A stretch of 40,045 bases of DNA, from the NCBI GenBank assembly GCA_017506175.1, contig JAFVNW010000051.1, positions 1 to 40,045 on the forward strand, read 5' to 3'. The notes under the pieces were generated by a model. That model ran no database searches, had not been told where the DNA came from, and was given only the letters and a program-made list of their open reading frames with translations. Within the stretch, counting starts at the first letter, position 1. Every line of letters begins with the position of its first letter. The stretch comes from Bacteroidales bacterium. Its GTDB lineage: Bacteria; Bacteroidota; Bacteroidia; Bacteroidales; WCHB1-69. Below are positions 1 to 40,045 of the stretch, piece by piece. A program made the position numbers and the translations under genes.

Positions 1-603
1 GACGGTGAACTTGATTTTATCATTTTTCTCCCCAATTTTGTAATTATTTTCACCTAACGCTTTTGTTGCTTTATCCTTAAAATCTAGTAATTCAGAATTG
101 TTTATTGCTAACTTCACCGTGAATTTCTTTTTTTGGGGGGGAAATCTAAAAGAGAGAAAAACCAATACCACTACCACTATGATGACCGAAAGTGTGCCCC
201 CAAGCACCCACTCTCGCCACAATGACTTGGTTGCTGGGGGAGGTGTTTTTTTCCCAACAATGTACACACTAATGTTGCCTTCATCGACAACCAGCATTAA
301 GGTGTCGTTGGTCTGCTGAATGGAGTCCTTAAGAAAATATTTACGCCCTACGGAGTCCGTTTGAATGGTTAACTTGCGCAACTCTTTCTTCTCAAGTTCG
401 CAGAATTTAAAAATGGCAGTGTCTTTCTTATTATAGATAGTCCCTCCATTCTTGTTCCTTATCACATACGAAGTATCAGCGATTTCCTCTATTCTAATGG
501 TGTCGTTTAAAGATAATGTATCTTTTCGCTGAGGAGAGCCATCCTGACAGAATGCCGCAAGGGGCAGGAGCAAAAGCAAAAGAGCAAAGATATTCTTTTT
601 CAT
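1..603 (-). CDS. Signal-peptide, single-pass membrane protein of the vWA/kinase operon (3' end outside window)
   Basis: The frame is open from an ATG at 603 to the window edge, giving 201 codons with no stop. The product begins with a signal peptide (MKKNIFALLLLLL, ending near AAFCQ). About 110 polar residues follow, presumably periplasmic. A proline patch (KKTPPPATKS) precedes a strong transmembrane helix rich in I, V and L, and a lysine-rich segment then opens a probable cytoplasmic domain. It starts 27 bp after the Hsp70-like gene stops, on the same strand, so it is very likely the next gene of the operon. Just after the membrane helix the coding strand has a C7-A7-G tract containing the slippery heptamer A-AAA-AAG in frame. 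I do not recognise the family. The layout resembles the 774-residue vWA protein upstream (signal peptide, periplasmic part, one helix, cytoplasmic part). Confidence 0.75.
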   Translation of the reverse strand, partial: MKKNIFALLLLLLPLAAFCQDGSPQRKDTLSLNDTIRIEEIADTSYVIRNKNGGTIYNKKDTAIFKFCELEKKELRKLTIQTDSVGRKYFLKDSIQQTNDTLMLVVDEGNISVYIVGKKTPPPATKSLWREWVLGGTLSVIIVVVVLVFLSFRFPPQKKKFTVKLAINNSELLDFKDKATKALGENNYKIGEKNDKIKFTV

Positions 604-630
604 TTCTACAATGTTTTTAAAATATTTGGT

Positions 631-3207
631 TTAGAACACGTTTAAGTCAATATTGTCTTGATCTACCTTGGGAGTTGGCCCACTCGGACCGTTTGAGGGT
701 TGTGGGGAATTTCCGGTATTGGCCGCGGGATTGACAGTACCGCTGGAAGCAGTATGTCCACTTCCAGTTGGAGCTGTATGTGCACCTCCGCCATTATCAA
801 CACCATCGAAATGAATCGGATGGTACTTTACCGGAAACATTGTCATACGAATAAGCATTCTTCTTTTGTTGTTTACTGCTACCCCTACAGCGGCATCGGG
901 AAGCATAGGAGCAAACGACAGATTATTGTAACCAATGTAGTAATGGTTGCCCCTCTGCGTTGTTTCAGTAAATCCAGTCCAGAAGTTAGATTGTTCAAAC
1001 ATTTCATTTGTGGTGTCAAGACGATTCATGCAGCATAAGTCTGAATTGTAGTTGACGCAAAGGTCATGGCTGGCAAAGAGAACGGAAACAGCTTTCATAC
1101 TATATCCTTGCAAACATGCTTCTCTCAAGTTCTTTTTGCTTTCCCAGTCAATTTTATTAAGAGGCCACACTCCCTTCAATTTTTTGTTTAAGCGATAAAG
1201 CAGGGACGTAATGAGGGAGACATTTGCTCCAAAGACATCTCTATAGGGGGCGATGGCGGTGATAAAAGCCTTTTTGAGTGGTTCAAACAAAAAGGACCTG
1301 CCGTTGAAAATCACGAAGTCAATCTGGTTGGTCAACGGGCTTTCCCTATCAACAAAAATCAGGTCTTTGATAATGGACTCGGCGATGATTTTGCACACCC
1401 ATTCCACTTCTTTGACATCATCGCCTGTCATACTTGTCCTACTGTTCCCGTCCCAAGCCCACTTGGAAATACATTGCAGACCTGTCGCATGCTTGGTCGG
1501 GAGGTTTTGATAATCTGGTTCGGCAGAACCTCCCAATTCATTGACAATTCCAGTGGCAGTCTCGCCAAAGCAGGAAAAGACATTAGCGGTTGTAGCTCCG
1601 TTCCCTTCTGACATATATTCCTTTTTCAAGGTTTCCACGATGAGCATCATTGAATTTTGGCGAACAGGGGGCACAGATTCTATCATTTTCATAAAACGAT
1701 GAATGAAGGTCGGCTCATTAACTGTGATGGTTGCCCCAAGTTCAGCTGCATGATGGAAAACCTGGCGGGCAAACACACGGGCGAACACATAGTCGATAGC
1801 ACCACCCGCACCAACGATTCCTCCTCTTTTTAAAGAAACCATATCATTGTTGGTGTTGTTGGTTGCTTGGGAGTCAAAGCGGACGATGGAATAGTCTGTT
1901 GTCCCCTTGCCTGCATCAATAATCAGGAAAACGTCCTTTTGTCTCGGGTTAGAGACATTTTCTATCATCTCTCTAAGGATGGTATTCCTTCCATCAGCTG
2001 TCAGTACATGTTTAATACCAACAAAGGCAGAGTCACTTTCCGAAATCACCCGGAAGTCATACCTGATAGCATTGGGGGCTTGGTTTTTGTTCATCATGTT
2101 GTTCAAGTTGTAGAGCAACATGTCAATGTTTTGCTGGGAGTAGATATTGGGAACCAGAAGCAAAATGCTGAAGTATCTGTTGCCGTTGATAAGGTGGGCG
2201 GTGGAAGCAGTGATGATTGTATCGTAAATGGCAGATAGAACCTTTAATAAATGTTCTTGGTTGGTAATGGCATATCTGCTAAGGTCACCACGAGCATTTT
2301 TCTTACCATCCGTAAAAGCAATGTCAGACACGGTTTCAGCAACATACGCCTCGGACATGTGCGCATAGAGCATCTTGATATTGATGATTTTTTGGGAGAA
2401 GGGTTGTTCTTTCATCCAAGTATTGGTTCCTTGGCTCGGATTGGCATTCATGGCTGCTGCCGAGACGTTCAAATAGTTGATAAATGTTTGGGAATCGTTG
2501 ATGTCTGTTTCAACATTTCCTAATACACCGTTCTCCTCTTTTCGGAAAGTTATATTGCCTGTTTTGAAGAAATTCGGGTTCGCTTTTTCCACCTGAAGGA
2601 ACATGGGTTCGCCATTTGCTGGGCGCTTGTTCAAATCAGAGTAACTCCTTGATGTATTGTATGCAGTCTTTAGGTTATCAACAATATTTATTCCCTGTAC
2701 GCCAACGCCTGCAAGATTATTGTAGTAATTGACCTGAGTGGCGTCAGATCCAAGGTCGGCGTTGATTCGCAGTACAGGCTGCTGGACTTTGGGTTTCACA
2801 ATGTGTATTTTCCCATCATAGGGTATTTCATTGCCGTTAACAACATGTGTTATAGAAAAGTTTATAGGACCATCAAATACACCTACAGATATTCTGTACT
2901 CGTAAAAGCCTCCACTATGAATAGGCGTTAAAAGGATAGTGTTCCCATTTGCATCCGTCATTGTAACTTTCAGAAAGTTGTTTTCGCCTTCATCCTCATA
3001 ATCAACCCCATATAAACATCCATCCGTATCAATCAATTGAACTTCGTCTGGAATCTTAAAGAGTGGCACATTGGAATTTCCGGGATTTGTAATGACAACG
3101 CGGTTCTCCAGATAGCTCTTTTTCTCATTGTCGTCCAATAGATGAATGATAACAATACGCTCGGACTGGTTCTGTCCGACAATAATCGGAAAGTGGTAAC
3201 TGCTCAT
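631..3207 (-). CDS. Hsp70/actin-fold ATPase with N-terminal extension and disordered tail
   Basis: This 858-residue protein carries the landmarks of the Hsp70/actin nucleotide fold. There is a phosphate-1-like DLGSDATQV (about 151-159), a connect-like ISESDSAFVGI (388-398), a phosphate-2 motif DAGKGTTDYSIV (431-442) and an adenosine-type loop FVIFNGRSFLFEPL (631-644). About 145 residues precede the fold; they look beta-rich and Ig-like, which is inference. The last 50 residues are rich in G, S, T, N and P and probably disordered. No typical Hsp70 substrate-binding domain is evident. There is no signal peptide, so it should be cytoplasmic. A decayed IS982 element lies immediately upstream and separates it from the rest of the operon. 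The E. coli Hsp70-like gene yegD sits beside the yegI kinase, which is a suggestive parallel. Fold call fairly sure, function unknown. Confidence 0.75.
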   Translation of the reverse strand: MSSYHFPIIVGQNQSERIVIIHLLDDNEKKSYLENRVVITNPGNSNVPLFKIPDEVQLIDTDGCLYGVDYEDEGENNFLKVTMTDANGNTILLTPIHSGGFYEYRISVGVFDGPINFSITHVVNGNEIPYDGKIHIVKPKVQQPVLRINADLGSDATQVNYYNNLAGVGVQGINIVDNLKTAYNTSRSYSDLNKRPANGEPMFLQVEKANPNFFKTGNITFRKEENGVLGNVETDINDSQTFINYLNVSAAAMNANPSQGTNTWMKEQPFSQKIINIKMLYAHMSEAYVAETVSDIAFTDGKKNARGDLSRYAITNQEHLLKVLSAIYDTIITASTAHLINGNRYFSILLLVPNIYSQQNIDMLLYNLNNMMNKNQAPNAIRYDFRVISESDSAFVGIKHVLTADGRNTILREMIENVSNPRQKDVFLIIDAGKGTTDYSIVRFDSQATNNTNNDMVSLKRGGIVGAGGAIDYVFARVFARQVFHHAAELGATITVNEPTFIHRFMKMIESVPPVRQNSMMLIVETLKKEYMSEGNGATTANVFSCFGETATGIVNELGGSAEPDYQNLPTKHATGLQCISKWAWDGNSRTSMTGDDVKEVEWVCKIIAESIIKDLIFVDRESPLTNQIDFVIFNGRSFLFEPLKKAFITAIAPYRDVFGANVSLITSLLYRLNKKLKGVWPLNKIDWESKKNLREACLQGYSMKAVSVLFASHDLCVNYNSDLCCMNRLDTTNEMFEQSNFWTGFTETTQRGNHYYIGYNNLSFAPMLPDAAVGVAVNNKRRMLIRMTMFPVKYHPIHFDGVDNGGGAHTAPTGSGHTASSGTVNPAANTGNSPQPSNGPSGPTPKVDQDNIDLNVF

Positions 3208-3232
3208 TTTTAATTTTTTGTTTTTGGGGCTT

Positions 3233-4048
3233 ACCCGTTGACGGAATTAAATCAGTGCGTATTTAACTCTGTCAATCGGTTTGTTATAGATATAATTAAA
3301 GTATTGAGTAATAGCCTGCGCACTGATTTTGCCGACAATACGGGCAAATAGGCAATTACTTTGTTTTGCATAATTTCTCATAACCATATATTGGTCTGTT
3401 AGTTGAGGGAAGTTTGTCTCAACTCTCTTTCTCGCTTTCACAAAAGGTTTGAAAATTGGCTTCTGGTTCAGATGGTAGGGACATTCAAGACGTATGTTGG
3501 AGGTTACAAATAGGTCAAGCTGGATATCTACGCTGATATAGGCCTTGTTCCCGAAGATGCTACAATTGCTGTATACGGGCTTTATGTCATTCAGATAATG
3601 GATGTCATGGACACTCGCCTTTGAGAGATCATAGGAATGTATGCCCCCGCTTAATCCGCACAGTTCGTGCAACTTACAACCAAAGTAGTAGGTGTTTTGC
3701 GAGGCACAGAATCCGGAATCAGGTGCTGTCGAGAAGTCATCCTTCCCCATCTTGCACCTTTTTCCCCGTGAGGTTCGGCATACGGGGATGGGGTTGGAGT
3801 CCACAAGGTCTGAAAATTTCGGTATCACACCTCTGCGTGGTACGTCTCCGAAATCATTGACCAAATTAGTTGAGATTTTTTTGCAGGTTTCAAAAATTTT
3901 TGCGGATTTTGCAGCGAAGTTGTACATGATTGAAAATAGTATTTTGACAGTCTTTTCAACCGCTAAAATTCTAAAATTCAATAAATCGCACAACTTTTTA
4001 TTCATTTATTTATCAACATTTTTGCTCAAATCAATTCCTCCAACGAGT
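3233..4048 (-). mobile_element. Decayed IS982-family insertion sequence with imperfect terminal inverted repeats
   Basis: A transposase remnant is bounded by matching ends: ACCCGTTGACGGAATTA at 3233-3249 and the reverse complement of 4032-4048, which reads ACTCGTTGGAGGAATTG. The two agree at 13 of 17 positions. The element is about 816 bp, shorter than my recollection of intact IS982 elements (about 1 kb), consistent with the internal deletion in its transposase. I found no convincing target-site duplication. It lies between the large vWA gene and the Hsp70-like gene and may interrupt operon transcription or supply a promoter for the genes downstream. Confidence 0.75.
3247..4005 (-). pseudogene. 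IS982-family DDE transposase, internally deleted and catalytically altered
   Basis: The C-terminal two thirds match the IS982 DDE pattern as I know it: VDSNPIPVCR (68-77), GFCASQNTYYFGCKLH, CSIFGNKAYIS (148-158) and ARKRVETNFPQL (191-202). In intact relatives the segment after IPKFSDL continues for roughly 70-80 residues before reaching the first catalytic Asp. Here IPKFSDL (61-67) runs straight into VDSNPIP, so an in-frame internal deletion is inferred. The second catalytic Asp, expected in FGDxGYI, is Asn153. The homologous part probably begins at Met27 (position 3927). The reading frame is otherwise open, but the enzyme should be inactive. It could still be moved in trans if an intact relative exists elsewhere in the genome. 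Confidence 0.7.
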
Positions 4049-4083
4049 TATTTGATTTTTTAAATTTATAATCAAATGTCTTA

Positions 4084-6408
4084 TTAATTGATTTTATTCA
4101 AATGAACTGAGTAATAGGCAGTTCCCTCTGCAGAAGGTTCGGGGTGTCCGTAGGAGAAATTCTTTTCCTCATCCAATAGTCTGATGGAGTCAGAGCCGAA
4201 GAATGCCAAGGTGCTGGACTTGAAGTTTTTGGGGGCGTATCTGATCATGGTAGGATCAGCTAATCCCCATTCATCCCGGAATACGAGTTTTTCATACCCT
4301 GTCGGCATGTTTTTCAGAATCATTTTCTCTCGCGGGAAAAGAGGTATGAGCTTGCTGACAAGGCTGAGTTTGCCGTCGGCAAACGGGGAATATACCATGC
4401 GGGTTTTCCCTCGCTTGAGCAGAAAGAGGTAGCTCAGCATCGGGGAGACATCCACCTGTATAGTCTGCTCCTTGTTGGGGTCGGTGGAATTGGTTCCCAT
4501 ATATCCTGCCTTCTGCTTTTCGCTTTTCAACACGCGGCGAGCCACTTCAAGCAACCGGGCTATTGCTACCGTCTTCTTTCTTTCATTCTTTGTTTTTTCG
4601 AATAAGCACATCAGCGAATAGCGGAGGAAAATGCGGTTGGAAGAGTTTTGGCTGTTGAGGTCGAAAATGTTTAGAACAGCGTAGTCGCCGTTATTTTTTG
4701 TGTAAATAATATTGACTACTACGTTGTTTCGGACAGATACAATTTTGTCGGCGTTCTTTTCGTAGTAGGAGCTCAGCATTTCAAGATTGTGCTTTTGCAG
4801 GAGGGGGATTTTCTTCTGTTGCGTGATGCTCCGTTGGGATTGAAACCTGATAATGAGGGTGTGGGATAGACGGTTAGAGTATGAGAAGTGTATAGTGTCG
4901 CCGTTTTGGAACCCATTTTCATTTTCAAAACGCAGTTGACGATCCGAATTGTTTGTTGGCGGTACGTCCTCCTGGTACATGCCCGAGAGGAGTTTTCCAA
5001 GCCACCATGTTTTTATCAGTAGTAATCCCTGTCCCGGTTTTGTAGCATTATTATCCTCTGTTATAGAAATTCCTTTGCCTTTATAGAAGAAGGCATTTGT
5101 TTTGTTCATCTCGCTGCATCCCACTGTCGCAATTGTATAATCGTCGTATTTCAGCTTGTTCATCGCTTTTCGCCGGATGCTCCAGCATTTTCCGTTGACG
5201 AAGACTCGCAGAACAACCATGTTGCGCCAGAGAAGGATGAATAGGGTCGACAGCAAGAGAATGATGATTGCGGAAGCTAACAGTTTTTTCCCTATCGCTT
5301 TGGTCTCTGCACTCAAAAAGTTTTGAGGCATTGCCCCTTTAAAATCAACGTTGCGGGGGCGGATATTGAGGATGCGGTCTTGGTAATTTTCTTGGTAAAA
5401 ACCCTCTACTGAGATGCTGTTTCCCAATGCATTTCCGTATGATTTGTCATAATTCACCCTAATTTCATCCCCAGGGTACAGGTATTGGTTTACCTGAATT
5501 TCATGTCCATTGACCATGCAGGAACTAATGTAGGCAAACACTACAGAGGTGTCATCGCAGTTCAAGACGAAAGAGATAGAGTTTTCATGAAAATCTGCCA
5601 CTGCTATCAGTGAGTCGGCGGGAAACACACGTTCGGGATTGTCGTTCTGATAGGTGACATATTCGGTTAGATAGATACGGGGTTGAGCCTTGCTATAGGT
5701 TTCAAGTTCAACGAACTTGCCTGCTTTTCGGGAAGTGAAGTCAAACTCGCTACAGGCCACGGAAGGAAGGATCTCATTATAGCGGTTGAAGTTCTTGGGT
5801 GCCCATTTCCTCATCCATTTGTAGTCCTGCATCCACTGGTCGTTGACATCTCCATCATCGGTAATAAGGATATGGTAGATTTTCCGGTATTGGGAGAAGT
5901 CGAAATGCTCGACTTCTGTCAGTTCATAGATGGATAACGGGCGTACTAAAGATGTGAAGGACATGTCGTATCGGAACAAATCCTTGTTTTTGCAAAGGTA
6001 GCGGACTCGGGAAATCAAATCCTCAAAACCATTCGCGAAAAATGTCCGGAGAATTAGGTCTTTCACGATATCAGAACCGTCATCGTAAAATTTTACGTTG
6101 GTTTTACCCAAACCGTTTCGAGCCACCATCCAGCCCTTGTCCGTACCTGACCACTGGAGGACAAAGGTGTCGTCTTCGTTATTCGCCCCGTGGTTTTCCA
6201 TCAGTCGGCGCAATTGCTGATAAACTGTGGGCAATCCTGGGCACTCCTTGGCATCAATCATTGACCTGGACATGTCCATCGTTACTATCCACAAATCGGG
6301 CAGGGAATCCTTGGGTTGCGGTCTTGCTAACTCATCCAGTATCTGCTGAGCGGAAGCGCCATTTATCAAGAAAAGGGCGAGAAGGAACAAAGAAAATATT
6401 TTTTTCAT
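4084..6408 (-). CDS. Large secreted/membrane vWA-domain protein
   Basis: This 774-residue protein begins with a signal peptide (MKKIFSLFLLALFLINGASAQ). A von Willebrand A domain follows: DLWIVTMDMSRSM (38-50) holds the DxSxS MIDAS motif and LITDDGDVND (181-190) the later Asp cluster, so metal binding is likely conserved. A beta-rich stretch (about 240-360) leads to one membrane helix (about 376-394), then basic residues and about 370 residues that should be cytoplasmic. The vWA domain therefore faces the periplasm while the C-terminal half can meet the cytoplasmic kinase, phosphatase and small vWA proteins encoded upstream. It starts 51 bp after the second small vWA gene. The decayed IS lies after its stop. 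vWA domain and topology are well supported; the C-terminal half is unrecognised. Confidence 0.75.
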   Translation of the reverse strand: MKKIFSLFLLALFLINGASAQQILDELARPQPKDSLPDLWIVTMDMSRSMIDAKECPGLPTVYQQLRRLMENHGANNEDDTFVLQWSGTDKGWMVARNGLGKTNVKFYDDGSDIVKDLILRTFFANGFEDLISRVRYLCKNKDLFRYDMSFTSLVRPLSIYELTEVEHFDFSQYRKIYHILITDDGDVNDQWMQDYKWMRKWAPKNFNRYNEILPSVACSEFDFTSRKAGKFVELETYSKAQPRIYLTEYVTYQNDNPERVFPADSLIAVADFHENSISFVLNCDDTSVVFAYISSCMVNGHEIQVNQYLYPGDEIRVNYDKSYGNALGNSISVEGFYQENYQDRILNIRPRNVDFKGAMPQNFLSAETKAIGKKLLASAIIILLLSTLFILLWRNMVVLRVFVNGKCWSIRRKAMNKLKYDDYTIATVGCSEMNKTNAFFYKGKGISITEDNNATKPGQGLLLIKTWWLGKLLSGMYQEDVPPTNNSDRQLRFENENGFQNGDTIHFSYSNRLSHTLIIRFQSQRSITQQKKIPLLQKHNLEMLSSYYEKNADKIVSVRNNVVVNIIYTKNNGDYAVLNIFDLNSQNSSNRIFLRYSLMCLFEKTKNERKKTVAIARLLEVARRVLKSEKQKAGYMGTNSTDPNKEQTIQVDVSPMLSYLFLLKRGKTRMVYSPFADGKLSLVSKLIPLFPREKMILKNMPTGYEKLVFRDEWGLADPTMIRYAPKNFKSSTLAFFGSDSIRLLDEEKNFSYGHPEPSAEGTAYYSVHLNKIN

Positions 6409-6459
6409 TAGGTTCTAGTCAATAATAAATAGTTGTAATAAAAGGAAATGTGAAAAAAT

Positions 6460-7053
6460 TTATGCCGGGCGACTCACGCTTTGGGAAACTATGTCGATTA
6501 CTTTCGCGAAGGAAGCGGAGTCGAAGTCACTCAAGGTGATGGTCTGTCCGGTGGAGCCTACAATTTCTTTAAGTTGTTCAACGTATGAGCGGTATTGACC
6601 GCCAGTTGCGACAAAAGCCGTGACATTCTGGCATTTGGCAAACCGAGCATGAACTTTTTCGAGAATAGCATGGTAGTTCCCTCTTGATTCTCCACCGTCT
6701 GAGAAGATGACGACAACGGGTTTATAGTCTCCCTTTTGTTCCAACTTGACATTAGTGGCAACAATTTCCCGGTCCATGCATTCCAGCAACAGGTTAAGGC
6801 CTGCTTCCAGGTTGGTCCATCCGAAGGCCTTGATGGTAGGGAGCTGGACATCCAATAGACTGGTCAGGGGCAGGACTTGTTCTGCTTCTGTGTTGAACGT
6901 GATGATGCTGATGCAACTGACTTCCATTGCGATTGGGTCAGCGCGTAGTGTTTTTACGATGGAAGCCAGTCCTTCGTTCACAGCGCCTATTTTGTTGGCG
7001 CCGGTCATTGAACGGGAAGTGTCAATGAGGAAATATATGGGTAGTCGTCTCAT
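6460..7053 (-). CDS. Small vWA protein, TerY/YegL-like (second copy)
   Basis: A 197-residue protein that is almost entirely a vWA domain. The start MRRLPIYFLIDTSRSM places the MIDAS DxSxS at 11-15, the MIDAS Thr is probably T80 (GWTNL), and VVVIFSDGGES (113-123) supplies the last metal-binding segment. It has no signal peptide or membrane helix, so it is cytoplasmic. The opening matches the first gene of the operon (MRRAPVYLLIDTSGSM), so the two are clear paralogues, though this one lacks the proline-rich C-terminal tail. Its ATG overlaps the stop of the DA1-type protease gene by 4 nt (ATGA), which implies translational coupling and suggests the two proteins work together. Family known from TerY-P and yegI-K-L loci; the binding partner is inferred. 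Confidence 0.85.
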   Translation of the reverse strand: MRRLPIYFLIDTSRSMTGANKIGAVNEGLASIVKTLRADPIAMEVSCISIITFNTEAEQVLPLTSLLDVQLPTIKAFGWTNLEAGLNLLLECMDREIVATNVKLEQKGDYKPVVVIFSDGGESRGNYHAILEKVHARFAKCQNVTAFVATGGQYRSYVEQLKEIVGSTGQTITLSDFDSASFAKVIDIVSQSVSRPA

Positions 7054-7787
7054 TTTGGTATCCTTTTGTTTCTCAATATGTTTTCAATATATTTTTTCCA
7101 ACCCATGTTCTGGAGGATCTGTTTTTGTTCCAAGAACTTGGTACCGTAGTAATAGTCTGAATTTTCGTTGGTCCACTTGCGCAGTTTTGCAGCGAATTCA
7201 CTGCCGCGAATAGCCGCATAGTAGTTTTGCACAAGTGCTTTGCCGATGTTGCAGAATCCCTCTTCCGATTCACTCTCTTCAATTCCGTTGTAGTGCAACC
7301 AAAAATGAAGTATCTCGTGTGCGAGGGTCCCTTCAAAAACCATCTTCGGCAGGCCGTGGTGTATATAGATTTTTGCCGTGGTGGTTTCGGGGTGGTCCAC
7401 AAGAAACTGGGAGCAGCATAGTCCCTGCGCACCGGGATACTTTTTCTCCATTTCTGTCTGTGTCACAAGCGAAACGGAAATTTTGCCGTGAGGAATGTTG
7501 AATCCCGCCTTGGCAAGAAGATTGAGGACAAAGTCAGCGGACTTCTTGACCTGTTCCTTGTTAACTACACTGGTTTCCTGGCACAAACCGCAAACATAGC
7601 GCCCGTCGGCCAGATTGAAGCCTATCTGTTTGGTAATAGGCGAATAGGAGGAGTATTTGCCAATGAAACGGAAACAGGAACAGCACGAAATATGCTCGTG
7701 AGATAGGCAAGCAGGATTGTCCCATGGATCGAGCAAGTATTTCCCAGAAATGGTCTTTCCACAAATAACACAGGTGATTTTATCCAT
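7050..7787 (-). CDS. LIM-like zinc domain plus DA1-type metallopeptidase
   Basis: This 245-residue protein opens with a zinc-binding region resembling a LIM domain: CVIC at 6-9, His30, cysteines at 35, 36 and 38, and CGLC at 66-69. A peptidase core follows, with GTLAHEILHFWLHYNG (153-168) containing the HExxH zinc motif as HEILH (157-161) and a downstream EEGFCN (175-180) that likely gives the third ligand. LIM followed by HExxH and an EEG-C motif is the arrangement of the DA1 family, best known as ubiquitin-regulated plant peptidases. There is no signal peptide. The gene starts 24 bp after the upstream membrane-protein gene and overlaps the next vWA gene by 4 nt. A role in proteolytic output of the phospho-signalling system is inference. 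Confidence 0.8.
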   Translation of the reverse strand: MDKITCVICGKTISGKYLLDPWDNPACLSHEHISCCSCFRFIGKYSSYSPITKQIGFNLADGRYVCGLCQETSVVNKEQVKKSADFVLNLLAKAGFNIPHGKISVSLVTQTEMEKKYPGAQGLCCSQFLVDHPETTTAKIYIHHGLPKMVFEGTLAHEILHFWLHYNGIEESESEEGFCNIGKALVQNYYAAIRGSEFAAKLRKWTNENSDYYYGTKFLEQKQILQNMGWKKYIENILRNKRIPK

Positions 7788-7811
7788 TTTAATCCATTTT
7801 GAATCAGTGAG

Positions 7812-8567
7812 TTATTGAGAAACAAAAGACCAGCAACCATGTTTTTTGTCCTGTCCTACCAGTTTGATTTTTCCTTTTTTTGTCTTCTCTATCTCAAGAG
7901 AAGGACCGTCGTGCAGCGAGAGTCTGTTGTTTTTGATTTTTGCAATGCTTTCATACTTTGTGGGCTCATATACGTACTTAACCACGATGTTCAGTCTATT
8001 TTCTTCTTTGTAGCTAATGGAAAGTTGGCATTCTTCGGTTTGTCCTTCCATGGCGATAGTACCTGCGTATTGTCGGCACAAGTCGGATTGTGTCCAGGCT
8101 CCATTGTCATTGCAACGAATGATGAATATGAAAAAAATTGCTGCGACCACCGCTACAGCAAAAAATGAAAGTACGACAAACCGCTTATTCTGTGGCGTCA
8201 AAGAGCGATTAGGAATAGACGAAGGGGACTTTGATGGAGAGAGACTGACAAGACTATTCTTTCGACCGGATAGAAAAAGAGCAATTCCCGTCAGGGTTGC
8301 AGCCTTCTTGTGGGGACTGCCAGCAGCGACAAATTGATTGTAAATGTTCTGCACTAGGTTTTCAAAGCTGTCTTGCGGGTGCGTGGCGCAATAGGAGACG
8401 GCATGGATAAACAGAGGATTTGTAAGGGCTTCTAGCAGTTTGCGATCGTGGAGATAGTCGTAGAAAATACCGCTTAAAACCGCCGGTTCCCATGTGTCAA
8501 GACGTAGGATACATTTCCTTAAATTATTCAGTTGTTCTTTTGTATTTTCCATAAATTCAGGAATCAA
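7812..8567 (-). CDS. Single-pass membrane protein of the kinase operon
   Basis: A 251-residue protein without a signal peptide. The N-terminal 125 or so residues are helical and polar, then Ser-rich (SLSPSKSPSSIPNRS), a plausible target for the neighbouring kinase. One membrane helix (RFVVLSFFAVAVVAAIFFIFII) follows, and the last 100 residues are beta-rich and probably periplasmic, ending in KKHGCWSFVSQ. The orientation is likely N-in, C-out. It begins 8 bp after the kinase stop codon; Met6 (8552) is an equally possible start. I do not recognise the family. Position and topology suggest it links cytoplasmic kinase or phosphatase activity to the envelope, which is inference. Confidence 0.65.
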   Translation of the reverse strand: MIPEFMENTKEQLNNLRKCILRLDTWEPAVLSGIFYDYLHDRKLLEALTNPLFIHAVSYCATHPQDSFENLVQNIYNQFVAAGSPHKKAATLTGIALFLSGRKNSLVSLSPSKSPSSIPNRSLTPQNKRFVVLSFFAVAVVAAIFFIFIIRCNDNGAWTQSDLCRQYAGTIAMEGQTEECQLSISYKEENRLNIVVKYVYEPTKYESIAKIKNNRLSLHDGPSLEIEKTKKGKIKLVGQDKKHGCWSFVSQ

Positions 8568-8575
8568 TGAAAATA

Positions 8576-10015
8576 CTATATGAATTTTGTCTTGAGTTGC
8601 ATACCATTTGCTTCTCCATTTTCAAGAATCATGCCTTCCTTGAGGACGATGGCTTCGCCTGGTTTCAGTTGTTTTGAACTCTGGTTGTCTGTAACGGTGA
8701 AGCTGGGCAAGCCGATGTTCTTGAAATACCATGCTCCGTTGTACCATTGGAGGCCTGCGACAGAGGGGACATCCTTTTTCTGGATTTTTTCACTATAATA
8801 TATGTTGTCGAAAAAATGCCATTTATGAAGGGATTTGTTCTCGCCGCCATACACTTGCTTGTTGTAAAAGACCCATTCGTTTTTGTTGTTGCGGTGGAAG
8901 AGGTCAAAAACGGGAAGCGGTTGGGAGATGGTTTGTCCGCAGAAGGGACATCGTTTGACCTTGTTCAGTACGAAAAATTTCTCAGAACAATTAGGATTGG
9001 CACACCGCACAATGCGCTCGTAGGTGTTCCATAGAGCGTTTTCCCATTGGGAGGCGCTGGGGCGGGCCGACGGGTTATGTAAACCTTCTTCGAATGCCTT
9101 TTGGAAAAGAGGAATTAGATAGGGCCCAGCAATCGTGTAGGGGACCTTGTCAACATCTGACCAGTCAACAGGGGTGTATCCTTCAGGTTTCGGTTTATTT
9201 GACGGATCACGGCGGTCTTCTATGAACAATGCTTTTTCTCCATACGAGAGAAAGTCGTCCAAAGTGGCATCCTCATTGTGGATTTTCCTCCCGAGGAGAG
9301 GATCACGGCAGAAAAGATACTGGTATATCAGGCACGCTAGTGCGTGGAGATCTGTCTGCTGGGACGGAAGAACATTGGGGTTCACTATGACCTCGGGGGC
9401 GATAAAACCTTGTGTTCCGAGCACGCCGGCGGGATATTTGCCGGGAACTACAAGTTCGTCCACATCAATCACCTGTACCTTTCCATTGGAGGGATTGAGC
9501 AACACATTGTTGAACGAGAGATCGGAATGGCAGAGTCCTGCTGCATGTAGTCTCCTGATCGTGCGGGCAAGGTTATAGGCGCAAAAGAGCATGTTCCGCC
9601 AGTTCCCTCGTTCAGAGGGATCTATTGTCTTCCTTATGGATGGTTTTGTAAACCAGTTGCCTTTTTTTTCAATGCCCTTTTTGTCTCCTGCCTGGAAGAT
9701 AAAGTCAGATGGATACAGCGGCATCACAATGCCATATTTTCCTTTGGGAGACTTGACAATGTCGTATGGCCAGCAGAAGTGTTCTTTCCACACATTACCT
9801 CCTTCCATGTTGAATAAATCGTTGTAATATTTCTGCACTAGGTCTTTCAAACGGTCCATGGATACTTGGTCAGGGTCTTTCTTGTAAATGGCAACCACGT
9901 AACTGTTGTCAGGAGAAAAGAAGACATTCTTTTTCGTCCCACTGCCCCGAACTTCTAACTTGACAGGGTATTTTTTTTCGGGATGAATGATGGATATTAA
10001 TTCTATGGTTGACAT
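8576..10015 (-). CDS. Ser/Thr protein kinase with zinc ribbon and possible FHA-like tail (YegI/TerY-P type)
   Basis: A 479-residue protein. The kinase domain occupies about 20-330: a short glycine-containing loop (RGSGTKKN, 23-30), a probable ATP lysine in VVAIYKK (40-46), catalytic loop HSDLSFNN (163-170, Asp165), DVDE (184-187) where DFG is usual, APEV (206-209) and an invariant-type Asp222. The divergent DFG position has been seen in other bacterial atypical kinases, so activity remains likely. Next comes a zinc ribbon, CANPNC (338-343) and CPFC (356-359). The last 100 residues end in a beta-rich piece (GEAIVLKEGMIL) that may be FHA-like. No membrane helix is seen. It lies 11 bp after the PP2C gene, the expected antagonistic pair. 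Kinase call firm, FHA call tentative. Confidence 0.85.
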   Translation of the reverse strand: MSTIELISIIHPEKKYPVKLEVRGSGTKKNVFFSPDNSYVVAIYKKDPDQVSMDRLKDLVQKYYNDLFNMEGGNVWKEHFCWPYDIVKSPKGKYGIVMPLYPSDFIFQAGDKKGIEKKGNWFTKPSIRKTIDPSERGNWRNMLFCAYNLARTIRRLHAAGLCHSDLSFNNVLLNPSNGKVQVIDVDELVVPGKYPAGVLGTQGFIAPEVIVNPNVLPSQQTDLHALACLIYQYLFCRDPLLGRKIHNEDATLDDFLSYGEKALFIEDRRDPSNKPKPEGYTPVDWSDVDKVPYTIAGPYLIPLFQKAFEEGLHNPSARPSASQWENALWNTYERIVRCANPNCSEKFFVLNKVKRCPFCGQTISQPLPVFDLFHRNNKNEWVFYNKQVYGGENKSLHKWHFFDNIYYSEKIQKKDVPSVAGLQWYNGAWYFKNIGLPSFTVTDNQSSKQLKPGEAIVLKEGMILENGEANGMQLKTKFI

Positions 10016-10026
10016 AGTAGATTTAT

Positions 10027-11523
10027 TTATTTGTACTTAATGATTGTCATTGTTTTGTCATCGTGCTCTTGAACGGTATAGTAGTCCAGCCATTCGCAGA
10101 TTTCCGCAGCCGGTAGCAGGTTTCCCTTTTCATTGCAGATTTCGGAAATCAGTTGTTTCCATATTTGGAGATCGGCCAGCGATTTGTCTTTGAAATAGCT
10201 GTCGGTAATTCCGTCTGTCATGGAAATGATGATGGGTTTGACTGGGCAGAGGTAGATTTTAATGCGGTTGACCAGTTCAGCGACGTTGCCGAAGATGGAA
10301 TCAGAAGTCACAAATAGGGTTTCTCCGGGGAAGGCCCCTCCGTCGGGAGAACCGAGCGCGTACAGGTTATCGTCAGCTATCGCCACCGTTATACCATCCC
10401 CCACTTGGAAGGAGGCGCAGAACCACCACATTTCTGAAGCCTGCATGGAGAAAGTGAGCAGCGCAGTGGTGTTGTACTTTTTCAACGGCATCTGGCTATC
10501 GGCTGCCAGTTTTTCCAGCTGCTTGCACCCGTGGTAGGCCGCGGCAGGAAGAATCTCGTAGAGGCACTTGATCAGACTATGGTGCTGGCGGCATGCTGTC
10601 AGGTTGAATTGAGCCTCCTGCAACATATCCAGTATTCGTTTTTTTCGTTCAATCAAAAGCCTGACGAACTCCTGACCTGCGCTTTGGCAAAAAACTTTTG
10701 AGCCTGTGCTCGACAATTCAGCAGAGCCGGCACCGTCAGCCACCACTGAAAAAAAGATACCGTCCATAGAGTGGATATAGAAGTCATCGTCACGATAGGT
10801 TCCCTTGTTGGCGTGCGAACGTCCCCTGTAGCTGACCCCCACCATATCAACTTGGGGAGACAGGATGGCTTTGTAGTCCTTGTCTGTCTTCACCTTTTGG
10901 TCGGAAGGGATGTCCTTCCATAATGTGCGGGGATCGGCATTGACATAGCAAAAGAACTTACAGATTCTGTCAGGTAGTTCCACCTCCACCCACCAATCTC
11001 GGGATGTCAGTGGAATCCCTTTGACGACCATTTCTTCTGGATAGAAGAGGAGGTCGCCTTGATTATCGGAGTAGGTCACGGAAATGAGACACTCCTGCCG
11101 GATGAATGCATCAACGTCAAAGAGGTATTCTGTGCCGCACTTGGCATTGGCAATCGGGATCTCTTCCCTGCTTTTTTCAACCGAAGTTATTGGAATATCG
11201 GTTTGACTCCCGGGGTCAGTAGCCAATGGAACTTCATCCGTCTCCTGGGGGACTTCGTTGTTCATTTCAGTGGAGGAAGAACCATTCTCTATGGAGATAT
11301 TTTCTTCTCCAGATTTCTTCCCATCCTCCCAATCCCTATTGCCTTCACCCTCAGCTTTCGTTTCGGGATTCTCATCCTTTGGCATTACCGGTTCAATGGA
11401 GGGGCTTTCGTTCTCAGGGACATTGACGGACTCCATATCTTGGGTAGGGGCGGGACATGATCCACCCTCACCTGACGGGAAGCATGAGTCCGTACAGGAA
11501 GACAAATCCGATTCTTTATTCAT
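10027..11523 (-). CDS. PP2C-type Ser/Thr phosphatase with long acidic N-terminus (YegK/TerY-P type)
   Basis: A 498-residue protein if started at the ATG at 11523; an in-frame GTG at 11553 would add 10 residues. The first 120 residues are rich in E, P, S and D and probably disordered. A small domain follows at about 130-215, and the PP2C fold begins near 225. Landmarks are RGRSHANKG, RDDDF (244-248), VVADGAGSA (260-268), SMTDGITDS (434-442) and a late DDKTM, which supply the expected metal-binding aspartates. It should be cytoplasmic and reverse phosphorylation by the kinase encoded 11 bp downstream. Together with the vWA gene upstream this makes the classic vWA-phosphatase-kinase triad. Catalytic family firm; the start codon is uncertain. 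Confidence 0.85.
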   Translation of the reverse strand: MNKESDLSSCTDSCFPSGEGGSCPAPTQDMESVNVPENESPSIEPVMPKDENPETKAEGEGNRDWEDGKKSGEENISIENGSSSTEMNNEVPQETDEVPLATDPGSQTDIPITSVEKSREEIPIANAKCGTEYLFDVDAFIRQECLISVTYSDNQGDLLFYPEEMVVKGIPLTSRDWWVEVELPDRICKFFCYVNADPRTLWKDIPSDQKVKTDKDYKAILSPQVDMVGVSYRGRSHANKGTYRDDDFYIHSMDGIFFSVVADGAGSAELSSTGSKVFCQSAGQEFVRLLIERKKRILDMLQEAQFNLTACRQHHSLIKCLYEILPAAAYHGCKQLEKLAADSQMPLKKYNTTALLTFSMQASEMWWFCASFQVGDGITVAIADDNLYALGSPDGGAFPGETLFVTSDSIFGNVAELVNRIKIYLCPVKPIIISMTDGITDSYFKDKSLADLQIWKQLISEICNEKGNLLPAAEICEWLDYYTVQEHDDKTMTIIKYK

Positions 11524-11571
11524 GATTTTTCTGAAAAAATTGGTCAAACACACAGTGGAAATGACTTTAGC

Positions 11572-12246
11572 CTACAAGAACAGTTCATCATCTGGATTGA
11601 AATTAGGGAGAGGGGGGAGCTCTCCCAACGGAATGTCATCGCCGGGACGGTGGTCACCCTGGACACCGATGCTGCGGCTTGCACTTTGGGAAACCCACTG
11701 AAAGAATCTTTGGAAGGAACGGGGGTCGGCAGAAGAGAGGAAGATAACGTATTCATTTTTGCCCGTGATTTTACTCAATGTAGGAATCACCCTTTCATCT
11801 GAAGAAGTGGTGCCGGCCACAAAATACGTTATTTTCTTTCTATTCAATCGGTTAATAGCCTCCTGCAGTTCTGATTCCTTGTCAGTGGGCATGCCATCCG
11901 TAAAAATCATCACAAATGCCTTATAATCACCCTTCTCTTCGCCTCTATTGGGAACGATGTCCTGTTCAAGCAGTTCATTCAGTTTGTCAAGAGCGGCAAC
12001 GTAGGACGTGCACCCGTGTATCGTGAAGTCGGGGACAGTAGGAATTTCCTGAACAGAAGTCAGCGGCATCGCCACAGATGCGGTGTCCGAAAAAGTAACA
12101 ATGCTGACGTGTGCTTTTTCCAAGCTCTCTGGATCTGAGCGCAAAGTGTCAATACAAGTTTTAATGCCGTTCTGAACAGCAATGATGGATTCTCCGGCCA
12201 TGGAACCAGAGGTGTCAATTAATAGATAAACGGGTGCTCTTCTCAT
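11572..12246 (-). CDS. TerY/YegL-like vWA protein, first gene of the operon
   Basis: A 224-residue protein beginning MRRAPVYLLIDTSGSM, with the DxSxS MIDAS motif at 11-15, MIDAS Thr80 (GCTSY) and VMIFTDG (112-118). The fold fills residues 1-190; a proline- and acid-rich tail (DIPLGELPPLPNFNPDDELFL) follows. No export signal is present. TerY-like vWA proteins accompany a PP2C phosphatase and a kinase in many bacteria (for example E. coli yegL with yegK and yegI), and the same order occurs here. The start at 12246 fits the alignment with the second small vWA protein at 7053. A 530-bp non-coding stretch with a structured RNA lies upstream, making this the first gene of the transcription unit. 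Confidence 0.88.
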   Translation of the reverse strand: MRRAPVYLLIDTSGSMAGESIIAVQNGIKTCIDTLRSDPESLEKAHVSIVTFSDTASVAMPLTSVQEIPTVPDFTIHGCTSYVAALDKLNELLEQDIVPNRGEEKGDYKAFVMIFTDGMPTDKESELQEAINRLNRKKITYFVAGTTSSDERVIPTLSKITGKNEYVIFLSSADPRSFQRFFQWVSQSASRSIGVQGDHRPGDDIPLGELPPLPNFNPDDELFL

Positions 12247-12314
12247 AATTTATCAATATTTGTTTAATGATTATTTGAAATGTACTATTAAAATTTTCTC
12301 TTCTTCACAAGCAC

Positions 12315-12478
12315 AAAAAAAGCGCAAACCGAATTGATGTCATTCTGTCTGGCTCTGGAAAACCAAGGATGCAACTTCAATTAAGCTTACGCTGGCGCAT
12401 AAGCATCAATCTTTACCTTGCATTCCTTTTTTTGAATTTTCCAGATTCGACAGAATAAGATAAAGCTAACGCTTTGTT
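12315..12478 (-). ncRNA. Candidate rod-like structured RNA or operon leader with U-tract end
   Basis: The minus strand folds into a long hairpin by direct inspection: ATTCTGTC/GACAGAAT (12449-12456 with 12342-12349), TCTGGAAAA/TTTTCCAGA (12437-12445 with 12354-12362), AAGGAATGCAA/TTGCATCCTT with one bulge (12418-12428 with 12365-12374) and an apical GCTTATGC/GCGTAAGC (12397-12404 with 12385-12392). The apical mismatch is a G-U pair only on the minus strand. An outer stem AAAGCG/CGCTTT (12470-12475 with 12319-12324) runs into seven U residues (12321-12315), like an intrinsic terminator. TATTTTTG at 12491-12484 could start it. It may be a free small RNA (6S-like in size) or an attenuating leader of the operon. 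A palindromic mobile repeat is the alternative. Confidence 0.5.
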
Positions 12479-12483
12479 TTGTA

Positions 12484-12491
12484 CAAAAATA
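12484..12491 (-). promoter_or_regulatory. Putative -7 box TATTTTTG upstream of the structured leader
   Basis: The minus strand reads TATTTTTG, matching the Bacteroidota -7 consensus TAnnTTTG. Predicted transcription starts about six bases on, at the 5' edge of the structured RNA and about 230 nt before the first vWA gene. No -33 TTTG is visible at the usual spacing. A second TATTTTTG on the same strand at 12587-12580 is an alternative. Confidence 0.4.
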
Positions 12492-12728
12492 AGAACCTTT
12501 CGCTCAACATATTCCACTATAGTCCAACGATGTTGAGGCTAATGTAGCAACAGAGTATTATGAGTGCGAAATGAGGGTGCAAAAATAGTAATTTTTTCCG
12601 ATTATTATAACATTGGTGTGTGAAAAGAGCAAATTCACTTCCCCAACAGCAGCAACAGTTAGAAGTTGTACCACTTTTCAGAAAAAAATTTTGACTTTAA
12701 CGCCGACTACAGCTATGTCTTGAAATAC

Positions 12729-12761
12729 AAAAAGGGCCTGCAGTTTCCCGCAAGCCCTTTT
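12729..12761 (-). terminator. Intrinsic terminator of the S46 peptidase gene
   Basis: On the minus strand AAAAGGGCTTGC and GCAGGCCCTTTTT form a stem with eight G/C-rich pairs (one wobble), extended by A-U pairs, around an eight-base loop (GGGAAACT), and end in a T run. It lies about 20 bp after the peptidase stop codon. Confidence 0.8.
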
Positions 12762-12780
12762 CCAAGTATTGAGAAAACGA

Positions 12781-14940
12781 CTATTCAACAATATTCATTT
12801 CATCGATGAAACGTTGGGCACCCGCGAACTTGTCGATGACGAAAAGCACGTAGCGGATATCCACGTTGATGCAGCGTTGCAATTCGGTGTCGAAGAAGAT
12901 GTCGCTGCAGAGGGCTTCGATGTTGCCGTCGAAAGCGGAACCGATCAATTCACCCTTGGCATTGAGAATCGGGCTGCCAGAGTTACCGCCGGTGATGTCG
13001 TTGTTGGAAAGGAAGCAGACGTGCAGAGTGCCATCCTTGTCGGCATAGCGGCCGAAGTCCTTGTTGAGGATGAGTTGTTTCAACTTCGGATGAACGTCGA
13101 ATTCGGGATCTCCGGGGATCTCTTTTTCAAGAATACCTTGGGTGGTGGTAAAATGCTTGTAATGAACGCCGTCGGACGGGAAGTAGTCGCAAACGGTGCC
13201 GTAAGTGCAGCGCATCGTCATATTGGCATCTGGATACATCGCTTTGTCTTGCTGCATTTCCATCAGCGCGGCCATATACTTGCGGCGCGGAGTGGCGAGC
13301 TTGTTCTTGCTTTCCATGTAAACACCCTGATATTGAATGAGCGTGCCCAGCACGGAAGCGAACCATTGGTAGAGCGGGTCGGCCTCCAGGGCCTTGTTTG
13401 ACGGTTTGTCAAGGTACTTCTGGAAATTGGCTTCCGTACCGAAGATGGATTTCTCGACTGCGGCTTTGGAGAAAGCAACGAAATCGCCTTTGAACTTCTT
13501 ATCGATGTACGAATAGATGTCGGGCTGATACTCTACGGGAAGTTGCTTCCACAGACGGAGGGCGGCGGCAATCACCTTCTCCTCGGTGACGATGTCGGTG
13601 CCTTTCATATTCTCGCGATAGTTTTTCAGCAGTTCGGCCTTCTGATCTTCCGTAAATGACTTTTCACCTTCGCCGAGGCGGAAATTGCCAAGATTATAAG
13701 GCAGGAAGGTGGTCTTGGAGTTCATCAGCGTGAAGTTGCCATAGAAGAAAGCGCGCACAGCTTCGTGGTCAACTTCGCTGCAAGCTTTTTCAATCTTAGC
13801 CAGCGGATTGCCATATTTTTCCTGGCGGGCCTTGTCGGCGTTAATCCAGTCAAGCAGCACTTTTTCCTGTTCGGCTTTCTTGTCGGCGATGCCAAGTTTG
13901 ATCAAGCTGGCATATTCGCCCTTCTGGTTTTTCCAAGTGTTGGCCATGCTGGCATAGTCGGAAGCGTAGTTGATTCTGACGATGTCGCGGGCATTCATTT
14001 CGGCGCGGATTTCCGGAAGGAGAACATCGCAAGCCTCGATGATCGGCTTGTTCTGGTTTTCCAGCAAGCTGCGCACTTCGTAGGAGGTCATGTAGCGGTC
14101 GGTGCTGCCTGGATAGCCCCAAATCATCGTGTAGTCGCCCATCTCCGTGCCCTTCAAGCTGATAGGAAGCACATACTTGGGTTTCATCGGGACATTGTCC
14201 TTGGAATACTCGGCGGGAGAGCCGTCGGGAGCAGTGTAAATACGGAACATGGAGAAGTCGCCGGTGTGACGCGGCCATACCCAGTTGTCGGTTTCATCGC
14301 CGAACTTGCCGATGCTGCTCGGGGGAGCACCTACCAGACGAACATCTCTATATATTTCATAAACAAACATGTAGTATTCATTGCCATCGAAGAAGGGTTT
14401 GATGACGATGGTGTAACGGCCACCCTCGCTTTCAGCATTCTGCAACTCTTTGATGGCCTTGTTGGCCATACTTTCTCTTTCACCTTTCTTGGTTTCATCC
14501 GTAACCCCGGCCAAAACTTTGTCGGTCACATTCTCCATTCTCACGAGGAAAGTGGCAGTCAGTCCCGGGTTCGAAAGCTCTTCATCATAATTCTTTGCCC
14601 AAAAACCATCTTTGAGATAATCATGTTCTTCGGTGGAATGGTTAGCGATGCTTTCGTAACCGCAGTGGTGGTTGGTCAGCATCAGTCCGTTCTTGGAAAT
14701 GATTTCCCCTGTGCAAAAGCCGTTACCGTCATTGCCCAATTGAACAATGGCATCTTTCAGAGATGAGTTGTTGATGTCATACAACTGGTCTGCAGTGAGT
14801 TTCAAGCCGAGGCTCCGCATTTTCGCATAGTTGTAATCTTTCACAAACATCGGCAGCCACATACCTTCATCGGGGGGGGTGGTGGCAAATACCTGCGCGA
14901 AGAAAATCGCAAGCAGTGCTGTCAATAAAGTTTTTTTCAT
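12781..14940 (-). CDS. S46-family dipeptidyl-peptidase, DPP7-like
   Basis: A 719-residue exported serine peptidase that removes dipeptides from peptide N-termini in the periplasm, feeding an amino-acid-fermenting metabolism. The signal peptide is MKKTLLTALLAIFFAQVFA. The chymotrypsin-like catalytic histidine lies in TNHHCGY (89-95) and the serine in TGGNSGSP (Ser654); length matches the family (about 700-720). In characterised S46 enzymes the residue 18 positions after the catalytic serine sets specificity: Gly in DPP7 (hydrophobic P1), Arg in DPP11 (acidic P1). Here it is Gly672 (AFDGN), so DPP7-like specificity is inferred. It starts 47 bp after the upstream 820-residue gene ends, on the same strand, and has its own terminator. 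Confidence 0.92.
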   Translation of the reverse strand: MKKTLLTALLAIFFAQVFATTPPDEGMWLPMFVKDYNYAKMRSLGLKLTADQLYDINNSSLKDAIVQLGNDGNGFCTGEIISKNGLMLTNHHCGYESIANHSTEEHDYLKDGFWAKNYDEELSNPGLTATFLVRMENVTDKVLAGVTDETKKGERESMANKAIKELQNAESEGGRYTIVIKPFFDGNEYYMFVYEIYRDVRLVGAPPSSIGKFGDETDNWVWPRHTGDFSMFRIYTAPDGSPAEYSKDNVPMKPKYVLPISLKGTEMGDYTMIWGYPGSTDRYMTSYEVRSLLENQNKPIIEACDVLLPEIRAEMNARDIVRINYASDYASMANTWKNQKGEYASLIKLGIADKKAEQEKVLLDWINADKARQEKYGNPLAKIEKACSEVDHEAVRAFFYGNFTLMNSKTTFLPYNLGNFRLGEGEKSFTEDQKAELLKNYRENMKGTDIVTEEKVIAAALRLWKQLPVEYQPDIYSYIDKKFKGDFVAFSKAAVEKSIFGTEANFQKYLDKPSNKALEADPLYQWFASVLGTLIQYQGVYMESKNKLATPRRKYMAALMEMQQDKAMYPDANMTMRCTYGTVCDYFPSDGVHYKHFTTTQGILEKEIPGDPEFDVHPKLKQLILNKDFGRYADKDGTLHVCFLSNNDITGGNSGSPILNAKGELIGSAFDGNIEALCSDIFFDTELQRCINVDIRYVLFVIDKFAGAQRFIDEMNIVE

Positions 14941-14987
14941 AAATGATAAAATTTTAATAATAAATAATGTAAGAATTTTATATCAGA

Positions 14988-17450
14988 TTATTTGCAGGTT
15001 TTGCAGATGATTTTTTTAACATCCTGATTATCAAATATGATAACCGGCAATTTGTCAAAAAGCCCGCAGAGTCGGGCGGCATCTCTCTCGGAAGCCATCT
15101 GAACAGCCAGCGTGAAGTTGGCGCTCATGTACAACTCTTCGCGTACAGCGGAAAGCGAAATGAAGGAGAAGAGGAAATCATTGGAAATGGTCTTGTCTTT
15201 CAAGAAGGGTTCCATCAACTCCACCGCATAAACATAGTCCCCATTCTTCACGAAGATAGAGGCCAGCTTGTAGGCGTTCTGCCATGATGACATGACTGGA
15301 TTACGGATTTCCTTGATTTTGTTGTACGTATTGTTCATCAGCTGCACATTCTCGGTTGAAGCAGGCTGAGCTTTCAGATAATCAAGGATTTGAATTTGGA
15401 ATTCAAGATTCAAATCGTTCACTTTGTCTTGCGGGAGGCCTTTCAGGCTGTAGAGTTTGTCCACAGCAGCCTGACGGTTGACGATGTTCTCGTTGGAAGT
15501 GAAGGGGGTGTGAGCGGCCACATCGGCCATCACCTTGTTGTACTGCGCAATCGGAGGAACCATGTTCAATTTGCAGGCATCCAGCATCGGACGGGCGGTA
15601 CGCTCGGTCACATCGCCTTCAAGTAGATTCAACATATACTGTTTGTTAATCAAGAGTGCCTGATACTCAACCTTGTTCGGGATTTCCAACATCTCAACGG
15701 CCTTGGAGGAATAGTTCTTCTTCTCAACCTGCTTAATCATATATTGTTGGATGGCCATGGCGAGACCGACTTTCTTCGCTTTCAGAATCCGGTTGAATTT
15801 CGTGGCGACGAACTCCTGCTCGTATTCTCCATCAACTTTGTATTTGATTGATACCGTGACCAATATGAAACGTTCTTTAGCGAGGTAGGCAGTGTCCAGG
15901 ACTTTTGCCAGCTTGCCGCCATTGGCTTTCAACTTGGCGACGGCTGCTTGCTTGGTGAGCAATCCCAAATCATAATACTCTTCGCTAAAAACGATATCCT
16001 TCGTGAACTGCTCCCAGCCGTCGTCATACTTGATTTCCGTTGGGGCACCGGGACATTTGAATTCCGACTTGATGGCATTGGCAATGCTTTCCGCGCGCGC
16101 CTTTTGATTCTTTTGAGCTGTGGCATCACCAATATAATTAACTGAATTAGAAGCAGTTATTTGAATATTATCAATGGTGTAAGCCGGTTCGTCATTCATT
16201 TCGAAATACTCGCGCAAATCCTCATAAGTGTAAGTGGTTTTGGTGGCGACAATCGGGATTTTGATTTTGATGGTGTTGGATTCCGACACCGGCACCCATT
16301 CGCCTGTAGCCTTGATGCTCGTTTCGTCCTTCAAAAAGAGCATTTTTTCCTTATAATCCGCCTTTTTACACTCAACTTGATTCTTAATGACATTGCGACA
16401 AACATATTTTCCATCCTTTACAATAATAATATTGATGTCTATATCAGCATCCTCGGGAATCTCCTCGGGAATGGTGGCAATCGGAGCCAGCAGTTTCAAC
16501 GTCTTCTTGCCAGTGGCTTCATTGTCTGCCAGCATCTGTTCAAAGGTGATGTTCTTGGTCATGTAGCCGTGGTTCGGACGGTCTTGGTCCACTTTATCGG
16601 CCCCGTCGCACTGATACTGGCTGTGCTGCACGAAGTCCAACACGATGGCATCACCCTCTTTCCCGATGATTTTCTTAATCACTTTGTAATCATCATGTGA
16701 AAAATAGACAGTGCCGTCTTTTACAGACAAACAAGACGACAGGATTTCCAGACTTTTGTCGGTCATGCACTTTTTGCAGAGTTGCTCGTCATAGTCAGAC
16801 AATCCGTATTTAACCGTGGTATAGGGGACGTCGCGTGTATAGGTGGCGGGCTTTCCATAATTGAAAGTGCGGTCGTTTCCCAAAATAAAGGAGACATACA
16901 TATATTTCATGTACTGGTCGAACTCATAGCCGAAACCGACGTATGAGTATTGTCTGTCAAGCAGAACGGCGGCAGTCTTCAAGTTCTTGAGGATGGGGCG
17001 CACCACTTCGAGACAGAGGTCATAATAGCTGTATTCCTTGTCGCCGAGGGTGGCTTTTGCCTTTGAGACGAGTTCCACGCCATGGCTTCCCAATCCGTAT
17101 TTGTGCAGGCGCTGCGCGGTTGTACGGTAAGGCGGAAGGTTTTCCACCGTCTTTTCCTCTTTTTGAGCCTGATAAACGCCCTGCATCATGGCAGTGGAAT
17201 CAAACTTCTCGTCCGTTTTGAAAGGAGGCAAAAAGGCATATTCCGAGCGGGCGGCATCCAGCATGTCGTGCATGCACGAATAGAGGATTTTCTGGCTGAA
17301 GTTGTTCGGAGCAAAATTTTTGGTGTAATCCTTGTTGTTTTTAAGCGATTCAGGATTGAAATCCGAATAGGGATTTTCAGTCTGTGCAAAACACAAACCG
17401 CTATAAATCAAGCAAAAAAACGCTGTTAAAAGGGTAATCTTTTTCACCAT
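14988..17450 (-). CDS. Large exported protein of unknown function (820 aa)
   Basis: I chose the ATG at 17450 because it opens a clear signal peptide (MVKKITLLTAFFCLIYSGLCFAQ); the frame stays open 61 codons further upstream but without signal character. Residues about 30-190 (HDMLDAARSEY, GVELVSKAKATL, YVGFGYEFDQYMKYMYVSFILG) faintly recall the CAP/SCP fold, but I cannot confirm it. The centre is beta-rich. Near residue 450 TAQKNQKARAESIANAIKS recalls an OmpA-type or DUF4384-like helix. The C-terminal part is helical and may hold degenerate TPR-like repeats. No membrane helix beyond the signal is seen, so it is periplasmic or surface-located. It is followed by the S46 peptidase on the same strand. 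Function unknown. Confidence 0.7.
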   Translation of the reverse strand: MVKKITLLTAFFCLIYSGLCFAQTENPYSDFNPESLKNNKDYTKNFAPNNFSQKILYSCMHDMLDAARSEYAFLPPFKTDEKFDSTAMMQGVYQAQKEEKTVENLPPYRTTAQRLHKYGLGSHGVELVSKAKATLGDKEYSYYDLCLEVVRPILKNLKTAAVLLDRQYSYVGFGYEFDQYMKYMYVSFILGNDRTFNYGKPATYTRDVPYTTVKYGLSDYDEQLCKKCMTDKSLEILSSCLSVKDGTVYFSHDDYKVIKKIIGKEGDAIVLDFVQHSQYQCDGADKVDQDRPNHGYMTKNITFEQMLADNEATGKKTLKLLAPIATIPEEIPEDADIDINIIIVKDGKYVCRNVIKNQVECKKADYKEKMLFLKDETSIKATGEWVPVSESNTIKIKIPIVATKTTYTYEDLREYFEMNDEPAYTIDNIQITASNSVNYIGDATAQKNQKARAESIANAIKSEFKCPGAPTEIKYDDGWEQFTKDIVFSEEYYDLGLLTKQAAVAKLKANGGKLAKVLDTAYLAKERFILVTVSIKYKVDGEYEQEFVATKFNRILKAKKVGLAMAIQQYMIKQVEKKNYSSKAVEMLEIPNKVEYQALLINKQYMLNLLEGDVTERTARPMLDACKLNMVPPIAQYNKVMADVAAHTPFTSNENIVNRQAAVDKLYSLKGLPQDKVNDLNLEFQIQILDYLKAQPASTENVQLMNNTYNKIKEIRNPVMSSWQNAYKLASIFVKNGDYVYAVELMEPFLKDKTISNDFLFSFISLSAVREELYMSANFTLAVQMASERDAARLCGLFDKLPVIIFDNQDVKKIICKTCK

Positions 17451-17578
17451 ATCACAAATGATTTTTATTTCTACAAAAAAACTTGCAATAATAAGAATTT
17501 TTTTTGAATGAAATGCGTCCTTTTTTGAGCTAATTTTCAAATCAAAAAAAGAATCATCCACGATGATACCGTCGGGCA

Positions 17579-18283
17579 CTATCGAACACAGCGCACGCTT
17601 CTCCCCTGCTTCTTGCTTACGTTCGCCTCCCAATTCAGAAGCGGGCTGGTGCTCTCGATGGTGTAGCTGACAGCCTCGCCATCATCTGTTTCCGAAGCTG
17701 TCCAAAAACAGGCGGCGGAACGGTACGAGAAATTCCCGTAACAATTGGCGGCTCCCGCGGGAAGCGCACCGAAACCCATCTTGCCCAATTCAGGGGAGGT
17801 GACCAACGCCCCTACCTCCCACAGGTCCGCTTGGGCGGCCAGCTGACTGCCGAAATCACTACCAGCGAGCGTGTCCATCAAAGCCTGCCAGTCGGCGGCC
17901 GTCGGTACTCGCCAACCCTCCGGACAAATACCCCTCTCCACAGCAGCCCATGTATAGAGATAGCCGAAAGGACGGAGAGCATTGGTGTCGGGCGAGTAGC
18001 GCAGCGCCATCAACTTCGTGGAATCCTGGCCTTGGGCAACAGGTATCGGCTTGCCATCGGAGAATTGCGTACAGCGTAGATTTTCGGCCATCCACTCCTG
18101 ACTTCCAATCACAACCGTCTGATACTCATTATTTTCGGCATCCAACATTGTGCCTGGCTTCGGTACAACTGTCACAGTTGCGGAATCTTTGTCCGAAGGA
18201 GTATATTCGGCGGACGGCTGCTGACCGCACGCACCACAAATCACGAGTGCCGACACAATCAAAATCGGCATAAGCATTTTCAT
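17579..18283 (-). CDS. Lipoprotein with Fibrobacter succinogenes major paralogous domain
   Basis: The start at 18283 gives MKMLMPILIVSALVICGACGQQ, a lipoprotein signal with a probable lipobox ending in Cys (GAC). An earlier in-frame ATG at 18334 would lie upstream of the likely promoter box at 18317-18310, so the shorter form (234 aa) is preferred. The mature part contains the domain hallmarks in order: GTMLDAENNEYQTVVIGSQEWMAENLRC, FGYLYTWAAVERGICPEGWRVPTAADWQALMD, CFWTASE and a final GRSVRCVR. This domain is C-type-lectin-like and abundant in Fibrobacter and gut Bacteroidota; its ligand is unknown. It is divergent from bamA, with roughly 100 bp between the opposed promoter boxes. Confidence 0.85.
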   Translation of the reverse strand: MKMLMPILIVSALVICGACGQQPSAEYTPSDKDSATVTVVPKPGTMLDAENNEYQTVVIGSQEWMAENLRCTQFSDGKPIPVAQGQDSTKLMALRYSPDTNALRPFGYLYTWAAVERGICPEGWRVPTAADWQALMDTLAGSDFGSQLAAQADLWEVGALVTSPELGKMGFGALPAGAANCYGNFSYRSAACFWTASETDDGEAVSYTIESTSPLLNWEANVSKKQGRSVRCVR

Positions 18284-18309
18284 ATCAACGTTTTGTTCAA
18301 TAAAGGTTG

Positions 18310-18317
18310 CAAAAGTA
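18310..18317 (-). promoter_or_regulatory. Putative -7 box TACTTTTG for the paralogous-domain lipoprotein
   Basis: The minus strand reads TACTTTTG (consensus TAnnTTTG), 26 bases before the ATG at 18283. This supports the downstream start codon of that gene. No clear -33 element. Confidence 0.55.
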
Positions 18318-18406
18318 CGAAAAGAGTTTGACATTGACTTTGAATACTATTAATGGAAAATTGAATTATTCTGAATAATGGATTCTGAATAAATGAATTA
18401 ATTTTG

Positions 18407-18414
18407 TAACTTTG
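18407..18414 (+). promoter_or_regulatory. Putative -7 box TAACTTTG for bamA
   Basis: TAACTTTG matches TAnnTTTG. It ends 10 bases before the proposed TTG start, which would leave an mRNA leader of only a few nucleotides. It faces the divergent box at 18317-18310. Confidence 0.55.
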
Positions 18415-18424
18415 CACGCTAATT

Positions 18425-21058
18425 TTGAAAATAAGAAAATTGACCAAACATATACGACATTTCTGGATTCTCATCGCAATAATTCTTTGTTGTTCAATGA
18501 GTTATGCACAAGTTGTCGTTTCATCCCAAGATAGCGTCACGGGCATAGCCGTTGACTATTCCAACCCGCAGACGTACGAAATCGGGGGCATCACCACCTC
18601 TGGAAGCGCTGGCTTGGACCAGAGACTTCTTCCCTTCCATGTGGGCGAAGAAATTGAAATCCCAGGAGATAAAATTTCAGAAACCATCAAAAAACTTTGG
18701 AACACAGGCATTTACGAAGACATCAGAATCTCCGTGACCAAAGTCATCGGCACCACCGTCTTTTTGGACATCTACTTGGAAGACCGCTCACGCCTGGCTG
18801 CCTTCGCCTTTGTGGGCGCGAAGAAAAACGAAGAGACCGAACTCCGTCAGAAAATCAAGATTTCGCAGGGCAACATCGTCAATGACAACATGAAGACGAC
18901 CTGCATCAACATGATCAAGGAGTATTACGTTGACAAAGGTTATTATAATTGCGACGTTACAGTGAGCGAGCGCCCCGACGAAAAGCTCACCCGCGCAGTC
19001 AACCTCTATTTCAACATCAACAAAGGCAAGAAAATCAAAATCGAGCGCATCAACTTCATCAACAACAACCAAGTTTCCAATGCCGTGCTGCTCAAATCGA
19101 TGAAAGAGACCAAGGAGCGTTTCCACTTCACCCCGTTCTGGAAAGCCGACACCGTCATCGCCTACATGTTCAAGCATCCCGACTACTACCGCTCCAAAGA
19201 CATCCTTGAGCACCTCGGCGACTACTTTGCAGGGCGCGTCAACTTCCACATTTTCAAGGGTTCCAAGTTCATTAAAAGCTCCTACGAGAGCGACAAGGGC
19301 AAGCTCATCGAGAAATACAACGAACTCGGTTTCCGCGACGCATACATCGTGAAAGACAGTTTCTACGTCAAGGGCAACCTCGCCTATATCGACATCACCG
19401 TGGACGAGGGGCCGCGCTACTATTTCCGCAACATCGACTTCGTGGGCAACACCAAATACTCCAGCGACGTGCTTCACCAGGTGCTGAACATTGAAAAGGG
19501 CGATGTTTACAACCAGAAACGAATGATGGAGAACATCAGCATGAACCAAGACGGCAACGACATCAGCTCCCTGTACATGAACGACGGCTACCTCTTCTTC
19601 TATGCCAACCCCACCGAAGTGCTGATTGAAAACGACTCCATTGACATCGAAATCCGCATCCGCGAAGGACAGCAGGCCACCTACAACAAAATCTCCGTCA
19701 CCGGCAACACCAAGACCAACGACAACGTGATTCTGCGCGAAGTGACCACCTTGCCAGGGCAACTATTCAACCGCGCCGACATCATCCGTTCCCAACAAGT
19801 TCTGCTTTCCCTCGGCTACTTCAATCAAGAGAAGATGGACGTGCGCCCGACACCGAACGAGGCCGACGGAACCGTTGACATCGAATATGTGGTGGAAGAG
19901 ACCTCCTCCGACCAGTTCGAACTTTCCGCCGGCTACGGCGCCACCGGTTTGGTACTCAGCGCGGGGATTTCCTTCAACAATTTCTCTTTCAAGAAGTTAT
20001 TCAAGAAGGATGCTTGGAAACCCATCCCCTCCGGCGACGGACAAAAACTGTCGCTCAAAATCTCCACCAACGCCGTCTGGTACCAGTCATACAGCCTTTC
20101 GTTCGTAGAACCATGGCTCGGTGGCAAAAAGCCAAACACCCTCTCCGCATCCGTCTATTACCAGAAGCAAACCAACGGCTACACCAAAAAAAACGATGCC
20201 TACGCCGCCATTGACATTATGGGCGCGAACCTCACCTTTGCCAAGAAGCTCAAGTGGCCCGACGACTATTTCCAACTCTCGCACAGCATCATCTACCAAT
20301 ACTACCGCGTGAAGAATTACGGCAGCATCTTCATCTTCAGCAACGGATACGCAAACAACATCAGCTACAAGTTCACTATCCAACGCAATTCGGTCAGCGC
20401 CCCGATTTATCCCCGCGAAGGTTCCGAAATCACCTTCTCGGTTCAGGCAACACCGCCCTACTCCCTCTTCACGAAAACTGATTACACCACCGCCACCGAA
20501 CAAGAGAAATACAAGTTCCTTGAATTCCATAAATGGAAATTCAACGTTTCATGGTTTACTAAAATCGTTGACAATCTGGTACTTAACGTAAGACTAAAGA
20601 CCGGATTCATCGGCTGGTACAACAAAAACATCGGCGCGCCCCCATTCGAACGCTTCTATCTGGGTGGCGACGGGCTCTCCAGCTGGGCTCTCGACGGCCG
20701 CGAAATCATCGGCATGCGCGGTTACGACGACAGCGCCCTGACCCCCATGCAAAACGGCGAATATGTGGGCGGCACCATCTTCAATAAATTCACAGCCGAA
20801 CTCCGCTACCCCATCACGCTCAACCCCAGCGCCACCATCTATGTACTCGGCTTCGTGGAAGCTGGCAACTCATGGCTCGACAAACGCAAGTACACCCCCT
20901 TCAACCTCTATAAATCAGCCGGTCTCGGCATCCGAATCTACCTGCCTATGTTCGGCCTGCTCGGCTTCGACTGGGGATACGGCTTCGACCCCGTGCCCGG
21001 ACAGAAAGACGCCGCCGGCAGCCGCTTCCACATCTCCATCAACCAATCAATCGACTAA
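18425..21058 (+). CDS. bamA: BamA/Omp85 outer-membrane assembly factor
   Basis: An 877-residue protein with a signal-anchor-like start ending CCSMSYAQ, then serial POTRA domains (for example the FVGAKKNEETELRQKI, FVGNTKYSSDVLHQVLNIEKGDVYN and VTGNTKTNDNVILREVTTLPGQLFN boundaries), then a C-terminal beta barrel with the family landmarks GGDGLSSW, MRGYDD and a closing GFDWGYGFDP. It inserts barrel proteins into the outer membrane and is essential in relatives. No ATG precedes the signal peptide: candidates are TTG at 18425 or TTG at 18440. An in-frame TAA at 18407 rules out a longer form apart from rare starts such as ATT. Three skp-like chaperone genes follow, a functional pairing. Confidence 0.92.
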   Translation: MKIRKLTKHIRHFWILIAIILCCSMSYAQVVVSSQDSVTGIAVDYSNPQTYEIGGITTSGSAGLDQRLLPFHVGEEIEIPGDKISETIKKLWNTGIYEDIRISVTKVIGTTVFLDIYLEDRSRLAAFAFVGAKKNEETELRQKIKISQGNIVNDNMKTTCINMIKEYYVDKGYYNCDVTVSERPDEKLTRAVNLYFNINKGKKIKIERINFINNNQVSNAVLLKSMKETKERFHFTPFWKADTVIAYMFKHPDYYRSKDILEHLGDYFAGRVNFHIFKGSKFIKSSYESDKGKLIEKYNELGFRDAYIVKDSFYVKGNLAYIDITVDEGPRYYFRNIDFVGNTKYSSDVLHQVLNIEKGDVYNQKRMMENISMNQDGNDISSLYMNDGYLFFYANPTEVLIENDSIDIEIRIREGQQATYNKISVTGNTKTNDNVILREVTTLPGQLFNRADIIRSQQVLLSLGYFNQEKMDVRPTPNEADGTVDIEYVVEETSSDQFELSAGYGATGLVLSAGISFNNFSFKKLFKKDAWKPIPSGDGQKLSLKISTNAVWYQSYSLSFVEPWLGGKKPNTLSASVYYQKQTNGYTKKNDAYAAIDIMGANLTFAKKLKWPDDYFQLSHSIIYQYYRVKNYGSIFIFSNGYANNISYKFTIQRNSVSAPIYPREGSEITFSVQATPPYSLFTKTDYTTATEQEKYKFLEFHKWKFNVSWFTKIVDNLVLNVRLKTGFIGWYNKNIGAPPFERFYLGGDGLSSWALDGREIIGMRGYDDSALTPMQNGEYVGGTIFNKFTAELRYPITLNPSATIYVLGFVEAGNSWLDKRKYTPFNLYKSAGLGIRIYLPMFGLLGFDWGYGFDPVPGQKDAAGSRFHISINQSID

Positions 21059-21222
21059 GGATTCTTCTCGGACAGCTAAGATGAATAAGTGACGGGAACA
21101 ACATCATTAATAAAAAACCAAGAATCAAACCATCTGACTGGAATTAATAAATCTTAAAAAGTCCATTCCTGTAAAATATAAAAAGGAAAAACACGTTAGC
21201 ATACACAAAAAAATATAGAACT

Positions 21223-21759
21223 ATGAAAAAATTATTAGCCATTGTATTGATTGCGTTCATGACGCTGCCAGTATTCGGGCAGAAATACGCCTACATCGAC
21301 TCCGAATACATCTTGAGCAATATGCCCGACTATGTGGAGGCGCAGGCCGAATTGGACCGCATCGCTGCTGAATGGCAGAAAGAAATTGAAAAACAATTCA
21401 GCAGCATCGACTCGATGTATAAGAAATATCAGGTTGAAGCCATCACGCTACCCGACAACATGAAAAAAAGACGCGAGGACGCCATCATCGCAGCTGAACA
21501 ATCTGCCAAGGATTTGCAAAAGAAACGCTTCGGCAAGGACGGCGATTTGTTCAAGAAAAGGGAAGAATTGGTGAAACCCATCCAAGACCGCGTTTTCACC
21601 GCCATTGACGAATATGCCAAGGAAAAAGGCTATGCCTTCGTTTTCGATGTCGCCGGAGCCATGACCATCATCTATGCCGATCCGAAATGGGACATCAACG
21701 ACCAGATTATGCAAAAACTCGGCGTCACCGCCAAGGACGATGCGGAAGAAGATGATTAA
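21223..21759 (+). CDS. skp: OmpH/Skp-family periplasmic chaperone, copy 1
   Basis: A 178-residue protein with signal peptide MKKLLAIVLIAFMTLPVFGQ. The Skp-type opening strand YAYIDSEYILSNMPDY is followed by a long charged helical arm rich in K, E and Q (about 40-120) and the closing strand segment YAFVFDVAGAMTIIYADPKWDIND. Skp trimers hold unfolded outer-membrane proteins in the periplasm and deliver them to BamA, whose gene lies 164 bp upstream. The tail ends in acidic DDAEEDD, unlike the two downstream paralogues. The gap after bamA contains AT-rich sequence without an evident terminator, so co-transcription is possible. Confidence 0.88.
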   Translation: MKKLLAIVLIAFMTLPVFGQKYAYIDSEYILSNMPDYVEAQAELDRIAAEWQKEIEKQFSSIDSMYKKYQVEAITLPDNMKKRREDAIIAAEQSAKDLQKKRFGKDGDLFKKREELVKPIQDRVFTAIDEYAKEKGYAFVFDVAGAMTIIYADPKWDINDQIMQKLGVTAKDDAEEDD

Positions 21760-21800
21760 TAGTTTAAGAACAGAAAACACAGAACTACAATAATTATATT

Positions 21801-22298
21801 ATGAGAAGAACATTTTTACTGTTGATCGCTATCTTGCTTGTTGGGACAACAAGCGTGAAAGCACAGAAGTATGGGCATGTAAACGGACAGGAAATCATGA
21901 TGCAGATTCCGGGAATCGACTCGCTGCAAATCAAGTTGGACGCATTCCAGAAAGAGTTACAGGCAACTGGAGAAGCCATGCTTCAAGAATTTCAAACCAA
22001 AAAAGACCTTTTTGACAAACAAGCCGGCACAATGTCCGCTTCCGTCAGAAAAGTGAAGGAAAACGAACTGCTCAGCCTTCAAAACAACATCCTTGAATTC
22101 CAGGAAAGTGCGCAACAAGATTTGGAGAACAAGCAGTTGGAGCTCCAACAACCCTTCCTTGATAAATTAACAAAAGCGATTGCCGACGTTGCCAAGGAAA
22201 ACGGATACACCTACATCTTCGACGAGCGAATGCTCCTCTACTCCGAAGGCGGCGACAATGTGAGTGTTCTCGTGAAGAAGAAACTCGGCATCAAGTAA
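21801..22298 (+). CDS. skp: OmpH/Skp-family periplasmic chaperone, copy 2
   Basis: A 165-residue protein with a signal peptide (MRRTFLLLIAILLVGTTSVKAQ). The family opening is YGHVNGQEIMMQIPGIDSLQ, then a helical arm with many Q, K and E residues, then YTYIFDERMLLYSEGGDNVSVLVKKKLGIK. It is closer to copy 3 than to copy 1: both have the PG-D start, the YTYIFD strand and the KLGIK end. It begins 41 bp after copy 1 stops. Confidence 0.87.
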   Translation: MRRTFLLLIAILLVGTTSVKAQKYGHVNGQEIMMQIPGIDSLQIKLDAFQKELQATGEAMLQEFQTKKDLFDKQAGTMSASVRKVKENELLSLQNNILEFQESAQQDLENKQLELQQPFLDKLTKAIADVAKENGYTYIFDERMLLYSEGGDNVSVLVKKKLGIK

Positions 22299-22323
22299 TT
22301 AGCAGACTCCAAAACCTGATGAA

Positions 22324-22830
22324 ATGAAAAGATTTCTTACCATTCTCATTTTAGCGGCCCTTTGCAGTCTGCCCAACCTGACCTCCGCCCAAAAGGCGAA
22401 GTTCGGTCACTGCGACTACAACGCGATCATGCAGGCCATCCCTGGATACGACACGATTCAGACCGCTGCCATGGCACTGAAAGACGAACTGGAGAAGGAT
22501 TACAACGCAATGGCCGAAGAATTCCAAGTCAAATATGAAGACTATCAGGCCAAAGCCGCAACCTACTCCGCCGCTGTGAACAAAGTCAAACAACAAGAGC
22601 TGACCGACTTGCAAACGCGCCTCCAAAAATTCCAGGAGGACGCTCAACAAAAAATCCAAACCATGCTTCTCGAACGCAGCAAACCCTTTGATGAAAAGAC
22701 GAAAGCCGCGATCAAAGAGGTGGCCAAAGACGGTGGCTACACCTACATCTTCGACAAGAACATCCCCCTCTTTTCTGGCGACTCATCCGACATTACGGAT
22801 CTCGTGAAACTAAAACTCGGAATCAAGTAA
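22324..22830 (+). CDS. skp: OmpH/Skp-family periplasmic chaperone, copy 3
   Basis: A 168-residue protein with signal peptide MKRFLTILILAALCSLPNLTSAQ, opening FGHCDYNAIMQAIPGYDTIQ, a long charged helical arm, and closing YTYIFDKNIPLFSGDSSDITDLVKLKLGIK. It starts 25 bp after copy 2. Its stop TAA shares one base with the ATG of tatD (TAATG), so the chaperone genes and tatD are probably translated from one message. Confidence 0.87.
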   Translation: MKRFLTILILAALCSLPNLTSAQKAKFGHCDYNAIMQAIPGYDTIQTAAMALKDELEKDYNAMAEEFQVKYEDYQAKAATYSAAVNKVKQQELTDLQTRLQKFQEDAQQKIQTMLLERSKPFDEKTKAAIKEVAKDGGYTYIFDKNIPLFSGDSSDITDLVKLKLGIK

Positions 22831-23597
22831 TGCACTTCATCGACTCGCACACCCATCTGTATAAAGAGTATTATGAGGAAGATTTGGATGCGGTGATACA
22901 GCGCGCCTTGGACGCAAAAGTCACGAAATCCATTCTTCCCTGCGTAAATGCACAAACAATCAGCGACTTATTTGATGCTGTGGGAAAATATCCGCAGCAT
23001 CTTTTTCCTTTAATCGGGTTGCATCCAACCGACGTGACTAAAAATTACCTCGCCGATTTGGATTTCCTGGAGAAGCAGCTCTCACGTCCTGAGGTGGTCG
23101 GTATCGGTGAAATCGGCATGGATCTGTATCACGAGACGGAGATGGTGGAGCAACAGAAAGACGCGTTTTACCGGCAGCTCGCTTGGGCGAAGGAATTGCG
23201 CCTGCCACTCTCCATTCACATCCGGAGCGCGTACCCCCATGCATTGGAAATCCTCAAGAAATTCACCGGCTGCGGTCTGACCGGCATCTTGCACTGTTTT
23301 TCCGGAGGAATTCAGGAGGCGGAATGGGCGCTGAAGTTTGGCTTCATCCTCGGCATCGGCGGGGTGGTCACCTTCAAGAACAACAAACTACAAGACATTG
23401 TGAAAGCCGTTGGGCTGGAGAACATCGCGCTGGAGACCGATTCACCGTTTCTCTCTCCCACCCCCTACCGGGGTCAACGCAACGAGAGCGCCAACATCCC
23501 CATCATCGCCCAAAAGGTTGCCGACATCTTCGAGACCTCTATCGAGCGTGTCGCCGAGGTGACAAGCGCCAATGTGGAACGGATTTTCAGAATATAG
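22830..23597 (+). CDS. tatD: TatD-family metal-dependent hydrolase/DNase
   Basis: A 255-residue TIM-barrel hydrolase of normal family length. Metal-binding motifs appear in order: FIDSHTHL near the N-terminus, GLHPTDV, VGIGEIGMDLY, LSIHIRSA, GILHCFSGG and LETDSPFLSPTPYRG. TatD proteins act as 3'-5' exonucleases or phosphodiesterases in the cytoplasm; the exact substrate here is not known. The start codon overlaps the stop of the third skp-like gene (TAATG), indicating coupling. A minus-strand structured RNA lies beyond its 3' end. Confidence 0.92.
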   Translation: MHFIDSHTHLYKEYYEEDLDAVIQRALDAKVTKSILPCVNAQTISDLFDAVGKYPQHLFPLIGLHPTDVTKNYLADLDFLEKQLSRPEVVGIGEIGMDLYHETEMVEQQKDAFYRQLAWAKELRLPLSIHIRSAYPHALEILKKFTGCGLTGILHCFSGGIQEAEWALKFGFILGIGGVVTFKNNKLQDIVKAVGLENIALETDSPFLSPTPYRGQRNESANIPIIAQKVADIFETSIERVAEVTSANVERIFRI

Positions 23598-23620
23598 AGC
23601 AACTTCATCTCAACACAAGA

Positions 23621-23815
23621 AGCGTGAGCCCCATCGTCCCGCAACCGAGGCAAATTGGCAACCTCACAGTGTACACGAAACAAGATGAAACCCACGCCCA
23701 AGCGTGAGCTTCACTTTTCTCTCTGTACACATAATAATTGCCAATTTTTCGGTTAGAAAGAAAAAGCGAAAGCCTTATAGATAGTCAAACAATGGGTCCG
23801 TACGCCCAAGTAATC
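23621..23815 (-). ncRNA. Candidate 6S-like rod-shaped small RNA
   Basis: On the minus strand this stretch folds into one long rod by eye. From outside in: CCCATTGT/ACGATGGG (23789-23796 with 23630-23637), AACCGA/TCGGTT (23749-23754 with 23643-23648), AAATTGGCAA/TTGCCAATTT (23738-23747 with 23652-23661), GTGTACA/TGTACAC (23724-23730 with 23669-23675) and apical TGAAGCTCACGC/GCGTGGGTTTCA (23702-23713 with 23686-23697) with loop TTGG. All three non-Watson-Crick positions in these stems are G-U on the minus strand but A-C on the plus strand, which fixes the orientation. A 34-nt open 5' side contains a small hairpin (AAGGC/GCTTT). TACTTTTG at 23827-23820 is a matching promoter. Length near 200 nt with a central bubble recalls 6S RNA; identity not proven. 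Confidence 0.55.
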
Positions 23816-23819
23816 GGTG

Positions 23820-23827
23820 CAAAAGTA
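23820..23827 (-). promoter_or_regulatory. Putative -7 box TACTTTTG for the rod-shaped RNA
   Basis: The minus strand reads TACTTTTG. No protein gene lies downstream on this strand, but the structured RNA begins a few bases later. A TTTG at 23846-23843 is a possible -33 element with short (15 nt) spacing. Confidence 0.5.
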
Positions 23828-23911
23828 CGCAAAAATTTGTTTCAAATGCACTTTTATTTTAAAAGATGAAGGGATTTTGCTCCAATCTTCTCCAAGAACG
23901 GATTAATTTAG

Positions 23912-23919
23912 TATTTTTG
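23912..23919 (+). promoter_or_regulatory. Putative -7 box TATTTTTG for the PorT-like barrel gene
   Basis: TATTTTTG matches TAnnTTTG and ends 20 bases before the ATG at 23940. It is divergent from the RNA promoter at 23827-23820. Confidence 0.55.
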
Positions 23920-23939
23920 CCGACGATATTGAAAAAGAT

Positions 23940-24713
23940 ATGAAGAAAATCCTCCTTGCAATATTTTTGCTTTGCTCCATTAGCACGGGCTATTCGCAGC
24001 GTTTCATCGGTTCGGTAATTGCAGGTATGAACAGTACGCAGGTGGATGGCGACGAAGTGGCTGGTTTCTATAAATTCGGGGCCAACGTCGGCATGTCGGT
24101 CATGCTGCCTTTGGACGAGAATTTCCGTTGGTACGGTACCATTGAGCTGCTTTATTCGCAGAAGGGCTCCTACCAAAACGCGTACCGCGCCAACGCCATC
24201 CTCGACGGCACGGAAAGATTGCTTTATCGCAATGAGGACTTCAATGTGCCTTTCAACAAGAAAATCAAATACAAACTGAACCTAGACTACGTGGAGGTGC
24301 CGATTGTCTTTCACTATGAGGATTTTAGGAGCGGGTGCGCCATCGGCGCTGGTTTCGCCTGGAGCCGACTGGTTCGTGTCAAAGAGATTGAAAACGGTTG
24401 GACAACTACAACCAACTTGCGTTCGGGCACTTACAGGAGAAATGATTGGAGCGTAATTGCGGATGCAAAGATCCGTCTTTTCCAAGGACTTAAATTGAAT
24501 TTGCGCTACGAGTACTCATTCGTTCCCTCGCGTCGCCGCGTCTTCCAGCCCTTCAGCGATCTGGAGGAGGTGCGCAAATCGTACAACAGCGTCATTACCT
24601 TGCGTCTCATCTACTCCTTCAACGAGAAATACGTCAAGAACCCCGACTACATCAAGGGCGGACGCAAAGGGCCAAGGTGGATTCACGACACCTCAAAGGG
24701 ATGGTATAGGTAG
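23940..24713 (+). CDS. Outer-membrane beta-barrel protein, PorT-like family
   Basis: A 257-residue protein with signal peptide MKKILLAIFLLCSISTGYSQ and alternating-hydrophobicity strands typical of small eight-stranded barrels: FIGSVIAGMNSTQVDGD, FGANVGMSVMLPL, GTIELLYSQKGSYQ, LDYVEVPIVFHYE, GCAIGAGFAWSRLV and SVITLRLIYSF. The opening (G-N-S-T-Q-V-D-G-D) is common in the PorT/OMP_b-brl family. True PorT takes part in type IX secretion, and sprA occurs elsewhere in the window, but this family is large and I cannot assign orthology. The basic C-terminus (KGGRKGPRWIHDTSKGWYR) is unusual for a barrel, which normally ends on an aromatic strand. Confidence 0.75.
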   Translation: MKKILLAIFLLCSISTGYSQRFIGSVIAGMNSTQVDGDEVAGFYKFGANVGMSVMLPLDENFRWYGTIELLYSQKGSYQNAYRANAILDGTERLLYRNEDFNVPFNKKIKYKLNLDYVEVPIVFHYEDFRSGCAIGAGFAWSRLVRVKEIENGWTTTTNLRSGTYRRNDWSVIADAKIRLFQGLKLNLRYEYSFVPSRRRVFQPFSDLEEVRKSYNSVITLRLIYSFNEKYVKNPDYIKGGRKGPRWIHDTSKGWYR

Positions 24714-24730
24714 CTATTGACTGAATGCGC

Positions 24731-25750
24731 CTACTTTTTTAATTTTTTATCAAGGGCATTGAGGCCATCGATAGCACGTTGGTAGTTGGTTACCAGGGTG
24801 AGACATTCCTCGTAATCGGCGCGGGCTTTCTCCACATCGCCGAGGTACTCGTAGCACTCGCCGCGAGCTGCATAAGCATCCACGAACTTCGTATTCAATG
24901 CGATTGCATGACTGAAATCAACGACCGCCTCATCAAACTTTTTTTCCTGCATCAGAAAGTAGCCCAGATTATAATAAGCATTCACGGCATACACTCCCTC
25001 CTTCGCAAAGGAGAGCAGATTCATGAACTGAGCTCTGGCATTCTCCACATCGCCCAAGTCACGATAGAAAACGCCTAAGTTGTAATTGATTTCCTGATTC
25101 CGAGGGTCAATACGCAGAGCATTCTTGTAGTGCTCAATTCCTGCGGGATCCAATCTCTTCTGGCAGAAATAGCCCAATTCAAGGTGCGCTTTGATTTCTT
25201 GGGGATTCTGATCCTTAACCAGGTACAACATCCTCAAGTAATTGGACGTATCAGCCTGCTCCTTATAGCAGAACGCCTTGATCAAGTAAGCTGTGGGATT
25301 GTGGGGCTGCAACTTGGCTGCCTCGTCGATAGCAGCCGTACAACGTTCGTAATCCTTCTGGAAATAATACAATTCAGCGAGTTTCAGTCGCGCCTCGTTA
25401 AAATTCTTGTCGAGATCCAAGGCTTTCAGCAGATTTTCCTCCGCATCGTCGGTATGACGCTGGGCGAAATTGACATCTGACAACAAAACATAATATTTCG
25501 GCTCGGAAGACTTCAACTCAATGGATTTGAGCACATCGATCCCTGCGGAATCCATTGCTTTGTGATTATAATAGTAGTTGGCACGCAGATAATAGAGCTC
25601 GGGATTGAGGGAATCCATCTGAATTGCCTGATTCAAAGAGGCGAGGTTGTTGCTGTCAAGCACGAAATCGGACTTGTCCTTTTTCGAATGGCAAGAAAAA
25701 AACAGGCAGTTCAACAAGCAAACTGCCAGTATCAAAAAGTATCTTCTCAT
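24731..25750 (-). CDS. TPR-repeat lipoprotein
   Basis: A 339-residue protein with a lipoprotein signal (MRRYFLILAVCLLNCLFFSCHSKK; probable lipidated Cys20). The rest consists of about eight tetratricopeptide repeats, for example PELYYLRANYYYNHKAMDSA, AEENLLKALDLDKNFNEARL, GVYAVNAYYNLGYFLMQEKK and FVDAYAARGECYEYLGDVEK. TPR lipoproteins in this phylum usually scaffold envelope complexes; the partner is unknown. It starts 9 bp after the recA stop codon, so it is co-transcribed with recA, although a functional link is not implied. Confidence 0.85.
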   Translation of the reverse strand: MRRYFLILAVCLLNCLFFSCHSKKDKSDFVLDSNNLASLNQAIQMDSLNPELYYLRANYYYNHKAMDSAGIDVLKSIELKSSEPKYYVLLSDVNFAQRHTDDAEENLLKALDLDKNFNEARLKLAELYYFQKDYERCTAAIDEAAKLQPHNPTAYLIKAFCYKEQADTSNYLRMLYLVKDQNPQEIKAHLELGYFCQKRLDPAGIEHYKNALRIDPRNQEINYNLGVFYRDLGDVENARAQFMNLLSFAKEGVYAVNAYYNLGYFLMQEKKFDEAVVDFSHAIALNTKFVDAYAARGECYEYLGDVEKARADYEECLTLVTNYQRAIDGLNALDKKLKK

Positions 25751-25759
25751 AGTTCAGTA

Positions 25760-26764
25760 TTATTCTGTCATCAGACTTTCACGGACCTTCTGTTCAATTT
25801 CGTCAGCCAATTCTGGGTTGTCGGCGAGTACTTGCTTAACGGTATCGCGGCCCTGCCCCAACTTGGAATCATTGTATGAGAACCAAGAGCCGGACTTCTT
25901 GATGATTCCTTTTTCAACGCCGATATCAATCAGTTCGCCGATTTTGGAGATGCCTTCGCCAAAGAGAATATCGAACTCGGCAAAACGGAATGGCGGAGCC
26001 ACTTTATTCTTGACGATTTTCACTTTCACGTGGTTGCCCGAGGCGACATCCCCATCCTTGATTTGGGACTGACGACGGATGTCGATGCGGACCGAGGCAT
26101 AGAATTTCAGCGCGTTGCCGCCAGTGGTGGTTTCGGGATTGCCGAACATCACACCGATTTTCTCGCGCAACTGGTTGATAAAGATACAGCAGCACTTGGT
26201 TTTACTGATGGTGGCCGTCAATTTACGCATCGCCTGCGACATCAAACGGGCTTGGAGGCCCATTTTGGAATCGCCCATATCGCCTTCGATTTCGCTTTTC
26301 GGAGTCAGTGCAGCAACGGAATCAATAACGATAATGTCGATGGCGCCTGAACGGATCAGATTGTCAGCAATTTCAAGCGCCTGCTCACCGTTATCAGGTT
26401 GTGAAACGAGCAATTCAGCCGTATTAACGCCCAATTTTTCAGCATAGAAGCGGTCGAAGGCGTGCTCCGCATCAATAAAAGCAGCGATCCCTCCCTGCTT
26501 TTGCGCTTCCGCAATCGCGTGAATGGCCAACGTGGTTTTACCGGAAGATTCCGGTCCGTAGATTTCAATGATTCTTCCACGCGGATAGCCGCCAACACCT
26601 AACGCGGCATCCAAGCCGATGGAGCCTGTTGAAATCACCTCAATATTATCAATGGCGGAATCCCCTAATTTCATCACGGCACCCTTGCCGTACATTTTGT
26701 CGAGTTTTTCCAAGGTGGAATTAAGCACTTTGAGTTTTTCAGGATTTACATTTTCGTTTTCCAT
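25760..26764 (-). CDS. recA: RecA recombinase
   Basis: A 334-residue RecA with Walker [10 protein letters not shown] (70-78), the Walker B region [12 protein letters not shown], the L1/L2 regions ([38 protein letters not shown]) and the usual C-terminal domain. It forms the ATP-dependent filament for homologous recombination and SOS co-protease activity. The C-terminus lacks a long acidic tail. Promoter box TATCTTTG lies at 26803-26796. The TPR lipoprotein gene follows after 9 bp. Confidence 0.98.
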
Positions 26765-26795
26765 AATTATATTTTATTAATGAATAAAGACGCTG

Positions 26796-26803
26796 CAAAG
26801 ATA
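26796..26803 (-). promoter_or_regulatory. Putative -7 box TATCTTTG for recA
   Basis: The minus strand reads TATCTTTG (TAnnTTTG), 31 bases before the recA ATG. I saw no obvious LexA-type palindrome next to it. The rest of the gap up to the sprA stop (to 27025) is AT-rich with no gene. Confidence 0.5.
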
Positions 26804-27025
26804 CATCAAATAAAAATATTTTTTGTCCGACAGCACTACTTTTTTTTAACAAAATGACGAAACCAGCCATTTCTCCGCAAAAAATACATTTTCAACAGAC
26901 AAAGCACAAAAACAGCTTTTTTTTGCAATTTATCTAACGGAATTCTGGAATTTTCCGCAATCAGCAGAAGAATGACAAGCTGACTATCAAGATTTTACTC
27001 AACCCATCCCTGAGCTGGTGTTGGA

Positions 27026-30000
27026 TTATTGCGTAAGCATCAAGCGCACCTTGATACCTGCATCGATATTCATGTTGTTATATTGCTGTGAAATATAGGG
27101 ACGATTGATGGTATGGTCGTAATAGAGTGTCAGTCCCACCATTTTGCTCAGCTGATAATCGGCAGAGAAGTTGATAGTCATGGAGAGTGACCCTGCAGAA
27201 ACCTGGTCGATGTCTTCCGCGATTTTGCGCAAGATGGTGCGGTTATCCTTGAGTGAGAAGGCTGCGCTCAGGTTCAAGTCGCTGGTAATCTGGCGTTTCA
27301 TACCGGAGAAGATAAACCCGATGGTAATATCCTTGATGCGGTAGCCGGCAGCCACAGCGAACTCATTGGAGGAGGTTTCGGTGATCTGGTTATTGGCGAA
27401 ACTGAGTGAGGTGTTGCGGTTTCGTTTGTACTCGACCTTAATCATCACGCTGTTTTTCAAGGTCATATCAAAACCGATCAACGGGTTCAATTGTTCGGAA
27501 ATCGTGACCTGACCGATTTCACGGCTGGGGATGAAGTTGCCGTTGAGGTCGCGGGCGGTCGGATTTCCATAGGCATCCTCGGTATAATAGAGGTTGGAGG
27601 TATAGCTGCCGACATTGTAGGTACAGGTATAGGCATGAGTCAGCGAGAGGCTCTGGAAATACTTGTTCACTCCTTTGATTTTAGTAAAGCCGGTGTAATT
27701 GAGGCGCCAGTTGGGAAGCGGAATCTTCGGGAAGGGCGAGGTGACATCCACTTGCGAGACCTTCTTTCCTCCGTAGGAAGCCAAGAAAGCAGCGGTGAGG
27801 ACCTCCTGATTCAGCGGGCCGTAGCCGACTGGGTAGCCGGTAGAGTCGATTACGCCGCCCGAATTGGCATTATTGGCCGACAAGCGGTTAGCCAACTCAA
27901 AACGAGCCGCCTTGAAATCATCGAACAACTCGTCCCCATCGGTGAAGAACCTGCCGAGAGCGAACTGGGTAATCGAGAAGTTGCCAGTAGTCTTCGGCGA
28001 ATAGGACTGGAAGTTGCCGTCGCGATCCGCACGGTAGTATTCGGAATAGTTGGATGTCTTGTTGCGATTGGCCGTCACATCGATGCGGAAATCCTTGAAA
28101 GGCTCAATGGTAGCCCGGAAATTGATGGTCTGGTTATGGCTTTCCTGATAAGCATAGTTCATAAGCGTATCGGTGGAGAGCCACCCCCTTTCAGAAGAGA
28201 TGTGTCGGATATCGGTCTGTCCGCCGAATACGAACAGGAATCCCGGCGAGCCATTCTTCAAGTTCATGCCGAGCAAACCAGGCGCGTACATATAACCTGG
28301 CATATTGATGCCGTTGCCTTCGCTATAACTCAGGGAGACATTGCGGAGCAACATAAGGAAACGCAAAGTCCCGTCACCAATAATCTTGCCGTAGTTGGGT
28401 TTCTCCTTCAACGAATCCTTGCCATCCTTACCCTTACCTTTGCCTTTGCCCTTGTCTTTACCAGTATCTTTGGGGTCTTCCTTGCTATTTGCATCCGCGC
28501 CTGCTTTCAACTTGGTCATCTTCGCGTTACCTTTGGAATTATTGCTGCCTTGGTTAACCTTTTTCAAATAGGGTATTTTATTGTAAAGATTAACGAAGTT
28601 GACATTGCCATTGAGTTGAATGGTTTGGGAGTTGGAAATCGTGTTACCGAGGTTCGTGAGCGAGAGGGAGGCACTGGTGAAGTTGTACATGGAGCCGTAG
28701 CGGGCGCTGGCGGTAATCCAGCTGAAGAGCGGGATTTTATTGATAGGGATCTGATAGGAGGCATCGAAACGCTGCTGGAAGGTGTTCATACGGCCGCCCT
28801 TACCAAAGCAGTGCCAAATGGAGTCGCGTTCGGCACGTGTATCAATCAAACCCTGAGGTTCGTCAATACGCGAAGAGGCATTGGCCGTATACTCAAACTT
28901 CAGCCCTTGCGTCAAATCCCAACGCAGCGCGTAGTCGCGATTCCAATCGAACGACTTGACGAAGCTAGTATCGATGATGATATTGCCCTTGCTCTTCGGG
29001 CGGTACTTGAACTCGTTCATTTCGCGATGTACAGTCGTGCGGAAGGTGAATGTCTTGGGCAGCGGATAGAAGTTGAAGTCGCGAATCAACTGCAGCCACT
29101 TGGATTTCAACCATTTCTGATTGGCCAACGGACGGATGACTTTTGGGTTATAGTTGAAAGAATAGCCCAATTCTCCCTGATGCGTGAACTCATTGTCAAA
29201 TTCAACATCCACATTGCGGCTCTTCACTTCGGAATAAGCGTAAGAGAAATCAAAGTTTTCTATATCCCACGGACGGATCTTAATCGGCTTGTCGAAATCC
29301 CTCTCCTTGCGGACATTCATGATATTGATGTTTTGACGTCTCACATAGTCGGTGACATTGTGACGGATGGAGTCGCGTTCGGCTTTGGTCTCGTAGGTCT
29401 TCAAATCCTCTTTCAGCTTCACATCGGGGTTGAGGGGATTGTATTCAGGGATGGAGACGTTCTGCGACAAGTCGTAATGTACGGGGATGCGGATATTCCA
29501 CTTTTCGGGGAACCAGGCCTTGCCTGCCTCGAAATTGGCGGCAAAGTCAACGGTGTATCTTGTCTCTTGTTGGGTTTCGGTGACCGACTGGTCCAGAGAA
29601 CCGAAGCCTGGTGTGGAGTAGGTCCCCGAAAGGGTGATGTCGCCGATGTCGGCCAAATTCAGGCGCATGCGGGCGAGGGCAGCGAACCCTTGCTTGTCGT
29701 CGAAATCGCAGAGACGCAACTCGTTCACCCACAATTCAACCGACTTGCCCAACATATCATCGCCGTCGTTGGCAGTTTTCTTCTTCGGGTTTCGAACACC
29801 AATCATAATGGTGGCAACATCGGCGAGGTTCGGCGTACCGACCACCGTCACACGGTTTCCGCCCAACATCATTGTGTAAGGAACGGCAATGCTGGGATGC
29901 GTGCCGCCGCGCACCTCGATGTTTCGTTGCTGCTTCACGTTGACCAAAGAGTCGAGAACAATTTCCATACGGTTGTTGACAGGCCAAATGGCAGTGGAGT

Positions 30001-33000
30001 CCTTACCGCAGTACCAAGGCGTCAGCTCAACCGGAATCTCATACTCATAGTAGTTGTCGGTAAAGTCGGAGCCCAAACGGATGAAAGCGGTCACATCGCC
30101 CTTGTTGATGACATCCTCTTGATTGACCTTTTCGGCATGGATGAACATCTTAAGTTTCTTGAACTTACGGAGGTCGTAAGAGGTGGTTTTGTAAATGGCG
30201 CGCGCATCGCCGTCAATCAGATTCTGCACCTTCATCGTCAGTGCCTGCTCATTCACATAATAAATGGTAGTGCTTCCGAAGCCTTGCTCACGTTCGATAC
30301 CTGGAGGCAACACGTAAGGAATCGGCGTGCGGTTGCCGTTCTCCTCATAACTCAAACTGGAAACGTTGAAAGAGGTTTCCTGTCCACCATTGGCAGGAAG
30401 GTAGTCTCCATCTTCCATCAAGTCGAGGGAATAGGTGCGCCAGTCGCTTCTCACCAATTCGAATGTGGCTAAACGGCAGATGATCGGCTCACTGAAATCA
30501 CGCATGAAAACACGCATGAAGCGGATATAGTTGAAACCGGAAATATTACCCACCACCTTGTCGGGATTCTTAATCGGGATCTTGAACTGATACCACTTGG
30601 TGGCCGGTTTGGTTCCGTTGGGAAGCGGCTCAGGTATAGCTTCGAATACGTCGTTGATGTAGTTTTCGCCCACATTCATCTTGTCAGGGCGCAAATCAAT
30701 AACATACTGGTAATACTTTTCATCCTCGCTCAAGGTATTGTCATTGTTCACATCCTCCATATTCGGGATGTTGGTGCCAGAGGTTGGATAGTTTTCGGGG
30801 CTTTGGGCATCGGTGGGAGAGTTCCCGTCCGCGTTATTATAATATTTGTAACGGTCGAGAATCTTGATGTCGGCATTGTCGTAATCGCCGCCGCGGAAAT
30901 AGTGGTAGTTGTCGGATGAGGGGTCGGCAAAAGCTTGTTGATACGCCTGCGACTCCGTGCCGAACTGTGCGGCAAGCAGACTCAGATAACCATCGTTGAA
31001 GAACGACTGTTCGGCCGAAGTGGTTAGGCCGTCGTAGCCCACATCCTGATGTTGGCGGGCGTTCGGGTCATTATCAAACGCGCTGACAATCATTTGGATA
31101 GTGGGGACGCGTCCCCAAACGGTGTATTCTACATTCTCATCGCTACCATCGGCAGGCAGACCGTTTTCAAAGAATTTCTTTCCATCCTTCAAAATGTCCT
31201 CGGAGATATCGCCGAGGTTAAAATAGAGTTTGCCACCGCTATGATTCGGGTTCTCGATGAAAGGATCCATCATCCAGAACTCGATATACTCGTAGTTTGC
31301 GGATTCGAAATCGGTGTTGTCCATTTCGCGCATGATACCGCCCCAACGGGAAGCGGGGTCATTGAGGTGACCGCTGGCATCCACACCGGCTGACAAGCCC
31401 TCGCTGCCATTCACATCGTAGTTGTAAGGACCTCTTTCACTTGGATAGAAAGCCAGGTTGAGCACGGAAATGTTGGTCGGGGTGGAATTGGCAGATTCCT
31501 TATACGGGAACAATTCCGTTTCATATACTTCACGCGCGTAAGGTTGCGACTGGTCTTCCGCCGTGATATTGGACGGAGTGGCGCTATTGTCGCGATAGAA
31601 AATCGGGTCGATGATGTACCAGCAGAACTTGGCGCGGTTGAAACCGTAGGCCAATTGACGGCGCTGGGAATCGTTATCGGAGGTGCTCGCTTCCGGGAAC
31701 AACTGTGGCTGGGACTGCGGAGTGGAGGCCAGCGACCATTTGTAGATGGAACGCAAATCCACCGTGGATTTCGTGGCCTCGAAGTCATCGATATAGGTAG
31801 TACCCTCCTTGCCAATGGCGCGAGAGTGCCCAGGTATGAAATGAGCGAATTCGCCTTCGAGCTGGAGATTGGACTCCGTGGTCGTACTATGGAAAGAGAG
31901 AAGGTCAACGGCTTTGGTAACAAACGGAAGTACCGTCTTGTAATTAAGGTTCATCCCCCATATTGTATTGTTAATCGGCTCGTCACCGTAGTTGACTTTC
32001 TGAGTGATAGGACGCTCGTTCAGATTCAGGATGGTTGCCCCAACATTGAAATTCTTGTTGAAGGCATAATCCAAATTCAAGCCGAACATACGCTGGTCGT
32101 TCATTCCGAAATTGGACTGGTTTTCAAGGGAGATATTAATCGGGGTCCCCGAATTGAGCACGCCCTCATTGATGATGGAAACCGTACCCATACTATAGTT
32201 GACGGTGTAGTCCACGTTTTCGGTCAGGGTGATGCCGCCGGCTGTCACCTTCACGGATCCCTCAGGCACGTTCATCGCATTCAACTGAATTTCGGAGCCG
32301 GAACTCGACTTGTAACTGCCTTCCAAGTAGTACTTGTTCTTGGCGGTATATTGCTGCGCAAGAGTACGTGTGGTGCGGTACAGCGTATCAAAGGCATAGC
32401 GTTCGGCTGCGGCGGGGTCGGTCAACACGGCGCGCAAGTCCTTGCCGAAAGGTTCAACAGTGGGGAAATAAATCTTGCCGTTGTTGGCGTTGATGGTACC
32501 TCCCTGCGTGGCCGCATTGTCAATGAAGTCGAAAATGCCATCCGGAACGGGGTCCTGCTGCTGGTTCAGTCTATCCAGCCCCATCAATTTAATTAATGCG
32601 ATGCCCTTTTCGTTGCCCGTGTTGAAGAAGCCGTTGGCTACACCTTCGTCATCGCCGGTGTAGAGGATGTTCAGACGGAAGTCCTCTTTGGAAACCTGAT
32701 ATGCATTCAGACTGTAAACGTTCTTCATCATCAAGTCCCACAAAGGCGATTTGGTATCCAAAGAGGTGCTTTTCAGCAACTTGACGCGCAAGCAGTTGGG
32801 GGCGCTTACCTGATTGGAAAATTCGCCGACCTGATAGACGTGGTTATCGCCAATGATGGTATATTGGAAAGCAACGGCCAACACCTGATCAGAGGTAAGT
32901 GCCGTATTCAGAGAGATGAAGCCGAGTTGAGTATTGACGGTGTACTCGGAGGGAGAAAGCAGACGGGCGCTCTCAATCTTCTCATAATCAACGCCGGAAG

Positions 33001-34447
33001 TCAGACCGCGCGAACGGAAATTGTTGTTCACAACACCCAAATCACGATAGAGGGAGGTATCCAAAACCATCGTCAGGTTGTTGATGGAGTCGCAAGGATA
33101 TTGGTACATGCCTGTCGGGGAGAAACCGGAAAACTGCGGATTTCCCTCACCTAAATCAGTGAAAGCCACGATGTTACGATTGTCTTGCGTAGCAGAGCCG
33201 ATGGTGGTGCGCCAGACTTCAATCTTCGTAATGACGATGGGTGAACTCACCAACGGAAGCGTGGACAGGTATTGGTTATAATGGTCGCGGAAGAACTGAC
33301 CGAGGAAGTAATGGCGGTTCTCTTCGTACTCGTCGGCCTTGAAATAGAAGTCGTTGGTCTGGGCACCGCCGGTCACCGTAATGGTTTCCGTTTCCGACTT
33401 TTGTTCGGAAGCGACGGCGGTCACCATCAATTTACCGAACTTGAGCTGGGTCTTCACACCGAACAGGCTCTGACTGCCGGTAATCAATGTGCTGTTCAAA
33501 GGCAGCGTAACATTACCGAACTCAATCAATTGCAGGATGTCATCCTCCTTACCCTCGAATTTCAGCTTCATCTCGTTTTCAAAATCAAACATGGCCTCTG
33601 TGTTGTAATTGAGGTTGAATTCGATTTTGTCGCCGATTTTGGCAAGGGCATTCAACTGGATATTCTCGTCAAAATTGAACTGAGTGACTTTCCTCTGCTT
33701 GACGGGCAACGAAGGGTTGTCGTGACGGTTGTGCAGCACGCCGAAAATCAGTTCCACATTGCCAGAAGGGCGGATATCGATGGTATTGCTGCCGAAGATG
33801 CTCTCAAAGATGTCGCCGCCAACATGGATCTGGGGTATCAATCCCCCGCCGCGCCGGTTGCCGTGGGAAGTATAGGAAGCACCACGGTCGCGCCAGTAGT
33901 CATTGACGGAATTCCTTAAATCATAATCAATATATTCGTTCACCGACATGGAAGAGGCAGGGCCGAACGGCACATTGCCAATCATGTTCTGAAATTTATA
34001 AGTATTTGTTAATGAATCATATACTATTTCAGTATGGAAAGAAGGTGGCGTATTGAGGTGGAAAGGGCTGTAAAATTGGTCTTCGTCAAGAGGATTATTG
34101 TCGTAATGAGGGACGGGCGAACGCGGGTTGGTATCCGGAGGGGTGAGCGCGGAAAGCACTTCGGAAGAAGATTCCTCAAAAGAGCGAACGCTCGCTGTAT
34201 CAAGCAGTTGTGCGATTAAAGAGGTACTATCCTTCGTCAAATCGCCTATGGAAAATTCATGTTTGGGGCGGAAAACCGGTTGGATGTCCGGAGCGGGGGT
34301 GGGTTCGGAGGTGACGGTTTCAGGTTGCTCCGTATCACGATAAGTGCCCTCCGACTTTGGCGCCGGAATGGCGAACACCAAAGAGTAAAGGGCAGCGACG
34401 ACAATAAAAGCGATAATATATCTATGCGCGTTCGTTCGGGTTGTCAC
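27026..34447 (-). CDS. sprA: SprA/Sov, type IX secretion outer-membrane translocon
   Basis: A 2473-residue protein of normal length for SprA, the giant outer-membrane barrel through which type IX secretion substrates leave the cell. The N-terminus has a signal/anchor helix (YIIAFIVVAALYSLVFAIP). Family landmarks include IHVGGDIFESIFGSNTIDIRPSGNVELIFG, FEGKEDDILQLIEFGNVTLPLNSTLITGSQSLFGVK, TYIDDFEATKSTVDLRS and GKSVELWVNELRLCDFDD. The start codon is GTG at 34447; an in-frame stop lies two codons upstream. It begins 29 bp after the ruvA stop, so ruvA-sprA form one unit. A Lys/Gly-rich insertion (KDKGKGKGKGKDGKD) in the barrel region is probably an exposed loop. The organism should therefore secrete CTD-tagged proteins, although I see none in this window. 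Confidence 0.96.
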   Translation of the reverse strand: MTTRTNAHRYIIAFIVVAALYSLVFAIPAPKSEGTYRDTEQPETVTSEPTPAPDIQPVFRPKHEFSIGDLTKDSTSLIAQLLDTASVRSFEESSSEVLSALTPPDTNPRSPVPHYDNNPLDEDQFYSPFHLNTPPSFHTEIVYDSLTNTYKFQNMIGNVPFGPASSMSVNEYIDYDLRNSVNDYWRDRGASYTSHGNRRGGGLIPQIHVGGDIFESIFGSNTIDIRPSGNVELIFGVLHNRHDNPSLPVKQRKVTQFNFDENIQLNALAKIGDKIEFNLNYNTEAMFDFENEMKLKFEGKEDDILQLIEFGNVTLPLNSTLITGSQSLFGVKTQLKFGKLMVTAVASEQKSETETITVTGGAQTNDFYFKADEYEENRHYFLGQFFRDHYNQYLSTLPLVSSPIVITKIEVWRTTIGSATQDNRNIVAFTDLGEGNPQFSGFSPTGMYQYPCDSINNLTMVLDTSLYRDLGVVNNNFRSRGLTSGVDYEKIESARLLSPSEYTVNTQLGFISLNTALTSDQVLAVAFQYTIIGDNHVYQVGEFSNQVSAPNCLRVKLLKSTSLDTKSPLWDLMMKNVYSLNAYQVSKEDFRLNILYTGDDEGVANGFFNTGNEKGIALIKLMGLDRLNQQQDPVPDGIFDFIDNAATQGGTINANNGKIYFPTVEPFGKDLRAVLTDPAAAERYAFDTLYRTTRTLAQQYTAKNKYYLEGSYKSSSGSEIQLNAMNVPEGSVKVTAGGITLTENVDYTVNYSMGTVSIINEGVLNSGTPINISLENQSNFGMNDQRMFGLNLDYAFNKNFNVGATILNLNERPITQKVNYGDEPINNTIWGMNLNYKTVLPFVTKAVDLLSFHSTTTESNLQLEGEFAHFIPGHSRAIGKEGTTYIDDFEATKSTVDLRSIYKWSLASTPQSQPQLFPEASTSDNDSQRRQLAYGFNRAKFCWYIIDPIFYRDNSATPSNITAEDQSQPYAREVYETELFPYKESANSTPTNISVLNLAFYPSERGPYNYDVNGSEGLSAGVDASGHLNDPASRWGGIMREMDNTDFESANYEYIEFWMMDPFIENPNHSGGKLYFNLGDISEDILKDGKKFFENGLPADGSDENVEYTVWGRVPTIQMIVSAFDNDPNARQHQDVGYDGLTTSAEQSFFNDGYLSLLAAQFGTESQAYQQAFADPSSDNYHYFRGGDYDNADIKILDRYKYYNNADGNSPTDAQSPENYPTSGTNIPNMEDVNNDNTLSEDEKYYQYVIDLRPDKMNVGENYINDVFEAIPEPLPNGTKPATKWYQFKIPIKNPDKVVGNISGFNYIRFMRVFMRDFSEPIICRLATFELVRSDWRTYSLDLMEDGDYLPANGGQETSFNVSSLSYEENGNRTPIPYVLPPGIEREQGFGSTTIYYVNEQALTMKVQNLIDGDARAIYKTTSYDLRKFKKLKMFIHAEKVNQEDVINKGDVTAFIRLGSDFTDNYYEYEIPVELTPWYCGKDSTAIWPVNNRMEIVLDSLVNVKQQRNIEVRGGTHPSIAVPYTMMLGGNRVTVVGTPNLADVATIMIGVRNPKKKTANDGDDMLGKSVELWVNELRLCDFDDKQGFAALARMRLNLADIGDITLSGTYSTPGFGSLDQSVTETQQETRYTVDFAANFEAGKAWFPEKWNIRIPVHYDLSQNVSIPEYNPLNPDVKLKEDLKTYETKAERDSIRHNVTDYVRRQNINIMNVRKERDFDKPIKIRPWDIENFDFSYAYSEVKSRNVDVEFDNEFTHQGELGYSFNYNPKVIRPLANQKWLKSKWLQLIRDFNFYPLPKTFTFRTTVHREMNEFKYRPKSKGNIIIDTSFVKSFDWNRDYALRWDLTQGLKFEYTANASSRIDEPQGLIDTRAERDSIWHCFGKGGRMNTFQQRFDASYQIPINKIPLFSWITASARYGSMYNFTSASLSLTNLGNTISNSQTIQLNGNVNFVNLYNKIPYLKKVNQGSNNSKGNAKMTKLKAGADANSKEDPKDTGKDKGKGKGKGKDGKDSLKEKPNYGKIIGDGTLRFLMLLRNVSLSYSEGNGINMPGYMYAPGLLGMNLKNGSPGFLFVFGGQTDIRHISSERGWLSTDTLMNYAYQESHNQTINFRATIEPFKDFRIDVTANRNKTSNYSEYYRADRDGNFQSYSPKTTGNFSITQFALGRFFTDGDELFDDFKAARFELANRLSANNANSGGVIDSTGYPVGYGPLNQEVLTAAFLASYGGKKVSQVDVTSPFPKIPLPNWRLNYTGFTKIKGVNKYFQSLSLTHAYTCTYNVGSYTSNLYYTEDAYGNPTARDLNGNFIPSREIGQVTISEQLNPLIGFDMTLKNSVMIKVEYKRNRNTSLSFANNQITETSSNEFAVAAGYRIKDITIGFIFSGMKRQITSDLNLSAAFSLKDNRTILRKIAEDIDQVSAGSLSMTINFSADYQLSKMVGLTLYYDHTINRPYISQQYNNMNIDAGIKVRLMLTQ

Positions 34448-34476
34448 GTTTCAGTTTGTTCAATTAGTTAGTTGAT

Positions 34477-35067
34477 TTACAATAACTTGAGTGCTTTTTT
34501 AATTAAATCTTCCACCGAGAGGTCGATTCCTTCCTCCTTCAGAATACTATCCAAAACCTTATCGGCGGGAGCTTTTGCGAAGCCCAAAGCAATCAAAGCA
34601 GATAACGCTTCTATTTTATTATTATTGCCAACGGCAGAAAAATTATCTGATATTTGGAAGGAGGCTTTGGCGATTTTGTCCTTCAGGTCGATGATGACGC
34701 GCTGGGCCGTTTTGGCACCGATTCCCTTAACCGACTGAATGGTACGGACATCCTCACTAGAGATGGCGTTCACCACATCCTGAACACTGAGGGCGGAAAG
34801 GATCACGCAGGCCGTATTGGGTCCGATGCCGTTCACCGAAATCAGCATCCTGAAAAGCGTGCGCTCCGCTTCGTCAAAAAAGCCGTACAGCGTCTGCGAA
34901 TCCTCTTTCACGACATAATGCGTCAGTATCTTCACCTCCCCTTCATCCTTCAGTTGGGAAAAAGTATTCAATGATATGTGAATGTAATAACCCACGCCGC
35001 CCGCGGTTTCCAACACCACGTATGCGGGATTTTTCTCAATCAGCCTACCTTTGATATATGTGATCAT
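34477..35067 (-). CDS. ruvA: Holliday junction DNA helicase subunit RuvA
   Basis: A 196-residue protein with the full RuvA layout: OB-fold start MITYIKGRLIEKNPAYVVLETAGGVGY, two helix-hairpin-helix motifs (LISVNGIGPNTACVILS and IQSVKGIGAKTAQRVIIDLKDK) and a C-terminal three-helix domain that contacts RuvB (ALIALGFAKAPADKVLD). It binds four-way junctions during branch migration. It has its own promoter box at 35092-35085 and leads into sprA after 29 bp. Confidence 0.97.
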   Translation of the reverse strand: MITYIKGRLIEKNPAYVVLETAGGVGYYIHISLNTFSQLKDEGEVKILTHYVVKEDSQTLYGFFDEAERTLFRMLISVNGIGPNTACVILSALSVQDVVNAISSEDVRTIQSVKGIGAKTAQRVIIDLKDKIAKASFQISDNFSAVGNNNKIEALSALIALGFAKAPADKVLDSILKEEGIDLSVEDLIKKALKLL

Positions 35068-35084
35068 CTTTTAAATTTTGGCTG

Positions 35085-35092
35085 CAAAAGTA
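35085..35092 (-). promoter_or_regulatory. Putative -7 box TACTTTTG for ruvA-sprA
   Basis: The minus strand reads TACTTTTG (TAnnTTTG), 17 bases before the ruvA ATG at 35067. It is divergent from the box at 35188-35195. Confidence 0.5.
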
Positions 35093-35187
35093 CTATTTTT
35101 TTTGCGACTTTGGCACTGACTTCCACTTTCCGTGCAACGCTGAATTTCCCAAAGTTCACCCATCGCTCCCAAAACAATTATTTTCCG

Positions 35188-35195
35188 TACTTTTG
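35188..35195 (+). promoter_or_regulatory. Putative -7 box TACTTTTG for the nitroreductase gene
   Basis: TACTTTTG (TAnnTTTG) ends 34 bases before the ATG at 35230. Confidence 0.5.
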
Positions 35196-35229
35196 CACGC
35201 ATTTATAAAGTTAAAAACAATTATCACAG

Positions 35230-35859
35230 ATGGCAGACGGATATTTAGAAAACAAATTCAATGAGATTCACGACAAACGGAAAGTGGTGGTAAAACGCAT
35301 TTCGGTGGATTCGCTTTTGGAAAAGAACAGGAGTTACCGCGGCTACGACCCGCAGACGGTGGTGACCCGCGAGATGCTGGAGCGCATTGTGGAGGTCAAC
35401 ACCAAGATCCCTTCTGCAAAAAACCAGCAGGTCCTCCGTTTCAGATTAATCACAAGAGAAAATGGGGCGGCCGATGTCATGGCGAACATCAAATTGGGCG
35501 GGATGCTGCCCGAACTGCACCTCCCCTTCCCTGGCACTGAACCGCAGGCGTTCATCATCGTCTGCGCCACCGCCCCCGAAACGAAAATGGTGGACATCGA
35601 CCTCGGCATCTCCGCGCAGAGCATGCTGCTGAAAGCCGTGGAGATGAACCTGAACGGCATCATCATCGGCGCGTTCAACAAACAGAAAATCACCGAGTTG
35701 CTCCAACTTCCTTACGAGCCGCTACTCATCCTCGCCATCGGCAAAGGCAACGAACTCATCCGCCTCACCCCCATCTCCGAAGATGAAAGCAAAGCCTACT
35801 ACCGCAAGAACGGCATCCACTTCGTACCGAAAATCAAACTGAACGATCTGATCTTTTGA
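35230..35859 (+). CDS. Nitroreductase-family flavoprotein
   Basis: A 209-residue protein of the NAD(P)H/FMN nitroreductase fold. RSYRGYDPQTVVTREMLERIVEVNTKIPSAKNQQVLRFRLI is the standard N-terminal FMN-binding opening (Arg-Ser-Tyr-Arg plus Pro-Ser-Ala-Lys-Asn-Gln). DIDLGISAQSMLLKAVEMNLNGIIIGAFN and PLLILAIGKG give the central and C-terminal parts. It lacks a signal peptide and should be cytoplasmic. The substrate is unknown; relatives reduce nitro-aromatics, quinones or flavins. The N-terminus carries about 25 extra charged residues before the fold. It is a single-gene unit with its own promoter box. Confidence 0.88.
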   Translation: MADGYLENKFNEIHDKRKVVVKRISVDSLLEKNRSYRGYDPQTVVTREMLERIVEVNTKIPSAKNQQVLRFRLITRENGAADVMANIKLGGMLPELHLPFPGTEPQAFIIVCATAPETKMVDIDLGISAQSMLLKAVEMNLNGIIIGAFNKQKITELLQLPYEPLLILAIGKGNELIRLTPISEDESKAYYRKNGIHFVPKIKLNDLIF

Positions 35860-36031
35860 CGATGATTTTTTGAAAGGCATGTTGGCTCCCCATTAAACCC
35901 AACCCCAATCCAACCCACAAACTCCTCGTTTTTTTTCAAGGTCACGCACCGCCAAAACATCCCACGCCCTTCATCCCTTCATCTTTTAGCAGCCTGTCAA
36001 AGTTTTCAATTCTCAATTCTTAATTTATTCG

Positions 36032-36039
36032 TATTTTTG
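36032..36039 (+). promoter_or_regulatory. Putative -7 box TATTTTTG for the patatin-like gene
   Basis: TATTTTTG (TAnnTTTG) ends 38 bases before the ATG at 36078. The preceding gap (35860-36031) is C- and T-rich with no gene visible. Confidence 0.55.
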
Positions 36040-36077
36040 CGGCTGCAAATCTAAAGTTTGCGAAAAATATCATCATT

Positions 36078-37100
36078 ATGGCTTATCATTTTAAGAATTT
36101 GGTTTTTGAAGGCGGTGGTGTGAAAGGCATCGCATACGTAGGCGCCATGGAAGTGCTTGACAAAGAAGGAATTTTAAATAACATTGAGCGGGTGGCAGGC
36201 ACGTCAGCTGGTGCCATGGTGGCGGTTTTGGTCGGGTTGAAATACTCCGCCGAAGAGGTGAAGGATGTACTGTGGCATCTCGATTTCAAGAATTTCATGG
36301 ACAAGTCGGGGTTCTTTCTAACCAATACCGCGCGGCTGTTGAAGGAGTACGGCTGGTATAAAGGCGACTTTTTCCGCCAAACGATGGCCGACCTTATCCA
36401 ACGGAAAACCGGCAATGGCGAAATCACTTTTGGCGAGCTGGCCGCAACGAAGGAATACCGCGAAATCTATTTGGTGGGGGCTAATCTTTCCACCGGTCTT
36501 TCTGAACTCTTCAGCCACAAAACCACCCCGCAGATGAAGGTGGCCGACGCTGCCCGTATTTCCATGTCCATCCCGCTGTTTTTTGCCTCGGTGAAAGGGG
36601 GGAAGAACAAGGAGCACCTATATGTGGACGGCGGCCTTTTGGAGAATTACCCCATCAAAACCTTCGACCAGGTGGATTTTATTGCCAATGCCAACAGCAT
36701 CCGCCGTACCGAGTACTATGAAACGATCAATACCAAGTGCATGCAAAAGGGCAATGCCAAGACCGAATATGTGTACAACAAGGAGACATTGGGGTTCCGG
36801 TTGGATTCATCGGATGAGATTTCGATGTACCTCGGGAAAGGTTCGACGGAGGTCAAGGAGATCAAGAATTTCCTCGGTTACACCAAGGCCTTGGTGACCA
36901 CCCTCATTGATTTTCAAAACAATGTGCATCTGCACAGCGACGACTGGCAGCGCACGATCTATATAGACACGTTAGGAGTGGGTTCGGTTGATTTCGACAT
37001 TTCGGATGATAAAAAGACCGATCTGCTGAATTCAGGAAAACAATATACCGAATCCTATTTGGAGTGGTATAACAACGACGAGGAGAAGGCCAACAAATAG
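36078..37100 (+). CDS. Patatin-like phospholipase
   Basis: A 340-residue lipid acyl hydrolase. The oxyanion-hole motif GGGVKGIAYVGAM follows shortly after the start. The nucleophile elbow is GTSAG (Ser in VAGTSAGAMVA), and the catalytic Asp lies in YVDGGLLENYP, so the Ser-Asp dyad is intact. No signal peptide is visible, so it is cytoplasmic or delivered by another route. Patatin-like enzymes occur both in housekeeping lipid turnover and as effectors of anti-phage systems. No partner typical of a defence system (cyclase, sensor) is next to it, so I make no defence claim. Confidence 0.9.
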   Translation: MAYHFKNLVFEGGGVKGIAYVGAMEVLDKEGILNNIERVAGTSAGAMVAVLVGLKYSAEEVKDVLWHLDFKNFMDKSGFFLTNTARLLKEYGWYKGDFFRQTMADLIQRKTGNGEITFGELAATKEYREIYLVGANLSTGLSELFSHKTTPQMKVADAARISMSIPLFFASVKGGKNKEHLYVDGGLLENYPIKTFDQVDFIANANSIRRTEYYETINTKCMQKGNAKTEYVYNKETLGFRLDSSDEISMYLGKGSTEVKEIKNFLGYTKALVTTLIDFQNNVHLHSDDWQRTIYIDTLGVGSVDFDISDDKKTDLLNSGKQYTESYLEWYNNDEEKANK

Positions 37101-37152
37101 GGCTTATTGTCATATTTTTACTGTCCCCATATAGTACTCAGCAGATTTATAC

Positions 37153-37160
37153 TACTTTTG
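37153..37160 (+). promoter_or_regulatory. Putative -7 box TACTTTTG before the retropepsin-like gene
   Basis: TACTTTTG (TAnnTTTG) lies 70 bases before the TTG candidate start at 37231 and about 125 before the first in-frame ATG at 37285. Confidence 0.4.
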
Positions 37161-37230
37161 TTGCACCCCCCAACAAATTTTTGCAACATTTTTTGAAAAG
37201 GAACGCATATCAGGCAATCGTGCCAACGCC

Positions 37231-37782
37231 TTGAACGCGAGAACAGCAATTGATGCATATCCCGTGCTATTAAAATCTTTCCAAATGACTACCGGAATTA
37301 CACGGGCAGGACATTTTGTTTATAAAAACGAGCTTTACAAAATTGCGGCATACGATTATTTGAAGGCCAGCAAAATTGCGAAACACGAAGCCCCCCCTTT
37401 CACTCGTCAAGGCGGCGTATGTGAAGTACAGTGCAGCATCAATGAATTGCCACTCTATTTCTTTTTCGATACAGGCGCCAGCGATGTGACCATCAGTCAG
37501 GTAGAAGCAACCTTTATGATGAAGAACAAATACCTTGATGCCTTTGACATCATCGGACGACAAAACAACATGACAGCCAAAGGCGATATTACGGAAGGTA
37601 TGGTCAGCAACCTGCGCTCCATCAAATTCGGTGACGCTGTGCTTTCCAATGTGAGGGCCAGTGTGGTGATGAGCCAGCGCACCCCGCTTCTGCTGGGACG
37701 ATCCGAAATGGCACGACTTGGAAAAATAGAAATTGACAATTCACGCAAAATGCTGAAAACAGCCTATCAGGAAAAGGAATAA
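37231..37782 (+). CDS. Retropepsin-like aspartic protease
   Basis: The product has one aspartyl protease active-site motif, YFFFDTGASDVTIS (DTGAS), followed by the family pattern of a flap region and PLLLGRSEMARLGKIEIDN near the C-terminus. Single-motif enzymes of this clan act as homodimers. The start is unclear. TTG at 37231 gives 183 residues; the first in-frame ATG is at 37285 (165 residues); the frame is open further upstream without another ATG. No signal peptide is seen with either start, so the N-terminus may be truncated or the true start non-standard. It precedes a broken Fic gene, and this stretch looks like accessory, decaying DNA. Confidence 0.7.
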   Translation: MNARTAIDAYPVLLKSFQMTTGITRAGHFVYKNELYKIAAYDYLKASKIAKHEAPPFTRQGGVCEVQCSINELPLYFFFDTGASDVTISQVEATFMMKNKYLDAFDIIGRQNNMTAKGDITEGMVSNLRSIKFGDAVLSNVRASVVMSQRTPLLLGRSEMARLGKIEIDNSRKMLKTAYQEKE

Positions 37783-37786
37783 GTAG

Positions 37787-38305
37787 AGTAGAGTTCACCT
37801 ACTATATTACTTCATCTATAGCACGGCTATTGAAGGAAGTACTGTGACGGAGATCGAGAACCAGCTGCAATTCGAGTTCGGGTTGGTGCCGGTGAAAATC
37901 GTAAAGGAGGACAGAGGCGAATACATACAGGCATTGGTGGAGGCCCGCGAGCAGGAATCTTTGGCTCCACTCCGCAACTTTATGCTGGAGGAGCACATTC
38001 GCAACCTCAGCAAAGAGATTGCGGAATACAAAAAGTCGCAATTGTCTGACCCGATAAATATTTTCACTGACCCGATAGCGGAGCGCATGTATCAGGCTAT
38101 TTTGCAAGACGACAGCTTAAATTACAGTGGTTATGCGGCACTATTAGGGGTTTCGGAAGCCACCATCAAGCGCCGCCTCGCTGACCTGAAAAAGGCGGGA
38201 ATGATTGTCCGTGTGGGCAGCAACAAAACCGGCCGGTGGAAAACCAGTGGAATAGTGGAAGGGAGAAAAAAGCACTATAACCGCATTCTCTCCATAACTC
38301 CATAA
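37787..38305 (+). pseudogene. Fic-family protein remnant with core deleted
   Basis: After the TAG at 37784 the frame reads YYFIYSTAIEGSTVTEIENQL, which matches the N-terminal alpha-helix region of bacterial Fic proteins (the IEGSTVTEIENQLLF pattern). It then passes directly into LVPVKIVKEDRGEYIQALVEAREQ, typical of the region after the Fic core. The catalytic HPFxxGNGR loop is absent, so an in-frame internal deletion of the Fic core is inferred, with the 5' end also lost. The remaining C-terminal winged-helix (YSGYAALLGVSEATIKRRLADLKKAGMIVRVGSN) is intact, so a short DNA-binding product from the GTG at 37844 (153 aa) is possible. The family reading rests on remembered Fic sequences. Confidence 0.65.
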
Positions 38306-38338
38306 CTCCATAACTCAAAAACTCAAAAACTCAAAAAA
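38291..38338. repeat. Short tandem repeat with 8-bp period
   Basis: Three copies of TCCATAAC (38291-38314) are followed by TCAAAAAC twice and TCAAAAAA. The array begins inside the last codons of the Fic remnant and is followed by a similar CT/CAA-rich stretch to about 38370. Confidence 0.8.
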
Positions 38339-38376
38339 AACTCTCAACTTTCAACTCTCCACTCTCAACTTTTTCG

Positions 38377-38384
38377 TATTTTTG
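38377..38384 (+). promoter_or_regulatory. Putative -7 box TATTTTTG for the sigma-factor operon
   Basis: TATTTTTG (TAnnTTTG) lies 107 bases before the sigma-factor ATG at 38492, leaving an untranslated leader of about 100 nt. A GC-rich inverted stretch (CCCGGACGGGCGGAAGGCGGGC) sits in that leader. Confidence 0.45.
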
Positions 38385-38491
38385 CCCCGTTGTTCGTTCC
38401 GAAGCCCGGACGGGCGGAAGGCGGGCGACAGACATGTATAAAAGGCGTTGATTCAACGTCTTAAGGATAGCGAAAACACAGAACCTACAAG

Positions 38492-39064
38492 ATGTCCAGC
38501 CAATATTCAGATGCTGAAATCCAAGAAGGACTTTTGGGCAATGATGCTCGAATGATTCGCTACGTTTTTTATGAGCATTTTAACACCCTGCTGCGTTTCA
38601 ACGCACAAAAGGCAGCGGGAAACAAAAGTGTAGATTTGAATGACCTAATACAGGAACTATACTTGTATATGAGCCATAACAACTGGGAAAAACTACGCAA
38701 GTATTCCTCAGAATTTCCTTTCCCCAACTGGTTCTCCGTTGTCTCCTATCGCTTTTTCAAGGATTACACTCAGTCAATGATAGATTCTTCACAGAATCTC
38801 CCTATAGTAGAAATGAACGATCATAACATTTCAATAGCAGGAACCACCAGGATTGAGACCATGATGATTGACATAAAGGCGGCAATAAGCAAACTGACTC
38901 CACCCAGAGACAAGGAAGTTGTAGAAGCTTTTTTGATACACGAGGAAGAGCCCTCCGAAATCGCCAAACGGCTCAATGTATCTGTGGACAACCTCTACAA
39001 CATCAAACGCCGTGCTTTGGCGAAACTCATCAAGAACCACTTGCAAGAATATGTAAACAGGTAG
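38492..39064 (+). CDS. ECF-like sigma-70 family RNA polymerase sigma factor
   Basis: A 190-residue protein with region 2 features (DLNDLIQELYLYMSHNNWEKLRKY, then FPFPNWFSVVSYRFFKDYTQSM) and a C-terminal region 4 helix-turn-helix (EEPSEIAKRLNVSVDNLYNIKRRALAKLIKNH). No region 3 is present, as in ECF sigma factors. Only 2 bp separate it from the membrane protein gene downstream, which is the probable anti-sigma factor. The signal and the target genes are unknown. Confidence 0.85.
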   Translation: MSSQYSDAEIQEGLLGNDARMIRYVFYEHFNTLLRFNAQKAAGNKSVDLNDLIQELYLYMSHNNWEKLRKYSSEFPFPNWFSVVSYRFFKDYTQSMIDSSQNLPIVEMNDHNISIAGTTRIETMMIDIKAAISKLTPPRDKEVVEAFLIHEEEPSEIAKRLNVSVDNLYNIKRRALAKLIKNHLQEYVNR

Positions 39065-39066
39065 AA

Positions 39067-39834
39067 ATGAACGACAAGAATACAATCTCCGATGAATTAC
39101 TGACAAAATTCCTTTGTGGGAAGACCACTCCAAAGGAAACGGAGTTGGTTTTGGCTTATATGGCGGAAAGAGATGAAAATGTTGAGGATCTGAAAAATAT
39201 TTGTGCAGCGATTGAAATCCAAAAGGATATAGAAAAAGTTGCACCCCGCCGCTCACCCCGTAGATTTCTGTGGATAATTTCATCGGTGGCCGCCTCCGTC
39301 GCCGCTATCGTGATTTGCCTTGTGGCAATAAACCGGAATGACGGCAGGAACGACGACACGTATATTGTCCATCAGACCGACACGGTGAAATTTGAGCCTG
39401 CAACCCATGACACGGTGACGGCGGTTGAACCAACTGAAGAGGCCTCAAAGGCACAAACGGAATATCGATCCAATGAATTATTTATGCCGATTCAGCAGGC
39501 AGAACAAAGCAAACATTATGCTGGAGAGATGGCGAAAGTGAATTATGTATCACTGCTATTCCCATATAAAGACGTTCACTATATTTCATCAGACAGGAAA
39601 ACCATCAATTTCCAATGGGAGAGCGATGCAATAAGGATTCATTTGATGGTTAAAGATTTTGAAGACAATTTATTGTTGGATAAGCAAATAACCAACGATG
39701 ATCATTATCAGTGGAATCTGCCTTCCATTGAAGAGAATGCGTTCTTCTGGAAAATGATTTTCTCTTTTAAGGATGGAAGTACAAAAACAAAACAAGGACG
39801 AATTCAAGATGAGAATCTTATTATTGATGAATAA
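39067..39834 (+). CDS. Probable membrane anti-sigma factor
   Basis: A 255-residue protein. The N-terminal 80 residues resemble a small cytoplasmic anti-sigma domain (SDELLTKFLCGKTTPKETELVLAYMAERDENVEDL). One membrane helix follows (FLWIISSVAASVAAIVICLVAI, about 67-88) and then about 165 periplasmic residues with a beta-rich end (INFQWESDAIRIHLMVKDFEDNLLLDKQI). Gene order, spacing of 2 bp and topology fit the ECF/anti-sigma pair pattern. It is not a clear FecR match. The next gene overlaps its 3' end by 8 nt. Confidence 0.7.
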   Translation: MNDKNTISDELLTKFLCGKTTPKETELVLAYMAERDENVEDLKNICAAIEIQKDIEKVAPRRSPRRFLWIISSVAASVAAIVICLVAINRNDGRNDDTYIVHQTDTVKFEPATHDTVTAVEPTEEASKAQTEYRSNELFMPIQQAEQSKHYAGEMAKVNYVSLLFPYKDVHYISSDRKTINFQWESDAIRIHLMVKDFEDNLLLDKQITNDDHYQWNLPSIEENAFFWKMIFSFKDGSTKTKQGRIQDENLIIDE

Positions 39835-40045
39835 AAGCCATAGAAGAATAGCGAAAAATGCATTGCTGCTATTGGTGCTTATACTGCTACAGGGGACACT
39901 TCTGGCCCAAAACATCTCCGTGAAGTCGTTCCGTCCCCTGCCGGAAGACCTGACGGCGCGGGTGGACCCCGTGACCAACGAAAACGGGCAGACGTGCGCC
40001 CTTGTTAAAATTGTGACCACCGAGCGGGGCTTCAGCTTCGAACCC
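39827..40045 (+). CDS. Exported protein, probable PEGA-domain family (3' truncated by window)
   Basis: The frame is open from the ATG at 39827 to the window edge (73 codons); an ATG at 39809 is in frame too, but would overlap the anti-sigma gene by 26 nt instead of 8. A signal peptide ends near LLAQ. The mature start, NISVKSFRPLPEDLTARVDP followed by CALVKIVTTERGF, matches the N-terminus of Bacteroidota PEGA-type proteins as I remember them. It is probably the envelope effector or target of the adjoining sigma/anti-sigma pair. Confidence 0.65.
   Translation, partial: MNKSHRRIAKNALLLLVLILLQGTLLAQNISVKSFRPLPEDLTARVDPVTNENGQTCALVKIVTTERGFSFEP

Follow-up and report, generated by a model that had tools for sequence, protein, structure and literature searches.

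The window analysed here, the whole of contig C9 (40045 bases), carries at positions 1-12246 of the minus strand nine packed genes, whose frames are all open in the ORF list and which run in the order vWA1, PP2C, zinc-ribbon kinase, TM251, LIM-DA1, vWA2, M774, ATPase and TM201 (Table 1). Intergenic gaps from vWA1 to M774 are 18, 11, 8, 24, -4 and 51 nt; these first seven genes include no broken frame and are operon-like in packing, and the vWA-PP2C-kinase triad at their head, together with this packing, exceeds chance. The original prediction of nine intact same-strand genes, most of them 8-50 bp apart, holds for the strand, the open frames and most of the gaps, but the contig end truncates the ninth gene (603-1), and an 876-bp break containing an overlooked IS982 transposase ORF separates M774 from the ATPase gene, which is followed after 27 nt by TM201. 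Because the contig ends inside TM201, that gene is not callable intact and the operon may continue. The G+C content of the triad genes (0.474, 0.490 and 0.461) exceeds that of TM251 (0.426), the ATPase gene (0.433) and TM201 (0.398), so the set may be of recent assembly.

Table 1. Features of the cluster and its leader, in the direction of the genes; the two leader motifs come last
Feature	Position	Strand	Description	Evidence
Leader hairpin	12319..12475	-	long imperfect hairpin in 5' leader	seven U after, 12321-12315
vWA1	11572..12246	-	TerY-type vWA protein, 224 aa	Pfam VWA 4.3e-17
PP2C	10027..11553	-	phosphatase, 508 aa, N-terminal extension	PP2C_2 4.8e-27
Kinase	8576..10015	-	Ser/Thr-type, 479 aa, C-terminal zinc ribbon and beta-like tail	Pkinase 3.1e-12
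TM251	7812..8567	-	cytoplasmic N-part, TM 132-150, C-part	hydropathy
LIM-DA1	7050..7787	-	metallopeptidase, 245 aa, without signal peptide	Pfam DA1-like 4.9e-7
vWA2	6460..7053	-	TerY-type vWA protein, 197 aa	VWA 7.1e-10
M774	4084..6408	-	774 aa; hydrophobic N-terminus, MIDAS-like region, TM 376-394, C-terminal region; orphan	
IS982 ORF	3247..4005	-	transposase, 252 aa	NCBIfam NF033520 1.6e-45
ATPase	631..3207	-	858 aa, actin/Hsp70-like phosphate-2 motif	
TM201	1..603	-	hydrophobic N-terminus, TM 133-151, cut at contig end	
TAnnTTTG	12484..12491	-	directly ahead of hairpin	
TAnnTTTG, second	12580-12587	-	same leader	

The two vWA proteins, the PP2C phosphatase, the zinc-ribbon kinase and the DA1 protein were correctly recognized in the original prediction, as judged by Pfam matches and conserved residues. 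The MIDAS residues of vWA1 (D11, S13, S15, T80 and D117) are invariant in 10 aligned rows, as are D256, D273, D447 and D499 of the PP2C protein in 7 rows including E. coli PphC, and H163, D165, N170, D184 and D186 of the kinase, together with its zinc-ribbon cysteines (C338, C343, C356 and C359), in 11 rows. This conservation of catalytic residues argues for the proposed phospho-switch being present, and by its sequence the core is a TerY-P triad, a kind already known: as outlined in PMC11090510, TerY-P combines a TerY vWA protein, a PP2C phosphatase and a Ser/Thr kinase with a C-terminal zinc ribbon and is modelled as a phosphorylation switch, and the window shares all three parts in the usual vWA-PP2C-kinase order. 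The E. coli yegL-pphC-yegI genes and yegD are likewise neighbours, encoding a vWA protein, a PP2C phosphatase, a kinase and a member of the Hsp70 family. vWA1 is 32% identical to YegL (E 2e-19) and the kinase 22% identical to YegI (E 1e-10), whereas blastp gives the window PP2C protein no significant match to PphC (E 0.79) and matches the ATPase to YegD only at E 0.025 over 55 aa; TM segments, present in YegI, are lacking in the window kinase, and the yegL-pphC-yegI locus holds no DA1 or M774.

TerY-P triads are widespread, with a kinase relative in 2319 of 72,556 plasmid records (E 1e-20). The window kinase, with the longest end branch in a tree of 87 rows (2.91, median 0.089), is a far outlier whose close relatives may be unsampled, and is 40-46% identical to kinases of loci carrying TerD, TerC and TelA. 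The 421-aa kinases of genomes G086, G011, G008 and G070 (27-29% identity) belong to a different vWA/PP2C/kinase set and were excluded as cluster relatives. TerD-like ORFs occur in 64 of the 91 related kinase loci among the matches listed, but the window contains none, and PF02342 has 0 matches in its MAG, which is 91.09% complete; in place of TerD the window carries DA1, M774, the ATPase gene and TM genes. One alternative is a tellurite (Ter) locus that has degenerated or been remodelled, its triad having lost TerD, TerC and TelA and now lying among unrelated neighbours without joint function. This would account for the lack of TerD, for accessory genes that do not recur and for the transposase ORF inside the cluster; we regard it as rather unlikely, since the triad catalytic residues are all kept and the first seven genes, with no frame broken, lie 8-51 nt apart or overlap by 4 nt.

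The 4-nt overlap joins the LIM-DA1 gene to that of vWA2, a protein in which the MIDAS residues are kept. In the DA1 protein, H157, E158, H161 and E176 and the cysteines C6, C9, C35, C38, C66 and C69 are invariant in 8 rows, so that it has in common with the DA1 family the LIM-type Cys pairs and the HExxH...E arrangement. Plant DA1 is described in PMC5322733, as far as that account extends, as a latent peptidase with the motif HEMMHX15EE. The window protein differs from the family in its one LIM unit, its predicted cytoplasmic location and its coupling to a vWA gene; its reading frame closes upstream, and the protein begins at the single LIM unit. DA1 relatives occur in 19 of 394 other genomes of the phylum, and at the 7 of these 19 loci for which longer flanks were read, all relatives are longer, with a hydrophobic N-terminus indicative of export, extra LIM repeats and no adjoining triad. 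By comparison with these seven, the window DA1 is predicted to be cytoplasmic, having lost the export signal and the extra LIM repeats. At one DA1 locus (L080), a 526-aa ORF lying some 2.8 kb away from DA1 gave a local match to the kinase (25%, E 7e-7) and was taken as an unrelated kinase. Searches of plasmids, viral contigs and solved structures with DA1 yielded nothing useful, and among the PHROGs search results there were weak matches to DA1 alone (best 0.0031).

TM251, M774 and TM201 have membrane segments predicted by hydropathy, in agreement with the three membrane-spanning proteins originally proposed. TM251 has no Pfam match above the cut-off. The designation of M774 as a membrane vWA protein is consistent with its TM segment and with a MIDAS-like pattern, DMSRS at 45 and ITD ending at 184 (DxSxS, then a hydrophobic strand and D), which is seen in 192 of 197 vWA-labelled ORFs, against 9 of 1624 without that label and 43 of 2000 M774 shuffles; but no Pfam model matched even at E 5, and alignment with the TerY vWA profile gave no significant match (hhalign probability 0.1%). 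M774 is therefore a candidate vWA protein at the level of motif. M774 turned up in no genome but the one that carries the window (1 of 104 family genomes, 1 of 395 phylum genomes), and plasmids and solved structures gave no relative and nothing meaningful. Scans of genome contigs (37 pattern stretches, 0 relatives) and viral contigs (16 stretches, 0 relatives) need exact short peptide matches and so detect close relatives only.

The IS982 transposase ORF between M774 and the ATPase gene, present in a single copy in its MAG, is an insertion outside the system. Downstream of it, the Hsp70-fold ATPase of the original prediction retains one phosphate-2-like motif, DAGKGTTD at 431 (DxGxGT[TFS]D), which arises in 2 of 20000 shuffles and is also present in its relative in genome G120; but there is no Pfam family at E 5 and no significant Hsp70 match, comparison with four E. 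coli Hsp70 proteins reaching an hhalign probability of 31% over 43 columns. The actin/Hsp70 fold is thus putative, at motif level. The G120 protein is the one clear relative (blastp 5e-13); its gene lies apart from any triad and adjoins a gene laid out like TM201, although the two TM proteins have no significant similarity (blastp E 7.7), and the locus also holds a penicillin-binding-like giant, a large membrane ORF in which some stretches resemble SxxK and KTGT. Searches of plasmids and phages with the ATPase, and of plasmids with its G120 relative, brought no gain, viral contigs gave 2 stretches and 0 relatives, and the ATPase profile found nothing meaningful among solved structures. With a transposase ORF intervening and a single recurrence lacking the triad, the proposed tie of the Hsp70-like gene to the triad is not supported. 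The locus may well consist of two independent adjacent units, the triad with TM251, DA1, vWA2 and M774, and a wall-related ATPase with its TM protein, with IS982 at the joint. This reading, which we take seriously as a possibility, draws on the break holding the transposase ORF, the G120 pair and the lower G+C of the ATPase gene and TM201; all the genes are nevertheless on the same strand, TM251 of the first unit is equally low in G+C, and the G120 pair is one relative only.

A kinase scan gave 588 stretches with 426 relatives, of which the best 80 were used; their loci reach at least 19 kb in 50 cases and fall below 10 kb in 13, so neighbours could be missed at the short ones. At the 91 kinase loci among the matches listed, 41 of them incomplete in extent, there is no detectable DA1, M774, ATPase or TM relative. 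The recurrent linkage on which the original prediction was to be judged was thus not found, and a conserved nine-gene island was rejected. The combination of triad, DA1, M774 and ATPase is present in one MAG only among the genomes searched. This absence of recurrence does not show a chance cluster, because the kinase is so far an outlier that its close relatives may be unsampled. In a genome of the same family (G064), a related triad adjoins a PrsW protease and a P-type ATPase, which indicates that the switch changes outputs.

Parts resembling those of the window (kinase-ZnR, PP2C, standalone vWA, HSP70 and membrane vWA) also occur in DO-GTPase systems with GAP1-N2, for which PMC7159879, in the portion available, describes a membrane-bound vWA protein as well as neighbourhoods in which kinase-ZnR is accompanied by PP2C and vWA and further ones that contain HSP70. 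The cluster could be a Bacteroidota-type counterpart of these membrane-near conflict (defence) systems, with the missing part past the contig end, and both a contig that stops within the last gene and a peptidase output would fit. We nonetheless think this quite improbable: the ten cluster ORFs have no Pfam match to a GTPase or GAP1 up to the contig end inside the last ORF and no specific PADLOC match, and the themes set out in that portion of PMC7159879 are from actinobacteria and firmicutes, with the HSP70 and kinase themes listed as non-overlapping. A PADLOC defence system was rejected, as the PD-T4-6 kinase matches (best 2.8e-9) span about 100 kinase residues and there was no other strong match; the ATPase had one weak match (PDC-M61B, E 4.7e-4).

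The reading that we prefer, tentatively, is that the cluster represents a divergent TerY-P switch that lies in a single transcription unit together with sensors and outputs of its own. In such a switch, the kinase and PP2C protein would set opposing phosphorylation states of a common client, and the two vWA proteins would serve as docking adaptors that depend on metal; given the overlap of their genes, vWA2 would be the partner of DA1. M774 and TM251 would relay the state of the envelope to the cytoplasmic set; a periplasmic cue is something we infer. DA1 may be a latent protease that phosphorylation or docking sets free, much as ubiquitylation does for plant DA1, and once freed could cut one protein and make the response irreversible. 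The ATPase and its TM partner may form a membrane-linked device for assembly or remodelling at the cell wall that has been recruited to give a second output. The complete scheme, in which an envelope-spanning sensor and the TerY-P pair gate cytoplasmic DA1 via the vWA protein docked to it and also drive an actin-like ATPase anchored in the membrane, whose G120 relative lies by a penicillin-binding-like protein, would be an undescribed bacterial signalling system and a prokaryotic, phosphorylation-gated counterpart of ubiquitin-gated plant DA1; we consider it unlikely. Observations weighed on the side of the switch were the triad residues, packing, 4-nt overlap, membrane segments, DA1 changes, G120 pair, G064 outputs and the TerY-P and DA1 models as far as the cited sources give them; those weighed against it were the single MAG, the IS982 ORF separating the ATPase pair, the G120 ATPase without a triad, the dissimilarity of TM201 to its G120 counterpart, the motif-level assignments of M774 and the ATPase, and low G+C.

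TerY-P targets are unclear in the literature as represented in the sources cited, and the close packing of this triad with a defined protease offers a concrete candidate for client and output. Should DA1 activity prove to respond to the kinase and phosphatase, the role of the switch would become testable, and a LIM peptidase would have a ubiquitin-free route of gating. In G120 the seldom-seen ATPase, with a TM partner, lies next to a penicillin-binding-like protein, and may also represent a new ATPase module linked to the wall.

Upstream of vWA1, the leader RNA (12310-12480) is predicted to fold at -60.9 kcal/mol (z -5.99, a value reached by 0 of 200 shuffles) into a hairpin that is single-copy within its genome. 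A riboswitch of known family was rejected, as the hairpin has no Rfam match at gathering and nothing meaningful at E 5; the G064 leader was rejected as its counterpart (z -2.27, 3 of 200 shuffles as low), the fold being different. TAnnTTTG, which we take to be the Bacteroidota -7 element, occurs 27 times on both strands of the window (0.34 per kb per strand) and twice on the 534-bp leader strand.

The cluster, read from 12246 to 1 on the minus strand, encodes a vWA protein (vWA1), a PP2C phosphatase, a kinase, a predicted membrane protein (TM251), a LIM-DA1 metallopeptidase, a second TerY-type vWA protein (vWA2), a 774-residue exported or transmembrane protein (M774), an IS982 transposase ORF, an 858-residue ATPase and another predicted membrane protein (TM201). 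The genes from vWA1 to M774 are separated by 18, 11, 8, 24, -4 and 51 nt, with translational overlap between DA1 and vWA2 (-4 nt); 876 bp containing the transposase ORF lie between M774 and the ATPase gene, which is 27 nt from TM201. The original observation of packed same-strand genes stands with four corrections: two, given below, bear on M774 and the ATPase, and the others are that the transposase ORF splits off the ATPase and that the last gene, TM201, is truncated at the contig end. It is probable that vWA1 through M774 form one joint unit, and roughly an even choice whether the ATPase pair is a partner or a mere neighbour of it. The window is one entire contig (C9, 40,045 bases) of a 2.46-Mb MAG, 91% complete, and the setting looks chromosomal because recA and a POTRA-domain protein are also encoded; the S46 peptidase and Fib_succ_major genes and the promoter-like TAnnTTTG motifs agree with the earlier note in placing it in the Bacteroidota. 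The leader that separates the S46 gene from vWA1 contains a hairpin of about 157 nt (z -5.99; 0 of 200 shuffles as low), which begins directly past a TAnnTTTG motif and terminates in seven U. It occurs once in the genome, has no Rfam match at the gathering score, and could act as an attenuator or be a small RNA.

Coordinates of features in the window and of loci in other genomes
Feature	Sequence	Position	Remark
ATPase gene	window	631-3207	
IS982-family transposase ORF, 252 aa	window	3247-4005	between M774 and the ATPase gene; single copy in MAG
Leader hairpin	window	12319-12475	whole element 12315-12491
POTRA-domain protein	window	18425-21058	
recA	window	25760-26764	
2473-aa ORF	window	27026-34447	minus strand; 993-aa ORF antisense to it
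Triad-DUF805-PrsW-ATPase run	L069	3087-13083	genome G064, same family
421-aa kinase set	L070	10157-17591	genome G086, same genus
Run with ATPase relative	L171	8892-18076	genome G120
Run with ATPase relative	L173	1073-3573	genome G120

The main paper on TerY-P systems is that of Anantharaman (2012). vWA1, PP2C and kinase each match their Pfam family, and the vWA MIDAS residues, four PP2C aspartates, kinase catalytic residues and four zinc-ribbon cysteines are invariant among aligned relatives. Judged by sequence, the three genes belong to a known kind, the TerY-P triad, which a portion of PMC11090510 describes as a TerY-like vWA protein, a PP2C and a kinase ending in a zinc ribbon, and the cluster would work like a TerY-P switch. 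The kinase has matches at E 1e-3 in 74 of 395 phylum genomes, full-length strong ones (E below 1e-90, 40-43%) only in its own genome and ten others; the seven matching genomes of 104 in the family are its own, G064 (46%), four with another kinase kind (27-29%) and one weak. Among these ten loci, one has Pfam matches to TerD (twice), TelA, TerY_C and TerC around the kinase; the remainder show vWA-PP2C-kinase runs on ORF maps, one ended by a contig edge. A scan of genome contigs with an 11-row kinase alignment found at least 426 relatives, and the best 80 of these (loci of at least 19 kb in 50, below 10 kb in 13), the ten phylum loci and G064 make up 91 surveyed loci, where all three triad genes are detected at 78 and TerD-like ORFs at 64, with TerC-like (23), P-type ATPase (14), TelA (12) and PrsW (5) neighbours. 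A search of the MAG for TerD (PF02342) gives zero matches; within the limits of an assembly that is 91% complete, the window triad therefore does not belong to a standard Ter locus. A quick tree of 87 kinases, a method unable to position so long a branch, gives the window kinase an end branch of 2.91 (median 0.089, next longest 1.09) and includes it in no starred set; because of this length and isolation, its lineage is either unsampled or evolving fast.

The DA1 protein has HExxH, a downstream Glu and six LIM-type cysteines, all invariant across seven relatives. Relatives at E 0.01 occur in 20 of 395 phylum genomes, its own counted; in the longer flanks inspected at 7 of the 19 other loci, no vWA or PP2C gene is labelled, and one contains a weak kinase-like ORF. 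All seven relatives (333-442 residues) have a strongly hydrophobic N-terminus, with 12-residue maxima of 2.15 to 3.36 (2.0 is reached by 20% of 1821 ORFs). The window protein is predicted to be cytoplasmic because its maximum is low (1.32), it is short (245 residues) and its frame is closed eight codons upstream. Plant DA1, according to an excerpt of PMC5322733, is a latent peptidase with the motif HEMMHX15EE, switched on by ubiquitylation. Among open-licence papers, a literature search turned up no DA1 peptidase at a TerY-P locus.

M774, with a hydrophobic N-terminus (3.12) and a single transmembrane segment at 376-394, had been called a membrane vWA protein. It carries a MIDAS-like pattern shared by many vWA proteins and by few other ORFs (9/1624), and present in 43 of 2000 shuffles; no profile supports vWA identity. 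By sequence comparison M774 is an orphan, limited to its own genome among 104 family and 395 phylum genomes; searches of plasmids, genome contigs and viral contigs found no relatives.

The Hsp70-like call for the ATPase comes down to one motif, DAGKGTTD, linking it to actin/Hsp70-like ATPases. Matches at 1e-3 in the 395 phylum genomes are confined to its own and G120 (19 pass 0.1), and a two-row profile hits just 2 of 198 class genomes, those that supplied its rows. Kinship to the G120 protein is well founded: blastp gives 5e-13 over 540 columns, and its score of 62 bits compares with at most 29.6 in 500 shuffles. In the G120 run, the gene 26 nt past the ATPase gene encodes a 339-aa protein (moderately hydrophobic N-terminus, 2.12; one transmembrane segment), resembling TM201 in layout only (blastp E 7.7); next comes an 1828-aa membrane ORF, given no family by Pfam, in which stretches like the SxxK and KTGT motifs of a penicillin-binding protein are seen by eye, and after it three small membrane proteins. 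No vWA, PP2C or kinase of the window kind is labelled around it, and the run is possibly a wall-linked ATPase module.

Recurrence of the whole set was not borne out: across the 91 kinase loci, including the best 80 of at least 426, blastp (1e-4) picks up none of the accessory genes. In these loci phmmer (E <0.5) finds no TM251, DA1, M774 or ATPase relative, and its sole TM201 match (L114, E 0.01) is borderline, a 41-residue stretch across the transmembrane segment; the 12 extra loci covered by that search include the seven DA1 loci themselves. The proposal of an undescribed envelope-linked system was half right: the switch is real but of a known kind, and the extra parts, real and unusual, are seen together with it in one genome, on which the case for their belonging together rests.

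From these parts and their conserved residues we infer connections in which the cytoplasmic kinase and phosphatase would determine the phosphorylation of a client, the vWA proteins would dock client and enzyme together, M774 and TM251 would relay envelope state, latent DA1 would be set free to cleave one protein, and the ATPase and its transmembrane partner would operate at the wall. The part list is partly similar to E. coli yegL-pphC-yegI-yegD, for which a section of PMC13232886, citing other work, reports that YegI autophosphorylates and PphC dephosphorylates YegI. GAP1-N2 neighbourhoods, in the part of PMC7159879 that treats them, lie near the membrane and combine kinase-zinc-ribbon, PP2C and vWA, or HSP70, with a GTPase and GAP1; no such GTPase is seen in the window, but its contig ends within TM201.

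In G064, the TerY-P triad is followed by DUF805, a PrsW-type membrane protease and a P-type cation ATPase, and related runs occur at loci L103 and L108. The TerY-P kinases of plasmid records H1-H18 are annotated 'lipopolysaccharide kinase InaA family protein', a label that obscures their kinship to the Ter triad. Another phospho-signalling kind, a 421-aa kinase with PP2C, occurs at L070, L071 and L072, accompanied by a vWA gene in L070; downstream are peptidoglycan-binding-domain genes (L070, L071) and two radical-SAM genes (L070).
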